This document shows positions 1-54,861 of a stretch of DNA of 54,861 nt, in pieces. The notes under the pieces are model-generated. The model searched no databases. It was not told the origin of the DNA and saw nothing but the letters and a program-made list of their open reading frames with translations. The stretch is from a virus: the IMG/VR virus record IMGVR_UViG_3300037963_004246, positions 1 to 54,861 of that record, one strand, 5' to 3'. Each line of letters opens with the position of its first letter. Position 1 is the stretch's first letter. Both the position numbers and the translations under genes were made by a program.

Positions 1-3000
1 TGCATCATCAGATATGGCTGTGTGGCTACTCGGTATTGTGCTATTGCTTGTTCCCAATCCAGGTGTTAAATCTGAACCTGTGTTGTTAATGATAGTATAT
101 TGTTGTCCTATTTCTGCTGTTGCAGGTAGGGTGGGCGCACCACTACCTGTTACATACACATACGAGCCTGATTGTTCGTCAGTTAGTGTTGTTGTGGTTG
201 TTATGGCTACTACACTAATTTTGTTTGCTACTAATCCGTTAGCATTCCCCTTAAACCAAGTAACTCCACCATCACCGGAAGTTATCAATAATTGGTCGTC
301 ACCTGTGGGGTCAGAAACATCACCGCTACCAATTACGAGGTTGTTAGACCCTGTGGTAATGTTGTCGCCCGATTGTGTCCCGATGCAGATATTGTAGTCG
401 CCGCTACTAACCAAGTAAGCAGCCTGGTAGCCTATTCCTGTGTTGTAATCTGAACCATCATCTGGAGTATATAGAGCCTGTCTTCCAATACCTATGTTAT
501 AGTTAGCACTTCCATTGATTGCATACATAGCACTATCGCCAATACCGATATTGTAATCTCCCTCAAATGTCCCATCACCACCATAAGTCGGCATATCCCC
601 TATGAATACATTTTTCGTAGCACTCGCAGTTCCTCTTGCACCGGCCGCATAACCAATACAAACTGAGTTAGTGGACAAAGACCAAATGCCAGCCCAAAAC
701 CCAACTGCGGTTGAACCGAATCCTATATTTTTACCAGCAGAAGAGCCAATAGCGACAACCCTACTATCTGTGCTATTAGTCGTTCCGGCTTGTTTTCCGA
801 TAAACACACCATCTGTTGCTGTTGATACTGCCGTTGCAGCAGACCACCCCATAGCAGTGTTACTCGTTCCGCTCGATAATGCGTCTAATGCCCCTATTCC
901 TACACCTGTATTATACACTGCACTACTTAGTGTTCCGGTGGTTTGATGACCCAATAACAAACTGCCTGTAAAATCAGTCCCACCGGATTTACCATCTGTT
1001 AAATCATCTATGCCGCCCGCAACCCCACTTGGTCCTGTCGGACCGGTCGAACCACCTGGTCCGGTCGGTCCTGTTGGGCCGGTAGGTCCTGTGGGTCCGG
1101 TAGGACCGGTAGCACCATCTGAACCGTCAGCCCCGTCAGAACCAGCGGGTCCTGTTGGTCCTGGAGGTCCTGTTACTCCAATAGTGCCTTGAGAACCAGG
1201 AGGACCTGTTGGTCCTGTTGGTCCTGGAGGCCCTGCCCCACCATCAGACCCGTCTGAACCATCATTTCCAGGCGGTCCTGCTGAGCCGGTTGGACCAGGA
1301 GGGCCAGCTGGTCCCGTCGGCCCTGGAGGTCCTGCAGAACCATCTGAACCATCGCTACCATCAGAACCAGGAGGACCTGCAGGCCCTTGAGCACCAGAAG
1401 GTCCTGGAGGACCGGCAACTCCTACTGTCCCTTGAGAACCAGGAGGACCTGTGGGGCCAGGAGGTCCTGCTGAACCTGTTGAACCTGTATCTCCTTTGTC
1501 GCCCGTTCTTGCGAAGGTGACGAAAACATCTTCTCCATCACTAAATGGTGCTGATGCTGAAGAATCTACTGTGCTTATTGTAATATCGAAATACCCTGTT
1601 TCTTCTGTTATGGAAGATATAGTGTGTAATGTAAATTGTGAAGAATCAGATAAGTTACTGATTTTGATATGGCCCTTTATGGTTGAAGTCGAATCGTCAA
1701 TGGTGCGAAGGAAGGACTGAATATCTGTGCCGTCAAGGTCGCTATCATCAATATAAATACCGGTCGCAGAACTTTGTGTTGAGTTGTCTAACCTTATCTT
1801 GCCTGCTCCTGGGTCTGCCTTTGATGTTGTAGTGCTAAAGTCATACTTAAACGAAGCACCACCAAATACACCTTGAGGCCCTTGTGGCCCTGTCGGTCCA
1901 GGAGGTCCTGCTGAACCTGGAGGGCCTGTGGGTCCAGACCCTCCCGTTGAGCCTGGAGGACCAGAAGGTCCTGCTGGTCCGGCTGGTCCTGTCGGTCCAG
2001 GAGGTCCGGCACTACCATCTGAGCCGTCATCACCGGCTGGTCCGGTTGGCCCTGCTGGGCCTGGAGGTCCCGATGGACCTGTTGCACCATCACTACCAGG
2101 AGGCCCACTTGGGCCTGTTGGTCCTGCTGGCCCACTTGGTCCTGCTGGTCCGGTAGCACCTGCTGGAATACTAAATGCAAATACCTTAGCCGTGTCTGGA
2201 CCTGATGATGTGATACCAATTGGGCCTGTAGTAGCAGTTGGCGTTCCAAAACCTGCTGCAGCACCTGTGCTTCCTGTGGGGCCGGAAGGTCCGGCAGGAC
2301 CTGTTGCGCCTTGTGGTCCGTCTGGGCCTTCTGGTCCGGTTGGACCTGTGGGTCCAGATGAACCTGTTGGGCCTGCTGGTCCGGTAGGTCCGGTTGCACC
2401 AGATGGGATTGTGAATGCGAATACTTTTGCTGTATCAGGGCCGCTTGCTGTTACTCCGATAGGGCCGGTGCTTGCAGAAGGAGTGCCGAAACCTGCAGCA
2501 GTTCCGGTTGGGCCTGTTGGACCCGACGGACCTGAAGGTCCTGTTGGACCCGTAGGGCCAGCCACAGTTGAATCCGCTCCGGTTGGTCCGGTTGGACCCG
2601 TAGGGCCGGTTGGCCCAGATGGTCCGGTCGGTCCAGATGGTCCTGTTGGGCCTGTGTCTCCTTTATCACCTGTTCGAGCAAAAGTTATTGTTACATCTTC
2701 GCCATCAGAAAAGGGAGATGTAGCCGATGAATCAACGGCACTTACTGTAATATCGAAATAACCGCTATTTTCAGTTAGAGAAGAAATTGTGAATAATAAG
2801 AATTGAGAAGTATCTGTTAAATTTGTTATTTTTACATGACCCTTGATTGTCGAGGTTGAGTCATCAATTGTTCTCATGTATGATTGAATGTCTGTTCCGT
2901 CTAAATCAGAATCGTCAATGTAAATACCTGTTGCGGCATTTTGTGTGGAATTATCGAGCCTTAATTTCCCTGAGCCAGGGTCTGAATCTGTTGTAGTGGT

Positions 3001-4569
3001 GCTAAAATCATATTTGAAAGTAGCACCTCCGAAATTCCCTTGAGGTCCCGTAGGTCCTGTTGGACCAGACGGTCCAGACGGCCCCGTAGGTCCGGTAGGA
3101 CCTGTGCTACCCGTAGGTCCTGCAGGTCCCGTTGGGCCTGTTGCTCCTTGAGGAATTGAAAACGCAAACACTTTAGCGGTGTCCGGCCCACTACCTGTTA
3201 CTCCTATTGGTCCGGTAGTGGCGGTAGGGGTTCCGAATCCGGCTGCTGCACCCGTTGGGCCGGTCGGACCTGTTGCGCCTGTTGAACCTGTTGGCCCATC
3301 TGGACCATCCGGTCCTGTGGGGCCAGAAGGCCCTGTTGGTCCTGTGGGTCCTGAAGGTCCGGTCGGTCCTGCTGGACCAGGAGGTCCTGCAACACTTGAA
3401 TCTGCACCCGTAGGACCTGTCGGTCCTGTCGGGCCGGTGGGGCCTGTCGGGCCAGCCGGTCCTTGTAATCCTGTTGGTCCGGTAGGGCCTGTCGGCCCCG
3501 TTGGGCCAGCTGCACCCGTAGGACCTGTAGGGCCTGTTGCACCTCTATCTCCTGAAGTGGAAAAATTAACAACGAGTGGTAGGTTATTAGAAGGTAAAGA
3601 TGCTGATAAAGAATTTACAACATCAACCTCAACGTGGTCTGATTGGCTGGTTAAACCATCAACTCTAAACACCATAAGATTAGTGCCGTCTGCTTTGCAG
3701 ATAGTCAAATACCCCTTCTTACCTACATTGGTTGAGTCATCCCATGATTCAACCCAAGATTCTATCGTATTGCCGTCACTGTCTTCGTGTGAAAAATAAA
3801 CCTTTGTTACTGATGCGACGGTGGCGTTGTTGAACATAAGGTCGCCATCATCAAGATTTGAGCTCGGTGAAGATGTGCTCGTATTGAAGAGTAATTTCAT
3901 ACCACCAAGCCTACCGTCTGGACCTGTTCCTCCCGTAGGGCCTGTTGGACCTGAAGGCCCTGTAGGACCGGTTGGTCCTGGAGGTCCAGCAACAGAAGAT
4001 GCGGGTCCTGTCGGACCTGTAGGTCCTGCCGGTCCTGTGGGACCAGCGGGACCTGTCGGACCAGCGGGACCGGTTGGGCCTGTGGGTCCTGTTGAGCCTG
4101 TCGGACCGCTTGCACTGTTTTGATATGCAACCCAAGTATCTGTTCCGTATTTTCTAACATAGGATTTCTCGAATTGACCTAAAGATTTAGCGAATGCGCT
4201 ACCATTTACTGTTACTCCGGTATCACCTTGAATAGTTACTGTGCCTGACCCCATATTCAAAATACGTAATTCAGTCAAATCAACCGGATAAGGAACGCTT
4301 GAATTGGTGGGGATTGTAATTGTTACTCCACTACCAGAACTTACGAGGACTAATTGCCCCTCGTGAGTGCGTGTTAGAGTAGTGTTTGAGGTTATGGTTG
4401 TTGAATTGGGGCGTATATCCATAGAACGCCCACCGGCAGTTGACCCGTCACCTATGAAAGTCATACCGCTTGTAGTATCTCTGAAAATTTGAGCACCATC
4501 TGGAGTAACAGATATTCTATTTGCTTGAGTATCCGTCAGCAAATTCTTAGCATCTGTTAGTGTCGGCAT
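1..4569 (-). CDS. Giant collagen-like tail fibre / adhesin, C-terminus beyond window
   Basis: An open frame runs from an ATG at 4569 (Shine-Dalgarno-like GAGGAATTA just upstream) to the left edge without a stop, so at least 1,523 residues. The first 150 residues are non-repetitive (starts [11 protein letters not shown]). After that come long Gly-Pro-Thr / Gly-Pro-Ala triplet runs, typical of viral collagen-like stalks, separated by globular linkers. One linker type, with the core VFAFSIP then GATGP, occurs three times (about 2160-2260, 2400-2500, 3150-3250). Near the left end (about 400-600) are repeats of the type YNIGIG, as in YadA-type trimeric head beta-rolls. I infer a trimeric virion fibre or receptor-binding protein. 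The opposite strand and other frames also stay open here because the sequence is triplet-repetitive; those are shadows. It is the last gene of the virion operon visible here. Confidence 0.85.
1485..3062. repeat. Duplicated fibre module (two copies of about 410 bp)
   Basis: Within the fibre gene, 1485-1895 and 2651-3062 encode the same globular module: about 135 residues ending in a Gly-rich segment and flanked on both sides by Gly-Pro-Thr repeats. The copies are diverged at the DNA level but align end to end, 1,166 bp apart. This points to duplication by recombination between collagen-like runs and gives the fibre a modular stalk-knob-stalk-knob build. Confidence 0.75.
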
Positions 4570-4595
4570 GGTAATTCCTCATTTCTCATTCTTAC

Positions 4596-5810
4596 TTAAA
4601 GGGTCAGGTCTCCAAAAACAATAGACGTAACATTTCCTGTAACAGTTAAAGGCCCAATGTCTATCGTGGATTTAGAGGCCACTTCAGTACTGATTGTTCC
4701 CCACTTAGGGATACCATCAACAACCTTTAGTGCAGTATCATTATTACCTATTTTTGGTGGAAGTGTTGTGTAATTTTTTGGTGCGGAATGATATATTCCC
4801 CCACCTATCTCATAGAAGTCCCAGGAACCGGCAACAGTTGGCTTAGAATTGACCTTCAAGATATTGCCGTTGGTATTGTTTTGCGGTCTAAGAGAAGATT
4901 TGACTTCAAGGGAGTTACAAACAAGCGTTAGTCCATCAGTAATATATACATAGTTATTGGTGGATTGGTCGCCACCGATAATGAGGTTATGCCAATTTGC
5001 TGTAAAGTTAGAAGAACCATCACCAAAGTTAGTGTCGCCTGTAACAGGTAATCTTCGACCGCCGGAAGTAGCACGTATCTCCCAAGTGGTTTCTCCAGCA
5101 TCAAATGATGCGTAGTTAATATCAAAGTCAGTCCTGACTATGTATTTCCAATTTCTGTTGTTAAGTGGGTCATTTAGTGCTAATGTAGCACCATCCATGA
5201 CTAAAGAATCTATATCAACTGCTTCATAGTTAGGGTCTACTGTGGCTGTTGCAGCAACATACCCAACATTTAGTCGGGGAGTGCCTGTTCCAGTAACCCC
5301 TATGAATAAATCTGGGTATATACCCTTTTCTAATTTGAATTGGCTATCTGCGTGTGCTTCTGCTTCAGTAGATTCAATATACCAATTAGGCCCACCAGGA
5401 TTTGTATATTCAGCCAATTCCCCGAATGTTATCAATACGGGGTTTGAACTGCTGGTAACGAATTTGAAATTTTGATTAACCATATTCAATTTGCAGTTAA
5501 ATTTGAACACTCCCGAAAATGTGACTGTGGTAGTGTTTATTTCTAATGTTCTTGCTGATTCTGTGGTTGCGTTGTAAAAACCGTAATCAACACCAGGAAC
5601 AGCATTCTCTGTTGCTGGTAATTCGCAAATTATAGAACCTATGCTTGTGATAGTCCAGACACAGTCGCTGGTTGAATTACTATCGAAGTATGCTGTGTCC
5701 CCCGCACCTGGAACTGATGCACCTGTTGAACCACCGGAAGTGGTGCTCCAATTGGCTGTGCTGCTGCTTGCGTTAGAAGCACTCCCACCAATCCAATATC
5801 TGTTAGCCAT
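4596..5810 (-). CDS. Tail fibre / baseplate-type protein (ANRYW N-terminus)
   Basis: 404 residues. It opens with MANRYWIGGSASNAS, then a Ser/Thr/Asn-rich stretch and SVPGAGDTAYFD. This N-terminal signature (ANRYW-GG ... NWS ... ASVP ... D-FD) is common in tail fibre or appendage proteins of tailed phages. The rest is rich in beta-strand-like and Asn/Thr/Gly segments, without transmembrane segments. It lies directly upstream of the collagen-like fibre and 2 bp from the previous gene. Start ATG 5810 follows GAAGTGAT. Role as a fibre or fibre-attachment protein is inferred from the signature and position. Confidence 0.7.
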   Translation of the reverse strand: MANRYWIGGSASNASSSTANWSTTSGGSTGASVPGAGDTAYFDSNSTSDCVWTITSIGSIICELPATENAVPGVDYGFYNATTESARTLEINTTTVTFSGVFKFNCKLNMVNQNFKFVTSSSNPVLITFGELAEYTNPGGPNWYIESTEAEAHADSQFKLEKGIYPDLFIGVTGTGTPRLNVGYVAATATVDPNYEAVDIDSLVMDGATLALNDPLNNRNWKYIVRTDFDINYASFDAGETTWEIRATSGGRRLPVTGDTNFGDGSSNFTANWHNLIIGGDQSTNNYVYITDGLTLVCNSLEVKSSLRPQNNTNGNILKVNSKPTVAGSWDFYEIGGGIYHSAPKNYTTLPPKIGNNDTALKVVDGIPKWGTISTEVASKSTIDIGPLTVTGNVTSIVFGDLTL

Positions 5811-5811
5811 A

Positions 5812-6201
5812 TCACTTCAGCCTCGTAGCAGTTTTACCTTCGGCATAAGCAGTTGAACCTGCTTCCGCTATGTTTGCTACAAGGTCGTCTGCTCTTTTCT
5901 TGAAAACATCTAATTGCGCTCGCAATCTAATGTCGTTCTCTCTTTGCTGTTCTGTGGGGACATACGTTGGGATTGTGTCTAATAAAACCGTTAGGCAATC
6001 AACGGCGACAAGAGCCTTCACCGCAGCATCTTTCTCTGCAGTAGATACTACGTATGCGCTCGAGTCGTTTAAGTAAAGACTGCCTCTGGCTATTTTGTTA
6101 ATTTGTGCTTCTCTAACGCTTATGTATTCGGTTATCGTTCCCGAATTCAAGCCTTTAGGGAAGTTAAGCAAGTCACGGATATTTTGCTCAGAGACTGCCA
6201 T
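5812..6201 (-). CDS. Putative head-tail connector / virion protein
   Basis: 129 residues from ATG 6201 (MAVSEQNIRDLL), preferred over the upstream ATG at 6219 because GGAGGGTT sits at Shine-Dalgarno distance. It overlaps the preceding gene by 14 bp. Predicted mostly helical and hydrophilic, ending in KTATRLK. Position between capsid and fibre genes is where head-completion or adaptor proteins lie in HK97-like gene orders; I recognise no family motif, so the role is inferred from context. Confidence 0.55.
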   Translation of the reverse strand: MAVSEQNIRDLLNFPKGLNSGTITEYISVREAQINKIARGSLYLNDSSAYVVSTAEKDAAVKALVAVDCLTVLLDTIPTYVPTEQQRENDIRLRAQLDVFKKRADDLVANIAEAGSTAYAEGKTATRLK

Positions 6202-6568
6202 TCCAACCCTCCGGCACATCGAGCATGATTGCTTTACCTGGAACCTCGCTCATTCGCCGGACAACTGTTAGTTTCTTAGTCAAAATTAACTCTTCAGCCC
6301 ATTTTGAGTTTGGAAGCCAATAAAGTTTAGAAGGCATGATTCCTGCCTGCTTCAGTTTGGGGTGTTGTCTATACATTCTAACAACCCAACCTGGGCCTGG
6401 TATCCAATGCTTTTTTCTGTGTTGCATAGCCTCAAGGGAAGCGTCTTCTGGAACGGGGATTCCCATAGCGTTCAATTCAGAAGCGAGAGAAGCCTTAGTG
6501 GACTTCTTAGGTGCTGCCTTTTTCTTAGGTGCTGCCTTTTTCTTACTCGCTTTCTTCTTTTCCGCCAT
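6188..6568 (-). CDS. Lys/Ala-rich N-terminal small virion protein
   Basis: 126 residues. The first 25 are a low-complexity basic tail of KKKAAPKK-type repeats, likely to bind DNA or acidic partners. The remainder is a compact domain with an aromatic-rich middle (HWIPGPGWVVRMYRQHPKL). The gene overlaps both neighbours (26 bp with the upstream gene, 14 bp with the downstream one), so expression is probably coupled. Function unknown; co-location with the capsid module suggests a minor virion component. Confidence 0.6.
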   Translation of the reverse strand: MAEKKKASKKKAAPKKKAAPKKSTKASLASELNAMGIPVPEDASLEAMQHRKKHWIPGPGWVVRMYRQHPKLKQAGIMPSKLYWLPNSKWAEELILTKKLTVVRRMSEVPGKAIMLDVPEGWNGSL

Positions 6569-6758
6569 CTTTCTTCACCGTCTTTTTCGGAGTTGGCTTC
6601 TTATCAACCTTTGCTTCAGGTTGTGCTGCAACCCACTTAGCCATAGCAGACTTAGTGGGCTGCAGTCCCTCGGGCCAGATAGAAGGGATTGGTTTTCCCG
6701 CTGCCTTACAAAGAGCAGCGAGAAGAACCATTCTTCGTGCTTGGCCTATTCGAGCCAT
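6543..6758 (-). CDS. Small basic protein downstream of capsid gene
   Basis: 71 residues. The N-terminal half (MARIGQARRMVLLAALCKAAG) is helical. The C-terminal half is a Lys/Pro tail (KPTPKKTVKKDGG). The end overlaps the start of the next Lys-rich gene; the two basic tails face one another in the gene pair. No recognised family; probably a minor capsid or head-completion protein by position. Confidence 0.55.
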   Translation of the reverse strand: MARIGQARRMVLLAALCKAAGKPIPSIWPEGLQPTKSAMAKWVAAQPEAKVDKKPTPKKTVKKDGGKEESE

Positions 6759-6770
6759 CTATAATCACCT

Positions 6771-7694
6771 TCAGGAGCGGACTCCGGTCAGCTTAACAAT
6801 CCTGTTGTTTGTGCCGGATGACGCTCCATCTTGGTGTTCGTGGATTACAGTTCCCATGTAGCCTGTTAGTAGCCAATCGAAGCCGACACCAGGTAGTCTG
6901 GTTAATTCGGTTTCTTGGAAGCCTGCACCATTGTATGTAAAGAATTCAGCGGTTTCCGAGCCAGGAATTAGAAGTAGTGCATCGTTTCCGAGTGCGCTGC
7001 TTGAGCCGTAATCTCTGGTGTAAAGAATTGATACGTTAGCGATTCTTCGTAGGTGTTCGCCGAGGGACTCCACGACGTTTCCGTATAGTGTTGTGTTTAG
7101 AATTGCACTTCTCTTATCGGCAGGTAGCACAAGGGATACTCCCTCGTCACCCGATACACGAGCGTTAGCAAAGAGTAAGTCCATCATTCCCAAAATGTCG
7201 CCTTCTTCGTCAGCGGAACCGCTACCGAATACAGCAGTAGCAGCAGCCGATTGACCAGCGCCACCGTGTAGTTTTGTTAGAATGTGGTTATCAATGAGGT
7301 CTGCGCGAGCGCGAACAATTCCCAACTGCTGTCGGTCAATGTTTTCAAAGGACTCACCGCGTAGGCGAACAGTATCGAGGAATACAACTCGACCCTGACC
7401 CTTCTCTAACTTGACGGTGTAGTTAGCAGTTCCAACCTTTGTTGGGTCAACGACTGCAGCGTCATCTATTGGGTAGGTAAATGTTCCATTCACGCCAGTA
7501 TACCACTTGAATTCAAGCCAGGGGACTGAGCGAGTGCCTACAAGGTCTGTTGCGATAGCAATTGTGTTAGATTGCAACTGAATGAAATCTCTTAGTGTTT
7601 GCTCAAGGACTGCATCTGGTGGTGCAACAGGTCCTGTGGAAGCAAACCATGTGTTGTCGTTCTTAGTCAAAATTTGGTCTAATGTGTCGTTCAT
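6771..7694 (-). CDS. Major capsid protein, HK97-fold type (putative)
   Basis: 307 residues from ATG 7694, which follows GGAGATGATT at Shine-Dalgarno distance; an in-frame TTG 15 nt upstream is less likely. Order protease-scaffold, small decoration-like protein, this gene, connector-like genes matches HK97-type head modules. Length is usual for such capsid proteins. Visible traits are an N-terminal helical arm (to about residue 45), alternating beta segments, and a C-terminal P-domain-like stretch ending in IVKLTGVRS. No catalytic motif. The call rests on gene order, length and character, not on a diagnostic motif. Confidence 0.75.
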   Translation of the reverse strand: MNDTLDQILTKNDNTWFASTGPVAPPDAVLEQTLRDFIQLQSNTIAIATDLVGTRSVPWLEFKWYTGVNGTFTYPIDDAAVVDPTKVGTANYTVKLEKGQGRVVFLDTVRLRGESFENIDRQQLGIVRARADLIDNHILTKLHGGAGQSAAATAVFGSGSADEEGDILGMMDLLFANARVSGDEGVSLVLPADKRSAILNTTLYGNVVESLGEHLRRIANVSILYTRDYGSSSALGNDALLLIPGSETAEFFTYNGAGFQETELTRLPGVGFDWLLTGYMGTVIHEHQDGASSGTNNRIVKLTGVRS

Positions 7695-7709
7695 CTTAAT
7701 CATCTCCAA

Positions 7710-8114
7710 TCAGCAAGAAACTGGTATTAGGTCTCCTGTAGCAATAGCGGTTTCGTCGCCAAAGTAATATCCTACGAATACAGCGGAGTTGGATGAATCG
7801 TCATCCACATATCCGTCTGTGTCGGAGGTTTGTGATACGTAAATAGGTAGTCCGAATTTAGGGGAAGCAATAGCCATGCTTCTTAGGTAGCAGATACCGT
7901 CAAGAGGCAGAATTGATACTGTTCCTGTTCCAGCCGCTTCAAGGGCTTGGTCAGCATCTCTGCTCGATTCTTGCATTGTGTAACCAATTGGTGTATCGGT
8001 TACTGAAGCGGTGGATTGGATACCGTTTGCATGGTATTTTACCAATAAGCCGCTTTCTGCAAAAGTGTTCTGTATATCAACCACATGGGCTGGGTCATTT
8101 CCTGAGTATAGCAT
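7710..8114 (-). CDS. Putative capsid decoration protein
   Basis: 134 residues, beta-rich, between the protease-scaffold gene and the capsid gene. Small head-decoration or cement proteins usually occupy this slot. Sequence features: Ala/Gly/Thr-rich, an internal GTGTVSILPLDG, and an end LIPVSC. A strong Shine-Dalgarno (GGAGGATGATT) precedes ATG 8114. Assignment by context. Confidence 0.55.
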   Translation of the reverse strand: MLYSGNDPAHVVDIQNTFAESGLLVKYHANGIQSTASVTDTPIGYTMQESSRDADQALEAAGTGTVSILPLDGICYLRSMAIASPKFGLPIYVSQTSDTDGYVDDDSSNSAVFVGYYFGDETAIATGDLIPVSC

Positions 8115-8116
8115 TT

Positions 8117-9841
8117 CTAAATCATCCTCCTATCTTTGAGTTCTGCGAAGGTCAAAGCCCTCATGTCGTCATCCTTCATGTGACTGTTCCATTGGTCAGC
8201 CCATAGGTTATATGCGACTTCATAAATCGCTGTTGGGGTTTCAACCTTTTCGCCGTTGAGGTAGTTTGCCACTACCGCACCTGAATCTGCTTGAGGGGCT
8301 TCTGTTGCTTCAACATCAGTCGATGCTTCAACAGGCTTCATCTCGACCGGAGTTGGCTCAGGGTGAGCGGCCTCCCAAGATGCAATTAGTCCTTCAAGAG
8401 TTTCAGTAGTCAGTTCTTCGTGTCCCTTCATACCGAGTTCGGTTGCCTTCTCCACAAGGGAAATTCGCTCTTCTTCAGCTGCTGCTGCTTCACGAGCATG
8501 GAACTCATCAACTGTTGCATTCGCAAGGATGAGTTGCGCCTTTAGGTCTTCCATTTCAGCATGAAGCTCACTGTTATCGCTTGCTTCAATCTCTATGTCG
8601 TCAGTCATAATAGTCACCGTTTGACGACCTGACGAAGTGCTCGTGCTACCTATAAACCCTGCGGTCTGCTTCACCCTTTCGACTTCTGTTATACGAGCCT
8701 TTGAGTATGCTGGCTTATGAACGATTGCTAAATGGTCTATATTGAATTGCGTTCCAAAAACCATGATATTCTTACCGTCTTCGCTGCTCTTAACGACTTC
8801 AGGCTTACCTGTTCCACCGATACTCACACCATAGCCTTTTCTCAGCCAAAGGCCGGATTCTAATGCTTCAAACAGTTCTGTTCTCACAACATCGGCTTCA
8901 AATCTAACCAACCAACCGTCTTCGTCTTCATCCATATATGCAGATGTGACGTATCCGACAATCGCTTCTTCTACTCCACCATCCATATTTCGTGAAAAAC
9001 CAGACCCTACTTCATTTGTCTTAGGGTGTAGTAATGTGAGGTCAGTCCCAACGAAGTTATCAACAACATTTTCAGCGCCCGCTCGAGTGAGCGACCATCT
9101 GTTCTTATTTACTCCTTCGTGGAATGCTATACCTTTGATTCTAATAACTGTTTTTCCGGTTGTTGCTTCAAGTATTGATTCCGCTTCTTCGATTTCTAAA
9201 TCGAGTTCGACTGATACTTTTACACACATACCGTCTTTCTTTTCATAACCTTCTTTACAACCATAAGAAGCCTTTTTCTTTTCGTCGTCGTCATAATAAC
9301 CTTCGACTTCTTCTTTCTTGAAAGTGTGTCCTTCGTGGGCTTTCATACACTGTTCTTTGGTATAACCCGCCTTTTGGCAACGAGACATATATTCTTCGTG
9401 AGTTTCATTATTTTTAGGTGTAGGTTCAGCCGCTTCTGCTACTTCCTTTTTACAGTTTTGTTCATCCATACATTCACCTTCTTTACAGTCGCAGGGGGAT
9501 TCTGAACCTTCGACTTTTGCTCCTGACCTCCATTGTCTGCAAGACCAATAACGGGCTTTCCATTTTGGGCCAGGGCTACTGCAGTTATGTCTGCTTCTGA
9601 AAGATTTTCTCCTTGCGGGGTCATCTCTTTTGATTTCCATGTTAGGGTCGCCGAATCTTACAAGAACGACATTACCCTTTTCATTTTTAGTATAGACACC
9701 AAATTTCTTAGGACCTCCAGATGTTCTGAATGGTTTGTTAAGAGTTACTTTACGACCTTTGTATTCCGCCGCTTCAACATCTTCTTCATCCCATTCTTCA
9801 TAGGCGACTACTTCTCCGCCGCAACCACAACCGCAACCCAT
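8117..9841 (-). CDS. Prohead protease-scaffold fusion with Cys-rich N-terminal domain
   Basis: 574 residues. Residues 1-130 are Cys-rich (begins MGCGCGCGG) and carry RFGDPNMEIKRDDPARRKSF followed by a PGPKWKARYWSC segment, a motif I know from marine phage protease-like proteins. Residues about 230-400 look like an S78-type prohead protease, including IDHLAIVHKPAY, which resembles the HLA-VPNPAY motif around the active site. Residues about 430-520 are acidic, Ala/Glu-rich and coiled-coil-like, as expected of an internal scaffold. It would assemble with and mature the capsid. Start ATG 9841 immediately follows the upstream stop, with GGAGG 13 nt before it. Confidence 0.8.
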   Translation of the reverse strand: MGCGCGCGGEVVAYEEWDEEDVEAAEYKGRKVTLNKPFRTSGGPKKFGVYTKNEKGNVVLVRFGDPNMEIKRDDPARRKSFRSRHNCSSPGPKWKARYWSCRQWRSGAKVEGSESPCDCKEGECMDEQNCKKEVAEAAEPTPKNNETHEEYMSRCQKAGYTKEQCMKAHEGHTFKKEEVEGYYDDDEKKKASYGCKEGYEKKDGMCVKVSVELDLEIEEAESILEATTGKTVIRIKGIAFHEGVNKNRWSLTRAGAENVVDNFVGTDLTLLHPKTNEVGSGFSRNMDGGVEEAIVGYVTSAYMDEDEDGWLVRFEADVVRTELFEALESGLWLRKGYGVSIGGTGKPEVVKSSEDGKNIMVFGTQFNIDHLAIVHKPAYSKARITEVERVKQTAGFIGSTSTSSGRQTVTIMTDDIEIEASDNSELHAEMEDLKAQLILANATVDEFHAREAAAAEEERISLVEKATELGMKGHEELTTETLEGLIASWEAAHPEPTPVEMKPVEASTDVEATEAPQADSGAVVANYLNGEKVETPTAIYEVAYNLWADQWNSHMKDDDMRALTFAELKDRRMI

Positions 9842-10417
9842 CTATTTTTTGCCTCCTTTTTTACTTCTTGGGTGACCCTTCGGTAGCAAGTCATTGTCCT
9901 GCTTGTAATTAGGGTTACTCGGTCTGCCATTCCTCAAGAGATATAAGAATGCTTTGACTCTTGCTACACCCCAACCCCCACGACTCATTTTGGGGTGGTG
10001 GCTTCGACTAAATGCACCTGCACCTCTTCTATAAACAGATTTTAATTGCCCCATAGTGGCTCGGAATTTGGGTTTCTTTGCGTTATGCTTACGCATCAAT
10101 TCTCTTAGAGTGGATTCTGTCCCCTTTCCTGTCTTTATGTTCTTATTAGGCTTTTTGGCTGAACCTGGTTTATTTCTTTTTGAGCCCTTACGCCTTTCAC
10201 TTGGTTTTGCGGGAGTCTTTCGTGGGTCTTTTTTTCCAGGTTTTCCGTATTGTAGTGCTTCAACAGTTTCATCTGCTTTTTCAGCACCGTCTTTGAAGTA
10301 TCGGTTGCATACTGCGTATCTTTGTGCTGGATTCCCGAATTCATCCACCATTTTACTATCGCCCATACACCTACGCAAAAAGTCAGGCTTTGATTCGTTT
10401 TCTTTTGGGTTCGGCAT
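9842..10417 (-). CDS. Basic virion-associated protein with conserved phage motifs
   Basis: 191 residues, strongly basic. The N-terminus has FLRRCMGDSKM followed by AQRYAVCN, a motif often found in phage protease or head proteins. Residues about 70-95 are a Lys/Pro linker. Residues about 115-165 contain SRGGWGVARVKAFLYLLRNG, a second motif frequent in phage structural regions. Directly abuts the protease-scaffold gene. I infer an internal head or assembly protein; its enzymatic role, if any, is unknown. Confidence 0.6.
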   Translation of the reverse strand: MPNPKENESKPDFLRRCMGDSKMVDEFGNPAQRYAVCNRYFKDGAEKADETVEALQYGKPGKKDPRKTPAKPSERRKGSKRNKPGSAKKPNKNIKTGKGTESTLRELMRKHNAKKPKFRATMGQLKSVYRRGAGAFSRSHHPKMSRGGWGVARVKAFLYLLRNGRPSNPNYKQDNDLLPKGHPRSKKGGKK

Positions 10418-10418
10418 A

Positions 10419-10790
10419 TCACACGCTCCAATTATCTAAGAACTGTCTGATTCGCTCTATATCAATGTATTCACAGGTTATACCTGAATAGTTATCCCCA
10501 ACATCGAAGGATTCATACGTATGTTTGGAAACAGATAAATTGTATCCTTGTGGGGATATTGAGTCGTTAAACCAAACGTAAAGTCTTCTGTCTCCTGTAT
10601 CGTCTGTTATTTGTTTGTGTAATACTTCACCGTGTAAATCGTAGCACTTATACGGGACTGCTGGTTCTTGAAAGGGGGAAAAGTGGTTATGTGCTGTCAT
10701 AACCATTATAGCCAAAAGGACTGCTAATAAATTTGCTGTTCTTCCATCATCAGGTCTTGAGTCGCTGAACGTGTATGGTTCAACAATCAT
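10419..10790 (-). CDS. Small protein with one membrane segment
   Basis: 123 residues. Residues about 19-34 (ANLLAVLLAIMVMTAH) form a likely transmembrane or signal-anchor helix; the remaining 85 residues would lie on one side of the membrane and are rich in Asp and aromatics. It overlaps the upstream nuclease gene by 4 bp (ATGA). No family recognised; location in the virion/lysis block allows a role in entry or exit. Confidence 0.55.
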   Translation of the reverse strand: MIVEPYTFSDSRPDDGRTANLLAVLLAIMVMTAHNHFSPFQEPAVPYKCYDLHGEVLHKQITDDTGDRRLYVWFNDSISPQGYNLSVSKHTYESFDVGDNYSGITCEYIDIERIRQFLDNWSV

Positions 10791-11125
10791 CTCCGCCCCC
10801 CAAAGTATTCAACTGCATGGCCTTCTTCTATCAATTTAGCATTTACATTTATTGACCCGACTTTTAGTTCTCCTAAACATCTGCCAAATTTACCTACACC
10901 ATGAGATTTCAAAACGACTGTTTTTCCACCTACCAACTGTTCGAGCCTTTCTTTTGCGGCAAGCCCACGAATCTTCTCTTCTTTATCGCGTGTGCGAGAT
11001 TCAGGTGCGTTGATTCCGTGTAGCCTCACACGGACACTGTAATGAACCTTGAAACCTAAATCAATCCGCGCATCCACAGTGTCGCCATCAACGACTCGTA
11101 AGATTTCTGCTTGATATTCCCACAT
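10787..11125 (-). CDS. Thermonuclease-like (SNase) nuclease
   Basis: 112 residues from ATG 11125, preceded by GGGGTGATT. Core staphylococcal-nuclease motifs are all visible: VVDGDTVDARID (residues 11-22, calcium-binding Asp), RVRLHGINAPE (32-42, catalytic Arg and Glu) and GKFGRCLGEL (78-87, second catalytic Arg). The family hydrolyses DNA and RNA phosphodiesters. No signal peptide is visible, so it probably acts in the infected cell or virion, for example in host DNA degradation. Confidence 0.88.
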   Translation of the reverse strand: MWEYQAEILRVVDGDTVDARIDLGFKVHYSVRVRLHGINAPESRTRDKEEKIRGLAAKERLEQLVGGKTVVLKSHGVGKFGRCLGELKVGSINVNAKLIEEGHAVEYFGGRR

Positions 11126-11187
11126 TAGACAATCACCCCAAAGAAGCGGAGAACGGACACCCATATAGGGTGGCCGTCATATCGCAC

Positions 11188-11265
11188 TCACTCACCATCC
11201 GTTATGATTTTACAATCTATACAATTTCCAAGTGTGCAAAAGGAGCAGAAAATACTGTTATTCAT
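11188..11265 (-). CDS. 25-residue zinc mini-protein
   Basis: A short frame of 25 residues with two cysteine pairs (CSFC and CIDC), enough to bind one zinc ion. Its ATG overlaps the stop of the upstream gene as TGATG, the coupling pattern used widely in this genome. Too short for automatic callers. Function unknown. Confidence 0.45.
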   Translation of the reverse strand: MNNSIFCSFCTLGNCIDCKIITDGE

Positions 11266-11570
11266 CAAGCATCAACTCCGTCTGTGAAACCTGTTTGAGT
11301 TTTTAGATTTAGATAACATAACTTTAGTAGGTTGTTTTGGTCTGCTTCATTTGTTACATCGAGGTTAAATTGGTAATTAAATCCACCCACAGGTGATTTA
11401 TTCGCTGTATATTTTGACTCATCCACATAGACTAAACCACTGTATGTAATAACGAATGATTTATTCCCTTCTTCGTCATATATTTTGTTCATTACAAACT
11501 CTTTTATTACTGCGTGTGCAGTATTAAACGATACACCAATTCCTGTATCAAGACTAATTGTGAGAGCCAT
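11265..11570 (-). CDS. Small beta-rich virion protein
   Basis: 101 residues from ATG 11570 (MALTISLDTGIGVSF). This start, with short beta strands and an internal YSGLVYVDES and GGFNYQF, resembles small phage proteins found in tail or virion operons. The gene overlaps the preceding holin-like gene's 3' end closely (3 bp apart). No membrane segment. Function not known; structural role by context. Confidence 0.5.
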   Translation of the reverse strand: MALTISLDTGIGVSFNTAHAVIKEFVMNKIYDEEGNKSFVITYSGLVYVDESKYTANKSPVGGFNYQFNLDVTNEADQNNLLKLCYLNLKTQTGFTDGVDA

Positions 11571-11572
11571 AA

Positions 11573-11986
11573 TCATTCACCCTTTTTAGGCTTTTTACTT
11601 GTGATTTGGTAGGCTTCCATGTCGAGGCTGTGTTGCTTTTGCATTTCTTCTAATTTCAAGTCGTGAATTATTCTCAACTCTTCCATCTTGCGGGTGTGAT
11701 TTTCTAATGCGTCATGGGAAGCAACATCACCTGCTAATTGTTCCGGCAAGATGTTAATTTTAGCACCTTCTTTGCCCTTGAACAATTCAAGAACCGATGT
11801 GATTATCAGTAGTGCAGGACCACCCAATAACCCAATTACGGTTAATTGACTATCTGTTATATCTCTTTCTGCAACGATGGAGTAGTATGATGCGATAGCG
11901 GCTATCATCACCCACATAATTACAACCATAAACCCAAATACGAGCATTAGATACTCGTTGGGGTTGCCTAATTTCATCCTCGACAT
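11573..11986 (-). CDS. Putative holin (two membrane helices, cytoplasmic coiled coil)
   Basis: 137 residues. Two hydrophobic segments lie at about residues 13-34 and 46-65 with a short loop between them, followed by a 65-residue charged, coiled-coil-like and Lys-rich C-terminal tail. This is the layout of class II holins. A TATA element (TTTATAGCAG, 12017-12008) sits 31 nt before the ATG, so the gene may be transcribed separately from the portal message as a leaderless mRNA, as expected for timed lysis. Call is from topology, not homology. Confidence 0.55.
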   Translation of the reverse strand: MSRMKLGNPNEYLMLVFGFMVVIMWVMIAAIASYYSIVAERDITDSQLTVIGLLGGPALLIITSVLELFKGKEGAKINILPEQLAGDVASHDALENHTRKMEELRIIHDLKLEEMQKQHSLDMEAYQITSKKPKKGE

Positions 11987-12007
11987 GATATTTTGGCTTG
12001 AGTTCGC

Positions 12008-12017
12008 CTGCTATAAA
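12008..12017 (-). promoter_or_regulatory. TATA promoter of holin-like gene
   Basis: TTTATAGCAG on the minus strand, first base 31 nt from ATG 11986. It matches the TTTATAGACC-type boxes seen elsewhere in this window at the same distance from start codons. Confidence 0.55.
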
Positions 12018-12019
12018 CA

Positions 12020-12268
12020 TTACATCATGTTTATTGCGCCTGCACCACCTACTGCAGCAACTGCAAACATCATTAGAAGGCGTTTTAGTAGGTCAAAACC
12101 TTGTTGTAGTAATTCGTTGGTTTGCTCATTTACTGCAACCATGCTTGCGTGTGAAGTCTTTAGTTCAGTTAGCACTTCAGACATATTTTCAAGCACTTCT
12201 TCGTGCTTATCCAATCTATTCTCGAGTCTCTCTATTCTGAACTGTGTTATTTCTTCGTTGGTCGCCAT
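12020..12268 (-). CDS. Coiled-coil protein with C-terminal membrane anchor
   Basis: 82 residues from ATG 12268 (MATNEEITQFRIERLENR). Residues 8-45 form a heptad-like coiled coil; the final 20 residues (LLMMFAVAAVGGAGAINMM) are a membrane segment. It overlaps the 3' end of the portal gene by 53 bp. With the adjacent two-helix protein it could form a holin/antiholin or lysis-regulatory pair, which is inference from topology and adjacency. Confidence 0.6.
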   Translation of the reverse strand: MATNEEITQFRIERLENRLDKHEEVLENMSEVLTELKTSHASMVAVNEQTNELLQQGFDLLKRLLMMFAVAAVGGAGAINMM

Positions 12269-13586
12269 CTCTTGTGCTCTCCATTTCAACGATTTCTCTT
12301 GCTTCGTTGAGGCTGAGAATGCCTGCATTAAAGCCTTTGGTTGCGCGTTCCATCTTTTCGCTTGGAGATTCATCAACCAAATGGTTGAATACTAAGTGCG
12401 GAATATCGGACATAGTGTGTGCAATCCCCAACATCTCTAAGTGCTTTGAGAATAATTCTTTAGCGTGTGTAGCAACCACTACTTGAAGCCTCTTTATGCT
12501 TTGGAAAGACCAAATGTTAGCGTTGTATGTTGCGGCGAAGGTTGAACCTCGCTCTTGACCTGCTGCTACTCGGGGGACTTGCATTACAGCACTTATGTCT
12601 GCGTTTATACTATCTAAGAATCCGGTATTGTCGGGTATTGTGTTTGCTAAGTCTATGTGGTGCATTTCGACATAGTGAGGCAAAATTGGGATTTGGTCGC
12701 CACGCAGACTTCCTAATAGAGTCCCCACTTTGCTAATAATGTGTGAAAGCCTTTCTTGCTGTTCTCCTGGGTCTTGAATGTGTGCTGTAGCGTCTGAATG
12801 AATTGTTATGTATTGCTTTGTAAGGCTGTCTTCAAGGCTAATTCTATTATTTAGTGAGTTATACTTGGCTCTAATTGCTTGTTTTAGTGAACTGAATCTT
12901 GAACCACCCCAAACACCGTATGACTTTCTCCCCATAGTATCAGTAAACCAATTGCTACGGTAGTCTATTCTTAAATGCCAGATTTCATCGTTAGCCCATG
13001 CTTTCTGAGTATATTTTTGTTCTCTTAGGACATAGTAAGCAGGATTGATAATTGGGTTGGCTTCGTCTGCTACGAATGGGTATGTAGCACCGTCTGCTGT
13101 AAATCTTGAACGCTCATCAACGATTGTAATTTGCTTTACGGGGAGGTTTTGTATGTCTGTAATACCTTTACCCATAGTGCCTACAATTTTGTTAATGTCG
13201 TTTCCATAGACCATGAGGTTTCGCATGGCGTTAATCAATATATCATCGAAGTCTAATCTTTCTTCGACCAACTCTTTTATCGCCCTTCGTATTTTGCGAT
13301 TTTTACCCTTAGTGTAGTCAATCATCCAATCATTCGCAGAAAGGCTTACTGCACGAACAGCACCGTTCAATTCGGGGTCTAACTTTAGCATATCATCGTA
13401 AAGGTCGAAGTCGTTATCGTAGTTAGCGTTGAGTTGGAATTGTTCAGTATCACTAACTAAGTCTTTTACGCCAGCGATAGCAGCCATCCCACCTTCAACC
13501 TTTGAACCCACTATGTTTAGGGTAGTCCCATCTTCTATTTCTTGTGTTGCTTCAACTTCAACATCTAAGGTCTTGTATTTCGTCAT
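12216..13586 (-). CDS. Portal protein
   Basis: 456 residues from ATG 13586 (GGAGCTG upstream); an in-frame ATG at 13613 with its own GGAG is an alternative. It is the first gene of the virion operon and lies opposite the TerL block. Portal-like features: early LNGAVRAVSLSANDW helix, NLMVYGND, the DEIWHLRIDYRSNWF stem region, long helices around residues 240-330, and DSINADISAVMQVPRVAAG near the crown. It would form the dodecameric DNA channel to which terminase docks. Confidence 0.85.
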   Translation of the reverse strand: MTKYKTLDVEVEATQEIEDGTTLNIVGSKVEGGMAAIAGVKDLVSDTEQFQLNANYDNDFDLYDDMLKLDPELNGAVRAVSLSANDWMIDYTKGKNRKIRRAIKELVEERLDFDDILINAMRNLMVYGNDINKIVGTMGKGITDIQNLPVKQITIVDERSRFTADGATYPFVADEANPIINPAYYVLREQKYTQKAWANDEIWHLRIDYRSNWFTDTMGRKSYGVWGGSRFSSLKQAIRAKYNSLNNRISLEDSLTKQYITIHSDATAHIQDPGEQQERLSHIISKVGTLLGSLRGDQIPILPHYVEMHHIDLANTIPDNTGFLDSINADISAVMQVPRVAAGQERGSTFAATYNANIWSFQSIKRLQVVVATHAKELFSKHLEMLGIAHTMSDIPHLVFNHLVDESPSEKMERATKGFNAGILSLNEAREIVEMESTRDGDQRRNNTVQNRETRE

Positions 13587-13642
13587 TTTACGGCAGCTCC
13601 ATTTTGCTCGCATTTCTGCGTTAATTCTCCGTTTTCAGCTGG

Positions 13643-13678
13643 TGTGTTTAAGGGTTTCGTTTATTCTTTCAATTCTTT
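13643..13678 (-). promoter_or_regulatory. Portal-operon promoter and upstream repeat element
   Basis: On the minus strand, 13678-13658 reads AAAGAATTGAAAGAATAAAC plus a final G; a 20-of-21 match lies before the helicase gene at 31675-31695. Immediately downstream is CTTAAACACA (13652-13643), a weak TATA-like element. I infer an operator or activator site shared by the virion and replication operons. Confidence 0.5.
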
Positions 13679-13878
13679 ACTTTCTCGGATGAAGAAAATA
13701 AACGCAGCACTAAGGGGAATTTGTCTTAATTTTGTTTTTTCCATTAGGGCGTAGTTAAGCAATTCCTTTCTAAAGGTCTTATGGGAAAAGAAAGAATTAC
13801 AACAGACCGCAGCATTGCGACACATTATTTTTTTCGTGAGGCTGCATAAGAAATTAAAATAATTCATTTAAGAAAATC

Positions 13879-13888
13879 TTTAAGTAGG
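13879..13888 (+). promoter_or_regulatory. TATA promoter of metallophosphoesterase-terminase operon
   Basis: TTTAAGTAGG begins exactly 30 nt before ATG 13909, the spacing seen at other leaderless promoters here. The region 13,614-13,878 between the divergent operons otherwise holds no convincing gene; a 68-codon minus frame in it was rejected. Confidence 0.6.
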
Positions 13889-13908
13889 CTTCAGACTACC
13901 CTGTGTTA

Positions 13909-15282
13909 ATGCGGAAGGAAAGGGCCATTGAATTAGTGCTCAAGCACGAAGAAGAACACAAAACGGATGCGAGTCTTGCGAGATTCCTATTTTCGGAATA
14001 CGGAGAGAAGACTTTTGATGGGTGGAGATGTCTAATAAGCAGACATAGAGTCGAAAATAAGGAAAATCAAAATACATACGACTCCAAAAACGATATTTAC
14101 TACACTTATCTGAAAACTGCAAGCAGATTAGTAGCAGTTAGCGGTGAAGTCCATCGAGGAATGATGCTTGATTATTCGGATAGTATAGGAAATGGTCTTA
14201 CAGCGGCAGAAGTGTGTGCAAAACACGACTTCCCCACTCCCTGGTTTGGAGAATACCGTAGCATTCATGGTTGGAGTCATTCAATGCTACCTATAACTGA
14301 AGAGGAATTAGAAAATAGCACAGAAGAAGAGTTAATTGAATTGATGTTCAAGAAAAAGTCGTCTGTAACTCAAAAATTTGAATTGGAAAGTCAGAAAAGG
14401 GACAAGCAAGACGCTGAAAGGTGGAGAAATCTTCAAAATTCGATTCTAAAGCATATAAATACGCTTAAAGTGTCTAACAAAACACCAAAACCTGCTTTGA
14501 AGGCTAACAAAAACAAGAGGGACTACGCTTTAGTGGTTTCTCCTACTGATTTTCACTATGGAATGTTCGGTTGGGAAGATGAAACCGGAGAACCTTACAA
14601 TTTACAAGAGGCTGAAACCCGTTTAATGGAAAAAACCGAAAGATTGGTTGAAATGCTTACACATAAACCAGATAAGGTGATTGCTACTGTCGGTTCTGAT
14701 TGGTTTCACGTTGATAATCACTTAGGGACTACTACTAAAGGCACTACACAAGACATGGCAGGGACTCCAGCACAAATTTTGATGGGTGGGTTCGACCTCG
14801 CTCGCAGACACATAGAATTATTGCGTTGTATAGCACCTGTTGAACTCATTTGTATGCCTGGAAATCACGATAGACATTCCACCTTAGCCCTAATGATGTA
14901 TCTCCAAGCAGCATTCAACCATTGTGACGATGTTTCTGTGATTGTTGATGCAAAACCACGCCAATACTGCTACTACGGCAGCACATTGATAGGATTTACG
15001 CATGGTGACGGAAAATCGCTTAGAACACTTCCTCAAATCATGGCTACAGAACAAAGAAAGGAATGGGGGGAACACCGATACCACATTTGGTTTCACGGAC
15101 ACCTTCACCACAGAAAGTCTGAAGAAAGAGGCGGTTGTATGATTATCCAAATGCCGAGCCTATCAGGTGAAGACCGTTGGCACTCATTAAATGGTTATGT
15201 GACTAATTCTGCTGGTCTTGCAGCATATATCATTGATAAGGAAGAAGGTTTAGTATCTTCACTGTTCGCTCCGGTGGCTTAA
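13909..15282 (+). CDS. Metallophosphoesterase with N-terminal helix-turn-helix-like region
   Basis: 457 residues from ATG 13909; a GTG two codons upstream is less consistent with the promoter spacing. The C-terminal 240 residues carry the calcineurin-like metal motifs in order: SPTDFHYG, VGSDWFHVDN, MPGNHDRH and FHGHLHHRKS, so two metals can be bound and catalysis is likely. The N-terminal 150 residues are helical, with a charged region resembling small-terminase DNA-binding domains. Such phosphoesterases often sit next to terminase genes in marine phages; whether it trims DNA ends or acts on nucleotides is not known. Confidence 0.85.
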   Translation: MRKERAIELVLKHEEEHKTDASLARFLFSEYGEKTFDGWRCLISRHRVENKENQNTYDSKNDIYYTYLKTASRLVAVSGEVHRGMMLDYSDSIGNGLTAAEVCAKHDFPTPWFGEYRSIHGWSHSMLPITEEELENSTEEELIELMFKKKSSVTQKFELESQKRDKQDAERWRNLQNSILKHINTLKVSNKTPKPALKANKNKRDYALVVSPTDFHYGMFGWEDETGEPYNLQEAETRLMEKTERLVEMLTHKPDKVIATVGSDWFHVDNHLGTTTKGTTQDMAGTPAQILMGGFDLARRHIELLRCIAPVELICMPGNHDRHSTLALMMYLQAAFNHCDDVSVIVDAKPRQYCYYGSTLIGFTHGDGKSLRTLPQIMATEQRKEWGEHRYHIWFHGHLHHRKSEERGGCMIIQMPSLSGEDRWHSLNGYVTNSAGLAAYIIDKEEGLVSSLFAPVA

Positions 15283-15405
15283 ATGTTTGAAAGTAGCGTA
15301 AGGTGTAAAGAGTGTGGCTGGTATGCTAAAAGAATGCTACGAGAGAAAGTGCTAAAAGGAGAATGCCCCCACTGTGGAGCATACAAAGGGTTGAAGCCAT
15401 GCTAA
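15283..15405 (+). CDS. 40-residue zinc-ribbon mini-protein before TerL
   Basis: ATG 15283 directly follows the phosphoesterase stop. Two pairs, CKEC and CPHC, spaced about 22 residues apart, form a zinc ribbon. The stop overlaps the TerL start by 7 nt (ATGCTAA). Position between phosphoesterase and TerL suggests a packaging accessory or transcription factor, but this is only positional. Confidence 0.6.
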   Translation: MFESSVRCKECGWYAKRMLREKVLKGECPHCGAYKGLKPC

Positions 15406-16877
15406 CCGGATTTAATTTAGAGCGCTCAAAGAGAGACATTCGTTTTTTCTATGAGTGGTGCGGCTATACGTGGGGCGACCACATAGGCGAATGGATGGAT
15501 ATGTTCGGCGATAGAAAAGGTGCTGAAGTGCATCGTGTTTGTATTATTGCACCTCGTGACCACTCAAAATCAACAACTCTTAGAATGAAGATACTTCACC
15601 ACGTTTTATTCGATAAGTGGCGTGATAAGCCCTTTACAGTTTGGTTATTTTCAGCATCTAAGGATTTGGCTGCAAGAAGGCTCGAAGAAATGAAAGAGGA
15701 CTTGAAGCGACATGAAGAATTGCGTAAATTCTTGCATCCCCGTCTTGGGACTAAATTAGAATTGAGGCTTACAAATGGTGCTGTAGTTAGAGCGACGGGT
15801 GTTGGTGCTGCTATTCGTGGTGAGCACCCCGCTGCAATTATTCTTGATGACGTATTAGACGACATGGGCGATATGAACCACGAGGGAATCAGACATTGGT
15901 TTAGAAAGAAAGTGACCCCGATGCTATCCCCCCAAACCAGCATTTATTGTGTTGGAACACCAATGAGCCTAAATGACCTATACCACACCGAAATGTTGGA
16001 AAATAAAACATGGAAATCGGGAACATGGTCTGCTTTGCCTAATTGGGAAGAGCATAGGTCAGACCCATCTGTGGAATTAAAATGTTTGTGGCCTGAATAC
16101 AGGCCCTTGAATTTCTTGCTTGAACAAAAAGAGGCTATGGGTGAATTGGCTTTTGTGCAGGAATATTTGTGTAAGGTGGTTGATGATGAATCTGCTGTCT
16201 ATAAACGTGAGCACTTGCGTAAAAATATGGATATGGAAAAAACAATTGCTTGGGATTCACAAGAAGGGGGGAAGTATGTTATTGGTTTTGACCCAGCACA
16301 AGGTTTGGGTCGTGACTATTCGGTTATGGTCGTTCTTAGGCAGGATGAACAAGGCCAAATACACTTCGTCAATATGTGGCGACGTAATGACTTCAACCCT
16401 GATAAACAGTGTCAGGTAATAGGTGAATGGGTAAATAAATTCGGCAAGTGTCCTCTCGCTGCTGAAGACGTAGGTTTTCAAAGACTTTATCAAAGTCTGT
16501 TAGAAAGAATGGGCTATGTAATAGAATACAGACCGAGCAAGGTAGGGAACAAAGGGCTAAAACAAGGATTGTTGAATAGGGTTCGTGTTTGGTTCGAGCA
16601 GGGAAAGGTTCATTGGCCTTATGGGGATATTGAAACCCGTAATGTGGTAAATCAATTGCTCGATGAGTTCGATGCTCATGTTTGGAAGGCTGGCGATATT
16701 CACGATGTAGGAAAACACAACGATACTGTTATGGCTTTTGCTCACGCCATAGACCAATTCGATTCATTGAAGGGAGAAACAGTAACCTTCGCAAGTAGTA
16801 TAGATAAAGGAGAATGGATGGGTGGAAGACAAGCGCAACCCAGCCGAAACAACTCCCGCTACCCAGGATTATTTTAG
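15399..16877 (+). CDS. Terminase large subunit (TerL)
   Basis: 492 residues from ATG 15399, chosen for its overlap with the upstream stop. ATPase: Walker A variant APRDHSKST (residues 51-59), Walker B AAIILDD (145-151), coupling CVGTP. RNase H-like nuclease: IGFDPAQGLGRDYS, LAAEDVGF and KHNDTVMAFAHA supply the metal-binding acidic residues. It pumps and cuts concatemeric DNA at the portal. Its end is followed by about 500 nt without a gene. Confidence 0.93.
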   Translation: MLTGFNLERSKRDIRFFYEWCGYTWGDHIGEWMDMFGDRKGAEVHRVCIIAPRDHSKSTTLRMKILHHVLFDKWRDKPFTVWLFSASKDLAARRLEEMKEDLKRHEELRKFLHPRLGTKLELRLTNGAVVRATGVGAAIRGEHPAAIILDDVLDDMGDMNHEGIRHWFRKKVTPMLSPQTSIYCVGTPMSLNDLYHTEMLENKTWKSGTWSALPNWEEHRSDPSVELKCLWPEYRPLNFLLEQKEAMGELAFVQEYLCKVVDDESAVYKREHLRKNMDMEKTIAWDSQEGGKYVIGFDPAQGLGRDYSVMVVLRQDEQGQIHFVNMWRRNDFNPDKQCQVIGEWVNKFGKCPLAAEDVGFQRLYQSLLERMGYVIEYRPSKVGNKGLKQGLLNRVRVWFEQGKVHWPYGDIETRNVVNQLLDEFDAHVWKAGDIHDVGKHNDTVMAFAHAIDQFDSLKGETVTFASSIDKGEWMGGRQAQPSRNNSRYPGLF

Positions 16878-17394
16878 TGTGTCGAGCAGCACTGTGGGAT
16901 AAGCCGAAGGGGGGAAGGTAATATGCTGCCCGACTATTACAGCGTGTGCTGCAGACTACTTAAGCATTTTCTTATATAGTAGCCAAGAAAAAATTTTCTC
17001 AAAAATTCCTGCAGGCTGTGGGCGTTGTAAGATACGTCGGTTTTTCGATTTTTGGCGACTTACTATATAAGGTTGACGCCACCAACCTTAATAAGGGGCA
17101 TCCCCATTTTCACTTTGCCCCGCTACGGACGGGGAAGTGGTAGGCGTGTAGTATAACTATACGTTGTATTGGGTGAAAACCTTCGTGAAGGGTTAGTATT
17201 CCATGTATGGGTTGAATCGGCTTCGCAATGAATCGCTAACATTTCATTCCGAAGATAAAATGCGGGTCGGTGTTTGTGGTCGCGAATGAAATAAACGTCA
17301 ATACTTCGGCGGGATTTCCCAACAAAAAATCCACCGGAAGGGTCTTCGGATGCGACAAAAAAATAGACAAAACCACAAACGAATAAAAGGTAAA
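16878..17394. other. Non-coding region at the left border of the word-free segment
   Basis: No credible gene. It contains a cluster of CTGCAG-like words (16,949-17,017), a TATA-like inverted pair (16,971 and 17,071), A/T tracts (AAGAAAAAATTTTCTC), and after 17,018 the start of the CAG/GAG-free segment with small hairpins such as CCCCG-N7-CGGGG near 17,119-17,135 and CCTTC-GT-GAAGG near 17,180. Candidate origin, boundary or ncRNA locus. Confidence 0.6.
16971..17071. repeat. Inverted repeat of facing TATA elements
   Basis: CTTATATAGTA at 16971-16981 is mirrored by its reverse complement ending at 17071. The similarity extends inward (GCCAAGAAAAA against GTCGCCAAAAAT). The two boxes point at each other across about 80 bp with no start codon at the usual 30-nt distance. 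The last CTG before the word-free segment (17,015) lies between them. Confidence 0.6.
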
Positions 17395-17811
17395 ATGGAA
17401 GTGGAAATCATGGTTGACTATACCAAACAATTGATTGAAACCCCAAAACATGAACCAAAGGCTAAGGGTAGTAAAAGCCGTCAAAGCGCGCAAAGAACCC
17501 CTTATTCGACGCAAAAAATGTTCTACAACAATTTGCGACGAACATACGTGGCCTATCGGGACAATGTGGAAGATTGCGAAAAGGCGAAAGCCGAAGCCGC
17601 AAAGGTGAAGGGTGCGAAAGCCGAAATCACCTTGTCGAAAGACATGAAATCCCACATGACGGCCGCCCTTCAAGGTGCGCTAATGTCCCTAAATGGTGCA
17701 TACACCCGCCCCGATAAGGCCGGTGTTCGAATCCAAAACCTTAGCAATAAGCAATTGGACAAGACGATTCGGGAAGTGAATGACCTTTGCACCCGAATTG
17801 AAGCACTATGA
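17395..17811 (+). CDS. Lys-rich helical protein of the word-free segment
   Basis: 138 residues from ATG 17395 (AAAGGTAAA upstream); ATG 17410 is a possible alternative. Residues 10-40 are basic and disordered-looking, residues 45-85 are a long charged helix (AKAEAAKVKGAKAEI), and the end forms another helix (KQLDKTIREVNDL). Every Glu is GAA, every Gln CAA, and no Leu is CTG or CTC, unlike neighbouring genes. No family recognised. The pattern suits a nucleic-acid-binding protein, which is inference. Confidence 0.65.
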   Translation: MEVEIMVDYTKQLIETPKHEPKAKGSKSRQSAQRTPYSTQKMFYNNLRRTYVAYRDNVEDCEKAKAEAAKVKGAKAEITLSKDMKSHMTAALQGALMSLNGAYTRPDKAGVRIQNLSNKQLDKTIREVNDLCTRIEAL

Positions 17812-18129
17812 TGGTTCGACCATTGGGATGACTTTCAAATGCACCCCACGATAGATTAGACACGGTGGGGGTGTGGGTAGTGGTGGATGGGACACCACAT
17901 GGGGACACCCACACGATAAAGGCGAAGGAACGGAATACGTAAGGGTCGGGGGGGTATATCCCCCCCGATACCGATAAACCACCAACAAGATGGCGTGAAG
18001 GGTTGATGCCCTAAACACCGGATTGGGGTTGCCCCTACGGGGCATTTGTGCTACCATAGCGAATAGGGCCAATGAACGGTTAGAATACCAAACAAGCCAA
18101 ACACAACAAGCGTAGCGACCCAACCGGAA
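17812..18129 (+). other. Non-coding stretch with strong G/C hairpins
   Basis: No gene recognised. Contains a perfect 8-bp stem with a five-base loop (C then seven G, TATAT, seven C then G; 17,947-17,967), a smaller TGCCCC-TAC-GGGGCA hairpin near 18,030-18,045, and G/C-rich strings such as GGTGGGGGTGTGGGTAGTGG. It also lacks all CAG, CTG, GAG and CTC words. Could be a terminator, an RNA element or origin-like structure. Confidence 0.5.
17947..17967. terminator. G7/C7 hairpin
   Basis: Eight-base-pair stem of C+G7 against C7+G, loop TATAT. No T-tract follows, so a terminator role is uncertain; it may instead be a structural element in RNA or single-stranded DNA. Confidence 0.4.
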
Positions 18130-18402
18130 ATGTTTGCCGGAAGCGGATATAGCAATGACGATATAGACAACAATGACGACACCAAACCGAACCACCACTT
18201 CATGCGGCTTAATTGGCCGTGTGTAAATTGCGGAACACAAGTCAAGGACACCGAAGGGGATTACTTCGGAAGGCTTGGCTTCCTACCGGAAGGCGCATAC
18301 GATGAAATGTATGAACACTACTTTAACGGTAGGGTGTGGTGTGTAGGGTGCATGGCTAAAAGCGGACTATTCAAGAACCATAACGGGGGTGATAAACAAT
18401 GA
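18130..18402 (+). CDS. Zinc-ribbon protein of the word-free segment
   Basis: 90 residues from ATG 18130; ATG 18202 is an alternative because no clear Shine-Dalgarno precedes either. Residues 30-35 contain CVNC and residues 71-75 CVGC, making a likely zinc ribbon around an aromatic centre (DEMYEHYFNGRVWC). The N-terminal 25 residues are Asp/Asn-rich. Its stop overlaps the next start as ATGA. Codons avoid CAG, GAG, CTG and CTC. Confidence 0.6.
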   Translation: MFAGSGYSNDDIDNNDDTKPNHHFMRLNWPCVNCGTQVKDTEGDYFGRLGFLPEGAYDEMYEHYFNGRVWCVGCMAKSGLFKNHNGGDKQ

Positions 18403-18527
18403 TTAGGAACAAGTGTAGCAAGTGTGGGGGATGGGATTCATCCGTCCCCCACAAGTGGCGGGTGATAAACGGCCAATACATCAAATCCATAGGCGTGTGC
18501 CGACAATGCGAAAAGGGGGTGAATTGA
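18399..18527 (+). CDS. 42-residue zinc-ribbon protein
   Basis: ATG 18399 overlaps the previous stop (ATGA) and is preceded by GGGGGTGAT, an A-to-G variant of the canonical GGAGGTGAT that would otherwise contain GAG. Cys pairs CSKC and CRQC define a zinc ribbon. Role unknown, probably DNA/RNA or protein binding. Confidence 0.65.
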   Translation: MIRNKCSKCGGWDSSVPHKWRVINGQYIKSIGVCRQCEKGVN

Positions 18528-18646
18528 TAACCAAGTGTAGGAATGATGTGTGCAACCGACACGGCACTAATACCGACAAGAATGGTAATATGTGGTGTGA
18601 CGATTGCGTAATGCTAATAGCATTCGGTGTAATCGAATTCCATTGA
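18524..18646 (+). CDS. 40-residue zinc-binding protein, TTG start
   Basis: TTG 18524 overlaps the previous stop and has GGGGGTGA just upstream; an in-frame ATG at 18506 lacks such a signal. Protein has CRNDVC and CDDC and a hydrophobic C-terminus (VMLIAFGVIEF). Last gene of the word-free segment; a hairpin and T-run follow. Confidence 0.55.
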   Translation: MITKCRNDVCNRHGTNTDKNGNMWCDDCVMLIAFGVIEFH

Positions 18647-18681
18647 TTTCCAAACAATGGGGTTAGGTTCGGACTACGTAA

Positions 18682-18741
18682 GGGGGGTTGGGGGGTCGAA
18701 AGACCGCCCTTCCCCCCGCAAATTTTTTATTTCTTTTTTTT
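18682..18741 (+). terminator. Long G/C hairpin with GAAA loop and T-tract
   Basis: Two G runs (18682-18697) pair with GACCGCCC and CCCCCC (18702-18717) around a GAAA tetraloop, giving about 13 pairs with a small internal loop. ATTTTTTATTTC and TTTTTTTT follow (18722-18741). Looks like a transcription terminator or stable RNA 3' end, placed exactly at the right border of the word-free segment. Confidence 0.65.
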
Positions 18742-18746
18742 GAGCA

Positions 18747-18845
18747 CTGAGCCTGCGCAGCCTGAGGCTGACAGCAGAAGCTGTCTGAGAAAAAACTGTG
18801 CAGAAAAACTGTGCAGAAACGCTGACCCAGAAAAACTGACCTAAA
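18747..18845. repeat. CTG/A-tract array A
   Basis: Starts with dense CTG/CAG words (18,747-18,780), then CTG at 18785, 18796, 18809, 18822 and 18836, each followed by a run of A. About 20 CTG/CAG/GAG/CTC words fall in 108 bp, directly beside a segment with none. Lies in the convergent gap between the plus genes ending at 18646 and the minus gene ending at 18851. Confidence 0.7.
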
Positions 18846-18850
18846 GAGTT

Positions 18851-19024
18851 TCACTCTTTCGTGTAGGTCGCATCAACCCTGAGTTTTTTACCGCACACTG
18901 GGCACTGTATTTCGTCGCCGAAGTGGTATGTGCTGAAAGATTCATCTGGTTGAAGAACTGCTAAATTTATTCTGGTGCGTCCTGAACTGCTTTTAAGCAA
19001 ACAACATCTGACATATAATCTCAT
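18851..19024 (-). CDS. 57-residue zinc-ribbon protein
   Basis: ATG 19024 overlaps the upstream stop (ATGA). CPVC at residues 41-44, with CC at 7-8 as the possible other ligand pair, and basic ends (KKLRVDATYTKE). Second gene of a two-gene unit behind the 19,400 promoter. Function unknown. Confidence 0.55.
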   Translation of the reverse strand: MRLYVRCCLLKSSSGRTRINLAVLQPDESFSTYHFGDEIQCPVCGKKLRVDATYTKE

Positions 19025-19371
19025 CTAATCGCCTCTGCCCCTTCTTTCTGCATCTTCCATTCCTCAAAATCGAATTCTGGTAGGCTTGCCTCGATTGGTA
19101 TCTCGTCAATTACTGCACTTGCGAATACTGTATTACAAGCACCCCTGATTCCAAAATGTCTGCATATTATAAATTCCTGAAGTGCCGGCGCTGGCGGGTA
19201 AAACCTCGTTGTGTATAGCACCATTGGGTAATCCTCATTACCGTGTGCGTTGGGGTCGCTGCACCCGCAACTGAATTGCACTTCTCCAACCGACTTCTGG
19301 TTGACGTTCACTGTTATTGGCTTCTGGGAATGAATCTCCCATATCATGGCCTCAAAGTCTTTTTGCTCCAT
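19021..19371 (-). CDS. Unknown accessory protein, promoter-proximal
   Basis: 116 residues from ATG 19371 (MEQKDFEAMIWEI), which lies 29 nt from the first base of a TATA box. The longer upstream frame crosses the promoter and is not used. Contains FSCGCSDPNAHG and later CRHFGIRGAC, so possibly metal-binding. Acidic C-terminus. No family recognised. Confidence 0.6.
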   Translation of the reverse strand: MEQKDFEAMIWEIHSQKPITVNVNQKSVGEVQFSCGCSDPNAHGNEDYPMVLYTTRFYPPAPALQEFIICRHFGIRGACNTVFASAVIDEIPIEASLPEFDFEEWKMQKEGAEAIR

Positions 19372-19390
19372 GTTACTGAATTCTCCACCT

Positions 19391-19413
19391 ACTATATAAG
19401 GGTAGCGACCCTG
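19391..19413 (-). promoter_or_regulatory. Promoter (CAG box + TATA), minus
   Basis: CTTATATAGT (19400-19391) with a CAG 13 bp upstream inside CTGCAGGGT. Same architecture at 21026, 23349 and 24915 on this strand. Divergent from the plus promoter at 19441. Confidence 0.65.
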
Positions 19414-19427
19414 CAGACTAAAGCCTG

Positions 19428-19450
19428 CAGAATACCAACTATTATAAGCC
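19428..19450 (+). promoter_or_regulatory. Promoter (CAG box + TATA), plus
   Basis: ATTATAAGCC (19441-19450) with CAG 13 bp upstream in CTGCAGAATACC. Here the message has a leader of roughly 45 nt before ATG 19518 and its GGGAGG. Confidence 0.6.
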
Positions 19451-19517
19451 CCTATGCGGATGGGGACTTGAAGCGGGGACATCGCTATGGTGGTAGGTCG
19501 GTAAGGGAGGCTGAAAA

Positions 19518-20027
19518 ATGTCAGAAAAAACTAAAGTTAGTAGACCGGCCAGACTGCATGATTACCGTAAGAAGGTTGAGGTTGTCGGGACACGGTGTAT
19601 CCGTTCAGCGTATTTCGCAACCGGACACCCAAGCACCGCCGTTGAGGCTGCATTAACAAAGTGGTTAGATGAGATTGAAGAATTAGTAGCGGACTTCGAG
19701 GCTCCTTCATGGGCTAAGAAGATACGAGACTGCGAACCACTATGTGTGTCTACAGGCGGATATAGTTCAGTACACACGCTTGCACTATGGCAAGTGGCAG
19801 GGTATGCCAATCAGATTTCCGATGGGTGCTTCCCTATTCGCAGCGATATTCACGCAATGATACTTTCAATCAGCGTGAAGGGTGCAGCCTCCGACTACGC
19901 ATGGATAGCATTCCAGCATGGGGATGCGATTAAGTGGGTTGAGACTTGCACACGTATGCTTACATTGCTACACGGACAACCGCAGCTTCTTACCGGTATA
20001 GACCCATTTTCAGAGTGCGGCCCTTGA
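19518..20027 (+). CDS. Unknown protein, lone plus gene in minus cluster
   Basis: 169 residues. Start ATG 19518 is preceded by AGGGAGG. N-terminus is basic (SEKTKVSRPARLHDYRKKVE); the rest is a mixed alpha/beta soluble domain, with CEPLCVSTGG in the middle. No motif I can assign. It is the only plus gene between 18.7 and 25.4 kb and has its own CAG-box promoter, divergent from the 19371 gene, so the pair is likely co-regulated. Confidence 0.65.
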   Translation: MSEKTKVSRPARLHDYRKKVEVVGTRCIRSAYFATGHPSTAVEAALTKWLDEIEELVADFEAPSWAKKIRDCEPLCVSTGGYSSVHTLALWQVAGYANQISDGCFPIRSDIHAMILSISVKGAASDYAWIAFQHGDAIKWVETCTRMLTLLHGQPQLLTGIDPFSECGP

Positions 20028-20137
20028 TTGAATAATCAGGGATATTCGGTCAGATTTACGTAACCCCCCTATTGGATTGCAGGCTGGTAGGCGGGGGATA
20101 AATTCATACCCTGAAATACAACTCGTATTAAGGTAAC

Positions 20138-20204
20138 CTCTCAAAAGAGACTGAGTAAAAAGAGCCTGAGAAAAGAGAATCTGAAAAAAGAGACTGTAAA
20201 ATCA
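20138..20204. repeat. CTG/A-tract array B
   Basis: CTC at 20138, then CTG at 20151, 20166, 20181 and 20194 (steps 13, 15, 15, 13), each followed within a few bases by an A-run. Placed in a convergent intergenic gap (20,028-20,201) with nothing else recognisable. Confidence 0.65.
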
Positions 20205-20375
20205 GGTGCTTATTGAATCAGCCACATATCGAGATTTACATTCATGAGAGCAAAAATACAGCGTTAAGAAAATATTCTCATCAACAAAACTGATATCTGT
20301 GCTGACCAATTCAGCCCTGCACATAAAGCAGTATATCGGGCGAGTCTTCAAGTTAAACTGTTCAATCAGATTCAT
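20202..20375 (-). CDS. 57-residue zinc-finger protein
   Basis: ATG 20375 follows the upstream stop as TGATTATG. Contains CFMC and CSHEC (residues 16-19 and 42-46), a treble-clef-like or ribbon zinc site in a compact domain. Last gene of the unit starting at 20996. Confidence 0.6.
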   Translation of the reverse strand: MNLIEQFNLKTRPIYCFMCRAELVSTDISFVDENIFLTLYFCSHECKSRYVADSIST

Positions 20376-20377
20376 AA

Positions 20378-20668
20378 TCAGCCCTCCAATTCCAGGTTGT
20401 CTTCCCAGACTTTAGCACAGCAGGCTAAGAATAACAGCTTGTTTTCGGGAAACTCACCATCCAGCATACCTTCAAGCAGCATCATAAGAACAGCGGTTGT
20501 TTCGTTATCCTGTTCATTATCAGTTACATATCCTTGAGGGGGTCGCCACAGGTTTAACATAGGAGTTACCCAATCGAGAGGCTCTTTGGAGCCAGCCAAG
20601 ATAGTCCTGGACTTTTCGAGCGCTTCGTAATTCCAGTCATTCGGTGAGACTTCTCTATACGCGGGCAT
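20378..20668 (-). CDS. Small unknown protein
   Basis: 96 residues from ATG 20668 (MPAYREVSPNDWNYEALEK), which follows the upstream stop by two bases (TGATTATG). Acidic and helical, with a C-terminal LLFLACCAKVWEDNLELEG. No motif recognised. Expressed in a four-gene unit of tiny proteins. Confidence 0.6.
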   Translation of the reverse strand: MPAYREVSPNDWNYEALEKSRTILAGSKEPLDWVTPMLNLWRPPQGYVTDNEQDNETTAVLMMLLEGMLDGEFPENKLLFLACCAKVWEDNLELEG

Positions 20669-20670
20669 AA

Positions 20671-20871
20671 TCAGAGCCCCCCTTCCCAATCTCGCTTCAA
20701 ACAGTCGTTGCATTGAGTATTCCAATACGCAGCGGCGTTACCGCAGAATTCAAAGGAGTCGCAAGGTATTGAGTTACAAAGGCAGAGAGAAGTCCCAGAG
20801 GCCGGATTGCAGCACCCACACCAGATTGTGTGTGAGCACTTGTCGCAGATTTTTTGTTCACAGTCGGACAT
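20671..20871 (-). CDS. Cys-rich 66-residue protein
   Basis: ATG 20871 overlaps the upstream stop (TGATG). Eleven cysteines, including CDKC, CGCC, CLC and CNDC, enough for two zinc sites. No homology claimed. Likely a zinc-binding adaptor or regulator. Confidence 0.6.
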   Translation of the reverse strand: MSDCEQKICDKCSHTIWCGCCNPASGTSLCLCNSIPCDSFEFCGNAAAYWNTQCNDCLKRDWEGGL

Positions 20872-20996
20872 CAGCATCCCCCGTTGAGTTTCCAAGTGAG
20901 GCATCGGGCCGAGCAAAATCGGCCAGACACATCAATCAGATTAGTGCAGTCAGGGTGTCGGCATCGGGGGCGGGCTACGGGTGCAGCTTTTTCCAT
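20871..20996 (-). CDS. 41-residue zinc-finger protein, promoter-proximal
   Basis: ATG 20996 lies exactly 30 nt from the first base of a TATA box, so leaderless. Cys at CRHPDC and CSARC; ends KLNGGC. First gene of the 20996-20202 unit. Confidence 0.6.
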   Translation of the reverse strand: MEKAAPVARPRCRHPDCTNLIDVSGRFCSARCLTWKLNGGC

Positions 20997-21016
20997 AGAC
21001 AGCCTATATTTCATCT

Positions 21017-21039
21017 ACTATATAAGGGTTGGTATCCTG
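21017..21039 (-). promoter_or_regulatory. Promoter (CAG box + TATA)
   Basis: CTTATATAGT (21026-21017), 30 nt before ATG 20996, with CAG 13 bp further upstream in CTTCAGGATACC. Confidence 0.65.
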
Positions 21040-21141
21040 AAGCCTGAGCCTGCAGTTTACCAAAGACTATAAACCCGCATCCCATCTTATAGGCGGGGTT
21101 CGTTTCCAACCAGCCTGGAGGCTGCAGCCTGAGGCTGGAGG

Positions 21142-21240
21142 CTGAAAAAAGCAGCCTGGTAGAAAAAACCTGCGTAAAAAATGCTGCAGAAAAACCTGGC
21201 AGGAGCATTCTGCCGAGAAAAAGCTCAAAAAGCAGCCTCG
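21142..21240. repeat. CTS/A-tract array C, 14-bp period
   Basis: CTG at 21142, 21156, 21170, 21184, 21196, 21210 and CTC at 21224 and 21237 (steps 14, 14, 14, 12, 14, 14, 13), most followed by four to six A. The free exchange of CTG with CTC shows that CT[C/G] is the conserved part. Iteron-like. Confidence 0.75.
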
Positions 21241-21372
21241 CCTGGCAGGTCGGCGTTTTAAACAGCAACCTGACTCAGCGGGCCGAGAAAATATCTCATA
21301 GACCAGCGCAGGGTAGGTATCCTCACAGTTATCCGCTGTTAGAGGACACACTCGCTGGTGCAGACCGTATCG

Positions 21373-21534
21373 CTAAATCTGTCTGAAAGAGGGCCGCAGC
21401 CATGCTGGCTCACGAGCGCTACCAGATGTGAGTTCCTTCTGAATCTCCTTCTCAAGAGCACGATTTAGCAGGAGTTTATTTAGCCCCTCACAGGCAGTGA
21501 ATTTGAATTCAGGCATTCTGATACCGCTGTTCAT
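21373..21534 (-). CDS. 53-residue unknown protein
   Basis: ATG 21534 overlaps the upstream stop (ATGA). Helical, basic C-terminus (EPAWLRPSFRQI). Third gene of the 22558-21373 unit. No motif. Confidence 0.5.
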   Translation of the reverse strand: MNSGIRMPEFKFTACEGLNKLLLNRALEKEIQKELTSGSAREPAWLRPSFRQI

Positions 21535-22184
21535 TCCGACTCCTCCCCAGGAAATCTGATGTCGTATTTACTCATACACTTACTGCAATAGAACTGACTG
21601 TGATGAGCAGCACGATTACAGCAGGTCGGTTGTGAAAAGCCTGGCCTGTTCATCTCACACATACGCTCGACATCAACATCTCGTATGAAGCGACTGTAAT
21701 CTACACCGCTGGGGACTCCAGGCCACTCATGAGGGTCATATATCCACCCTCGTGTTAGAGCATGGAGTGCAGCCCTCGGCTTATGCAGGTCGTATTCTTT
21801 ACTGCCTGGAATTTCAGCATAACCTATGAAAGTCCAATGCGAGCCTGGCTGACCCCACTCGTTGAACAGACCCATTGATTGTTCTGTTTCACGCCTGAGT
21901 TGTTCAGGAGGCATACACATATTCGCTGGGTTTTCTTCAGCCCACCATTTTTCCTCATCTTCAGCAGAATAATTTTCAAGGGGCTCATCCCATGTTTCTG
22001 GGGAACAGCGAGCATAACGAGAAGCAGGGTCGTGAAACTGCTCATACTTTTTCTGGTGGTCAGCCCACCATTCTTCAGTATTGATTACAGTATGTTCCCT
22101 GTTGCTGGTAGGGGAGATGAAAGTCCACTCCCAATTGAACATCTGTTTTCGCATCTGCTCGACAGTCATAACTATGGTTCTCAT
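21531..22184 (-). CDS. Unknown acidic protein with C-terminal zinc site
   Basis: 217 residues from ATG 22184, which overlaps the upstream stop (TGATG). Trp- and Glu-rich; C-terminal CCNRAAHHSQFYCSKC gives a Cys/His zinc cluster. No family recognised. Middle gene of a three-gene overlapping unit. Confidence 0.6.
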   Translation of the reverse strand: MRTIVMTVEQMRKQMFNWEWTFISPTSNREHTVINTEEWWADHQKKYEQFHDPASRYARCSPETWDEPLENYSAEDEEKWWAEENPANMCMPPEQLRRETEQSMGLFNEWGQPGSHWTFIGYAEIPGSKEYDLHKPRAALHALTRGWIYDPHEWPGVPSGVDYSRFIRDVDVERMCEMNRPGFSQPTCCNRAAHHSQFYCSKCMSKYDIRFPGEESE

Positions 22185-22558
22185 CAAGCATCACCTGCCT
22201 TCCATAACTCATCGTGCAGTATTATTTCGGAGGAAAACATCCAGAAGAATAAGTCCCACTCGATAGCACCACCCTGACCTTGCGAGTTATATTCTTCATA
22301 ACTCGGATTATTCAGGCAATACATTGAGTCTAACGAATGAGCACTCGTGCCGGAGACTCTTGTAAAGTATGTGGGGTTCAGGCATAATTGGTCGAGTATA
22401 GGTTCATCTGTAAAGGGATTCTGCGGGTGCGAGTATAGCATTTTATCCTGCATAACAGCGGGCTTTTCAGTTTCCCATGTGCGTCTGATTGTTCTCAGTC
22501 TCATGGGTCGGGTTAAAAATTCAGGGCGTTGGTTTTCAGTTTGTTTTTGTTGAGTCAT
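22184..22558 (-). CDS. Unknown accessory protein
   Basis: 124 residues, ATG 22558. N-terminus basic and Gln-rich; middle contains DQLCLNPTYF; C-terminus aromatic (WDLFFWMFSSE). First gene of its unit, with a structured 130-200 nt upstream region. No function assignable. Confidence 0.6.
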   Translation of the reverse strand: MTQQKQTENQRPEFLTRPMRLRTIRRTWETEKPAVMQDKMLYSHPQNPFTDEPILDQLCLNPTYFTRVSGTSAHSLDSMYCLNNPSYEEYNSQGQGGAIEWDLFFWMFSSEIILHDELWKAGDA

Positions 22559-22756
22559 ATTAAATTCTCCAATTGGTGGAGTGAGGCGGAATCTGCAAGG
22601 TTGCAGGTATCCTTCGTGAAGGGGTTTTGCTGATGCTGGGATGTATCAGTCTTGTGCAGTTTTAACCACCTCACTCCTTAATGTATTCTGCCCCCGTAGA
22701 GTTTCCCCTACGGGAGCATTACGTAAATCAGCAGATCTCATTGCAGGGTAACCCAA
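22559..22756. other. Structured intergenic region
   Basis: Contains a long-range inverted repeat (GGAGTGAGG at about 22578 and CCTCACTCC at about 22669), hairpins CTGCAA-GG-TTGCAG and CCTTC-GT-GAAGG, and the terminator-like stem at 22693-22714. Possibly a structured mRNA leader for the 22558 gene on the minus strand. Confidence 0.45.
22693..22714 (-). terminator. Hairpin after H1-like gene
   Basis: CCCGTAG (22693-22699) pairs with CTACGGG (22708-22714) across an 8-nt loop, 43 nt past the stop of the minus gene ending at 22757. Confidence 0.45.
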
Positions 22757-23236
22757 TCAGGATTTCTTTGCAACAGGCTTCTTAGCAGTCTTAGCCTTAG
22801 CAGGAGTCTTTGCAGACTTCTTAGCCGCAGGTTTCTTAGCCGCAGGCTTCTTAGCCTTAGCCTCAGATGGGGTCTTCTCCTTCTTTGGCTCGGTCTTGAC
22901 TACTCCGAATTCAGCAACAACTTTGTTAGCCTCAATGATAGGCAGGGATGCACCCAGACCGTAAGACTCAGATGTTGAAACCACCTTAAGTCGGCGGCTC
23001 ACGGCAGCAGTAGTAGCGCGCTTGCTGGATTTGTATTCCTCACGGTTGAGGATAATATCCATAGAGTGCAAGTGCTGCAGTGCATCTACGAGGTGTTGCT
23101 TAACTCTCGCTTGGTCAGCCTTAGTTAGCGTCTCCAATTGAGCTTTGTATTGTCCCAGCACGAATGCGTCTGTAGCGAATTGCTGCACACGGTTAATGCT
23201 GTTAGCACACTGTTTCGATAGAGTTTGGTTCTTCAC
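22757..23236 (-). CDS. H1-like DNA-binding protein with Lys/Ala/Pro tail
   Basis: 159 residues from GTG 23236, which overlaps the upstream stop (GTGA). Residues 1-100 form a helical domain; residues 110-159 are AKKPAAKK-type repeats, like histone H1 or bacterial Hc1 tails. Such proteins bind and compact DNA without sequence specificity. Could package viral DNA or alter host chromatin. Downstream of a small leader frame that starts at the promoter. Confidence 0.65.
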   Translation of the reverse strand: MKNQTLSKQCANSINRVQQFATDAFVLGQYKAQLETLTKADQARVKQHLVDALQHLHSMDIILNREEYKSSKRATTAAVSRRLKVVSTSESYGLGASLPIIEANKVVAEFGVVKTEPKKEKTPSEAKAKKPAAKKPAAKKSAKTPAKAKTAKKPVAKKS

Positions 23237-23319
23237 AGAACATCACCAACCCTGCCTTTCGCTGAGTCGTATCCCAGAACGAGTGCGAGGGATGGGTCGG
23301 CGTTCCCAGATTTTCGCAT
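23233..23319 (-). CDS. 28-residue leader peptide
   Basis: MRKSGNADPSLALVLGYDSA followed by eight residues. ATG 23319 lies 30 nt from TATA 23349. The same frame could also start at ATG 23400, overlapping the previous gene, giving 55 residues. Its stop overlaps the GTG of the H1-like gene. Confidence 0.4.
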   Translation of the reverse strand: MRKSGNADPSLALVLGYDSAKGRVGDVL

Positions 23320-23339
23320 GGTGAGGGTAGCAAGTCCTA

Positions 23340-23361
23340 CTATATATACTATGGCATTCTG
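23340..23361 (-). promoter_or_regulatory. Promoter (CAG box + TATA)
   Basis: GTATATATAG (23349-23340) with CAG 12 bp upstream in CTTCAGAATGCC. Internal to the end of the preceding transcription unit. Confidence 0.6.
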
Positions 23362-23389
23362 AAGGCTGCAGCCGCCAGATTGGATTCTG

Positions 23390-23749
23390 TCAGATTGCAT
23401 TTTGAACCTCCTGTATAGAGTAAATAACTTCCTCAAAAGAATGCTCCAATTCACATTCCTCACAAAATAAACCTGATGAGGTGGGGATAAGACGAGATAC
23501 TTTACCGTCAGCAGAAAATACTTTAACCTGATGAGCGGGCTTACCATAGGAGTCTGGATAATGACCCTGCTTTATTAAAGCAGTCTCCACCGAAGAGAAT
23601 TGATACACATACTGAACCCTATCGCTGACGAAATCATCTGGGAGTATTCTCCAAGTCCACAGTTTCTTATGTGGGTCTGGCCAGCGAATCTCCCAAAAAA
23701 CAAATTTATTTACAGCACCGCAAAGAGAACACTCCGTTTGAAATCTCAT
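23390..23749 (-). CDS. Zinc-ribbon accessory protein
   Basis: 119 residues from ATG 23749, which overlaps the previous stop (ATGA). Ligands CSLC at residues 8-11 and CEEC near residue 97 enclose an aromatic domain. Fourth gene of the ArdC unit. Function unknown. Confidence 0.6.
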   Translation of the reverse strand: MRFQTECSLCGAVNKFVFWEIRWPDPHKKLWTWRILPDDFVSDRVQYVYQFSSVETALIKQGHYPDSYGKPAHQVKVFSADGKVSRLIPTSSGLFCEECELEHSFEEVIYSIQEVQNAI

Positions 23750-23844
23750 AGGTTCGTGCTCCTCGGGTTGGGGCATCGGCAGTATTGGTCTGTTCCATGC
23801 TCTTCCAGACACCACTTACAACCTCTCCAATCATATACGCTCAT
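23746..23844 (-). CDS. 32-residue zinc mini-protein
   Basis: ATG 23844 overlaps the upstream stop. CKWC and CRC pairs in 32 residues. Ends in an ATGA overlap with the next gene, so translational coupling is likely. Confidence 0.5.
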   Translation of the reverse strand: MSVYDWRGCKWCLEEHGTDQYCRCPNPRSTNL

Positions 23845-23954
23845 TCTTCTTCCTCCCACTCTATATCGTTAATGCTCGCATCACCGTTTCTGACCTGTTG
23901 CCAGAACTCCTTACATATCGTTGCGGAGACTCGTATGAAGGAGTCTGGGTTCAT
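23841..23954 (-). CDS. 37-residue acidic peptide after ArdC
   Basis: ATG 23954 overlaps the ArdC stop (ATGA). Helical with an acidic end (DIEWEEEE). Small enough to be missed by callers; both ends are coupled by overlaps, which argues that it is real. Confidence 0.5.
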   Translation of the reverse strand: MNPDSFIRVSATICKEFWQQVRNGDASINDIEWEEEE

Positions 23955-24877
23955 TCTTCCTCCTCCGATTCAGCATATTCCATAACACGCCTTACAGCCT
24001 TTCCGGTGTCGCCTGATACTTTGACTATGTAATTCTTATCTCCTTTAAGAGCCTTAAGCCAAGAGCCTATGTATGCAGTTAAATTATTACGAGAAGTATA
24101 ATCAACACCAAATTGAGCACAAATAAGAGCAGCACCCATCTCAGCAATTAATTCTTCCTGTGCGTATTCCCTGTCGCCAAAGACTCCCATCTTACGCTTA
24201 AAGTGAGGACCTGTTGAATGTATTACTTCGTGAGCCCAAGTATTCATACGCTCTTCGACAGAAGTAAATCTTGAGTCTTTCGGCATATTTATTAAATTAC
24301 GAGATGGGGAATAGAACGCTGAATCGCCGCCCCTCTTGATTGTAATATCATTATCTTCACAGTATTTGTAAATGACTGATAACATAGCCTCTTCACTTTC
24401 AGTAATAGGAATATCAGGGTGGTCGTGTTCGAGTGGCGGCATCCCTGTTTGGTCGCGGTTAAATACAGCCCACCACTTCTTCCAGAATATACGCTTGAGC
24501 GGGTATGTTCCGTCTGCTTGCTTAGGCTGGTCTTTATCAGGAACCTCTTTAGTATTCCAAAAGAAAACCATAGAAGAAGTCTCGCCGGACTTCACTCCAT
24601 ACCATTCAGTATTTTCGCCAATCTGACCTAATGCTTTGTTGTGTTGAGCAGACGCATCCGACCAGTTTTTGTATGTCCCCCATTGGTTGGAGTCATAAGA
24701 TTGAGAAGCGGCAATCAGTGGTAATATGAATTGATTATTACCAGAATATTCGTTCCCAGAATCTATATTATAATGTCTTCCGAGTATAACCCAGCCTCGT
24801 TCCCAGGGTGGGCATCCAGATTCTAATTCAGTAATCAGATGTTGAGTTAATTCTTGTTCATAGTCCCGTTTCGGCAT
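23951..24877 (-). CDS. ardC: ArdC-type antirestriction protein (ssDNA-binding metalloprotease)
   Basis: 308 residues. N-terminal 1-140 match the ssDNA-binding ArdC domain: a PPWERGW segment, NIDSGNEYSGNN, and FFWN before KRIFWKKWWAVFN. C-terminal 170-300 is a zincin: HEVIH at 216-220 and EELIAEMGAA providing the third ligand. ArdC proteins of plasmids protect entering single-stranded DNA from host restriction. Start ATG 24877 lies 38 nt from TATA 24915. Presence in a virus with a strong word-avoidance segment suggests DNA-level conflict with the host. Confidence 0.85.
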   Translation of the reverse strand: MPKRDYEQELTQHLITELESGCPPWERGWVILGRHYNIDSGNEYSGNNQFILPLIAASQSYDSNQWGTYKNWSDASAQHNKALGQIGENTEWYGVKSGETSSMVFFWNTKEVPDKDQPKQADGTYPLKRIFWKKWWAVFNRDQTGMPPLEHDHPDIPITESEEAMLSVIYKYCEDNDITIKRGGDSAFYSPSRNLINMPKDSRFTSVEERMNTWAHEVIHSTGPHFKRKMGVFGDREYAQEELIAEMGAALICAQFGVDYTSRNNLTAYIGSWLKALKGDKNYIVKVSGDTGKAVRRVMEYAESEEEE

Positions 24878-24905
24878 TTCGCATCAAAGTGAGCAAATCA
24901 TAACT

Positions 24906-24928
24906 ACTATATAAGACCTATTACCCTG
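24906..24928 (-). promoter_or_regulatory. Promoter (CAG box + TATA) of ArdC unit
   Basis: CTTATATAGT (24915-24906), CAG 13 bp upstream in CTGCAGGGT. The start codon is 38 nt downstream, so an 8-nt leader is expected. Confidence 0.6.
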
Positions 24929-24952
24929 CAGATTGCGCCCTGTAATCTGGTA

Positions 24953-25294
24953 TCACCATTCTCCTTCTAATTGCGCTCTATCGGAGTGGATATCTCCTGA
25001 CAGGTATGTATCGCTCCATACCCCACATTCTTTACAGCGAAGAGACGCAGCAAAAACCAGACGAGGTTGCTTAGACAGTAAATTATTTTGTATGTGAAAA
25101 ACATACGGCTCATGCTCTATCCTGATTTCCCAATCGTGCGGATAAACCTGCATCTTGTGCTGGTGAGGTGGAAATGGTATTCTTGCTCCTCTTTGAGTAA
25201 AGACTAATGTAGTCTCTAACCATGTTTGAGCCTCACACACCTCCCAGATGCTCTTCGCGTTCGGTATTATGTCCTCATATTTCAGGCTGTTCAT
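24953..25294 (-). CDS. Unknown protein with zinc pair
   Basis: 113 residues, ATG 25294 with GGGAGG upstream. A single CKEC near residue 87, His-rich middle (PPHQHKMQVYPHDW). First gene of the minus accessory cluster, with its own promoter (25369) facing away from the plus cluster. Function unknown. Confidence 0.6.
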   Translation of the reverse strand: MNSLKYEDIIPNAKSIWEVCEAQTWLETTLVFTQRGARIPFPPHQHKMQVYPHDWEIRIEHEPYVFHIQNNLLSKQPRLVFAASLRCKECGVWSDTYLSGDIHSDRAQLEGEW

Positions 25295-25359
25295 TTCTTC
25301 TCAGTCCTCCCTTCGCGGAGCAGCAGGACCGCCCCGCCTAAAGAGAAATAAATCACCAA

Positions 25360-25381
25360 GAATATAAAGCCTTCGATTCTG
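25360..25381 (-). promoter_or_regulatory. Promoter (CAG box + TATA), minus arm of divergent pair
   Basis: CTTTATATTC (25369-25360) with CAG 12 bp upstream. Leader of about 45 nt. Confidence 0.55.
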
Positions 25382-25395
25382 CAGCGTATAGTATT

Positions 25396-25418
25396 CAGAT
25401 TACTAATGTTTATAGACC
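25396..25418 (+). promoter_or_regulatory. Promoter (CAG box + TATA), plus arm
   Basis: TTTATAGACC (25409-25418), 30 nt before ATG 25439. The stretch CAGATTAC-AATG-TTTATAGACC recurs almost unchanged at 29005-29027. Confidence 0.7.
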
Positions 25419-25438
25419 GACCGGACAAGTCCTGTTCA

Positions 25439-25729
25439 ATGTCGGATTTGACGATTGACGATGTGAAGAATTGGATGCAAACTGCTTCCTATGAAGACCT
25501 GACGGGCCTCGTTTCTACATATAATATATGTATGAAAAACGCTCGTAATCTTCAAGGGCAGTTAAATAGAATGGCTTTATCTGTTGGAGATAGAGTTTGG
25601 TTAGCCCATAGCAAAAGAGGGGCTATCGAAGTAGTTATCGAAGACCTGCGAAGGACTAAGGCTACTGTAAGAGAAGATTGCGGACAAGGCTGGACTTGCC
25701 CTATCGCCTCGCTTTCCCCTATGGAGTGA
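25439..25729 (+). CDS. Small protein with SH3/KOW-like C-terminal barrel
   Basis: 96 residues from ATG 25439; an upstream in-frame ATG lies inside the promoter. N-terminus helical (SDLTIDDVKNWMQT); residues 50-95 (VGDRVWLAHSKRG ... ATVRE ... GWTCPIASL) look like a small beta-barrel of the SH3/Tudor/KOW type. Barrel call is from pattern only. Confidence 0.6.
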   Translation: MSDLTIDDVKNWMQTASYEDLTGLVSTYNICMKNARNLQGQLNRMALSVGDRVWLAHSKRGAIEVVIEDLRRTKATVREDCGQGWTCPIASLSPME

Positions 25730-25735
25730 TTATGA

Positions 25736-25945
25736 GTGAGTAAGAAACATCATCAAGTGTTCTGCCCCTCTTGCGGCCATAGAGCCAGATACATTCAAGT
25801 TAAGACACCAAAAAGAGGCTGTCCTTATACTACTTGCGACAGGTTCAAACAAACCCTAACAGTATATTCTCACACCGAGAAGAAAGCGTGGGTCTGGCCT
25901 TGTAATCCTCGCGCACCTAATGGGACAGGGAGGATATGGGCATGA
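25736..25945 (+). CDS. Zinc-ribbon protein, GTG start
   Basis: 69 residues. CPSCGH and CPYTTC ligands with a basic hairpin between them, resembling zinc ribbons of topoisomerases or Ogr-type regulators. ATG 25732 four bases earlier leads to a stop after three codons. Ends in an ATGA overlap. Confidence 0.6.
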   Translation: MSKKHHQVFCPSCGHRARYIQVKTPKRGCPYTTCDRFKQTLTVYSHTEKKAWVWPCNPRAPNGTGRIWA

Positions 25946-26697
25946 CTGAAAACCACAAACCACCTCGTTATGGGTTTAAGTTATCAGCACAATACATAAT
26001 ATATCCTTTGATTGAATCTGAGCCAGGAAAAATGGAAATCAGGTGTGAAAGAATCATTGATAACTCAGGAGATTTATTGCCTAATGTATCTTTTGAGCAC
26101 ATGAAATCATCTATGGGTTGCGAGTTGGCTGAAATTGTAGTCGAGCACCCCTCCTTTTGGTATCTTAGCCCTAATACTGACCAACAAGAAGCAGAACATA
26201 CCTGCAACAATGTATTTTGGTGTGATGAGGAGTATCTTCTTAAGTATTCAGGTCCAGACAAAACAATAAAAGAGGAAGTTATGGATACTAATTGGGTAAT
26301 GATGAGGCTTATCGGTATATCAAACAGACTCGTTCAAAGATTAGAATTACCTTACAGGCTCGCTGACGAAAGTAATATGGTTAGAGGACCTGCTGTTATA
26401 GAATTATGTTCTGAAGAGGAAACACAAGCAGGGTTTATGGTGGAATGCCAGCAATTAGAGCATATTATAGCGAGTGCAGTATTACAACAATACATAACAA
26501 TTCAGATGTGGGGGTTAGACCCTAACTGTCAGGCCCTCTTTGACGAGGTAGAAAACGGAGAAGAAATAGAAATAACAACATCTTTCAGGAATTTCACCCA
26601 GCAACCGACATTGGAGAATCATTCGGACCTCGTTAAGAAGATAAACGAATTATCTAATACTCAAGGCACAGGTGATATTAAGGAGGAATTGGGTTGA
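25942..26697 (+). CDS. Unknown accessory protein
   Basis: 251 residues from ATG 25942, fixed by the ATGA overlap and by GGGAGGAT 6-8 nt upstream. Soluble, acidic, alpha/beta. No recognised motif. First long gene of the plus accessory train. Confidence 0.6.
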   Translation: MTENHKPPRYGFKLSAQYIIYPLIESEPGKMEIRCERIIDNSGDLLPNVSFEHMKSSMGCELAEIVVEHPSFWYLSPNTDQQEAEHTCNNVFWCDEEYLLKYSGPDKTIKEEVMDTNWVMMRLIGISNRLVQRLELPYRLADESNMVRGPAVIELCSEEETQAGFMVECQQLEHIIASAVLQQYITIQMWGLDPNCQALFDEVENGEEIEITTSFRNFTQQPTLENHSDLVKKINELSNTQGTGDIKEELG

Positions 26698-26792
26698 GCC
26701 GTAAAACAATCTGTAAAATTTCACACCCTCGCATAGCCGGAGAAACAAAGTGCCGTGTCTGCGGTCAGCGTTATTCAGAGGAGGAAGAGTGA
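26694..26792 (+). CDS. 32-residue zinc mini-protein, TTG start
   Basis: TTG 26694 overlaps the previous stop and is preceded by a perfect AAGGAGG. CRVCGQ and an earlier Cys/His pair; acidic end. The stop overlaps the next ATG (TGATG). Confidence 0.5.
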   Translation: MSRKTICKISHPRIAGETKCRVCGQRYSEEEE

Positions 26793-27022
26793 TGGCTCAC
26801 GAGTGCGACCATTGGGACTGTCCTGATTGCCTAAGTCTAAGTCCTCTTTTTGGCTCTATTAGACCCTGTTATTTTTGTTCCCATGAGTTTTACCTCAAAA
26901 AGATGTTTGAGGTGGTGGATACAGAAAATAATTTAGATGTGCTCGCCTGTAAAGAGTGCGCCGACATACTGCTTTCTGAGAAATCAGAATCAAAAGGTAT
27001 ATTAACCGATGGAACGAGATGA
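26792..27022 (+). CDS. Zinc-finger protein
   Basis: 76 residues. CDHWDCPDC, CYFC and CKEC: up to two zinc sites. Start fixed by the TGATG overlap. Unknown partner. Confidence 0.6.
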   Translation: MAHECDHWDCPDCLSLSPLFGSIRPCYFCSHEFYLKKMFEVVDTENNLDVLACKECADILLSEKSESKGILTDGTR

Positions 27023-27026
27023 TTTT

Positions 27027-27329
27027 ATGGCGTGGAACGACAGACCCAATAGAATATCAGGCAAAAAGTCCAAGAGGCGTAATGACGGCCTAAGAATCAG
27101 ACTTGTTAAAATACTACGGGAACACCCAGACGGTCTGCTTACCAGCCAAGTAGTGTATTGGCTCAAAGAATCAGGTTGGAAGCGTGTAGGCTCTATTCAT
27201 CAGATAGGTAATGTGTTAAGACTCACTCCAGGTATCGTTAGTGAGGATACCGGAAACCACCAAGCAAAATGTCTGTGGAAGATTGCAGACGAGGAAGCAT
27301 GGAATGAATACATCGAGGAATTACTATGA
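27027..27329 (+). CDS. Winged-helix-like small protein
   Basis: 100 residues from ATG 27027 (GAGATGATT upstream); ATG 27009 is possible. Basic N-terminus then RLVKILREHPDGLLTSQVVY and a later LRLTPGIV, the pattern of a winged helix. Similar frames at 35,566, 40,795 and 42,159 suggest a small family. Confidence 0.6.
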   Translation: MAWNDRPNRISGKKSKRRNDGLRIRLVKILREHPDGLLTSQVVYWLKESGWKRVGSIHQIGNVLRLTPGIVSEDTGNHQAKCLWKIADEEAWNEYIEELL

Positions 27330-27553
27330 GATACAAAATAATATGTAAATGCAATGGAGTAAATACCATACGCTCAGACGAAAGATTACACAACTCCTTT
27401 GCAGTGTTTGCTGCAGGCCCTAAAGATATAGACTACGACTCGGATTCTGAAAGACAATACAATAGCACAATTGAGGGTTATTTTTGCGAGAAATGCTTCA
27501 AGTCTTTTTCTTATTCTGAGGTATTAAGTATGATTAAGGAGGATAAAGAGTGA
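27326..27553 (+). CDS. Small zinc-binding protein
   Basis: 75 residues. CKCN at residue 7 and CEKC at 54: a zinc ribbon with a 40-residue insert. Overlaps both neighbours by ATGA/GTGA. Confidence 0.6.
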   Translation: MRYKIICKCNGVNTIRSDERLHNSFAVFAAGPKDIDYDSDSERQYNSTIEGYFCEKCFKSFSYSEVLSMIKEDKE

Positions 27554-28080
27554 ATATATTTGTATTATCTGAAGACCCTATAACTGCAGCCAAAATGCTG
27601 TGCGACAAGCACATACCAAAAATGACTGTCGAGTCCTACCAAATGTTAGGCAGCGCAGCCAGACGACACGGTGCTACTGATGACCAGATGCCGCTCACAA
27701 AATCAGGCAAACCGCTCATCGGTGGATACCCTCACCACCCATGCACTCGCTGGGCTGGAGATAGCAGGGATAACTACTTATGGTTGGCTCACCACGCAGC
27801 CGCTCAAGCAGAAGAATATGAAAAGCGGTTCGGTAAAGAGCATTTCTGTGCAGAACCAATAGAACAATTATACTCTCTCGCACATCTAATACCAGAAGAT
27901 TACTCCACCCTAACCCCTTTTGCTCTCGCTATGCCCGACGAGTATAAAGAGTTTGACGGTTATGTTTATGATACTGCGTGGTCTGAAATGGCTGTTTTAG
28001 CATACAGGGCTTATTATCACTCAAAGACCTTCGCCAGATGGGAAAGAGGGCGAAATGCCCCTGCGTGGTGGTCAGCATGA
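27550..28080 (+). CDS. Pyrimidine-dimer-glycosylase-like phage protein
   Basis: 176 residues from GTG 27550. Begins MNIFVLSEDPITAAKMLCDKH and contains KMTVESYQML, YPHHPCTRWAGDSRDNYLWL and EKRFGKEHFC. This is the conserved pattern of phage proteins annotated as endonuclease V-like or hypothetical. A repair or nucleotide-related role is plausible; catalytic assignment is uncertain. Confidence 0.7.
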   Translation: MNIFVLSEDPITAAKMLCDKHIPKMTVESYQMLGSAARRHGATDDQMPLTKSGKPLIGGYPHHPCTRWAGDSRDNYLWLAHHAAAQAEEYEKRFGKEHFCAEPIEQLYSLAHLIPEDYSTLTPFALAMPDEYKEFDGYVYDTAWSEMAVLAYRAYYHSKTFARWERGRNAPAWWSA

Positions 28081-28901
28081 TGGTTAGAGTATTATCCCAC
28101 GAGGGGGAAACATTTGTTCTGTTCAAGGCCTGTGCGGAGGACTTGCTGTTCGCTACGCCTCACACCATGCACGATAAGTCAAGGCAGGGTAAATATCATT
28201 CTCGGCTCGTATTCAAACACTTCACCATAACAGGCAGACAAAACATGGTTGATTTTATGACTAACTTTGAGCCTTCAGTCCCCTGGAATGAGGAATGGAG
28301 GGCTTTCGTGACCTGCTTACAGCATGATTGGACTGATTTTGTTAAGAGGTTTATGTTGGCCGAACCGAGATGGATGCTCGGAAAGGTAAAAAATGTGCAT
28401 GAGCCGTTCCCAGAAATAACTAAGATATATGTCTGCAAAAATCATTTCCCAGACAGGGAAAAATTTGGTGTATTACCTGCAGTCGAGATGTGTCCGTTCC
28501 CTGTGAGGCGGCGTGGGGGAGAAGTAAAGTTAGTGGATTCTCTCGTCAAGAGAGAAACAAAACATGAGGTGTCTGTTTTTACCACAGAAATATCGAGATG
28601 GATTACCTTTAGGAGAGATTTCTGCAAACCACAAAACGCAGACCTTTATGATGACTTTATAGCATTAAGAATACCTGAGGCAGGTTTGCCTTATGATTCA
28701 GACTACCCTCCATGCTTCACACCTCTTCTCGACCCACTATATGAGGACAGCGACACCCATGAAATCATAGAGTTATTGTCCTCAACCTTCCACACTAATA
28801 ATTATTTCAATTCTTTATCTAACAGTCAAAAAGAAATAATCGCAGCACAGCGGGGCGATTACGATAATTATTTCAATTCTCATAAGGGGTATTTACGATG
28901 A
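28077..28901 (+). CDS. Unknown 274-residue protein
   Basis: ATG 28077 (or 28080) overlaps the previous stop. Long soluble domain with WMLGKVKNVHEPFPE and RWITFRRDFCKPQNADLYDD; C-terminus Asn/Tyr-rich with a repeated NNYFNS/DNYFNS. The LYDDF-ALR stretch after a Cys hints at an enzyme resembling thymidylate-synthase-like substrates but I cannot support that. Function unknown. Confidence 0.55.
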   Translation: MMVRVLSHEGETFVLFKACAEDLLFATPHTMHDKSRQGKYHSRLVFKHFTITGRQNMVDFMTNFEPSVPWNEEWRAFVTCLQHDWTDFVKRFMLAEPRWMLGKVKNVHEPFPEITKIYVCKNHFPDREKFGVLPAVEMCPFPVRRRGGEVKLVDSLVKRETKHEVSVFTTEISRWITFRRDFCKPQNADLYDDFIALRIPEAGLPYDSDYPPCFTPLLDPLYEDSDTHEIIELLSSTFHTNNYFNSLSNSQKEIIAAQRGDYDNYFNSHKGYLR

Positions 28902-28999
28902 AATGTCCGATGTGCAACAGACATAGATTAACTGCGTGTAAGACAGACACATTTACGAGGGTTACCTGTTTAGATTGTTGTTGGAGCGAAGACCTATGA
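28898..28999 (+). CDS. 33-residue zinc mini-protein
   Basis: CPMC, CK and CLDCC in 33 residues. ATGA overlap with the upstream gene; ends before the 29,018 promoter. Confidence 0.5.
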   Translation: MKCPMCNRHRLTACKTDTFTRVTCLDCCWSEDL

Positions 29000-29004
29000 A
29001 TTAT

Positions 29005-29027
29005 CAGATTACCAATGTTTATAGACC
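29005..29027 (+). promoter_or_regulatory. Promoter (CAG box + TATA)
   Basis: CAG at 29005, TTTATAGACC at 29018-29027, ATG at 29048 (30 nt). Near-copy of the 25,396 promoter. Confidence 0.7.
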
Positions 29028-29047
29028 CCTTAAATTTAGGTGATATT

Positions 29048-29380
29048 ATGGCTGGAAGCCCCCAAATGAAGATAGACTACCACATGACTGAAGAAGACGA
29101 TGAGTTGCTTGAAGAAATTATTTCATCAAGCAGCAATATCAATTTGCATATATATCCCACTCATTGGTGGATTGCTGTTTATATTAAATTACCTCTTGTA
29201 AATACACAGGCCTGCTACTACCCTAAGAATTGCATATTTAATTCTGACAGGGAAAACGAAGTGTATAATATGCTTCTCGAAACAAACGCTCGCATTACTG
29301 TTTTCCCATCAACAGACTGCTCACCCAACCCCAATCTATTGATGCTCGCACACGATTGGGAACAGGAGGAAGAAGAATGA
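29048..29380 (+). CDS. Unknown acidic protein
   Basis: 110 residues, leaderless start at 29048. Acidic N- and C-termini (TEEDDELLEEI; EQEEEE), aromatic centre. No motif. Begins a new transcription unit in the accessory train. Confidence 0.6.
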   Translation: MAGSPQMKIDYHMTEEDDELLEEIISSSSNINLHIYPTHWWIAVYIKLPLVNTQACYYPKNCIFNSDRENEVYNMLLETNARITVFPSTDCSPNPNLLMLAHDWEQEEEE

Positions 29381-29451
29381 ATGAAACAATCGCTCAAAAA
29401 TTGCAGAAACAATTAGATGCTATGATTAAAAGAATAGAGGAGGAGGAATGA
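29377..29451 (+). CDS. 24-residue helical peptide
   Basis: MNETIAQKLQKQLDAMIKRI then EEEE. ATGA overlap upstream; its end provides the GGAGG for the next ATG. May be a coupling peptide. Confidence 0.4.
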   Translation: MNETIAQKLQKQLDAMIKRIEEEE

Positions 29452-29682
29452 ATGGGTAATACATGGAAAAGCAGACAACCACACAGGGATAAACACGCCC
29501 TGAAAAGAATCAGATTGCGTTATGATAATTGGAAATCTAAATACTCAAGCAATCACTCTAATAGAATAGATTCTCCTAACTACAAGTGGGATGAGGATAG
29601 AGTAAAGAAGTGGTTTGAATCTTTACCTCGCACTATCGCTGACCGTGAGAAATCTTTTGTAAAAGGTGGTAAATTTGAGTAA
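29452..29682 (+). CDS. Small basic protein
   Basis: 76 residues, Lys/Arg/His-rich, no Cys. ATG 29452 preceded by GGAGGAATGA. Nucleic-acid binding is possible from charge alone. Confidence 0.55.
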   Translation: MGNTWKSRQPHRDKHALKRIRLRYDNWKSKYSSNHSNRIDSPNYKWDEDRVKKWFESLPRTIADREKSFVKGGKFE

Positions 29683-29791
29683 AAGTAAAGCAGAAAGAAT
29701 AGCCAGAAGAAAAGGCAAGACTGAAAGAAAAGCAGAAAGAAGAAGGCTCGCTTATATCGAGAAGAAAAATAACAGAGGTAGTAAGTGGTAA
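29675..29791 (+). CDS. 38-residue strongly basic peptide, TTG start
   Basis: TTG 29675 follows AAAGGTGGTAAA. About half of residues are Lys or Arg; a single helix is likely. Overlaps the previous gene by 8 nt. Confidence 0.45.
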   Translation: MSKSKAERIARRKGKTERKAERRRLAYIEKKNNRGSKW

Positions 29792-29793
29792 TT

Positions 29794-30132
29794 ATGAGTC
29801 GAGCATGGTATCATTCAACATCAGGCGACCCTGCCGAAGACTATTCCCCTCATTGGATAGACGACTACCCTCGATGCCCTCATTGTGATAGGGCAGATAC
29901 TATGGAGTGGCCGACAACCAATTTTTCTGATTACGGAGTCGAGGAATGTAATTGTATGATTATAGAGTTTGCAGATGGAACGTGGGCTAACGAGAATGAC
30001 TTGATGCACCTGAAGGTTGCTTGCACTCGCTGCCACAAAACACTTCCCCCTCATACATACAAACAACATCTTGACCCTGATGACCCAATCCACCAATGCC
30101 CTCACGAAGGAGATGAGATTAATGAAGATTAG
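29794..30132 (+). CDS. Zinc-finger accessory protein
   Basis: 112 residues from ATG 29794. CPHCDRAD, CNC, CTRCHK and a C-terminal HQCPHEG: two probable zinc sites. Acidic. Function unknown. Confidence 0.6.
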   Translation: MSRAWYHSTSGDPAEDYSPHWIDDYPRCPHCDRADTMEWPTTNFSDYGVEECNCMIIEFADGTWANENDLMHLKVACTRCHKTLPPHTYKQHLDPDDPIHQCPHEGDEINED

Positions 30133-30229
30133 AATTATCTGTAAAGACTGTGGTTATGAAGCCACATTAGAAGAATGGAGTCACGGCCCTGCTGCTGGCC
30201 GTTGTGATTGTATGGAGTGCTGGGCATGA
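30122..30229 (+). CDS. 35-residue zinc-ribbon protein
   Basis: CKDCGYEATLEEW then CDCMEC. ATG 30122 preceded by GGAGATGAG. Overlaps both neighbours. Confidence 0.55.
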   Translation: MKIRIICKDCGYEATLEEWSHGPAAGRCDCMECWA

Positions 30230-30645
30230 AAGATTATAGAATAACTGACGAATCGAATGAACCGTATGAAGGAGAAGGTGCTGAACAAAAACCAGCAAAG
30301 TATAGATTTGAGGAAATAGAAATACTTTATTCAGACCCTCAAGACCCTTTTTTACATTGGGTTGCTCAAGAATTGATTTCTGAAAAACAAGAGAGATTTA
30401 GACATAAAGTAATTTTGGTTCAAAGTCAGCCAATGCTGCCCTATGATATGGGCTGGGAATCTAAAACGGTTGAGGTTGATGATACAGCACCAAAAGACGT
30501 TTTGTCTGATTATGATGTGGGGGATATAGTGCCTGTGATTACTATTACTGTCCTCGATGAAATAAGAAAGAGAAACAAAGAATTTTCTCGCTTATCATTT
30601 ACTGCCGGAAATATGATGTGGGAGGTGATTGCAGATGAGTTATGA
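30226..30645 (+). CDS. Unknown acidic protein
   Basis: 139 residues, ATG 30226 fixed by the ATGA overlap. Acidic, beta-rich C-terminal half (DVGDIVPVITITVLDE). No motif recognised. Confidence 0.55.
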   Translation: MKDYRITDESNEPYEGEGAEQKPAKYRFEEIEILYSDPQDPFLHWVAQELISEKQERFRHKVILVQSQPMLPYDMGWESKTVEVDDTAPKDVLSDYDVGDIVPVITITVLDEIRKRNKEFSRLSFTAGNMMWEVIADEL

Positions 30646-31105
30646 ACGCCCTACTGATAGAGAGAATGGTAATTGGTGGGTCGGCGACCCCTGTTATGCT
30701 ATACCTGATTCCCGTTGGGAAGAGTTCTGCAATTTACTATTCGCAAAGTCTGATTACAAAAACGATGATTGGCCTGTATTTCTGGATTGGGAACATGACG
30801 GAGATACATATTGTTTAGAAATCTGGAATTCTCCTGGCGGTGATGGTGTTTGGCGTTTCCCCTGGGGAGTTAATCTTGGTGTTGATGCTGGGTTATTATC
30901 TGTATTACCTGAAGATGTGGTGATACCGGCTGATTATGGAGGGTATTGGTTCGTGAAGCAACCATCATTAGAAACCAGCAGTTATGATTACAAAGTATAT
31001 CTCAATGGAAGAGTGGATGATTCATGGGCTGAATGTTATAACTGTGGAGATGAAGTCCAAGCAGATAGTCTCGATGATTCTTGCTATTGTGAGGAGTGTG
31101 CATAG
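30635..31105 (+). CDS. WWVGDPCY-type protein with C-terminal zinc ribbon
   Basis: 156 residues, ATG 30635 behind a full GGAGGTGAT. Contains WWVGDPCYAIPDSRW and PGGDGVW, a pattern I know from phage and bacterial proteins of unknown role, and ends with CYNCGDE and CYCEEC forming a zinc ribbon. Confidence 0.65.
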   Translation: MSYERPTDRENGNWWVGDPCYAIPDSRWEEFCNLLFAKSDYKNDDWPVFLDWEHDGDTYCLEIWNSPGGDGVWRFPWGVNLGVDAGLLSVLPEDVVIPADYGGYWFVKQPSLETSSYDYKVYLNGRVDDSWAECYNCGDEVQADSLDDSCYCEECA

Positions 31106-31106
31106 T

Positions 31107-31460
31107 ATGAAGACTGAATATCTTAATGTTATAACTATAAGAGAAAAACATGAAAGAGAAGACACAATAGACTCTTTCTTAGAATTTCTAATGGATATGA
31201 GCAGCACTAATTCAGTTCATAGACTATCAATTACTAAAGTCAGGAAAGGTAATGCGCTTTGGTCAGCAACCTATCACCTCAATTTCACAATAAGATTATG
31301 GGGAACGAGCCAATACATTCAGTATAACTATATATTTAATAGGGAGTCAGAAAATTTTTCTAAAAATTTCGCTGCTATTGCTGTTGCGTATGGTAATTGT
31401 GCCGAAGATAAAATGTCTGATTCCGTCAGTATTTTTTTGAGAATGGAGGAAGAAGAGTGA
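31107..31460 (+). CDS. Unknown small protein
   Basis: 117 residues from ATG 31107. N-terminal beta-alpha (EYLNVITIREK), a central beta sheet (ATYHLNFTIRLWG), acidic end. No function assignable. Confidence 0.55.
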   Translation: MKTEYLNVITIREKHEREDTIDSFLEFLMDMSSTNSVHRLSITKVRKGNALWSATYHLNFTIRLWGTSQYIQYNYIFNRESENFSKNFAAIAVAYGNCAEDKMSDSVSIFLRMEEEE

Positions 31461-31627
31461 AATACTATACTTGTTCTGAATGCCGAAGAAAAATAAAAGC
31501 GTATCTGAAATGCAAAACATCATCACGTTGCGCTCGATGTGCGAGATTGAATCCGATAGCGAATAACTATCCCCCCTCGCCTATTAGTATTAATGAAAAA
31601 AATCCCATAGTGAAAAAACATAATTAG
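31457..31627 (+). CDS. 56-residue zinc-ribbon protein, GTG start
   Basis: CSECRRKIK and CARCARL with Cys 20 apart; the last 25 residues are Pro/Asn/Lys-rich. GTGA overlap upstream. Last gene before the replication block. Confidence 0.55.
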   Translation: MKYYTCSECRRKIKAYLKCKTSSRCARCARLNPIANNYPPSPISINEKNPIVKKHN

Positions 31628-31649
31628 CGGAGATGGGGCGCGGTGCTGT

Positions 31650-31718
31650 GGTTTATTCTTTTTTGAGGTCATTGAAAGAATTGAAAGAATTAACGTCTGG
31701 TCGAAGTGTTAATAAAGT
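31650..31718 (+). promoter_or_regulatory. Promoter and operator of the replication operon
   Basis: AAAGAATTGAAAGAATTAAC plus G (31675-31695) nearly equals the element before the portal operon. Upstream, GTTTATTCTTTT (31651-31662) is an imperfect inverted copy. TTAATAAAGT (31709-31718) is the TATA box, exactly 30 nt before ATG 31739. Confidence 0.65.
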
Positions 31719-31738
31719 AGTGAATCTTAGGTGGTTTT

Positions 31739-33088
31739 ATGAGTGATTTAGATATATACGATGAAGTCCTCGACTTCGCCACAAAGAATCACCTCATAGA
31801 TGTTGAAGACAAATTACCTGTGTTTATTTGTTCCATTGGAGCACATTTATTCAATGCAGTTAATAAGTGTTCAATGTGCGACTTTGACCCAGATGATTAC
31901 GAAGACGAGCCAAACGCCTTTACGATACCATACTGCCCTCTAAGACACGAAAACAGACCTATATACACACCAATGTCGAAATTGCCTGATACACGCATTC
32001 ACATCTTAATGAGGGGTATCAAGGGTTCAGGTAAGTCTGTCCTTGTTGATTTCTTTCTGGCTGAACGAAGCGGTTTGCTTTGGTCGGCGAGGGCTTTAGA
32101 AGGCATAGGATTTAATACAGCAATTGGGCCTAACTCTATTACCGAAGCGGGTATGTTTGGCTCAGTTGATGAAGACGGCAATATAACGGGCAGACCTCTT
32201 GCACGAGAGATGTGTGGTGGGTTCTTAGGATTTGAAGAATTTTCTGCATTAACTGATTCAATGGGTAAAGACCATTCAGTTGATATGAAAAATCAGATGC
32301 TAACTTCAACCGATAACGGCAGGGTTAATAAAGCCATGCGTAGCGGCTGGGTTAGATATAATACTCGATATACGATTTGGGCTGGGACACAACCTTCTCG
32401 GTTTGAATTGGAATCTGGACTTGACCGCAGGTTCTTCATTATTGAAATTGATATGGATTCTGAGAAAGAATTTATATTCAAAGCGGCTCAAGCCCGACAA
32501 TCTAATATGAATACTGACGATAGAATACATCTTGCTGAACAGTCAAGTCGTATCAAAGATTGGTTCGTTCAGCGACAGATTGAAGTTATGTGCGACCCAC
32601 CAACAGGTGTTTATTTTTCAGACAACCTTAGTGAATGGCTTGCACGACCTGAAGTGCGTTCCTTTGAATCAGACCTATTCCGTAGGCTCGCACTTGGATA
32701 CCACATGATGCAGCCTAAGTGGGAGTGGGGTGGTAAAATTATGCTCGTTGATTTAGACGATAGGCTTACTGACCTGTTAAATTCATCATTGCGTATGAGG
32801 CGTAATGTTATGGATGCCGACCTTCAACTCATCAGGACTACTTTCTGGATGAAGGATATGCCTAAATCCACTCTTGTTAAAGAAGTGGCTCGTATGGTGA
32901 CTATGGGAGATTATCAATCGGCTCGCCGTTGGATAGAAGAAACATTAGTAGGGCAGCCCTGGTATTCCGAATTCACGCCTCAAAAAGAAGGTAGGGGCAG
33001 ACGTGGTATAACTTGCAGGTTTGGCCCTAAGACTACTCCAAAAGAAGCGGCGGCTAAGAAGCAGATTAAGTGGGGTGAGCAACAATGA
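31739..33088 (+). CDS. AAA+ ATPase, candidate replicative helicase (MCM-like)
   Basis: 449 residues. Cys residues in the first 66 (C31, C44, C47, C66) may bind zinc. Walker A GIKGSGKS (93-100); Walker B-like GFLGFEE (161-167); a sensor region TIWAGTQPSR and an Arg-rich LDRRFFII after it, resembling MCM/AAA+ order. C-terminus carries a winged-helix-like part and a Lys-rich tail. It is the first gene of the replication operon. It could also be another AAA+ motor; the helicase call is inference. Confidence 0.65.
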   Translation: MSDLDIYDEVLDFATKNHLIDVEDKLPVFICSIGAHLFNAVNKCSMCDFDPDDYEDEPNAFTIPYCPLRHENRPIYTPMSKLPDTRIHILMRGIKGSGKSVLVDFFLAERSGLLWSARALEGIGFNTAIGPNSITEAGMFGSVDEDGNITGRPLAREMCGGFLGFEEFSALTDSMGKDHSVDMKNQMLTSTDNGRVNKAMRSGWVRYNTRYTIWAGTQPSRFELESGLDRRFFIIEIDMDSEKEFIFKAAQARQSNMNTDDRIHLAEQSSRIKDWFVQRQIEVMCDPPTGVYFSDNLSEWLARPEVRSFESDLFRRLALGYHMMQPKWEWGGKIMLVDLDDRLTDLLNSSLRMRRNVMDADLQLIRTTFWMKDMPKSTLVKEVARMVTMGDYQSARRWIEETLVGQPWYSEFTPQKEGRGRRGITCRFGPKTTPKEAAAKKQIKWGEQQ

Positions 33089-33267
33089 ACGAGTTTATAG
33101 GTGGTTGGTGGATATATACCCAACTCAATGACCCTGCAAGTAGGATAGTGGGATACGTTCAGTCAAATATGATACACCCGCCTGAACTGTTCGGGGAAGC
33201 GTTGCCTTTAGATAGAGTAATACTCATTGAAGAGTTAGATATTAGGAGTTGGAATGTTGTTCGATGA
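33085..33267 (+). CDS. 60-residue unknown protein
   Basis: ATGA overlap with the ATPase gene. Trp-rich N-terminus (GGWWIYTQ), beta-like. No motif. Confidence 0.5.
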   Translation: MNEFIGGWWIYTQLNDPASRIVGYVQSNMIHPPELFGEALPLDRVILIEELDIRSWNVVR

Positions 33268-33643
33268 TGACGATTGGGATACAGAAGACAGTCCATTATA
33301 TGAAGAAGCATTTTATTCTGATTTACCGCAAGAGTTAGAATTCATACTAACAACAGAACCAGACTATGAAGGTTTTTGTGTTGATGTGTATAATACTGAA
33401 TATACTATTACCTTTGATGAAGACGGAGTTAAAACAATACCTTCGGGTTGTCTGGTGATAACTAAGGATAGGGCTATATCCCTGTCTATGTATAGAATGC
33501 TCAAGATTGGTTTTGGTGTATCGGAAAAATTCCAATACAGAACAGTTTCTCAAGATGTTGCTAATGTCTGGATTAAGTGGGATATGGATTTGCGACAGGA
33601 CATACACGATGGAGTCCTGAAAGACGATGGGGATATAGTATGA
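33254..33643 (+). CDS. Unknown acidic protein
   Basis: 129 residues, overlapping the previous frame by 14 nt. Very acidic N-terminus (FDDDDWDTEDSP). No known motif; may mimic DNA or bind a basic partner. Confidence 0.55.
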   Translation: MLFDDDDWDTEDSPLYEEAFYSDLPQELEFILTTEPDYEGFCVDVYNTEYTITFDEDGVKTIPSGCLVITKDRAISLSMYRMLKIGFGVSEKFQYRTVSQDVANVWIKWDMDLRQDIHDGVLKDDGDIV

Positions 33644-34254
33644 AGAACAGGGAACAAATCAGAGAAAGAATGGTATCTGAAGAAGACGATTCCATAGTCG
33701 AGGCCTTAATGTGGGTTCTCGAGGATGACGGTTGCGCTTTTTGTTCTCACCCACAAAGAAGGGATATTGAGATGCGTATTAGGTCTGGTCAATCAACAGG
33801 CACATTCATAGAAACCAAATTGCGCTGGCCTACAGGAACTGTGCGTAGCCACATGGATTCTCACTTAGGGGCAGACCCTGTTGAAGAAGCCTATGTTGAA
33901 AATATGAGGAAAGAAACAATCAATACGCTAAATTCAGCCGAAGCCGTTGTTGAGAGAATACAATCTTATCTCGATGAATGGGAAGAGCAAAAAGACATTC
34001 ACGGTATGGATGCTGAGTGGGTTGCTATGGCTACGAGCCTCACAAGAGAACTCAAGGGTGGTCTAAAGTTAGTCGGACAACTCAAGAAGGAAATAGGAGT
34101 CGAATCTCAAATACTTTTGATGCGTGGGCGGCAGGATGCCCTCATGCGTATATTGATTCACGAATTAGAGGGATACCCTAACGTATTAGATAACATACAC
34201 AGGGAAATGTTGATGCTGGAAGCACCAATAGATGTCGAGGGGACTGTTCTATGA
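33640..34254 (+). CDS. Zinc/HTH protein, possible small terminase or regulator
   Basis: 204 residues from ATG 33640. CAFCSHPQRRDIE followed by a helix-turn-helix-like SG-STGTFIETKLRWP and VRSHMDSHL, a combination seen in phage DNA-binding proteins sometimes called small terminase. The C-terminal half is helical, coiled-coil-like. Located far from TerL, so a regulatory role is equally possible. Confidence 0.55.
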   Translation: MKNREQIRERMVSEEDDSIVEALMWVLEDDGCAFCSHPQRRDIEMRIRSGQSTGTFIETKLRWPTGTVRSHMDSHLGADPVEEAYVENMRKETINTLNSAEAVVERIQSYLDEWEEQKDIHGMDAEWVAMATSLTRELKGGLKLVGQLKKEIGVESQILLMRGRQDALMRILIHELEGYPNVLDNIHREMLMLEAPIDVEGTVL

Positions 34255-34511
34255 TGAAGCGTAAAAGACGACTCGTGGCTCGGTATATCCATAAGACTGA
34301 ATATCCTAAATTGATTCAAGAAATGTCTGATGATGGCCTAATCTGCCTAATTACTCCGAAAGGCTTAAGGTGGTATTCAGGCCGATACGTTGTGAATGCT
34401 AAAGAGGTGTATAGCGTATGGGGTCTGACGAAAGCGCAATATGCGAGGCTAAGAGATTACATTATAGCCAGAAATCCCTGGGGGTCTATGGATGACTTCA
34501 TCACCGGATGA
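34251..34511 (+). CDS. Basic small protein
   Basis: 86 residues. Lys/Arg-rich start (MMKRKRRLVARY), mixed alpha/beta. TGATG/ATGA overlap upstream. No motif. Confidence 0.5.
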   Translation: MMKRKRRLVARYIHKTEYPKLIQEMSDDGLICLITPKGLRWYSGRYVVNAKEVYSVWGLTKAQYARLRDYIIARNPWGSMDDFITG

Positions 34512-34680
34512 GGGTTTTGAGGTGGTGCAAGGGTTGTATGAGGAATTCGTTAGGTCTGCTCTTGAAGAAAACCCATCCTTCTTCCTCGAGCACAAAGATG
34601 CTAACGATGTTGCCTCAACCTTTTGGTTCTGGATGGAAAATTTTGTTGTGAGAGATTTAGGGCAGGTTATGTTGGAGTGA
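34492..34680 (+). CDS. 62-residue acidic helical protein
   Basis: Overlaps the previous gene by 20 nt. Helical, Glu-rich with WFWMENF. No motif. Confidence 0.45.
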   Translation: MTSSPDEGFEVVQGLYEEFVRSALEENPSFFLEHKDANDVASTFWFWMENFVVRDLGQVMLE

Positions 34681-34684
34681 TAAC

Positions 34685-35356
34685 ATGGGTATAATCATAT
34701 TTACTGCTGACGATAAGAATTTCCGTAAAGGAGATTTTGTTGTTATGCACAACGAATTGTCCTCACCACCAACAGCACCAGACACCACATACATACTACA
34801 CAGCAACACCTTCAAGGATGCTGATGTGACTGTGTGGCTACCTGTCGTATCACATAGACTTGTTGTTGTCTGCAACAAAGCACCCACCATTTCAGTAAAG
34901 AATCAAGATTCTGTAATCATAGACAGCAACCTAACGGTGCGTAAAGAATCCTATACTCGACAGATAAAGGCTTGGTATAATTGGACTGATAGGTTGCGAG
35001 TGCTACCTATGGTTCGCCAAGTCCCAATCCCCCTGATGTTGGCTTTCTTCAGAAGAAACCACATATCCGAAATAGAGGCTGCTCGACTAATCGCTGACGC
35101 ATCTTTTCAGTTACCTGATTTGTATGTCGAGTCTGTATTATCTTATCATTTACCTGCAAAGACGGGTAGGGTTGAATACCCTGCAAAGACAATCAAACCG
35201 TCTGACCCACCATTTCAGTTTAGGTCAAGCGACCTCTATGCCGATACACTACTTCGACACGCTCCTGAAGTGCAAAATATGATAAGGGCTCACGACGCAG
35301 CAGAATTACCGAAGGGAATCCCGAAGACCCCTAAGAATCTGCTGGAATGGTTGTAA
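34685..35356 (+). CDS. Unknown 223-residue protein of the replication block
   Basis: N-terminal 75 residues beta-rich, then a basic segment (RKESYTRQIKAWYNW) and helical C-terminus ending in LPKGIPKTPKNLLEWL. The layout would suit a DNA-binding or clamp-loader-associated factor but no motif supports this. Confidence 0.55.
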   Translation: MGIIIFTADDKNFRKGDFVVMHNELSSPPTAPDTTYILHSNTFKDADVTVWLPVVSHRLVVVCNKAPTISVKNQDSVIIDSNLTVRKESYTRQIKAWYNWTDRLRVLPMVRQVPIPLMLAFFRRNHISEIEAARLIADASFQLPDLYVESVLSYHLPAKTGRVEYPAKTIKPSDPPFQFRSSDLYADTLLRHAPEVQNMIRAHDAAELPKGIPKTPKNLLEWL

Positions 35357-35541
35357 TGGACTTATGGATACCTGTTCTCCTTTTGATGCTACTATCATTT
35401 TGGGCTGGTCTTCAAGCAGGATATTTGCTTTCATCTTTCAATCCTAAGAAATATGACGCACAACATCTATCACCGAAGAGGTCTGAGCCGTCTGAATCTA
35501 ATGACGGTATGTTCTGGGCATCAATGTTCCAACAGACTTAA
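35356..35541 (+). CDS. Small membrane protein
   Basis: 61 residues from ATG 35356, overlapping the previous stop as TAATG. One membrane helix (WIPVLLLMLLSFWAGLQAGY), then a soluble Ser/Pro tail. Unknown role. Confidence 0.55.
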   Translation: MDLWIPVLLLMLLSFWAGLQAGYLLSSFNPKKYDAQHLSPKRSEPSESNDGMFWASMFQQT

Positions 35542-35565
35542 GGATACTGAGTTCTCCGAAGGGTC

Positions 35566-36000
35566 GTGGCGAAACCATACAAGCGAAAGGCCTCGAGTTC
35601 ATGTGGTAATAATTCTCGTTTGAGAAGAATGATATTAGAGATTCTGTTTTACTATGGGCCTATGACTCGATATGAGATAATGTCTAAATTATCTTATTGG
35701 GATAACAAAGTGCAGCCCAGCGCACAAGTGCTTTCCAGCCTTCTAACAAAGACTCAAGCCATTGTTCAGGTTGGAACAGACAAAGTAGCATCAAATACAG
35801 GTCGCATGAAAACAAAACCTACTTTCGATATAGACAGGAGATACATAGAAGAAACCAGCGATATAATATATTGTCTGCCTAAGTCATCTCTTTATGCCTA
35901 TGAAAAGAGTAGAGCCGTGATGTGTAATTCATGTAAGAGATTCAGAATCCCCTGGGAAGATGAAACCTGCCTACGTTGTATCAGAACGGATGATTTATAG
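35566..36000 (+). CDS. Winged-helix protein with C-terminal zinc ribbon
   Basis: 144 residues from GTG 35566. Residues 18-70 (RMILEILFYYGPMTRYEIMS) read as a winged helix; C-terminal CNSC and CLRC make a zinc ribbon. Similar N-terminal domains occur at 27,027, 40,795 and 42,159. Likely transcriptional regulator. Confidence 0.6.
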   Translation: MAKPYKRKASSSCGNNSRLRRMILEILFYYGPMTRYEIMSKLSYWDNKVQPSAQVLSSLLTKTQAIVQVGTDKVASNTGRMKTKPTFDIDRRYIEETSDIIYCLPKSSLYAYEKSRAVMCNSCKRFRIPWEDETCLRCIRTDDL

Positions 36001-36003
36001 ACC
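35982..36003 (+). promoter_or_regulatory. Promoter (CAG box + TATA)
   Basis: CAG at 35982, TTTATAGACC at 35994-36003, ATG 36023 at 29 nt. Sits inside the 3' end of the preceding gene. Confidence 0.65.
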
Positions 36004-36022
36004 TATGAAAAGACGAAGCCAC

Positions 36023-36574
36023 ATGGAAATCGTGGGCCTTTGCGGAAACATGAAGTCTGGAAAAACGACAATCGCTAATATGCTGAAGTATAATTATCCT
36101 GATAAGATAATAATAATGTCCTTTGCCTATGCCGTTAGACAACAGGTAGCGTCTGGTATGGGAATAACATACAATGAATTGCTGGATATACCTAAGAATA
36201 CTATCAGACCTATTCTTCAAGCATGGGGCAACCAGATGAGGGAAATATGGGGCGAAGATTATTGGGTTGAGGCTCTTCAACAAGAAATAGAATACTTATC
36301 ACCAACAGGCAATGTAGTGTATGTAATAGATGATGTGAGATACATTAACGAAGTCGAGTGGATTATAGATAACGGCGGTTATGTATTCCACCTCAATTGT
36401 GATGAAGAAACACGAGTAGCAAGAGGCGCTGACCCCCAACATTTGCACCATAAATCAGAAACAGACTTAGACAATTTTTATTCATACCACCTCGAATTAG
36501 ATACTGCTAACACCCCACCGGAGTTAGTCTATCTGAAAATACTTGAGGTGCTAAAGGATGGGGAAATCGTCTGA
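36023..36574 (+). CDS. Deoxynucleoside monophosphate kinase-like P-loop kinase
   Basis: 183 residues from ATG 36023, fixed by promoter spacing. P-loop GLCGNMKSGKTT (residues 5-16), DDVRYINEVEWI (substrate/Walker B region), and a long helical lid. Matches the phage dNMP kinase pattern (T4 gene 1 type), making dNDPs for viral DNA synthesis. Confidence 0.75.
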   Translation: MEIVGLCGNMKSGKTTIANMLKYNYPDKIIIMSFAYAVRQQVASGMGITYNELLDIPKNTIRPILQAWGNQMREIWGEDYWVEALQQEIEYLSPTGNVVYVIDDVRYINEVEWIIDNGGYVFHLNCDEETRVARGADPQHLHHKSETDLDNFYSYHLELDTANTPPELVYLKILEVLKDGEIV

Positions 36575-36713
36575 TTGGTGCGGGTATTGTAGCAGGTGTA
36601 AGAAATGGAGGCACGAAGACCACGTTATAGAGAATGTGGTATCGAGCACATTGTATTGTTGTTTTTGTGGGACAGCACTATCAGAGAAGCCAGGAGGTTT
36701 TAAGGCATGGTAA
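36558..36713 (+). CDS. 51-residue zinc-ribbon protein
   Basis: CGYCSRC and CCFCG, double zinc pair, with basic residues between. Overlaps both the kinase and the clamp loader starts, so coupled to both. Confidence 0.55.
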   Translation: MGKSSDWCGYCSRCKKWRHEDHVIENVVSSTLYCCFCGTALSEKPGGFKAW

Positions 36714-37618
36714 AACAATTATGGGTTGAAAAATACAGACCAGAGAAAGTCGAAGAAGTATTGGGTCAAGAGCAAATAGTAGCGGAAATACGCTCATTGA
36801 TAGAATCAGATAATATGCAACATTTCATATTCTATTCTCCAGAACCAGGAACAGGTAAGACTTCTATGGCTCACGCTATCGCTAAGGAGTTAGATTACCA
36901 AGTCCATAGGTTTAATGCCTCTTCCAAGAAACAGCGTGGTATAGAATTCGTTGAAGAGGACATAGCACCTTTATCTCGACTCGGACAATGGGAAACCATA
37001 TTCCTTCTTGACGAGGCCGATAGGATTACTGTTCAAGCCCAAGATGCTCTCAAGGGTGTTATAGAGGATGCTCAAGGTTATTTCATTCTTACCTGCAACG
37101 ACCTAAGCAGGGTTAGCACATGGCTTCAGTCTCGTTGCCAAGTGAGGCACTTCAAGCCAATAGGTCAAGAAATCATCTCCAAACAGTTAGCAAAGATTGC
37201 TGCTTCGGAAGGTGTCGAGGTAAATGATAGTGATATACGAGCCATAGCCAAACACCATGATGGCGACCTGCGAAATGCTATTTCAGCATTACAATCATAC
37301 TCTTGTTTGCCCCCAACCGAAGCGGAACAATTCATACGCTCGCTGTATGTATCATCTATTGATTGTGCTAAATTCCTTAAACTCGCTTTCAAGGAGAAGG
37401 CTATGGAATCAGCCTACTCCATGTTAGACCTAACATCTCCCCGTAAGTCAATACAGGCTATCTTTGAATTCGGAGTAACATCTCCGTCTTCTCACGATGC
37501 TAAACTCACTTTGATTGAATCTTCAATCATTGCTGAAAGGGATTTGATTAACGGGGTCGAGCCGACCATTGCTCTATGGAATTATGTGCGACTCTTAACG
37601 GAATCAAAGCATTTATAG
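36707..37618 (+). CDS. Clamp loader, RFC small-subunit type
   Basis: 303 residues. RFC box LWVEKYRP (5-12), Walker A EPGTGKTS (46-53), Walker B FLLDEADR (99-106), SRC motif QSRCQV (141-146). Loads the sliding clamp on primed DNA using ATP. No RFC large subunit is seen in the window, so it may work as a homo-oligomer or with host RFC-L. Confidence 0.92.
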   Translation: MVKQLWVEKYRPEKVEEVLGQEQIVAEIRSLIESDNMQHFIFYSPEPGTGKTSMAHAIAKELDYQVHRFNASSKKQRGIEFVEEDIAPLSRLGQWETIFLLDEADRITVQAQDALKGVIEDAQGYFILTCNDLSRVSTWLQSRCQVRHFKPIGQEIISKQLAKIAASEGVEVNDSDIRAIAKHHDGDLRNAISALQSYSCLPPTEAEQFIRSLYVSSIDCAKFLKLAFKEKAMESAYSMLDLTSPRKSIQAIFEFGVTSPSSHDAKLTLIESSIIAERDLINGVEPTIALWNYVRLLTESKHL

Positions 37619-37621
37619 ACC
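37612..37621 (+). promoter_or_regulatory. TATA promoter, leadered
   Basis: TTTATAGACC; next start ATG 37666 is 54 nt away, behind GGGGGCGTGA, so a leader of about 25 nt is expected. No CAG box at the usual place. Confidence 0.5.
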
Positions 37622-37665
37622 TAAAAGTGTTGGCTCAAAATAGCCCAAAGGGGGCGTGATTGAAT

Positions 37666-38859
37666 ATGTCGAATCTGGAAAACGTAGCAAAACAAATTGG
37701 GGTTTCAACAGACTCCTTGAATGCAAGAATCGCTGAAGTCCTTGATAGTCAAGGCTCAGCATGGACTGCGGCGGGCCGCAATAGTGATGAACAAAACACT
37801 ATGGCTCTCCGAGTTGCCGCAAGGCAATTATCAAGCGAGCGTGCTCGCATACAATCTTCCGGTTGTTCTCGGATAGATGGTATGTTTGTCGCTGTTCCGC
37901 CTAAGAAGGATTGGGCGAGCATGGCTTATAGAAAGATGGCCGTTACTCTAAACGGTAATTCTGATATGCGGGATAATCTCGTATCATCTGGTGAAATCAT
38001 TTACTACATCAATAACGGTGATGGCTCTTTCACAAAGAACCACAACCCTACTCTAACACTAAAGCAACCATTTGAAGCAGACATGGATTCAACAACCGTT
38101 GATAAAGTGCCTGAGCGTTCCGTTGAATTAGACAACGGGGATTACTTCTCTTTGGTATGGGAAAAGGGAGTGCCGACTTTACCATCTGGTGACTCCAATT
38201 GGAAATACGGTGCGCCTCGCCCACTTAACGAACCCGAAAGGAGTTGTAAATTCTTAGGAGTCGTTGATGGCGGCGAATTAACTATGTTCAGCGTTAGACT
38301 TCAAGGCGACTTAGCCTCAAAGTCATACCCAACATTTACTCCAGGTTATATTGCTGCAAAGGTCGGTAAAAACGATACTCTATGGGGCAAAGCCGGAGTC
38401 ACCTCATTTGAACCAGATGCTAATGTAGCATCTATATTCCCAGGACCTCCGCTGTCTATCGGTGAAAACGGACCTGAAGGTATCATCCCTCAAATGGTTA
38501 CTGAATTTATCGGCGGTTTGGGTGATATGAGAACATACCATGATGCTCACCGTGAAGATGAGGATTGGTGGGGACAGACCATTGCTACTATCGTTGAAGT
38601 AGTCCAGATTGACCCTCGAGAGAATGGTGGTTGGACTGTAACTGTTGGTGATTTAGATATTCTGTCTGAAGCACCGACTATGGATATCTGGCTACCAAAG
38701 GGTGACCTCGACTTTGGCGTAGGTTCTGAAATGGTAATCATGGGTGCTCCCTGGAAAACCAGAGATACCGACGAAATGCGACTTTCACTACATGGCTGGT
38801 GGGTCAGCGATTCTATCGCACCTACTCCGTCAGATGACCTTGCGGGGTGGGATGAGTGA
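37666..38859 (+). CDS. Putative ssDNA-binding / RPA-like protein
   Basis: 397 residues from ATG 37666. Two beta-rich regions (about 90-230 and 285-375) with segments such as TVTVGDLDILSEAPTMDIWL and VGSEMVIMGAPW that look like OB-fold strands; acidic C-terminus (DDLAGWDE), common in ssDNA-binding proteins. Sits between clamp loader and RecA-like gene. Assignment by pattern and context. Confidence 0.5.
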   Translation: MSNLENVAKQIGVSTDSLNARIAEVLDSQGSAWTAAGRNSDEQNTMALRVAARQLSSERARIQSSGCSRIDGMFVAVPPKKDWASMAYRKMAVTLNGNSDMRDNLVSSGEIIYYINNGDGSFTKNHNPTLTLKQPFEADMDSTTVDKVPERSVELDNGDYFSLVWEKGVPTLPSGDSNWKYGAPRPLNEPERSCKFLGVVDGGELTMFSVRLQGDLASKSYPTFTPGYIAAKVGKNDTLWGKAGVTSFEPDANVASIFPGPPLSIGENGPEGIIPQMVTEFIGGLGDMRTYHDAHREDEDWWGQTIATIVEVVQIDPRENGGWTVTVGDLDILSEAPTMDIWLPKGDLDFGVGSEMVIMGAPWKTRDTDEMRLSLHGWWVSDSIAPTPSDDLAGWDE

Positions 38860-39803
38860 GTTGGGGAACAAAGGCCGTTGAATCGGCCAACCCTGACTCA
38901 GGTTCTCAATACAATAAGGACTACTACAGGACCCTCTTTGAAAAGAAGAAGGCGGCTCAAACCAATATCCCTGTTAGATTAGCATTGGTCGGGACTGAAA
39001 ATACGGCCAAAACAGGTCTGGGTGTGTCTATCATCAGACAAAACAACCCTGACGGACTAATCACTATCTTTGATTTCGATAACAGCGCTGCTGCTACTAT
39101 CGGACACAATTTCCCCGATGATGAGAACATTAGGATTATCCCTATCTATGATGAGGCAGACGAATCCTTGTTCAACGAAGACAATACAGTTAAGTGGCAC
39201 TCAGTCATAGAGAAGGTTGGCTACTTTGCTAATCTATTGGCTGAAGATATTAGAGAGAATCCAGAAGACCATGCGGGAGTTATCTTTGACGGTGCATCCA
39301 CCTTTATGAAGTGGTGCGAGTTTGCTATGAATTATATGCTAATGAATCGCTCAAAGAACAAAATCAATGTTGATGATGGAGATAGATTCAATCAGGCTGA
39401 ATGGCGATTCCGTAATCAAATGTTCCGTGATATACTCAACCGTGTTCATTCACTACCTGTTCAATACGGAATCTTCACCTTCCACTTGAAGGAGAAGAAA
39501 CAGTATGTTGATGGTGGCGGAGGCCAGAAGGTTCTAATGACTGTCGGTCACAAAGCAGATTGGGTTGATGGGACTCAACGTGTTATGAATGCTCAAGTCT
39601 TCCTTAACAGATACATGAAGAAGCCAGACCCTGCGGCTGGCGTTCTTGGTGATAAATCTCTCGGTGATAACGAATGGGAAATTCGAGGTGTTGTCGAAGA
39701 GATGAAGGGTAAGAACATGGAGTTACTCGGCAAAGAGTTCACAATACTGAATGTAAATAATGGGAAGGTGTCGTGGAATGGTATCCCAGACCTCGTTTGG
39801 TGA
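38856..39803 (+). CDS. RecA/Sak4-like ATPase
   Basis: 315 residues from GTG 38856. Walker A-like GTENTAKTG (46-54), Walker B AGVIFDGAS, a Gln/Lys-rich centre, and HLKEKKQYVDGG. Fits phage RecA-like single-strand annealing/recombination ATPases (Sak4 type, AAA_24). Likely loads on ssDNA and aids recombination-dependent replication. Confidence 0.7.
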   Translation: MSWGTKAVESANPDSGSQYNKDYYRTLFEKKKAAQTNIPVRLALVGTENTAKTGLGVSIIRQNNPDGLITIFDFDNSAAATIGHNFPDDENIRIIPIYDEADESLFNEDNTVKWHSVIEKVGYFANLLAEDIRENPEDHAGVIFDGASTFMKWCEFAMNYMLMNRSKNKINVDDGDRFNQAEWRFRNQMFRDILNRVHSLPVQYGIFTFHLKEKKQYVDGGGGQKVLMTVGHKADWVDGTQRVMNAQVFLNRYMKKPDPAAGVLGDKSLGDNEWEIRGVVEEMKGKNMELLGKEFTILNVNNGKVSWNGIPDLVW

Positions 39804-39963
39804 TATGGATTGGGACTGTCCTGTTTGCGACGGCAACATGACTCACACGCATTCAGACCTTTATGACGTTCACTATGCCTGCGAAGTCTGCGGTTCAAGA
39901 TTAGTCGTTGATTCGGCTGTTTTGAATAGCCCGAAGGTTAATGAACCGCAACGTAGGAGTTGA
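39778..39963 (+). CDS. Zinc-ribbon protein
   Basis: 61 residues from ATG 39778 (GGAAGGTG upstream), overlapping the previous end by 26 nt. CPVC and CEVC ribbon ligands with a His-rich loop (MTHTHSDLYDVHY). Basic end. Confidence 0.55.
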   Translation: MVSQTSFGDMDWDCPVCDGNMTHTHSDLYDVHYACEVCGSRLVVDSAVLNSPKVNEPQRRS

Positions 39964-39967
39964 TATT

Positions 39968-40795
39968 ATGGGAATCAAGGCGAATACATTTTCACTTAGA
40001 AGACTTCTGGAATTAACTCAGCGAAAGCAAAACGTGGGCGGTAAAGCACAAGAACAGGTTATTGCCTGTGTCCTTAGATATAATGATGGTTATATCTCCA
40101 CCACCTCTTTAGTCCGTGATGGTAAAACATCGTTAGGCAGATTCATAATTCAAGGTGAATTAACAGGCGACAACCCCGCTATTTGTATTCCAGACATTAA
40201 CCGGTTCTTAGGAGTCCTTTCTTCTCACGGTAAAGAAGTGACCGTTGAGTCTGAAAATACTAAATTACGAATCAAATCTGGAAAGAAGCAAACCACATTA
40301 GCAGGCGGTATGACCGGATTAGCATTCCCACATTCTCCTGAAACAATCGGGGAGTGGGAAGCAAAGTCAGTTGATTTGGCTGGTAAGTTAGACCTGACCG
40401 ATGGGGCATACATAATGCGAGATGGCTCAAAGCGTATGCCTATAATGTCTATTACTGTTGAAGCGGTTGAATTGTTTGAAGGTCTGCGTTGCGACAACAT
40501 GAACAACCAGAAACTCAACCGATATACGTTCAACATTTCAGACGAAGATGATTCATTATTAGTGTCTGTTGGAGATGAATTGAAGGGTCGCACATTGACT
40601 GAAATAGAATACACATCAACAGGCAAAGAACACTTTGAGGTTACATTTGAGGGTGGTTTGGATAACATACTCAAACCATATTCAGGTGATTGCACTATCC
40701 ACTTCTTAGACTTCAGACCTGAAGGTCAAGGCATTCGTGCTATATTCATACTACCTGACGACTCATGGGTATTCCAAGCGGGGGTTCTTGACTGA
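39968..40795 (+). CDS. Sliding clamp, PCNA-like
   Basis: 275 residues from ATG 39968. Two pseudo-repeats, an interdomain region near 120-150, and a C-terminal IHFLDFRPEGQGIRAIF, similar to the PCNA C-terminal strand. Encoded beside RFC and Pol genes. A homotrimeric ring is expected. Confidence 0.8.
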   Translation: MGIKANTFSLRRLLELTQRKQNVGGKAQEQVIACVLRYNDGYISTTSLVRDGKTSLGRFIIQGELTGDNPAICIPDINRFLGVLSSHGKEVTVESENTKLRIKSGKKQTTLAGGMTGLAFPHSPETIGEWEAKSVDLAGKLDLTDGAYIMRDGSKRMPIMSITVEAVELFEGLRCDNMNNQKLNRYTFNISDEDDSLLVSVGDELKGRTLTEIEYTSTGKEHFEVTFEGGLDNILKPYSGDCTIHFLDFRPEGQGIRAIFILPDDSWVFQAGVLD

Positions 40796-41019
40796 TGGCC
40801 TCTGGTCGTAATATCAGAATACGCAAACGTATTCTCGATGTTATGGAAGTCGGAGAAACATATACTACGAGAGAAATATGGGAAAAACTGTATTATGACG
40901 AAAGAGGGACAAGACGCTTCTTAGGGTCTGTCCTTCAATTATCAATGGTAATGTCCAGAACTCCTGGAATACAAAGAATGGGAAAGAAGAGGCAAGAAAA
41001 GAGGTGGCGACGTGATTAG
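40795..41019 (+). CDS. Small winged-helix DNA-binding protein
   Basis: 74 residues. IRKRILDVMEVGETYTTREI reads as helices of a winged helix, then MSRTPGIQRMGKKRQ, sharing PGI with the 27,027 protein. Overlaps both neighbours by 1 and 8 nt. Probably regulator of its operon. Confidence 0.6.
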   Translation: MASGRNIRIRKRILDVMEVGETYTTREIWEKLYYDERGTRRFLGSVLQLSMVMSRTPGIQRMGKKRQEKRWRRD

Positions 41020-42157
41020 ATTAGAAACAGATATTATCCATGACGAATATACAGCAATTGCTGAAAAGATGTTCGATGTGCCTCTTGAAGAACGGATGGT
41101 TACTGAAATACTAAACAACGTATCCCCACCTCAAGAGTGGTCTATTGGTTGTATCTATGGGCCATCAGGTGCAGGTAAGACTACCCTGCTAACTACTAAC
41201 TTCGGTGAGCCATACGAACACGATTGGAAACGAGGCGAAGCAATCATCTCATCCATTGGTTGTATTGGTCTTTTCCCAGAACAGGCTGCAAGTATCCTAT
41301 CATCGGTTGGTCTGTCGTCTGTCCCTTCGTGGTGCAGACCATACAATACACTTTCAAACGGTGAGCAATTCCGAGCCGATTTAGCGGCGGCAGTTGCTCA
41401 TGGTATAGTCAATGGTGGTATTATCTGCATTGACGAATTTACCTCAGTCGTTGATAGAAATGTGGCTAAGGCAGCATCATACGCCTTGCAGAAGCACATA
41501 AGAAAGTCTGATGCTAAGGTGGTTGTAGCCTCCTGCCATGAAGACATATTAGAGTGGTTGATGCCCGATTGGGTGTATAACCCTCTTGAGGGTAAAACCA
41601 TCCATGCAGACGTCGGGGGGTGGTCTTTTCAACGACCTCCAATTGAACTCGAAGTATTCAGGGCGGAATATGAAGCGTGGGACCTGTTCAAAGCACATCA
41701 CTATTTGACTGAGGAATTGAACAAGGCGGCTAAAATTTTCATGGCCTGTTGGAATGGGAAACCCGTAGCAGTAACCTGCATACTACCATTCCCTAACGGC
41801 GGCATACAGAATGGCTGGCGAGCAACCCGTAGTGTTGTTTTGCCGGATTATCAGGGTTTAGGTATAGGTGTTAGATTGTCTGACTTTGTAGCATCTATGT
41901 GTAAGGCAGGTGGTGGTCGCTACTTTAGCAGACACTCACACTTTGCCTTCGCTAAACATAGATTCGATAATCCAGATTGGAAGGAAACAGCCGTATCTCG
42001 TAAAGTGCATACGCATTCAGGCAATGAAGAATGGGGTTGGAAACAGAACCTAAGAGAATGTTATTCGTTTGAATACATAGGTGCTGAAGCACCTGCGGAA
42101 GTAGCAGAATTGTTTTGGGGTTGGAAGGTTGATGCTGGCGGAGTGGAGTGGATATAG
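41012..42157 (+). CDS. ABC-ATPase-GNAT fusion, candidate Mom-like DNA modification enzyme
   Basis: 381 residues. N-terminal ABC ATPase: Walker A GPSGAGKT (50-57), signature LSNGEQ (114-119), Walker B GIICIDE (136-142), H-loop SCHEDIL (174-180). C-terminal GNAT: HHYL at 229-232 and the acyl-CoA loop VVLPDYQGLGIGVRLS (275-290). The ATPase has no membrane partner, so it is soluble. GNAT proteins with an HY motif include Mom of phage Mu, which modifies adenine in [C/G]A[C/G]NY; ABC-GNAT fusions occur in phages. I infer DNA base modification; ribosomal or protein acetylation cannot be excluded. Confidence 0.7.
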   Translation: MIRLETDIIHDEYTAIAEKMFDVPLEERMVTEILNNVSPPQEWSIGCIYGPSGAGKTTLLTTNFGEPYEHDWKRGEAIISSIGCIGLFPEQAASILSSVGLSSVPSWCRPYNTLSNGEQFRADLAAAVAHGIVNGGIICIDEFTSVVDRNVAKAASYALQKHIRKSDAKVVVASCHEDILEWLMPDWVYNPLEGKTIHADVGGWSFQRPPIELEVFRAEYEAWDLFKAHHYLTEELNKAAKIFMACWNGKPVAVTCILPFPNGGIQNGWRATRSVVLPDYQGLGIGVRLSDFVASMCKAGGGRYFSRHSHFAFAKHRFDNPDWKETAVSRKVHTHSGNEEWGWKQNLRECYSFEYIGAEAPAEVAELFWGWKVDAGGVEWI

Positions 42158-42158
42158 A

Positions 42159-42512
42159 ATGGGAAAAGAAACAGGATTTAATGGAAGAAATTACTCGAGA
42201 ACGATAGGCAGGGCTTACGAATACATACAGGAAAATGGGCCGTCTGAGCCACACGTAATACACAAATACTTAGTGACTCGCAAGAGGTTCTATAATGATA
42301 GGACTGCTCAAGACACGGCATCGTCTTGCTCAAAGATGAGTCAAATTATGCGTATGTCTCCTGTCTTTAGGTATGAAGGTGGTCTGTTTTTCACGAAGCC
42401 GTTAGAAGAAGTGGCTCGCAAATGGATGAGTTACGCTCACCCCATCAAACCATTCCATAGGCTGCCGGAAATTCTTCAAGATGAAATAAGGCGATTAGAA
42501 GCCATTGAATAG
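42159..42512 (+). CDS. Winged-helix-like protein
   Basis: 117 residues, ATG 42159 one base after the ABC-GNAT stop. GRAYEYIQENGPSEPHVIHK and QIMRMSPVFRYEG correspond to the pattern of the other wing proteins. Helical C-terminus. Probable regulator. Confidence 0.55.
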   Translation: MGKETGFNGRNYSRTIGRAYEYIQENGPSEPHVIHKYLVTRKRFYNDRTAQDTASSCSKMSQIMRMSPVFRYEGGLFFTKPLEEVARKWMSYAHPIKPFHRLPEILQDEIRRLEAIE

Positions 42513-42527
42513 GGCGGTAGTAGGTTG

Positions 42528-42659
42528 ATGGCTAAAGACAAAACAGGTCGCTTAGACGGCTTCCATAGGGTCATTTTTGACGTATTCCAAACCTATGAAG
42601 TCAAGGCGATTTCAAACCAAGTCAGCCCAACCTTTATAGAAGCATCAGGAGACGAATAG
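42528..42659 (+). CDS. 43-residue unknown peptide
   Basis: ATG 42528 following a TTGATG context. Soluble, no motif. Stop two bases before the next ATG. Confidence 0.4.
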   Translation: MAKDKTGRLDGFHRVIFDVFQTYEVKAISNQVSPTFIEASGDE

Positions 42660-42661
42660 TC

Positions 42662-42937
42662 ATGCAGACAGAGATTGTCGGTAATGTGGAATTGGAAATT
42701 GCTGAAGAACGCTTGACTCGCTACTTGGAGATGGCTGATGGTCGAAAGATTAAGGTTATAACTCAAATAGTGAAGTCTGAACAACAATATAGAGATAGGG
42801 ATTGGCTCGCCGAACAATATACAGTCAAAGATATGTCTATGCAAGAGATTGCAGACATCTGTGATGTATCGGCTATGACTATCAACCTGTGGCTGAACAA
42901 ATACGACATACCAACCCGTTCAAGGGGCAGACGATAA
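42662..42937 (+). CDS. HTH protein before DNA polymerase
   Basis: 91 residues. C-terminal helix-turn-helix (DMSMQEIADICDVSAMTINL) and a basic tail (RSRGRR), as in phage homing or regulator HTH domains. The polymerase promoter lies at its 3' end, so it may regulate it. Confidence 0.65.
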   Translation: MQTEIVGNVELEIAEERLTRYLEMADGRKIKVITQIVKSEQQYRDRDWLAEQYTVKDMSMQEIADICDVSAMTINLWLNKYDIPTRSRGRR

Positions 42938-42949
42938 TATTCATAAACC
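42928..42949 (+). promoter_or_regulatory. Promoter (CAG box + TATA) of DNA polymerase
   Basis: CAG at 42928, TTCATAAACC at 42940-42949, ATG 42970 at 30 nt. Confidence 0.7.
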
Positions 42950-42969
42950 GAAATAATCCCCCTATTATT

Positions 42970-45207
42970 ATGATAGTGGATAGGCTTCGGGGCAGGTCGG
43001 TGCTAATACGGCATCGGAATCCAGCCACATTAGAACGAGTGGAAACTCGTATCAATGACGTTATGCCCTATTGCTTCGTTGAGACTCAATATGCAGACAT
43101 GGTGTCCTGTATAGCCAAAGAAGAGGGTTATGTGGGTGTCTATGGTGAGCCACTAACTAAGTGTATATTCCCAGACCCTTCTGATGTGGGGAAACTCAAG
43201 GGTTCTTTCAAGACATGGGAGGCTAACATACCATTCGTAAATAGAGTGCTATGTGATAAGAAGAGCAATTTCCCTAACTACAAACACCGTATCTGGTATT
43301 TAGATATGGAGTGGTCTATGGAAACAGGGACTATCACCGCAATTACAGTCTATGATAACTATACCGAGAGAGTCTTTACTTGGTTCTTATGCAATGACTC
43401 TTGGCCGTTAGCAGGTCCGGTATCGTCAATGCCCTGCAAAGACCATCCAGACGGATTAGATACTGTGGAATTCGATACTCCCGCTATCGCCTTTATGACT
43501 GAAAAGCAAATGCTTCAGCACTTCGTAAATCACCTCATCAAACATGACCCCGATGTAATTACAGGTTGGTTTGTTGTCGGTGCTGATATACGGGTTCTTG
43601 CTGAGCGTCTTGACTATTGGGGAATAGGTGCTAAAACGCTGTCGCCTCTTAACCGTCATAGATACGAATACAAAGACGATTGGTCTCAGCCAATTCCTGG
43701 TCGCTTGTGTATTGACCTGATGGTGGCGTGGTCTAAGTTGTGGCAGTTAAAGAACGGTAAATTACCTAACCTGAAATTAGACACGGCGGCATACGAAGGT
43801 CTGAATGAACGAAAGATACCATTACCTGACGGACACGATACATATTATTCTGATATAGGGACATACATTCACTATAACAGGGTTGATGTGGAATTGATGC
43901 CTCGACTGAATTCACTCAACAATGCGATAGAACATTTCTTGGCTGTTCAGCACTTAGTCCAATGTGATATTAGGACTACTCCATTCGTGACTAAGATATT
44001 CAGCCTCTTGGCTATGCGTGACCCTGAATTTGAATATCGAATCCCATCCAGACCTCAATTTTCTAAGGTGGATTACGAAGGTGCTGATATAATGGAACCT
44101 GAACCCGACATATATGAGAACATTGGTATCTTCGATGTGCGAGCCATGTATCACTCAAATGTTGCTAAGTATGGTATCTCATGGGAAACAATAGATGCTG
44201 ACGGTGATGATATAGGCAACGGTCTGTGTTTTAATCGTAGCAAAACAGGTGTTTTACAGCGACAAATGGATATGATGACTAACCTGCGAAACGAATACAA
44301 AGCCAAGATGAAAGAGTCCAAGACCGATGAAGAGCGCAGACGATATGATTCCCTGCAATATGCTACTAAGTCGCTTGTGGCCTCTATGTATGGCGTATGT
44401 GGTGACTCAAAGTATGGTTTGTATCACCCAGATGTTGCTGCTGCTATCACATTCACGTCAAGGAGAACATTAGGGGAATTGAAAGACCATTGCGAAGAGC
44501 GAGGTTGTGAAGTGATTTACGGCCACACCGATTCAGTATTCGTAAGAGTCCCCGACCCCGAACAGGGCCTATCTATGATAACTGAAATCAATGGTCTAAT
44601 GAAACCTATTATTACTGAATTTGAAAAGTGGTGCTCATCTATGCTAATAGTAGCGAAGAACAGGTATGCTTGTAGGGTATCTTGGACTGATGGTGAACAC
44701 CATGAGCCGCAAACATACATCAAGGGAATAGAGATGAAACAATCCCGAATGCCTCAAGTGATGAAAGATGCTATGGAGAACGTCATTGATGGTCTGCTTG
44801 ATGGGTATTCGCCTCAATACATTACTAACATTACTACTCAACTCATAGAAGATGTGATGAGTGGTGATAGGCATTGGGAAGACCTGTGTTTGCGAGGCAA
44901 ATTAGAGCGTGATTTATCTGAATACAAAGTCCTGTCCGAAGCAAGGGCGGCTGCTGATTGGGCTAACAGAACGCTCGGCAAAGATTATAGAGCAGGCTCT
45001 TCCTTCTATGTATGTCTTGACGAATCAGGTAAATATATCGCCTTCGATGATGTATCTGAATTAGAGGGCCACGCAACAATAGGATACAGGGATATTGCGG
45101 AACGATTTATCTGTAAGAAAATAGAGCCATACTTCAACATGATGGGAGAAGACCCTATCGTATTGAGTAACGCTATCAACGGTTTGGGTGGTATGGAATG
45201 GCTGTAG
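42970..45207 (+). CDS. Family B DNA polymerase
   Basis: 745 residues from ATG 42970 (leaderless). Exonuclease motifs: ExoI YLDMEW (110-115), ExoII region DVITGWFVVGADI (195-207), ExoIII HYNRVDVE (301-308). Polymerase motif A FDVRAMYHS (388-396), motif B KSLVASMYG (467-475), motif C YGHTDS (517-522). Motifs A and C differ slightly from the DxxSLYPS and YxDTDS consensus, but the key Asp residues are present. Proofreading replicative polymerase using the viral clamp. Confidence 0.92.
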   Translation: MIVDRLRGRSVLIRHRNPATLERVETRINDVMPYCFVETQYADMVSCIAKEEGYVGVYGEPLTKCIFPDPSDVGKLKGSFKTWEANIPFVNRVLCDKKSNFPNYKHRIWYLDMEWSMETGTITAITVYDNYTERVFTWFLCNDSWPLAGPVSSMPCKDHPDGLDTVEFDTPAIAFMTEKQMLQHFVNHLIKHDPDVITGWFVVGADIRVLAERLDYWGIGAKTLSPLNRHRYEYKDDWSQPIPGRLCIDLMVAWSKLWQLKNGKLPNLKLDTAAYEGLNERKIPLPDGHDTYYSDIGTYIHYNRVDVELMPRLNSLNNAIEHFLAVQHLVQCDIRTTPFVTKIFSLLAMRDPEFEYRIPSRPQFSKVDYEGADIMEPEPDIYENIGIFDVRAMYHSNVAKYGISWETIDADGDDIGNGLCFNRSKTGVLQRQMDMMTNLRNEYKAKMKESKTDEERRRYDSLQYATKSLVASMYGVCGDSKYGLYHPDVAAAITFTSRRTLGELKDHCEERGCEVIYGHTDSVFVRVPDPEQGLSMITEINGLMKPIITEFEKWCSSMLIVAKNRYACRVSWTDGEHHEPQTYIKGIEMKQSRMPQVMKDAMENVIDGLLDGYSPQYITNITTQLIEDVMSGDRHWEDLCLRGKLERDLSEYKVLSEARAAADWANRTLGKDYRAGSSFYVCLDESGKYIAFDDVSELEGHATIGYRDIAERFICKKIEPYFNMMGEDPIVLSNAINGLGGMEWL

Positions 45208-45213
45208 GAAACA

Positions 45214-45223
45214 ATTATAAGCC
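45214..45223 (+). promoter_or_regulatory. TATA promoter
   Basis: ATTATAAGCC, 30 nt before ATG 45244, leaderless. No CAG box at the usual distance. Confidence 0.6.
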
Positions 45224-45243
45224 CATGAATGGTGGCTGATACT

Positions 45244-45507
45244 ATGACCGATATATTAGATGGCGACCAACACGTAACTCGTTCTGAAGTAGGTCCTGTA
45301 TTCAATGAATTATATGAAAACCTGCAAGAATTATTGCACAGGGTTAATGGAATCTATGTTAGATTGGGCTGGAGTAGGTTTGTTGTCTGTGATACTTGTT
45401 TTAATGGTATCATGCAGGCTCTCGATGAAGAAGGCAACCCAAAGGATGAAACCTGCCCTAACGAAGATTGCGGCGGGTTGCTGTTTTTACCCGAAGAAGA
45501 GGAATGA
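45244..45507 (+). CDS. Zinc-binding small protein
   Basis: 87 residues. CDTC and CPNEDC ligands separated by about 25 residues; acidic end (PEEEE). Leaderless promoter upstream. Overlaps the nuclease start (ATGA). Confidence 0.6.
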   Translation: MTDILDGDQHVTRSEVGPVFNELYENLQELLHRVNGIYVRLGWSRFVVCDTCFNGIMQALDEEGNPKDETCPNEDCGGLLFLPEEEE

Positions 45508-46328
45508 ATATGATACCTGACTCAAGTTATAATCCGAATGGTTCTATACTTAGAGTCAGCAAGTCATCCTTGATGTGCTACCTCAAGTGTCCCCGTCAGT
45601 ATTGGTGGAGATATGTCGGTATGCCGGATATACGAGCACCACCGACACCTGAAATGGTTAGAGGTTCTGATGTGCATGAGTCAATAGATAAGTATTTTGA
45701 AACAGGGGAAATTGATACCTTAGACGGGGATGCTGGAATAGAAGCATTCTTGGAAATCAGTAATGAATTGGAATCGTTATACCCTCAATTGTCTGTTGTC
45801 GAACATGAGAACAAATACGAAGTGCATTATCAGTTTGAAGATGAAGACGGTAAATTCGAGGCTGTATTAGTCGGTGTTGTTGATTTCCTGATGAATGCCT
45901 TTGAAGAGGAAGAATATGTTATCGGCGAAACCAAAACAGGCAACATGGCTTCTTCCAAGTTAAACAGAACACGGCAGGAGTTAGCATTTTATCATATACT
46001 ACTTAGCCTAACAGAACAGCACAGCGACACTAATTTTACTCACTTTGCATACTTAGCACCTGACTCCCAAGACGCTAAGGTGTATGTAGCGGAGTCAGCC
46101 AAGCGGAATAAGCACTTACTATCAGGCTCAACACAAGGTCTTTTACTCGTTGAAAAGATTAACAAAAGAAGTCTGAATTCTATGGAGAAGAAATTAAGAG
46201 CGGCCATCAAAGCAATATATGCTGAGCAGTGGCCTATGAAGTGGTCGGAATACTATTGTCCTCAGTGGTGCGATTTTTGTTTGAATTGTGATAGTGAGAT
46301 GAATGGATTAACCGAGCCGGTGGTCTGA
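45504..46328 (+). CDS. PD-(D/E)XK nuclease, Cas4/RecB-like
   Basis: 274 residues from ATG 45504. SKSSLMCYLKCPRQYWWRYV at the N-terminus, GSDVHESIDKYF with the His, VVDFL, VIGETKTGN (ExK) and QELAFYHILL form the PD-(D/E)XK core. C-terminal CPQWCDFCLNC with the N-terminal Cys could bind an Fe-S cluster, as in Cas4/AddB. Likely 5' or 3' exonuclease for end processing or recombination. Confidence 0.8.
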   Translation: MNMIPDSSYNPNGSILRVSKSSLMCYLKCPRQYWWRYVGMPDIRAPPTPEMVRGSDVHESIDKYFETGEIDTLDGDAGIEAFLEISNELESLYPQLSVVEHENKYEVHYQFEDEDGKFEAVLVGVVDFLMNAFEEEEYVIGETKTGNMASSKLNRTRQELAFYHILLSLTEQHSDTNFTHFAYLAPDSQDAKVYVAESAKRNKHLLSGSTQGLLLVEKINKRSLNSMEKKLRAAIKAIYAEQWPMKWSEYYCPQWCDFCLNCDSEMNGLTEPVV

Positions 46329-46331
46329 ATG

Positions 46332-46473
46332 ATGCAATGTGATGAATGTGACTCAAATATGGTGAAGATGGTTGATTACGGATATATGGTGAGCGGAGAA
46401 GAAGGTTCTGAAAGTAGGTTTTTTGAGCAGTATAGGTGTATGTTATGTGGAAATATTTTCAAGGTGGTTACTG

Positions 46474-46481
<8 letters not shown>
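46332..46481 (+). CDS. 49-residue zinc-ribbon protein
   Basis: CDEC and CMLC ribbon. ATG 46329 or 46332. Its end overlaps the GroES start. One more mini-zinc protein linked to a larger gene. Confidence 0.55.
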
Positions 46482-49302
<2,821 letters not shown>

Positions 49303-49322
49303 CCTGCAGACGACAGTAATAT

Positions 49323-50024
49323 ATGGCCGTGTTGTTGATAGATGATAGAGAGAACCCGAAGGTAATAAATCAGTTACTCATGAACATGGGTGATAGAAGT
49401 CTGGATAATAAGGGTCAGGCAAAGGTTTGCCGCATGGAATCTGCTGATTATGTTATCGGGGAATTAGGAATCGAGGCCAAAGAAATAAATGACCTTTACA
49501 ACTCAATAGTGGGAAGAGGTCGCAACCGAACAATCAACGACCAACTCATAGACTTGGAAAACTCATACAAGAAGGCAATGCTGGTTGTGTATGGGACTGA
49601 ATTAAAACCATTCATTAGAGGCAAAGCGACACGACAAATGTATGCTCAACAAATACAACGGATGAAGCAGGTTATTCTTAACTACAAGATGGAGTTCCAT
49701 AAGAGATTCCCAAACATTCAGTATATGCAATTCGATACTATGGATGAGTTCACTACATTTCTTCACAAGGCTGCAATGACTGAAAGCGTATCATCAGTAG
49801 CATCAAGCCGACTACCAAAAAAGAGTTCAGACCCAAGAATACAAGCGTTGTCTTCTCTGCCTGGAATCTCAGTAAAAATAGCAAAAGACCTCTTGCACCA
49901 CTTCGGCAGCATACCACGAATGATGCGCTCAAGAGTCACACAATCTGAATTTATGAAGGTGAAGGGTATAGGCAGACAAAAGGCTCGAATGCTAATGAGG
50001 CTTCGTGAATCATATTTGGAATGA
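49323..50024 (+). CDS. XPF/ERCC4-type nuclease with HhH domain
   Basis: 233 residues. DDREN at 7-11 and EAKEIND near 51-57 (a variant of the ERK motif) form the ERCC4 nuclease; the C-terminal 60 residues contain tandem helix-hairpin-helix (LSSLPGISVKIAKDLL, KVKGIGRQKARML). No helicase domain. Processes branched DNA or flaps. Its 3' end overlaps the convergent minus gene by 15 nt. A weak TATA-like CTTAAGTGAC precedes it by 29 nt. Confidence 0.8.
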   Translation: MAVLLIDDRENPKVINQLLMNMGDRSLDNKGQAKVCRMESADYVIGELGIEAKEINDLYNSIVGRGRNRTINDQLIDLENSYKKAMLVVYGTELKPFIRGKATRQMYAQQIQRMKQVILNYKMEFHKRFPNIQYMQFDTMDEFTTFLHKAAMTESVSSVASSRLPKKSSDPRIQALSSLPGISVKIAKDLLHHFGSIPRMMRSRVTQSEFMKVKGIGRQKARMLMRLRESYLE

Positions 50025-51131
50025 ATCAGTATCATTGAATCGGCGTGAATCCGCCTTCTTGACTGATACCTGCAATGAATGGACTTGCAGACTAACATGA
50101 CCTAAAGTATCAATTGTCCCGTCTGGGTATCTGTAAATTACTAACTTAGCAACACTTCCACGCTCGGATGCTCCTGGTAGGTTTTCAGAATCAAACAATC
50201 TAACTCTTGACCTAACTATCTCGCTTTCTTCACCACGCATATTACTAAACATCACATCTGACCTCGCTTCGGGTAATTCTTCTGCTTCTCCTACATCGTC
50301 AGCAGCCTGTGAATGTCTTTTAATTTTCTTGCTGGAGGTTTTCTTGTAATTTTCATCTCCTATAATACTGATTTCCGAATACAAAACGGCTTCGGAAGTG
50401 CTGCTACCTATCTCGTCATTACGACCAAGACTGACTATTGCATCCACCGTTATACCCGTTCCTATCATACCTGTCGGAAGTGGAATCAGCATAACGTGTT
50501 CTGATATTACTGCGTTGCCGGAACTCACTCCAGGGAATGTTATGCCGTCAGGCCCTTCTATCGTGCTACCTGTAATATGACTACCGAAGCCCAAAGCATC
50601 AACAGTATGCTCATCCTGCCTACCACCTGTTGTAGTAGCAGTAAATACATTACCACCAGCATTATACCCACCACCTTGAGGTAGTGGGGGTGTGCCTTGA
50701 CTTTGCCCTCCTTGTGCTTGAGTAAATGATTGGCTTCCTTGAGTGCCTGTATTTTGCGCCTGTGTGCTACTCGGTTGAGTATCTTCGGTGTAAGTATCGG
50801 TTGAATAATCAACAGAACCATCTGCTGCTTGTTGCGATTCCCCATCTCCTACCATACCACTAAGCAGGCTAAATCCTTCGTTTGTGAAGGTATCACTAAC
50901 TGCTTGACCTGGCCTAATAAACCCTACAAAACTGAATGTGTGCTTCGACTCGTCTTCTTCGAGGTCTAATGTTACTGCTTCGTGTTGGTGCTTATCTATA
51001 TTCCAAACCACCTTCTTTACAGATAGTGCTGTTTCGGCGGAATAACCTGCTTGTGCGTCTTGGTATTGTAGTGAGGTGTTAGGTAAAAATGCGAAGTCCT
51101 TTACGACTTGCAGTTTCGGTGCGTTTCTCAT
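50010..51131 (-). CDS. Putative tail / baseplate structural protein
   Basis: 373 residues. Residues 110-165 are a Gln/Ser/Gly/Thr linker; before and after are beta-rich domains (SLGRNDEIGSSTSEAVL; YPDGTIDTLGHVSLQVHSL). The ATG overlaps the upstream giant gene's stop. Convergent with the XPF gene. Structural role inferred. Confidence 0.5.
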   Translation of the reverse strand: MRNAPKLQVVKDFAFLPNTSLQYQDAQAGYSAETALSVKKVVWNIDKHQHEAVTLDLEEDESKHTFSFVGFIRPGQAVSDTFTNEGFSLLSGMVGDGESQQAADGSVDYSTDTYTEDTQPSSTQAQNTGTQGSQSFTQAQGGQSQGTPPLPQGGGYNAGGNVFTATTTGGRQDEHTVDALGFGSHITGSTIEGPDGITFPGVSSGNAVISEHVMLIPLPTGMIGTGITVDAIVSLGRNDEIGSSTSEAVLYSEISIIGDENYKKTSSKKIKRHSQAADDVGEAEELPEARSDVMFSNMRGEESEIVRSRVRLFDSENLPGASERGSVAKLVIYRYPDGTIDTLGHVSLQVHSLQVSVKKADSRRFNDTDSFQI

Positions 51132-54100
51132 AGTATAGAGTTCCCAAGCGGGAAGATGCTGTTAGGGTTGTATGGCCCGCTATCCTGAACTCCGTTTAAC
51201 CAAACCATGTTGTGAGCATTTCTAAGCCGGTTCGTGTCCCCATCGTCATAGTAGCAGCGATACTTTAGCAAGTCTTTCAGGTATTCGTAATTCACACTTA
51301 TTGTAATCCTACTGTCAGCACTGAATTGTGATGTGCTGGAATAGTAGGTGGTCGGGACAGCGATTTCGTGGTATCCGTTCTTATTAACAGTAACCTTAGT
51401 CCAACCATTGTTTTCCGTAGTATTTTGTGGGCTGGCTGCTTTGTAGGTCGAATCGGTAGCAACGTCTGTTAGGACAACATAAAATTCTGCTGTGTCTATT
51501 GCCGATGCACCGCCCGATTGAGCTGTCTTTAGGGCTACTGTGACTCTTAATTCGTTGCCTGTCGTATCGCTAACAAGAGGTAAATGGTGAGGTAAATTGA
51601 CTATTTCTACTGCTTGAGATACACTTCTCGAACCATGCCAATAAAACCAATCATACCAATTAGCAGACTCACCTGTAATACTACGATTTGTATCTCCGTC
51701 TGGGGATGCGTCATTGTAGGCATCGTAACTGTTTCCGTCGAAATTACCGAAGAGTGTTGAAGTAGTCCAACGAGGCAAGTCGCCAGCACCATTACCGTGA
51801 TTGGTTACTCCGTGAGCGTCAAGGTTGCCGTCAAAGGCATTAACCATTCCTGGAAACAGCATAGATGCTCTCGGTAGTGCAGACCTACTATGTGCTGACC
51901 AATTGTTACCTCTTCCGTATGTGCATTGAGTAACGTCTGCTATGTAGCCATATCTCCCGTTTGCTAACATGAGGTCATTAGTGTTACCATCACGAATAGG
52001 TTTAACCTGTATTTTGTGTGCGGTATTTCTCAATTTTTCGTATTCAGCCTTTGCTATTGCCGTCGCCTCGCTGTCAGATGCAACCTTTCCCATATCTAAA
52101 ACCTTGAAAGATATTGAGCCTGTTGTCGTGCTTGGGTCAGGATAATCAACAAATGACCCACCACCGGCATAAAACACTCTAACATTGGTAAATTTATCTC
52201 GAGAAGAATACTTGTGTTCTGAAACCTTTGTGTTAGTCCTGTTTAACACAATACCTGTGTTATACACAGGTCTTATGTCTATTACGCCGTCACGACCGAA
52301 TGAGTAATTGAAGTTAATTTTGTTACCTGAAGTCCCCACCCTTGAACCGGAAGACAGGTTTTTTACTATACTTAGAATACTTTTGTTTCTAACGTCTGTT
52401 ACTGCACCGAATGAATCTGATGTTGAGCCGTCAATGTAAAAGTCCTTTGTTATTGGAGATTTTATCAACGCAGGCAAAGAATATGTTTGCATCCAATTCT
52501 TTGTTAGTGAAAGAGCATTCAAAAACCTAACTTGGTCGTGTAATTGAGATGTTCCGCTGTTATTCGACTTTACAAAACCGTTCATAGTCATTGTGAGCCT
52601 TAACGGGTATTCATCAGAAATGCTGCTTGTGACTTGTATAGATTCATAGGTGGTGTCGTCTTTGTCTGTGGAAAGCAAAAGCAGTTCAGTTGCCGAACCA
52701 GCAGTAGGATAAGTGGCAGAATCATAAGCCATGTGTCCTAACATTAAATCTCTAAAGTCAGTCCAATCCATACCTCTATAAGCCCATGCGTTAGGGCCGT
52801 TTGCTGCTTGTTCAAATTGATTTAGAAGTGTAGCCTTAGATATAGTCTGTATGTTGTTTAGAGCATCTTCGCCATCAATACCCACACCTGTGCTCTTCCC
52901 AACCCATGCTATATAGTGGTCTTCCACCATTTCTTCTCCATTGAAAGCCTTTAACCTACCAAAGCCTGAATGAGGAAAGTCAGTTACATCTGCCACATAT
53001 AATGTAGTGTCGTTAATTAGTATGTTCTTTGTTACTGATGTTACTGTAACATTCCAAAAGTGGTAATTTTCATTCATTGTGTAATTACTTTGAATACCTG
53101 GGTCTATTAGATTGGTTGCAGCCTGTTTCCAATAGTTATCAACCAATGCAGCATATCCGGCACTGCTGGTAATAAAATCTCCGAGTTCTTTTTTACCACC
53201 CGATGAAAAGCCTATTTGTCCCCCTGTTGCTTCTGTGTTTAGATTGAAAAATTTGCTAAAATCTAAGACTACAAATGCGCCTGCTTCATCTTCCCAATTG
53301 TCGTATTTCGACATTTGCGAGGCGGAATAGTTATTAGACCAAGCGTTGTCCGATATGGGCTGGCTTCTGGAGTTGAACGACCATATATCCAAATCTTCTC
53401 CAGGTTCAAATGATAACCAAGAATCAGTTGCGCCTTCGACTGTTTGGTCAGTAAACATCAGGTCTATTGTATAATTTTCTACTGTCGGCAATAAAAGTCC
53501 AAAGTCAGTCTTTCTTTCGCCGCCGTCTGCATCGCCTGTCCCATCGTTTCGCATATCAGCCCACAACACCCAACAGTGCTTGAAGTCATCTTCGGTATCC
53601 CTGACTTTTAGTATAGAGCCAACGGGTATATCCTGCTTAGGTGCAAATTCACCATCAAGAGTCAAATCCACCCTACCATACTTTACAACTGTTCCAGCCC
53701 TTGTAGGTGACGACTGCGTTAGGTCTGTGGCAGTGCTTGGTGCTGGAGGACAGGTTGATGCTGTAACATCTTGCCCTAATTCAGACCAAGTCACGTGCTG
53801 CTTTGAGCCTGGTCTTCGCAAGAAAAAGCAATTGGTTAAGTCTGCACTTCTCGCAGTAAATGGTGCGTGGTTATCTGTATCTCCTATATTGTTAGTGCCG
53901 TTAAATGACCTCCAACCAAACCATCTATTTTTTCCTGAAGTCAGATTCAAATTGTATTTTTCCCCGTCAGCATTTTTACCAATCATCATTGTGTCTTTTA
54001 CTCTTTCAAGAACAAATGCCCCGTTGTATTTCCCGCCATCAATACCTGTAATACCTAATTCAGAATCAAAACCTGATAAAATAACTGAAAACCCACTCTT

Positions 54101-54861
54101 AGGTGTTCCGAAGGTATCATCGTTTAGTCTTATTATTACTCTTTTATCCCATCTATCATGGCTAAATGAGCCATGACCGTAAAACCCCTTTAGGTAGTAA
54201 TCCGATTGAGTATAACCAAAGGCTGCTTTTATTAAATCAACATCACCATAAGAGTGGCTATGGGTGGAATGTATTTTATCAATATCTTTACCTGCGCCTC
54301 CAAGCCAACCCAAAGTGCTACTTGAAGTGTTGCTATCGGAAACTGCAGTAATAATACCAGAACCAAGTAGTGAACCTGATGTTGAATGGAATTCACAAAT
54401 GAGGTCTTTACCAACGCTGGTATGTAGTGCTTTAATCATCGCTGAATTAGTATCCATACGTAGTGAATATGTTGATGGGGCAGGGTCACTCACAGTCAAT
54501 GCGTGACTCATCCTACCGTTTAGGTTGCCTGTCCCAGATGGTGCATAATCACCCCAACCTGTTAGGGGGATTTCCTTTATTATTCCAAACCTCTTTCTAA
54601 ACCAAGAGTTGTCTGCCAAATCTTTCATCCAAAGAGCGTGTTTTCTTGAATGCTGTATTGTGTCGGTATTTGCATAGTCAGCATTACCCTGCAAATATGT
54701 TAATTTTAATTCATCAACGTCAGTTGAACCACTTGAGCCTGAGCCTCCAGGCATACCAAACCAGGGAGCATCTAAATATATCCTTGTTTGGTTAGCGTCA
54801 AAGACTTCATGCACACCAAAAACCTTCCAAATACCCGTATAGTTAAATGATTGAGTGGCTG
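51128..54861 (-). CDS. Large tail / baseplate protein, N-terminus beyond window
   Basis: The frame stays open to the right edge (at least 1,244 residues), so the GTG at 54814 is not needed as start. Long beta-rich structural protein: many Thr/Ser/Asn/Gly segments, a region AEYEKLRNTAHKIQVKPIRD then NDLMLANGRYGYIADV that recalls siphovirus tail-hub or distal-tail domains. I infer baseplate/tail-tip component, encoded with the minus virion genes beyond the right border. Confidence 0.6.
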   Translation of the reverse strand, partial: ATQSFNYTGIWKVFGVHEVFDANQTRIYLDAPWFGMPGGSGSSGSTDVDELKLTYLQGNADYANTDTIQHSRKHALWMKDLADNSWFRKRFGIIKEIPLTGWGDYAPSGTGNLNGRMSHALTVSDPAPSTYSLRMDTNSAMIKALHTSVGKDLICEFHSTSGSLLGSGIITAVSDSNTSSSTLGWLGGAGKDIDKIHSTHSHSYGDVDLIKAAFGYTQSDYYLKGFYGHGSFSHDRWDKRVIIRLNDDTFGTPKSGFSVILSGFDSELGITGIDGGKYNGAFVLERVKDTMMIGKNADGEKYNLNLTSGKNRWFGWRSFNGTNNIGDTDNHAPFTARSADLTNCFFLRRPGSKQHVTWSELGQDVTASTCPPAPSTATDLTQSSPTRAGTVVKYGRVDLTLDGEFAPKQDIPVGSILKVRDTEDDFKHCWVLWADMRNDGTGDADGGERKTDFGLLLPTVENYTIDLMFTDQTVEGATDSWLSFEPGEDLDIWSFNSRSQPISDNAWSNNYSASQMSKYDNWEDEAGAFVVLDFSKFFNLNTEATGGQIGFSSGGKKELGDFITSSAGYAALVDNYWKQAATNLIDPGIQSNYTMNENYHFWNVTVTSVTKNILINDTTLYVADVTDFPHSGFGRLKAFNGEEMVEDHYIAWVGKSTGVGIDGEDALNNIQTISKATLLNQFEQAANGPNAWAYRGMDWTDFRDLMLGHMAYDSATYPTAGSATELLLLSTDKDDTTYESIQVTSSISDEYPLRLTMTMNGFVKSNNSGTSQLHDQVRFLNALSLTKNWMQTYSLPALIKSPITKDFYIDGSTSDSFGAVTDVRNKSILSIVKNLSSGSRVGTSGNKINFNYSFGRDGVIDIRPVYNTGIVLNRTNTKVSEHKYSSRDKFTNVRVFYAGGGSFVDYPDPSTTTGSISFKVLDMGKVASDSEATAIAKAEYEKLRNTAHKIQVKPIRDGNTNDLMLANGRYGYIADVTQCTYGRGNNWSAHSRSALPRASMLFPGMVNAFDGNLDAHGVTNHGNGAGDLPRWTTSTLFGNFDGNSYDAYNDASPDGDTNRSITGESANWYDWFYWHGSRSVSQAVEIVNLPHHLPLVSDTTGNELRVTVALKTAQSGGASAIDTAEFYVVLTDVATDSTYKAASPQNTTENNGWTKVTVNKNGYHEIAVPTTYYSSTSQFSADSRITISVNYEYLKDLLKYRCYYDDGDTNRLRNAHNMVWLNGVQDSGPYNPNSIFPLGNSIL

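Follow-up and report, generated by a model that had tools for sequence, protein, structure and literature searches.

A three-base word missing from both strands of a putative transcription unit in archaeal-type viruses, and its possible link to a DNA-modifying enzyme

The Mom enzyme of bacteriophage Mu modifies adenine within the short sequence SASNY, where S is C or G, and Mu is not known to carry an operon that is free of such words. Protection of early genes from restriction has been proposed for the first-step DNA of phage T5. A family of ABC ATPase-GNAT proteins, for which the phage pT24 provides the exemplar, has been predicted by Aravind's group to produce an uncharacterised acyl modification of a DNA base (PMC7824862). 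The genes listed for magroviruses, the viruses of Poseidoniales (Marine Group II archaea), include those for an ERCC4 nuclease, a DNA glycosylase, a portal protein and a terminase (PMC10160649).

Here we consider a virus from IMG/VR, the 54,861 nt of which are referred to throughout as the window. It encodes PolB, RFC and an ERCC4 nuclease, an archaeal-type replication module like that of the Magrovirales (gene list in PMC10160649), together with caudoviral structural genes; judged from gene content, it probably infects marine archaea. The palindromes GATC (1), GTAC (2) and CTAG (0) hardly occur anywhere in the window (1-54861), as though host restriction sites, or something comparable, were avoided throughout the genome. 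The minus strand at 1000-4400 codes for collagen-like Gly-Pro-rich repeats of high GC content and is rich in SAG (CAG or GAG) for coding reasons.

The segment of interest lies immediately downstream from the gene for the terminase large subunit (TerL) and is described below as a void.

15363-16877, plus strand: terminase large subunit, TerL (Pfam Terminase_6C, phrog_38), immediately upstream of the void
16990-17030, plus strand: left-border element, an A/T tract followed by CTGTGGGCGTT, from comparison of void left borders
17018-18741, no strand: segment free of SAG and its complement CTS (exact recount, shuffles, homologous voids in relatives)
17064-17070, plus strand: promoter resembling a TATA box, TATATAAG, 46 nt inside the void
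17350-17811, plus strand: void gene 1, a lysine-rich helical protein that matches no family and, depending on its uncertain start codon, has at most 153 aa
18130-18402, plus strand: void gene 2, 90 aa, resembling a zinc ribbon by its CxxC pairs, no Pfam match
18399-18527, plus strand: void gene 3, 42 aa with CxxC pairs, a stop-to-stop reading from sequence only
18524-18646, plus strand: void gene 4, about 40 aa with CxxxxC and CxxC, a stop-to-stop reading with an assumed TTG start
18723-18741, plus strand: T-run that closes the void on its right side and is probably an archaeal terminator
18742-18845, no strand: intergenic flank dense in SAG/CTS, adjoining the right edge of the void

An earlier note, made from the window sequence, had claimed that CAG, CTG, GAG and CTC are absent from 17018-18741, and an exact recount gave zero on either strand, with no stray words, against 837, 1055, 734 and 642 occurrences, respectively, in the whole window. 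Measured from start to start, the longest gap between SAG/CTS words is 1726 nt (17016 to 18742) and the runner-up in the window is 139 nt. The bordering GAG at 18742 had been placed correctly, whereas the CTG on the left, given as 17,015-17,017, actually occupies 17016-17018, one base away. Word frequencies from the rest of the window predict 106 occurrences within the void, in line with the roughly 100 estimated previously, while dinucleotide-preserving shuffles of the segment itself yield a lower value of 51. The lowest count in 2000 such shuffles was 33, and chance is thereby ruled out as the origin of the void. Synonymous recoding of the two main void genes with the virus's own codon usage would produce 22.6 and 10.5 words, and none is observed, glutamine being encoded only by CAA, glutamate only by GAA and leucine without CTG or CTC. 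AAG and TAG/CTA occur at normal frequencies inside the void, where the earlier note had called other words containing AG or CT plentiful. Neither composition nor reading frame nor strand accounts for the window void, which greatly exceeds what chance would produce.

Relatives were gathered by TerL searches of IMG/VR, except for contig G015 which was retrieved by a search with the candidate enzyme gene described below. Shortly after TerL, at the corresponding position, voids occur in 14 further TerL relatives; in those obtained by the TerL searches they begin about 80-420 nt after that gene. Their lengths are 1294 nt in L002, 1454 nt in L003, 1239 and 486 nt in L021 and 1762 nt in G015; L045, L047, L057, L063 and L129 likewise have a void after TerL, those of L054, L055 and L067 are cut by contig ends, and L048 and L171 carry voids for GAG only, of 940 and 1238 nt. 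Not all are independent, since L054, L055, L063 and L067 are near-identical. Recurrence of the voids in separate contigs from different samples rules out an assembly artefact. The earlier note had proposed checking whether the void is conserved in position while the underlying sequences diverge, and this is what was found: void DNA and proteins are mostly unrelated between lineages, and blastn and tblastx revealed no mutual similarity among the voids of the window, L002 and L003.

Most other TerL relatives have no void and, when the void-less ones were searched for other voided words, composition effects only were seen. A search of IMG/VR with the left-border DNA pattern produced mostly chance matches, unrelated viruses matched solely by DNA pattern showed no void, and a TerL search with L048 as query yielded no further relatives. 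In the void-less L031/G001, TerL is followed by a comparable GGCG...TATA element, and the words are present there in ordinary numbers. Downstream of the void in L048, at 5515-5841 and 6233-6544, there are two apparent paralogues of a void protein of class 3 (defined below), similar by eye and located outside the word-free segment.

Judged from sequence features, the voids appear mostly to match transcription units, starting shortly before a TATA box and ending with a T-run terminator, and the segment to which the earlier note had confined the avoidance is essentially one such unit. The left-border element recurs in similar form, as an A/T tract and a GGGCG-like sequence, at the left edge of most voids. 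A TATA box is found at the matching position in L002, G015, L045, L047, L063, L057 and L171, and the usual distance of a TATA-like box from a nearby left edge is 17-62 nt into the void; no match to the pattern used was found in the voids of L003, L021a, L129 and L048. In eight voids, including the homologous ones of L063 and L057, a T-run lies no more than about 40 nt from the right end, and the relatives' voids concerned are L002, L021b, L045, L063a, L063b, L057a and L057b. L063 has two voids, each with its own TATA box, genes and T-run, and forbidden words occur between them, while the G015 operon continues for about 270 nt past its void and some words reappear there. The proposal of selection at the level of DNA, or of its modification, has gained support from voids that lie at the same place over mostly unrelated content, from the purging of both strands together with the untranscribed promoter DNA, which argues for selection on DNA, and from the continued absence of forbidden words during rapid divergence (see below). 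Avoidance at the RNA level is ruled out because the purging affects both strands and extends to sequence ahead of the TATA box.

The genes within voids are short and evolve rapidly, encoding one helical protein and tiny proteins with cysteine pairs. The L063 protein, whose gene is at a position related to that of void gene 1, was modelled as a four-helix bundle. A void protein gave no match in a fold comparison with the PDB or in a peptide-pattern search, void DNA yielded no BLASTN match among phages, and Rfam found nothing convincing in the void segment. By analogy, void operons may resemble immediate-early genes for host takeover. Between and after the L063 void units, at 7502-7765, 8398-8530 and 9020-9080, a motif CTCGAAAAAA...AAAATCGTGCAGTA is repeated, and it may serve in regulation or termination. 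Intergenic stretches in which SAG/CTS words are crowded together with A-runs between them (e.g., CCTGAGGCTG...AAAAAA) were also seen, at 20100-21300 of the window, 5060-5330 of L003 and 9718-9850 of L002, and they are possibly selected for word density.

The word itself differs between lineages. Counts of the contexts of AG in each void divide the viruses into three classes, and the word CAG/GAG, as named in the earlier note, holds for the window but not for all relatives. In class 1 (window, L002, L003 and L021) CAG and GAG are absent, apart from two exceptions in L021, with AAG and TAG normal. For class 2 (L045, L047, L055, L057, L063 and L129) SAG and BAAG (CAAG, GAAG and TAAG) are missing or almost missing, with AAAG and TAG at normal levels. 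Class 3 voids (L048 and L171) lack GAG, have normal CAG, and contain no GACC, against about 14 expected, and 0-1 CGAC against 8-12 expected; the flank of L171 is rich in GAG. In all three sets the central base is an adenine with G or C after it, a pattern compatible, on sequence grounds, with an adenine modifier. Complete transcription units from which a three-base word is excluded on either strand, and in which that word switches between relatives, are not known to have been described, and searches of a limited body of literature revealed no precedent for motif-free early regions.

Purging has continued during divergence. The TerL DNA of L063 and L057, the diverged pair that is closest, is 93% identical, and their voids differ at 347 of 1318 aligned positions. 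Had these 347 substitutions been random, 61 forbidden words would be expected (minimum 36 in 2000 simulations), and only 3 are present; the word has thus been selected against or continuously removed during drift. Outside the void, CAG is over-represented in most class 1 viruses (1.08-1.16 versus 0.77-0.98 in void-less ones), the exception being L002 at 0.80.

A candidate for an enzyme that would read the word is encoded elsewhere in the window, between two replication genes, and an antirestriction gene considered later is listed with them.

23951-24877: ArdC-like antirestriction protein (ArdcN and zincin metallopeptidase)
39941-40795, plus strand: sliding-clamp-like protein, left neighbour of the candidate (phrog_947 E=1.9e-5, synteny)
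41012-42157, plus strand: fusion of ABC ATPase and GNAT domains, candidate DNA base acyltransferase (phrog_11143 E=1.4e-109, Pfam GNAT, fold search)
42889-45207, plus strand: family B DNA polymerase, right neighbour of the candidate (Pfam DNA_pol_B, synteny)

The protein, ABC-GNAT, belongs to the ABC ATPase-GNAT family: Walker A, an LSNGE signature, Walker B and a C-terminal GNAT domain with conserved motifs are present in the alignment, supported by phrog_11143, and it is 45% identical to the pT24 protein over nearly its full length. Fold searches returned ABC ATPases and GNATs as well as TmcA, which acetylates tRNA cytidine and joins an ATPase to a GNAT domain, and searches of Pfam, NCBIfam and PHROGs for membership of the Mom family gave general GNAT/ABC models or phrog_11143 and no match to Mom. 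In the Mu-like phage Komp_PAO1_1 the ABC-GNAT gene follows the tail-fibre genes, the place that mom occupies in Mu, and in Jace, LE3 and Pmp13 it is preceded by a ParB-like gene. A homologue with 51% identity was found in the archaeal MAG PL23a_bin.95 (L304, JANQNF010000016.1), with no void within 10 kb on either side.

In the few genomes that cover both loci, the gene and the void occur together. The gene is absent from its slot between clamp and PolB in the void-less G001-G004 and, among ORFs of at least 70 aa (tblastn E 1e-4), it is the sole window ORF that is common to G015 and missing from all of G001-G004. G015 was the only contig retrieved with the ABC-GNAT query that also carried this family's TerL, and its 1762-nt void was found afterwards, such that the void is a genuine prediction from the ABC-GNAT gene. 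The query detected no homologue in any of 36 other contigs of the TerL family and was positive in 5 of 15 elsewhere. Among contigs spanning TerL, clamp and PolB, a void is present in both of those with ABC-GNAT and in none of the seven without it (G001-G004, G030, G033 and G036); class 2 and class 3 contigs are too short to span these loci. A one-sided Fisher test gives 1/36, ignoring relatedness, and the link is statistically modest. According to the earlier note, normal counts in the homologous segment of a related virus would refute its claim; some relatives do show normal counts, but all those covering both loci are without the candidate gene.

No comparable void was detected in seven annotated phages with ABC-GNAT or in 13 of 14 further IMG/VR contigs carrying it. 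Since most unrelated phages with the enzyme have no void, the void is an added adaptation and the enzyme alone needs none. A possible second case is G069 (the contig of L282; L337), an unrelated GC-rich virus with genes for a ParB-like protein and ABC-GNAT. Beside both genes ACCR/YGGT is absent over 3283 nt (2712-5995) and strongly depleted over about 6 kb (about 1283-7719); GCCA and CCGG are also low in the same region and its composition differs, and it is therefore kept as a lead.

The occurrence of the enzyme gene in two genomes with voids, and its lack in seven without, suggests that the operon is built to escape the virus's own DNA modification. The void would be a transcription unit selected to be free of the target word of a virus-encoded modifier, most likely ABC-GNAT, so that an early operon is spared, a tentative reading to which we give nearly as much credence as doubt. 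The target word of the window enzyme would then be SAG, and the enzyme would acylate its adenine throughout the genome, as Mom does at its sites in Mu. Because the bulk of the modified bases would impede transcription by the unmodified machinery of the host, the virus would keep one small operon of fast-evolving genes unmodifiable from promoter to terminator. This operon, probably immediate-early, could then be expressed first from incoming DNA. Lineages with an enzyme preferring SAG and BAAG, or GAG and GACC/CGAC, would purge those words instead.

The sequence evidence for word-specific avoidance would fit equally well if another viral protein acting on DNA, such as a methyltransferase, a word-binding silencer or a nuclease, read the word and the operon were exempt, with ABC-GNAT present by coincidence. 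The ORF scan covered only part of the small window ORFs and, with some of these outside the Pfam scan, another such enzyme could be missed; no methyltransferase was recognised among the ORFs scanned, however, and the distribution of ABC-GNAT across G015 and G001-G004 is matched by no other window ORF, so we consider this explanation unlikely while giving it some weight. It is rather improbable that CTS is the template word at which the replication primase starts primers (pppAG...) and that the void marks an origin, or DNA that is single-stranded, where priming has to be prevented. CTG/CTC resembles DnaG-type start sites, and GGTC of class 3 those of the T7 primase, and clusters of SAG/CTS flank the voids, but the flanks lack strand asymmetry, the voids are shaped like transcription units, with words between the two of L063, and in the testable set ABC-GNAT, not a primase, tracks the void, no primase having been recognised among the ORFs scanned.

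Similarly improbable is that the host targets the word by restriction, nicking or a CRISPR-like mechanism, with the segment that enters or is expressed first avoiding the sites. Protection of early genes is an established idea, as mentioned for T5, and the window encodes the ArdC-like protein, but homologues of the latter also occur in the void-less G001, and the void covers promoter and terminator precisely. Moreover, the rest of the genome contains the word in abundance, in most class 1 viruses no less often than void-less relatives do, and a 3-bp nuclease target would be lethal there. A mutational process confined to the unit and removing the word, for example by A-to-G change from SAG to SGG, would make the void a by-product and could account for the enrichment of GGG/CCC (2.6x) and CGG/CCG (2.1x) in the window void; given the sharp unit edges, the different words per lineage, the rapid divergence without leakage and the words enriched in class 2 voids, which are not SGG-like overall, we judge this very improbable. 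Hardly credible is the acquisition of the void as horizontal DNA from a source lacking the word everywhere. Its composition is foreign and its content unrelated between relatives, but the left-border element and operon plan are shared while the words differ, L063 and L057 have diverged in place without regaining the word, and several donors would be needed, each free of a different word, so that this explanation is already strained.

More generally, some viruses may modify their DNA densely at a very short word and purge it from both strands of the immediate-early operon, promoter and terminator included, such that the word reports enzyme specificity, a generalisation that we regard as evenly poised. 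If escape from a virus-encoded modifier is the true model, voids would give an in silico readout of specificity for an uncharacterised family of DNA-modifying enzymes found in many phages, and viral DNA modification would carry a transcriptional cost around which genomes evolve. They would also mark the probable first-expressed genes of uncultured archaeal viruses.

With magroviruses the window shares the ERCC4 nuclease, DNA glycosylase, portal and terminase as well as archaeal-type PolB and RFC, and no void is mentioned for them in the passage considered (PMC10160649). Its ABC-GNAT protein has the same domain order as that of the Tenacibaculum phage pT24, but it is encoded by an archaeal-type virus, no ParB-like neighbour was recognised and it is linked to a word void. 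As in momylation by Mu Mom and other such systems, a GNAT-type enzyme and very short words containing a C/G-flanked adenine are involved, the words here being avoided words and candidate targets, whereas the window protein differs from Mom and joins its GNAT domain to an ABC ATPase. The avoided SAG, BAAG, GAG and GACC/CGAC are centred on adenine, similar to SASNY, although their link to the enzyme is conditional on the model. Like the first-step DNA (FST) of phage T5, the void would spare early genes from a DNA-acting enzyme by the absence of sites, provided that its genes are indeed early; unlike that DNA, it lacks a three-base word over 1.3-1.8 kb, promoter and terminator included, and the word switches between relatives.
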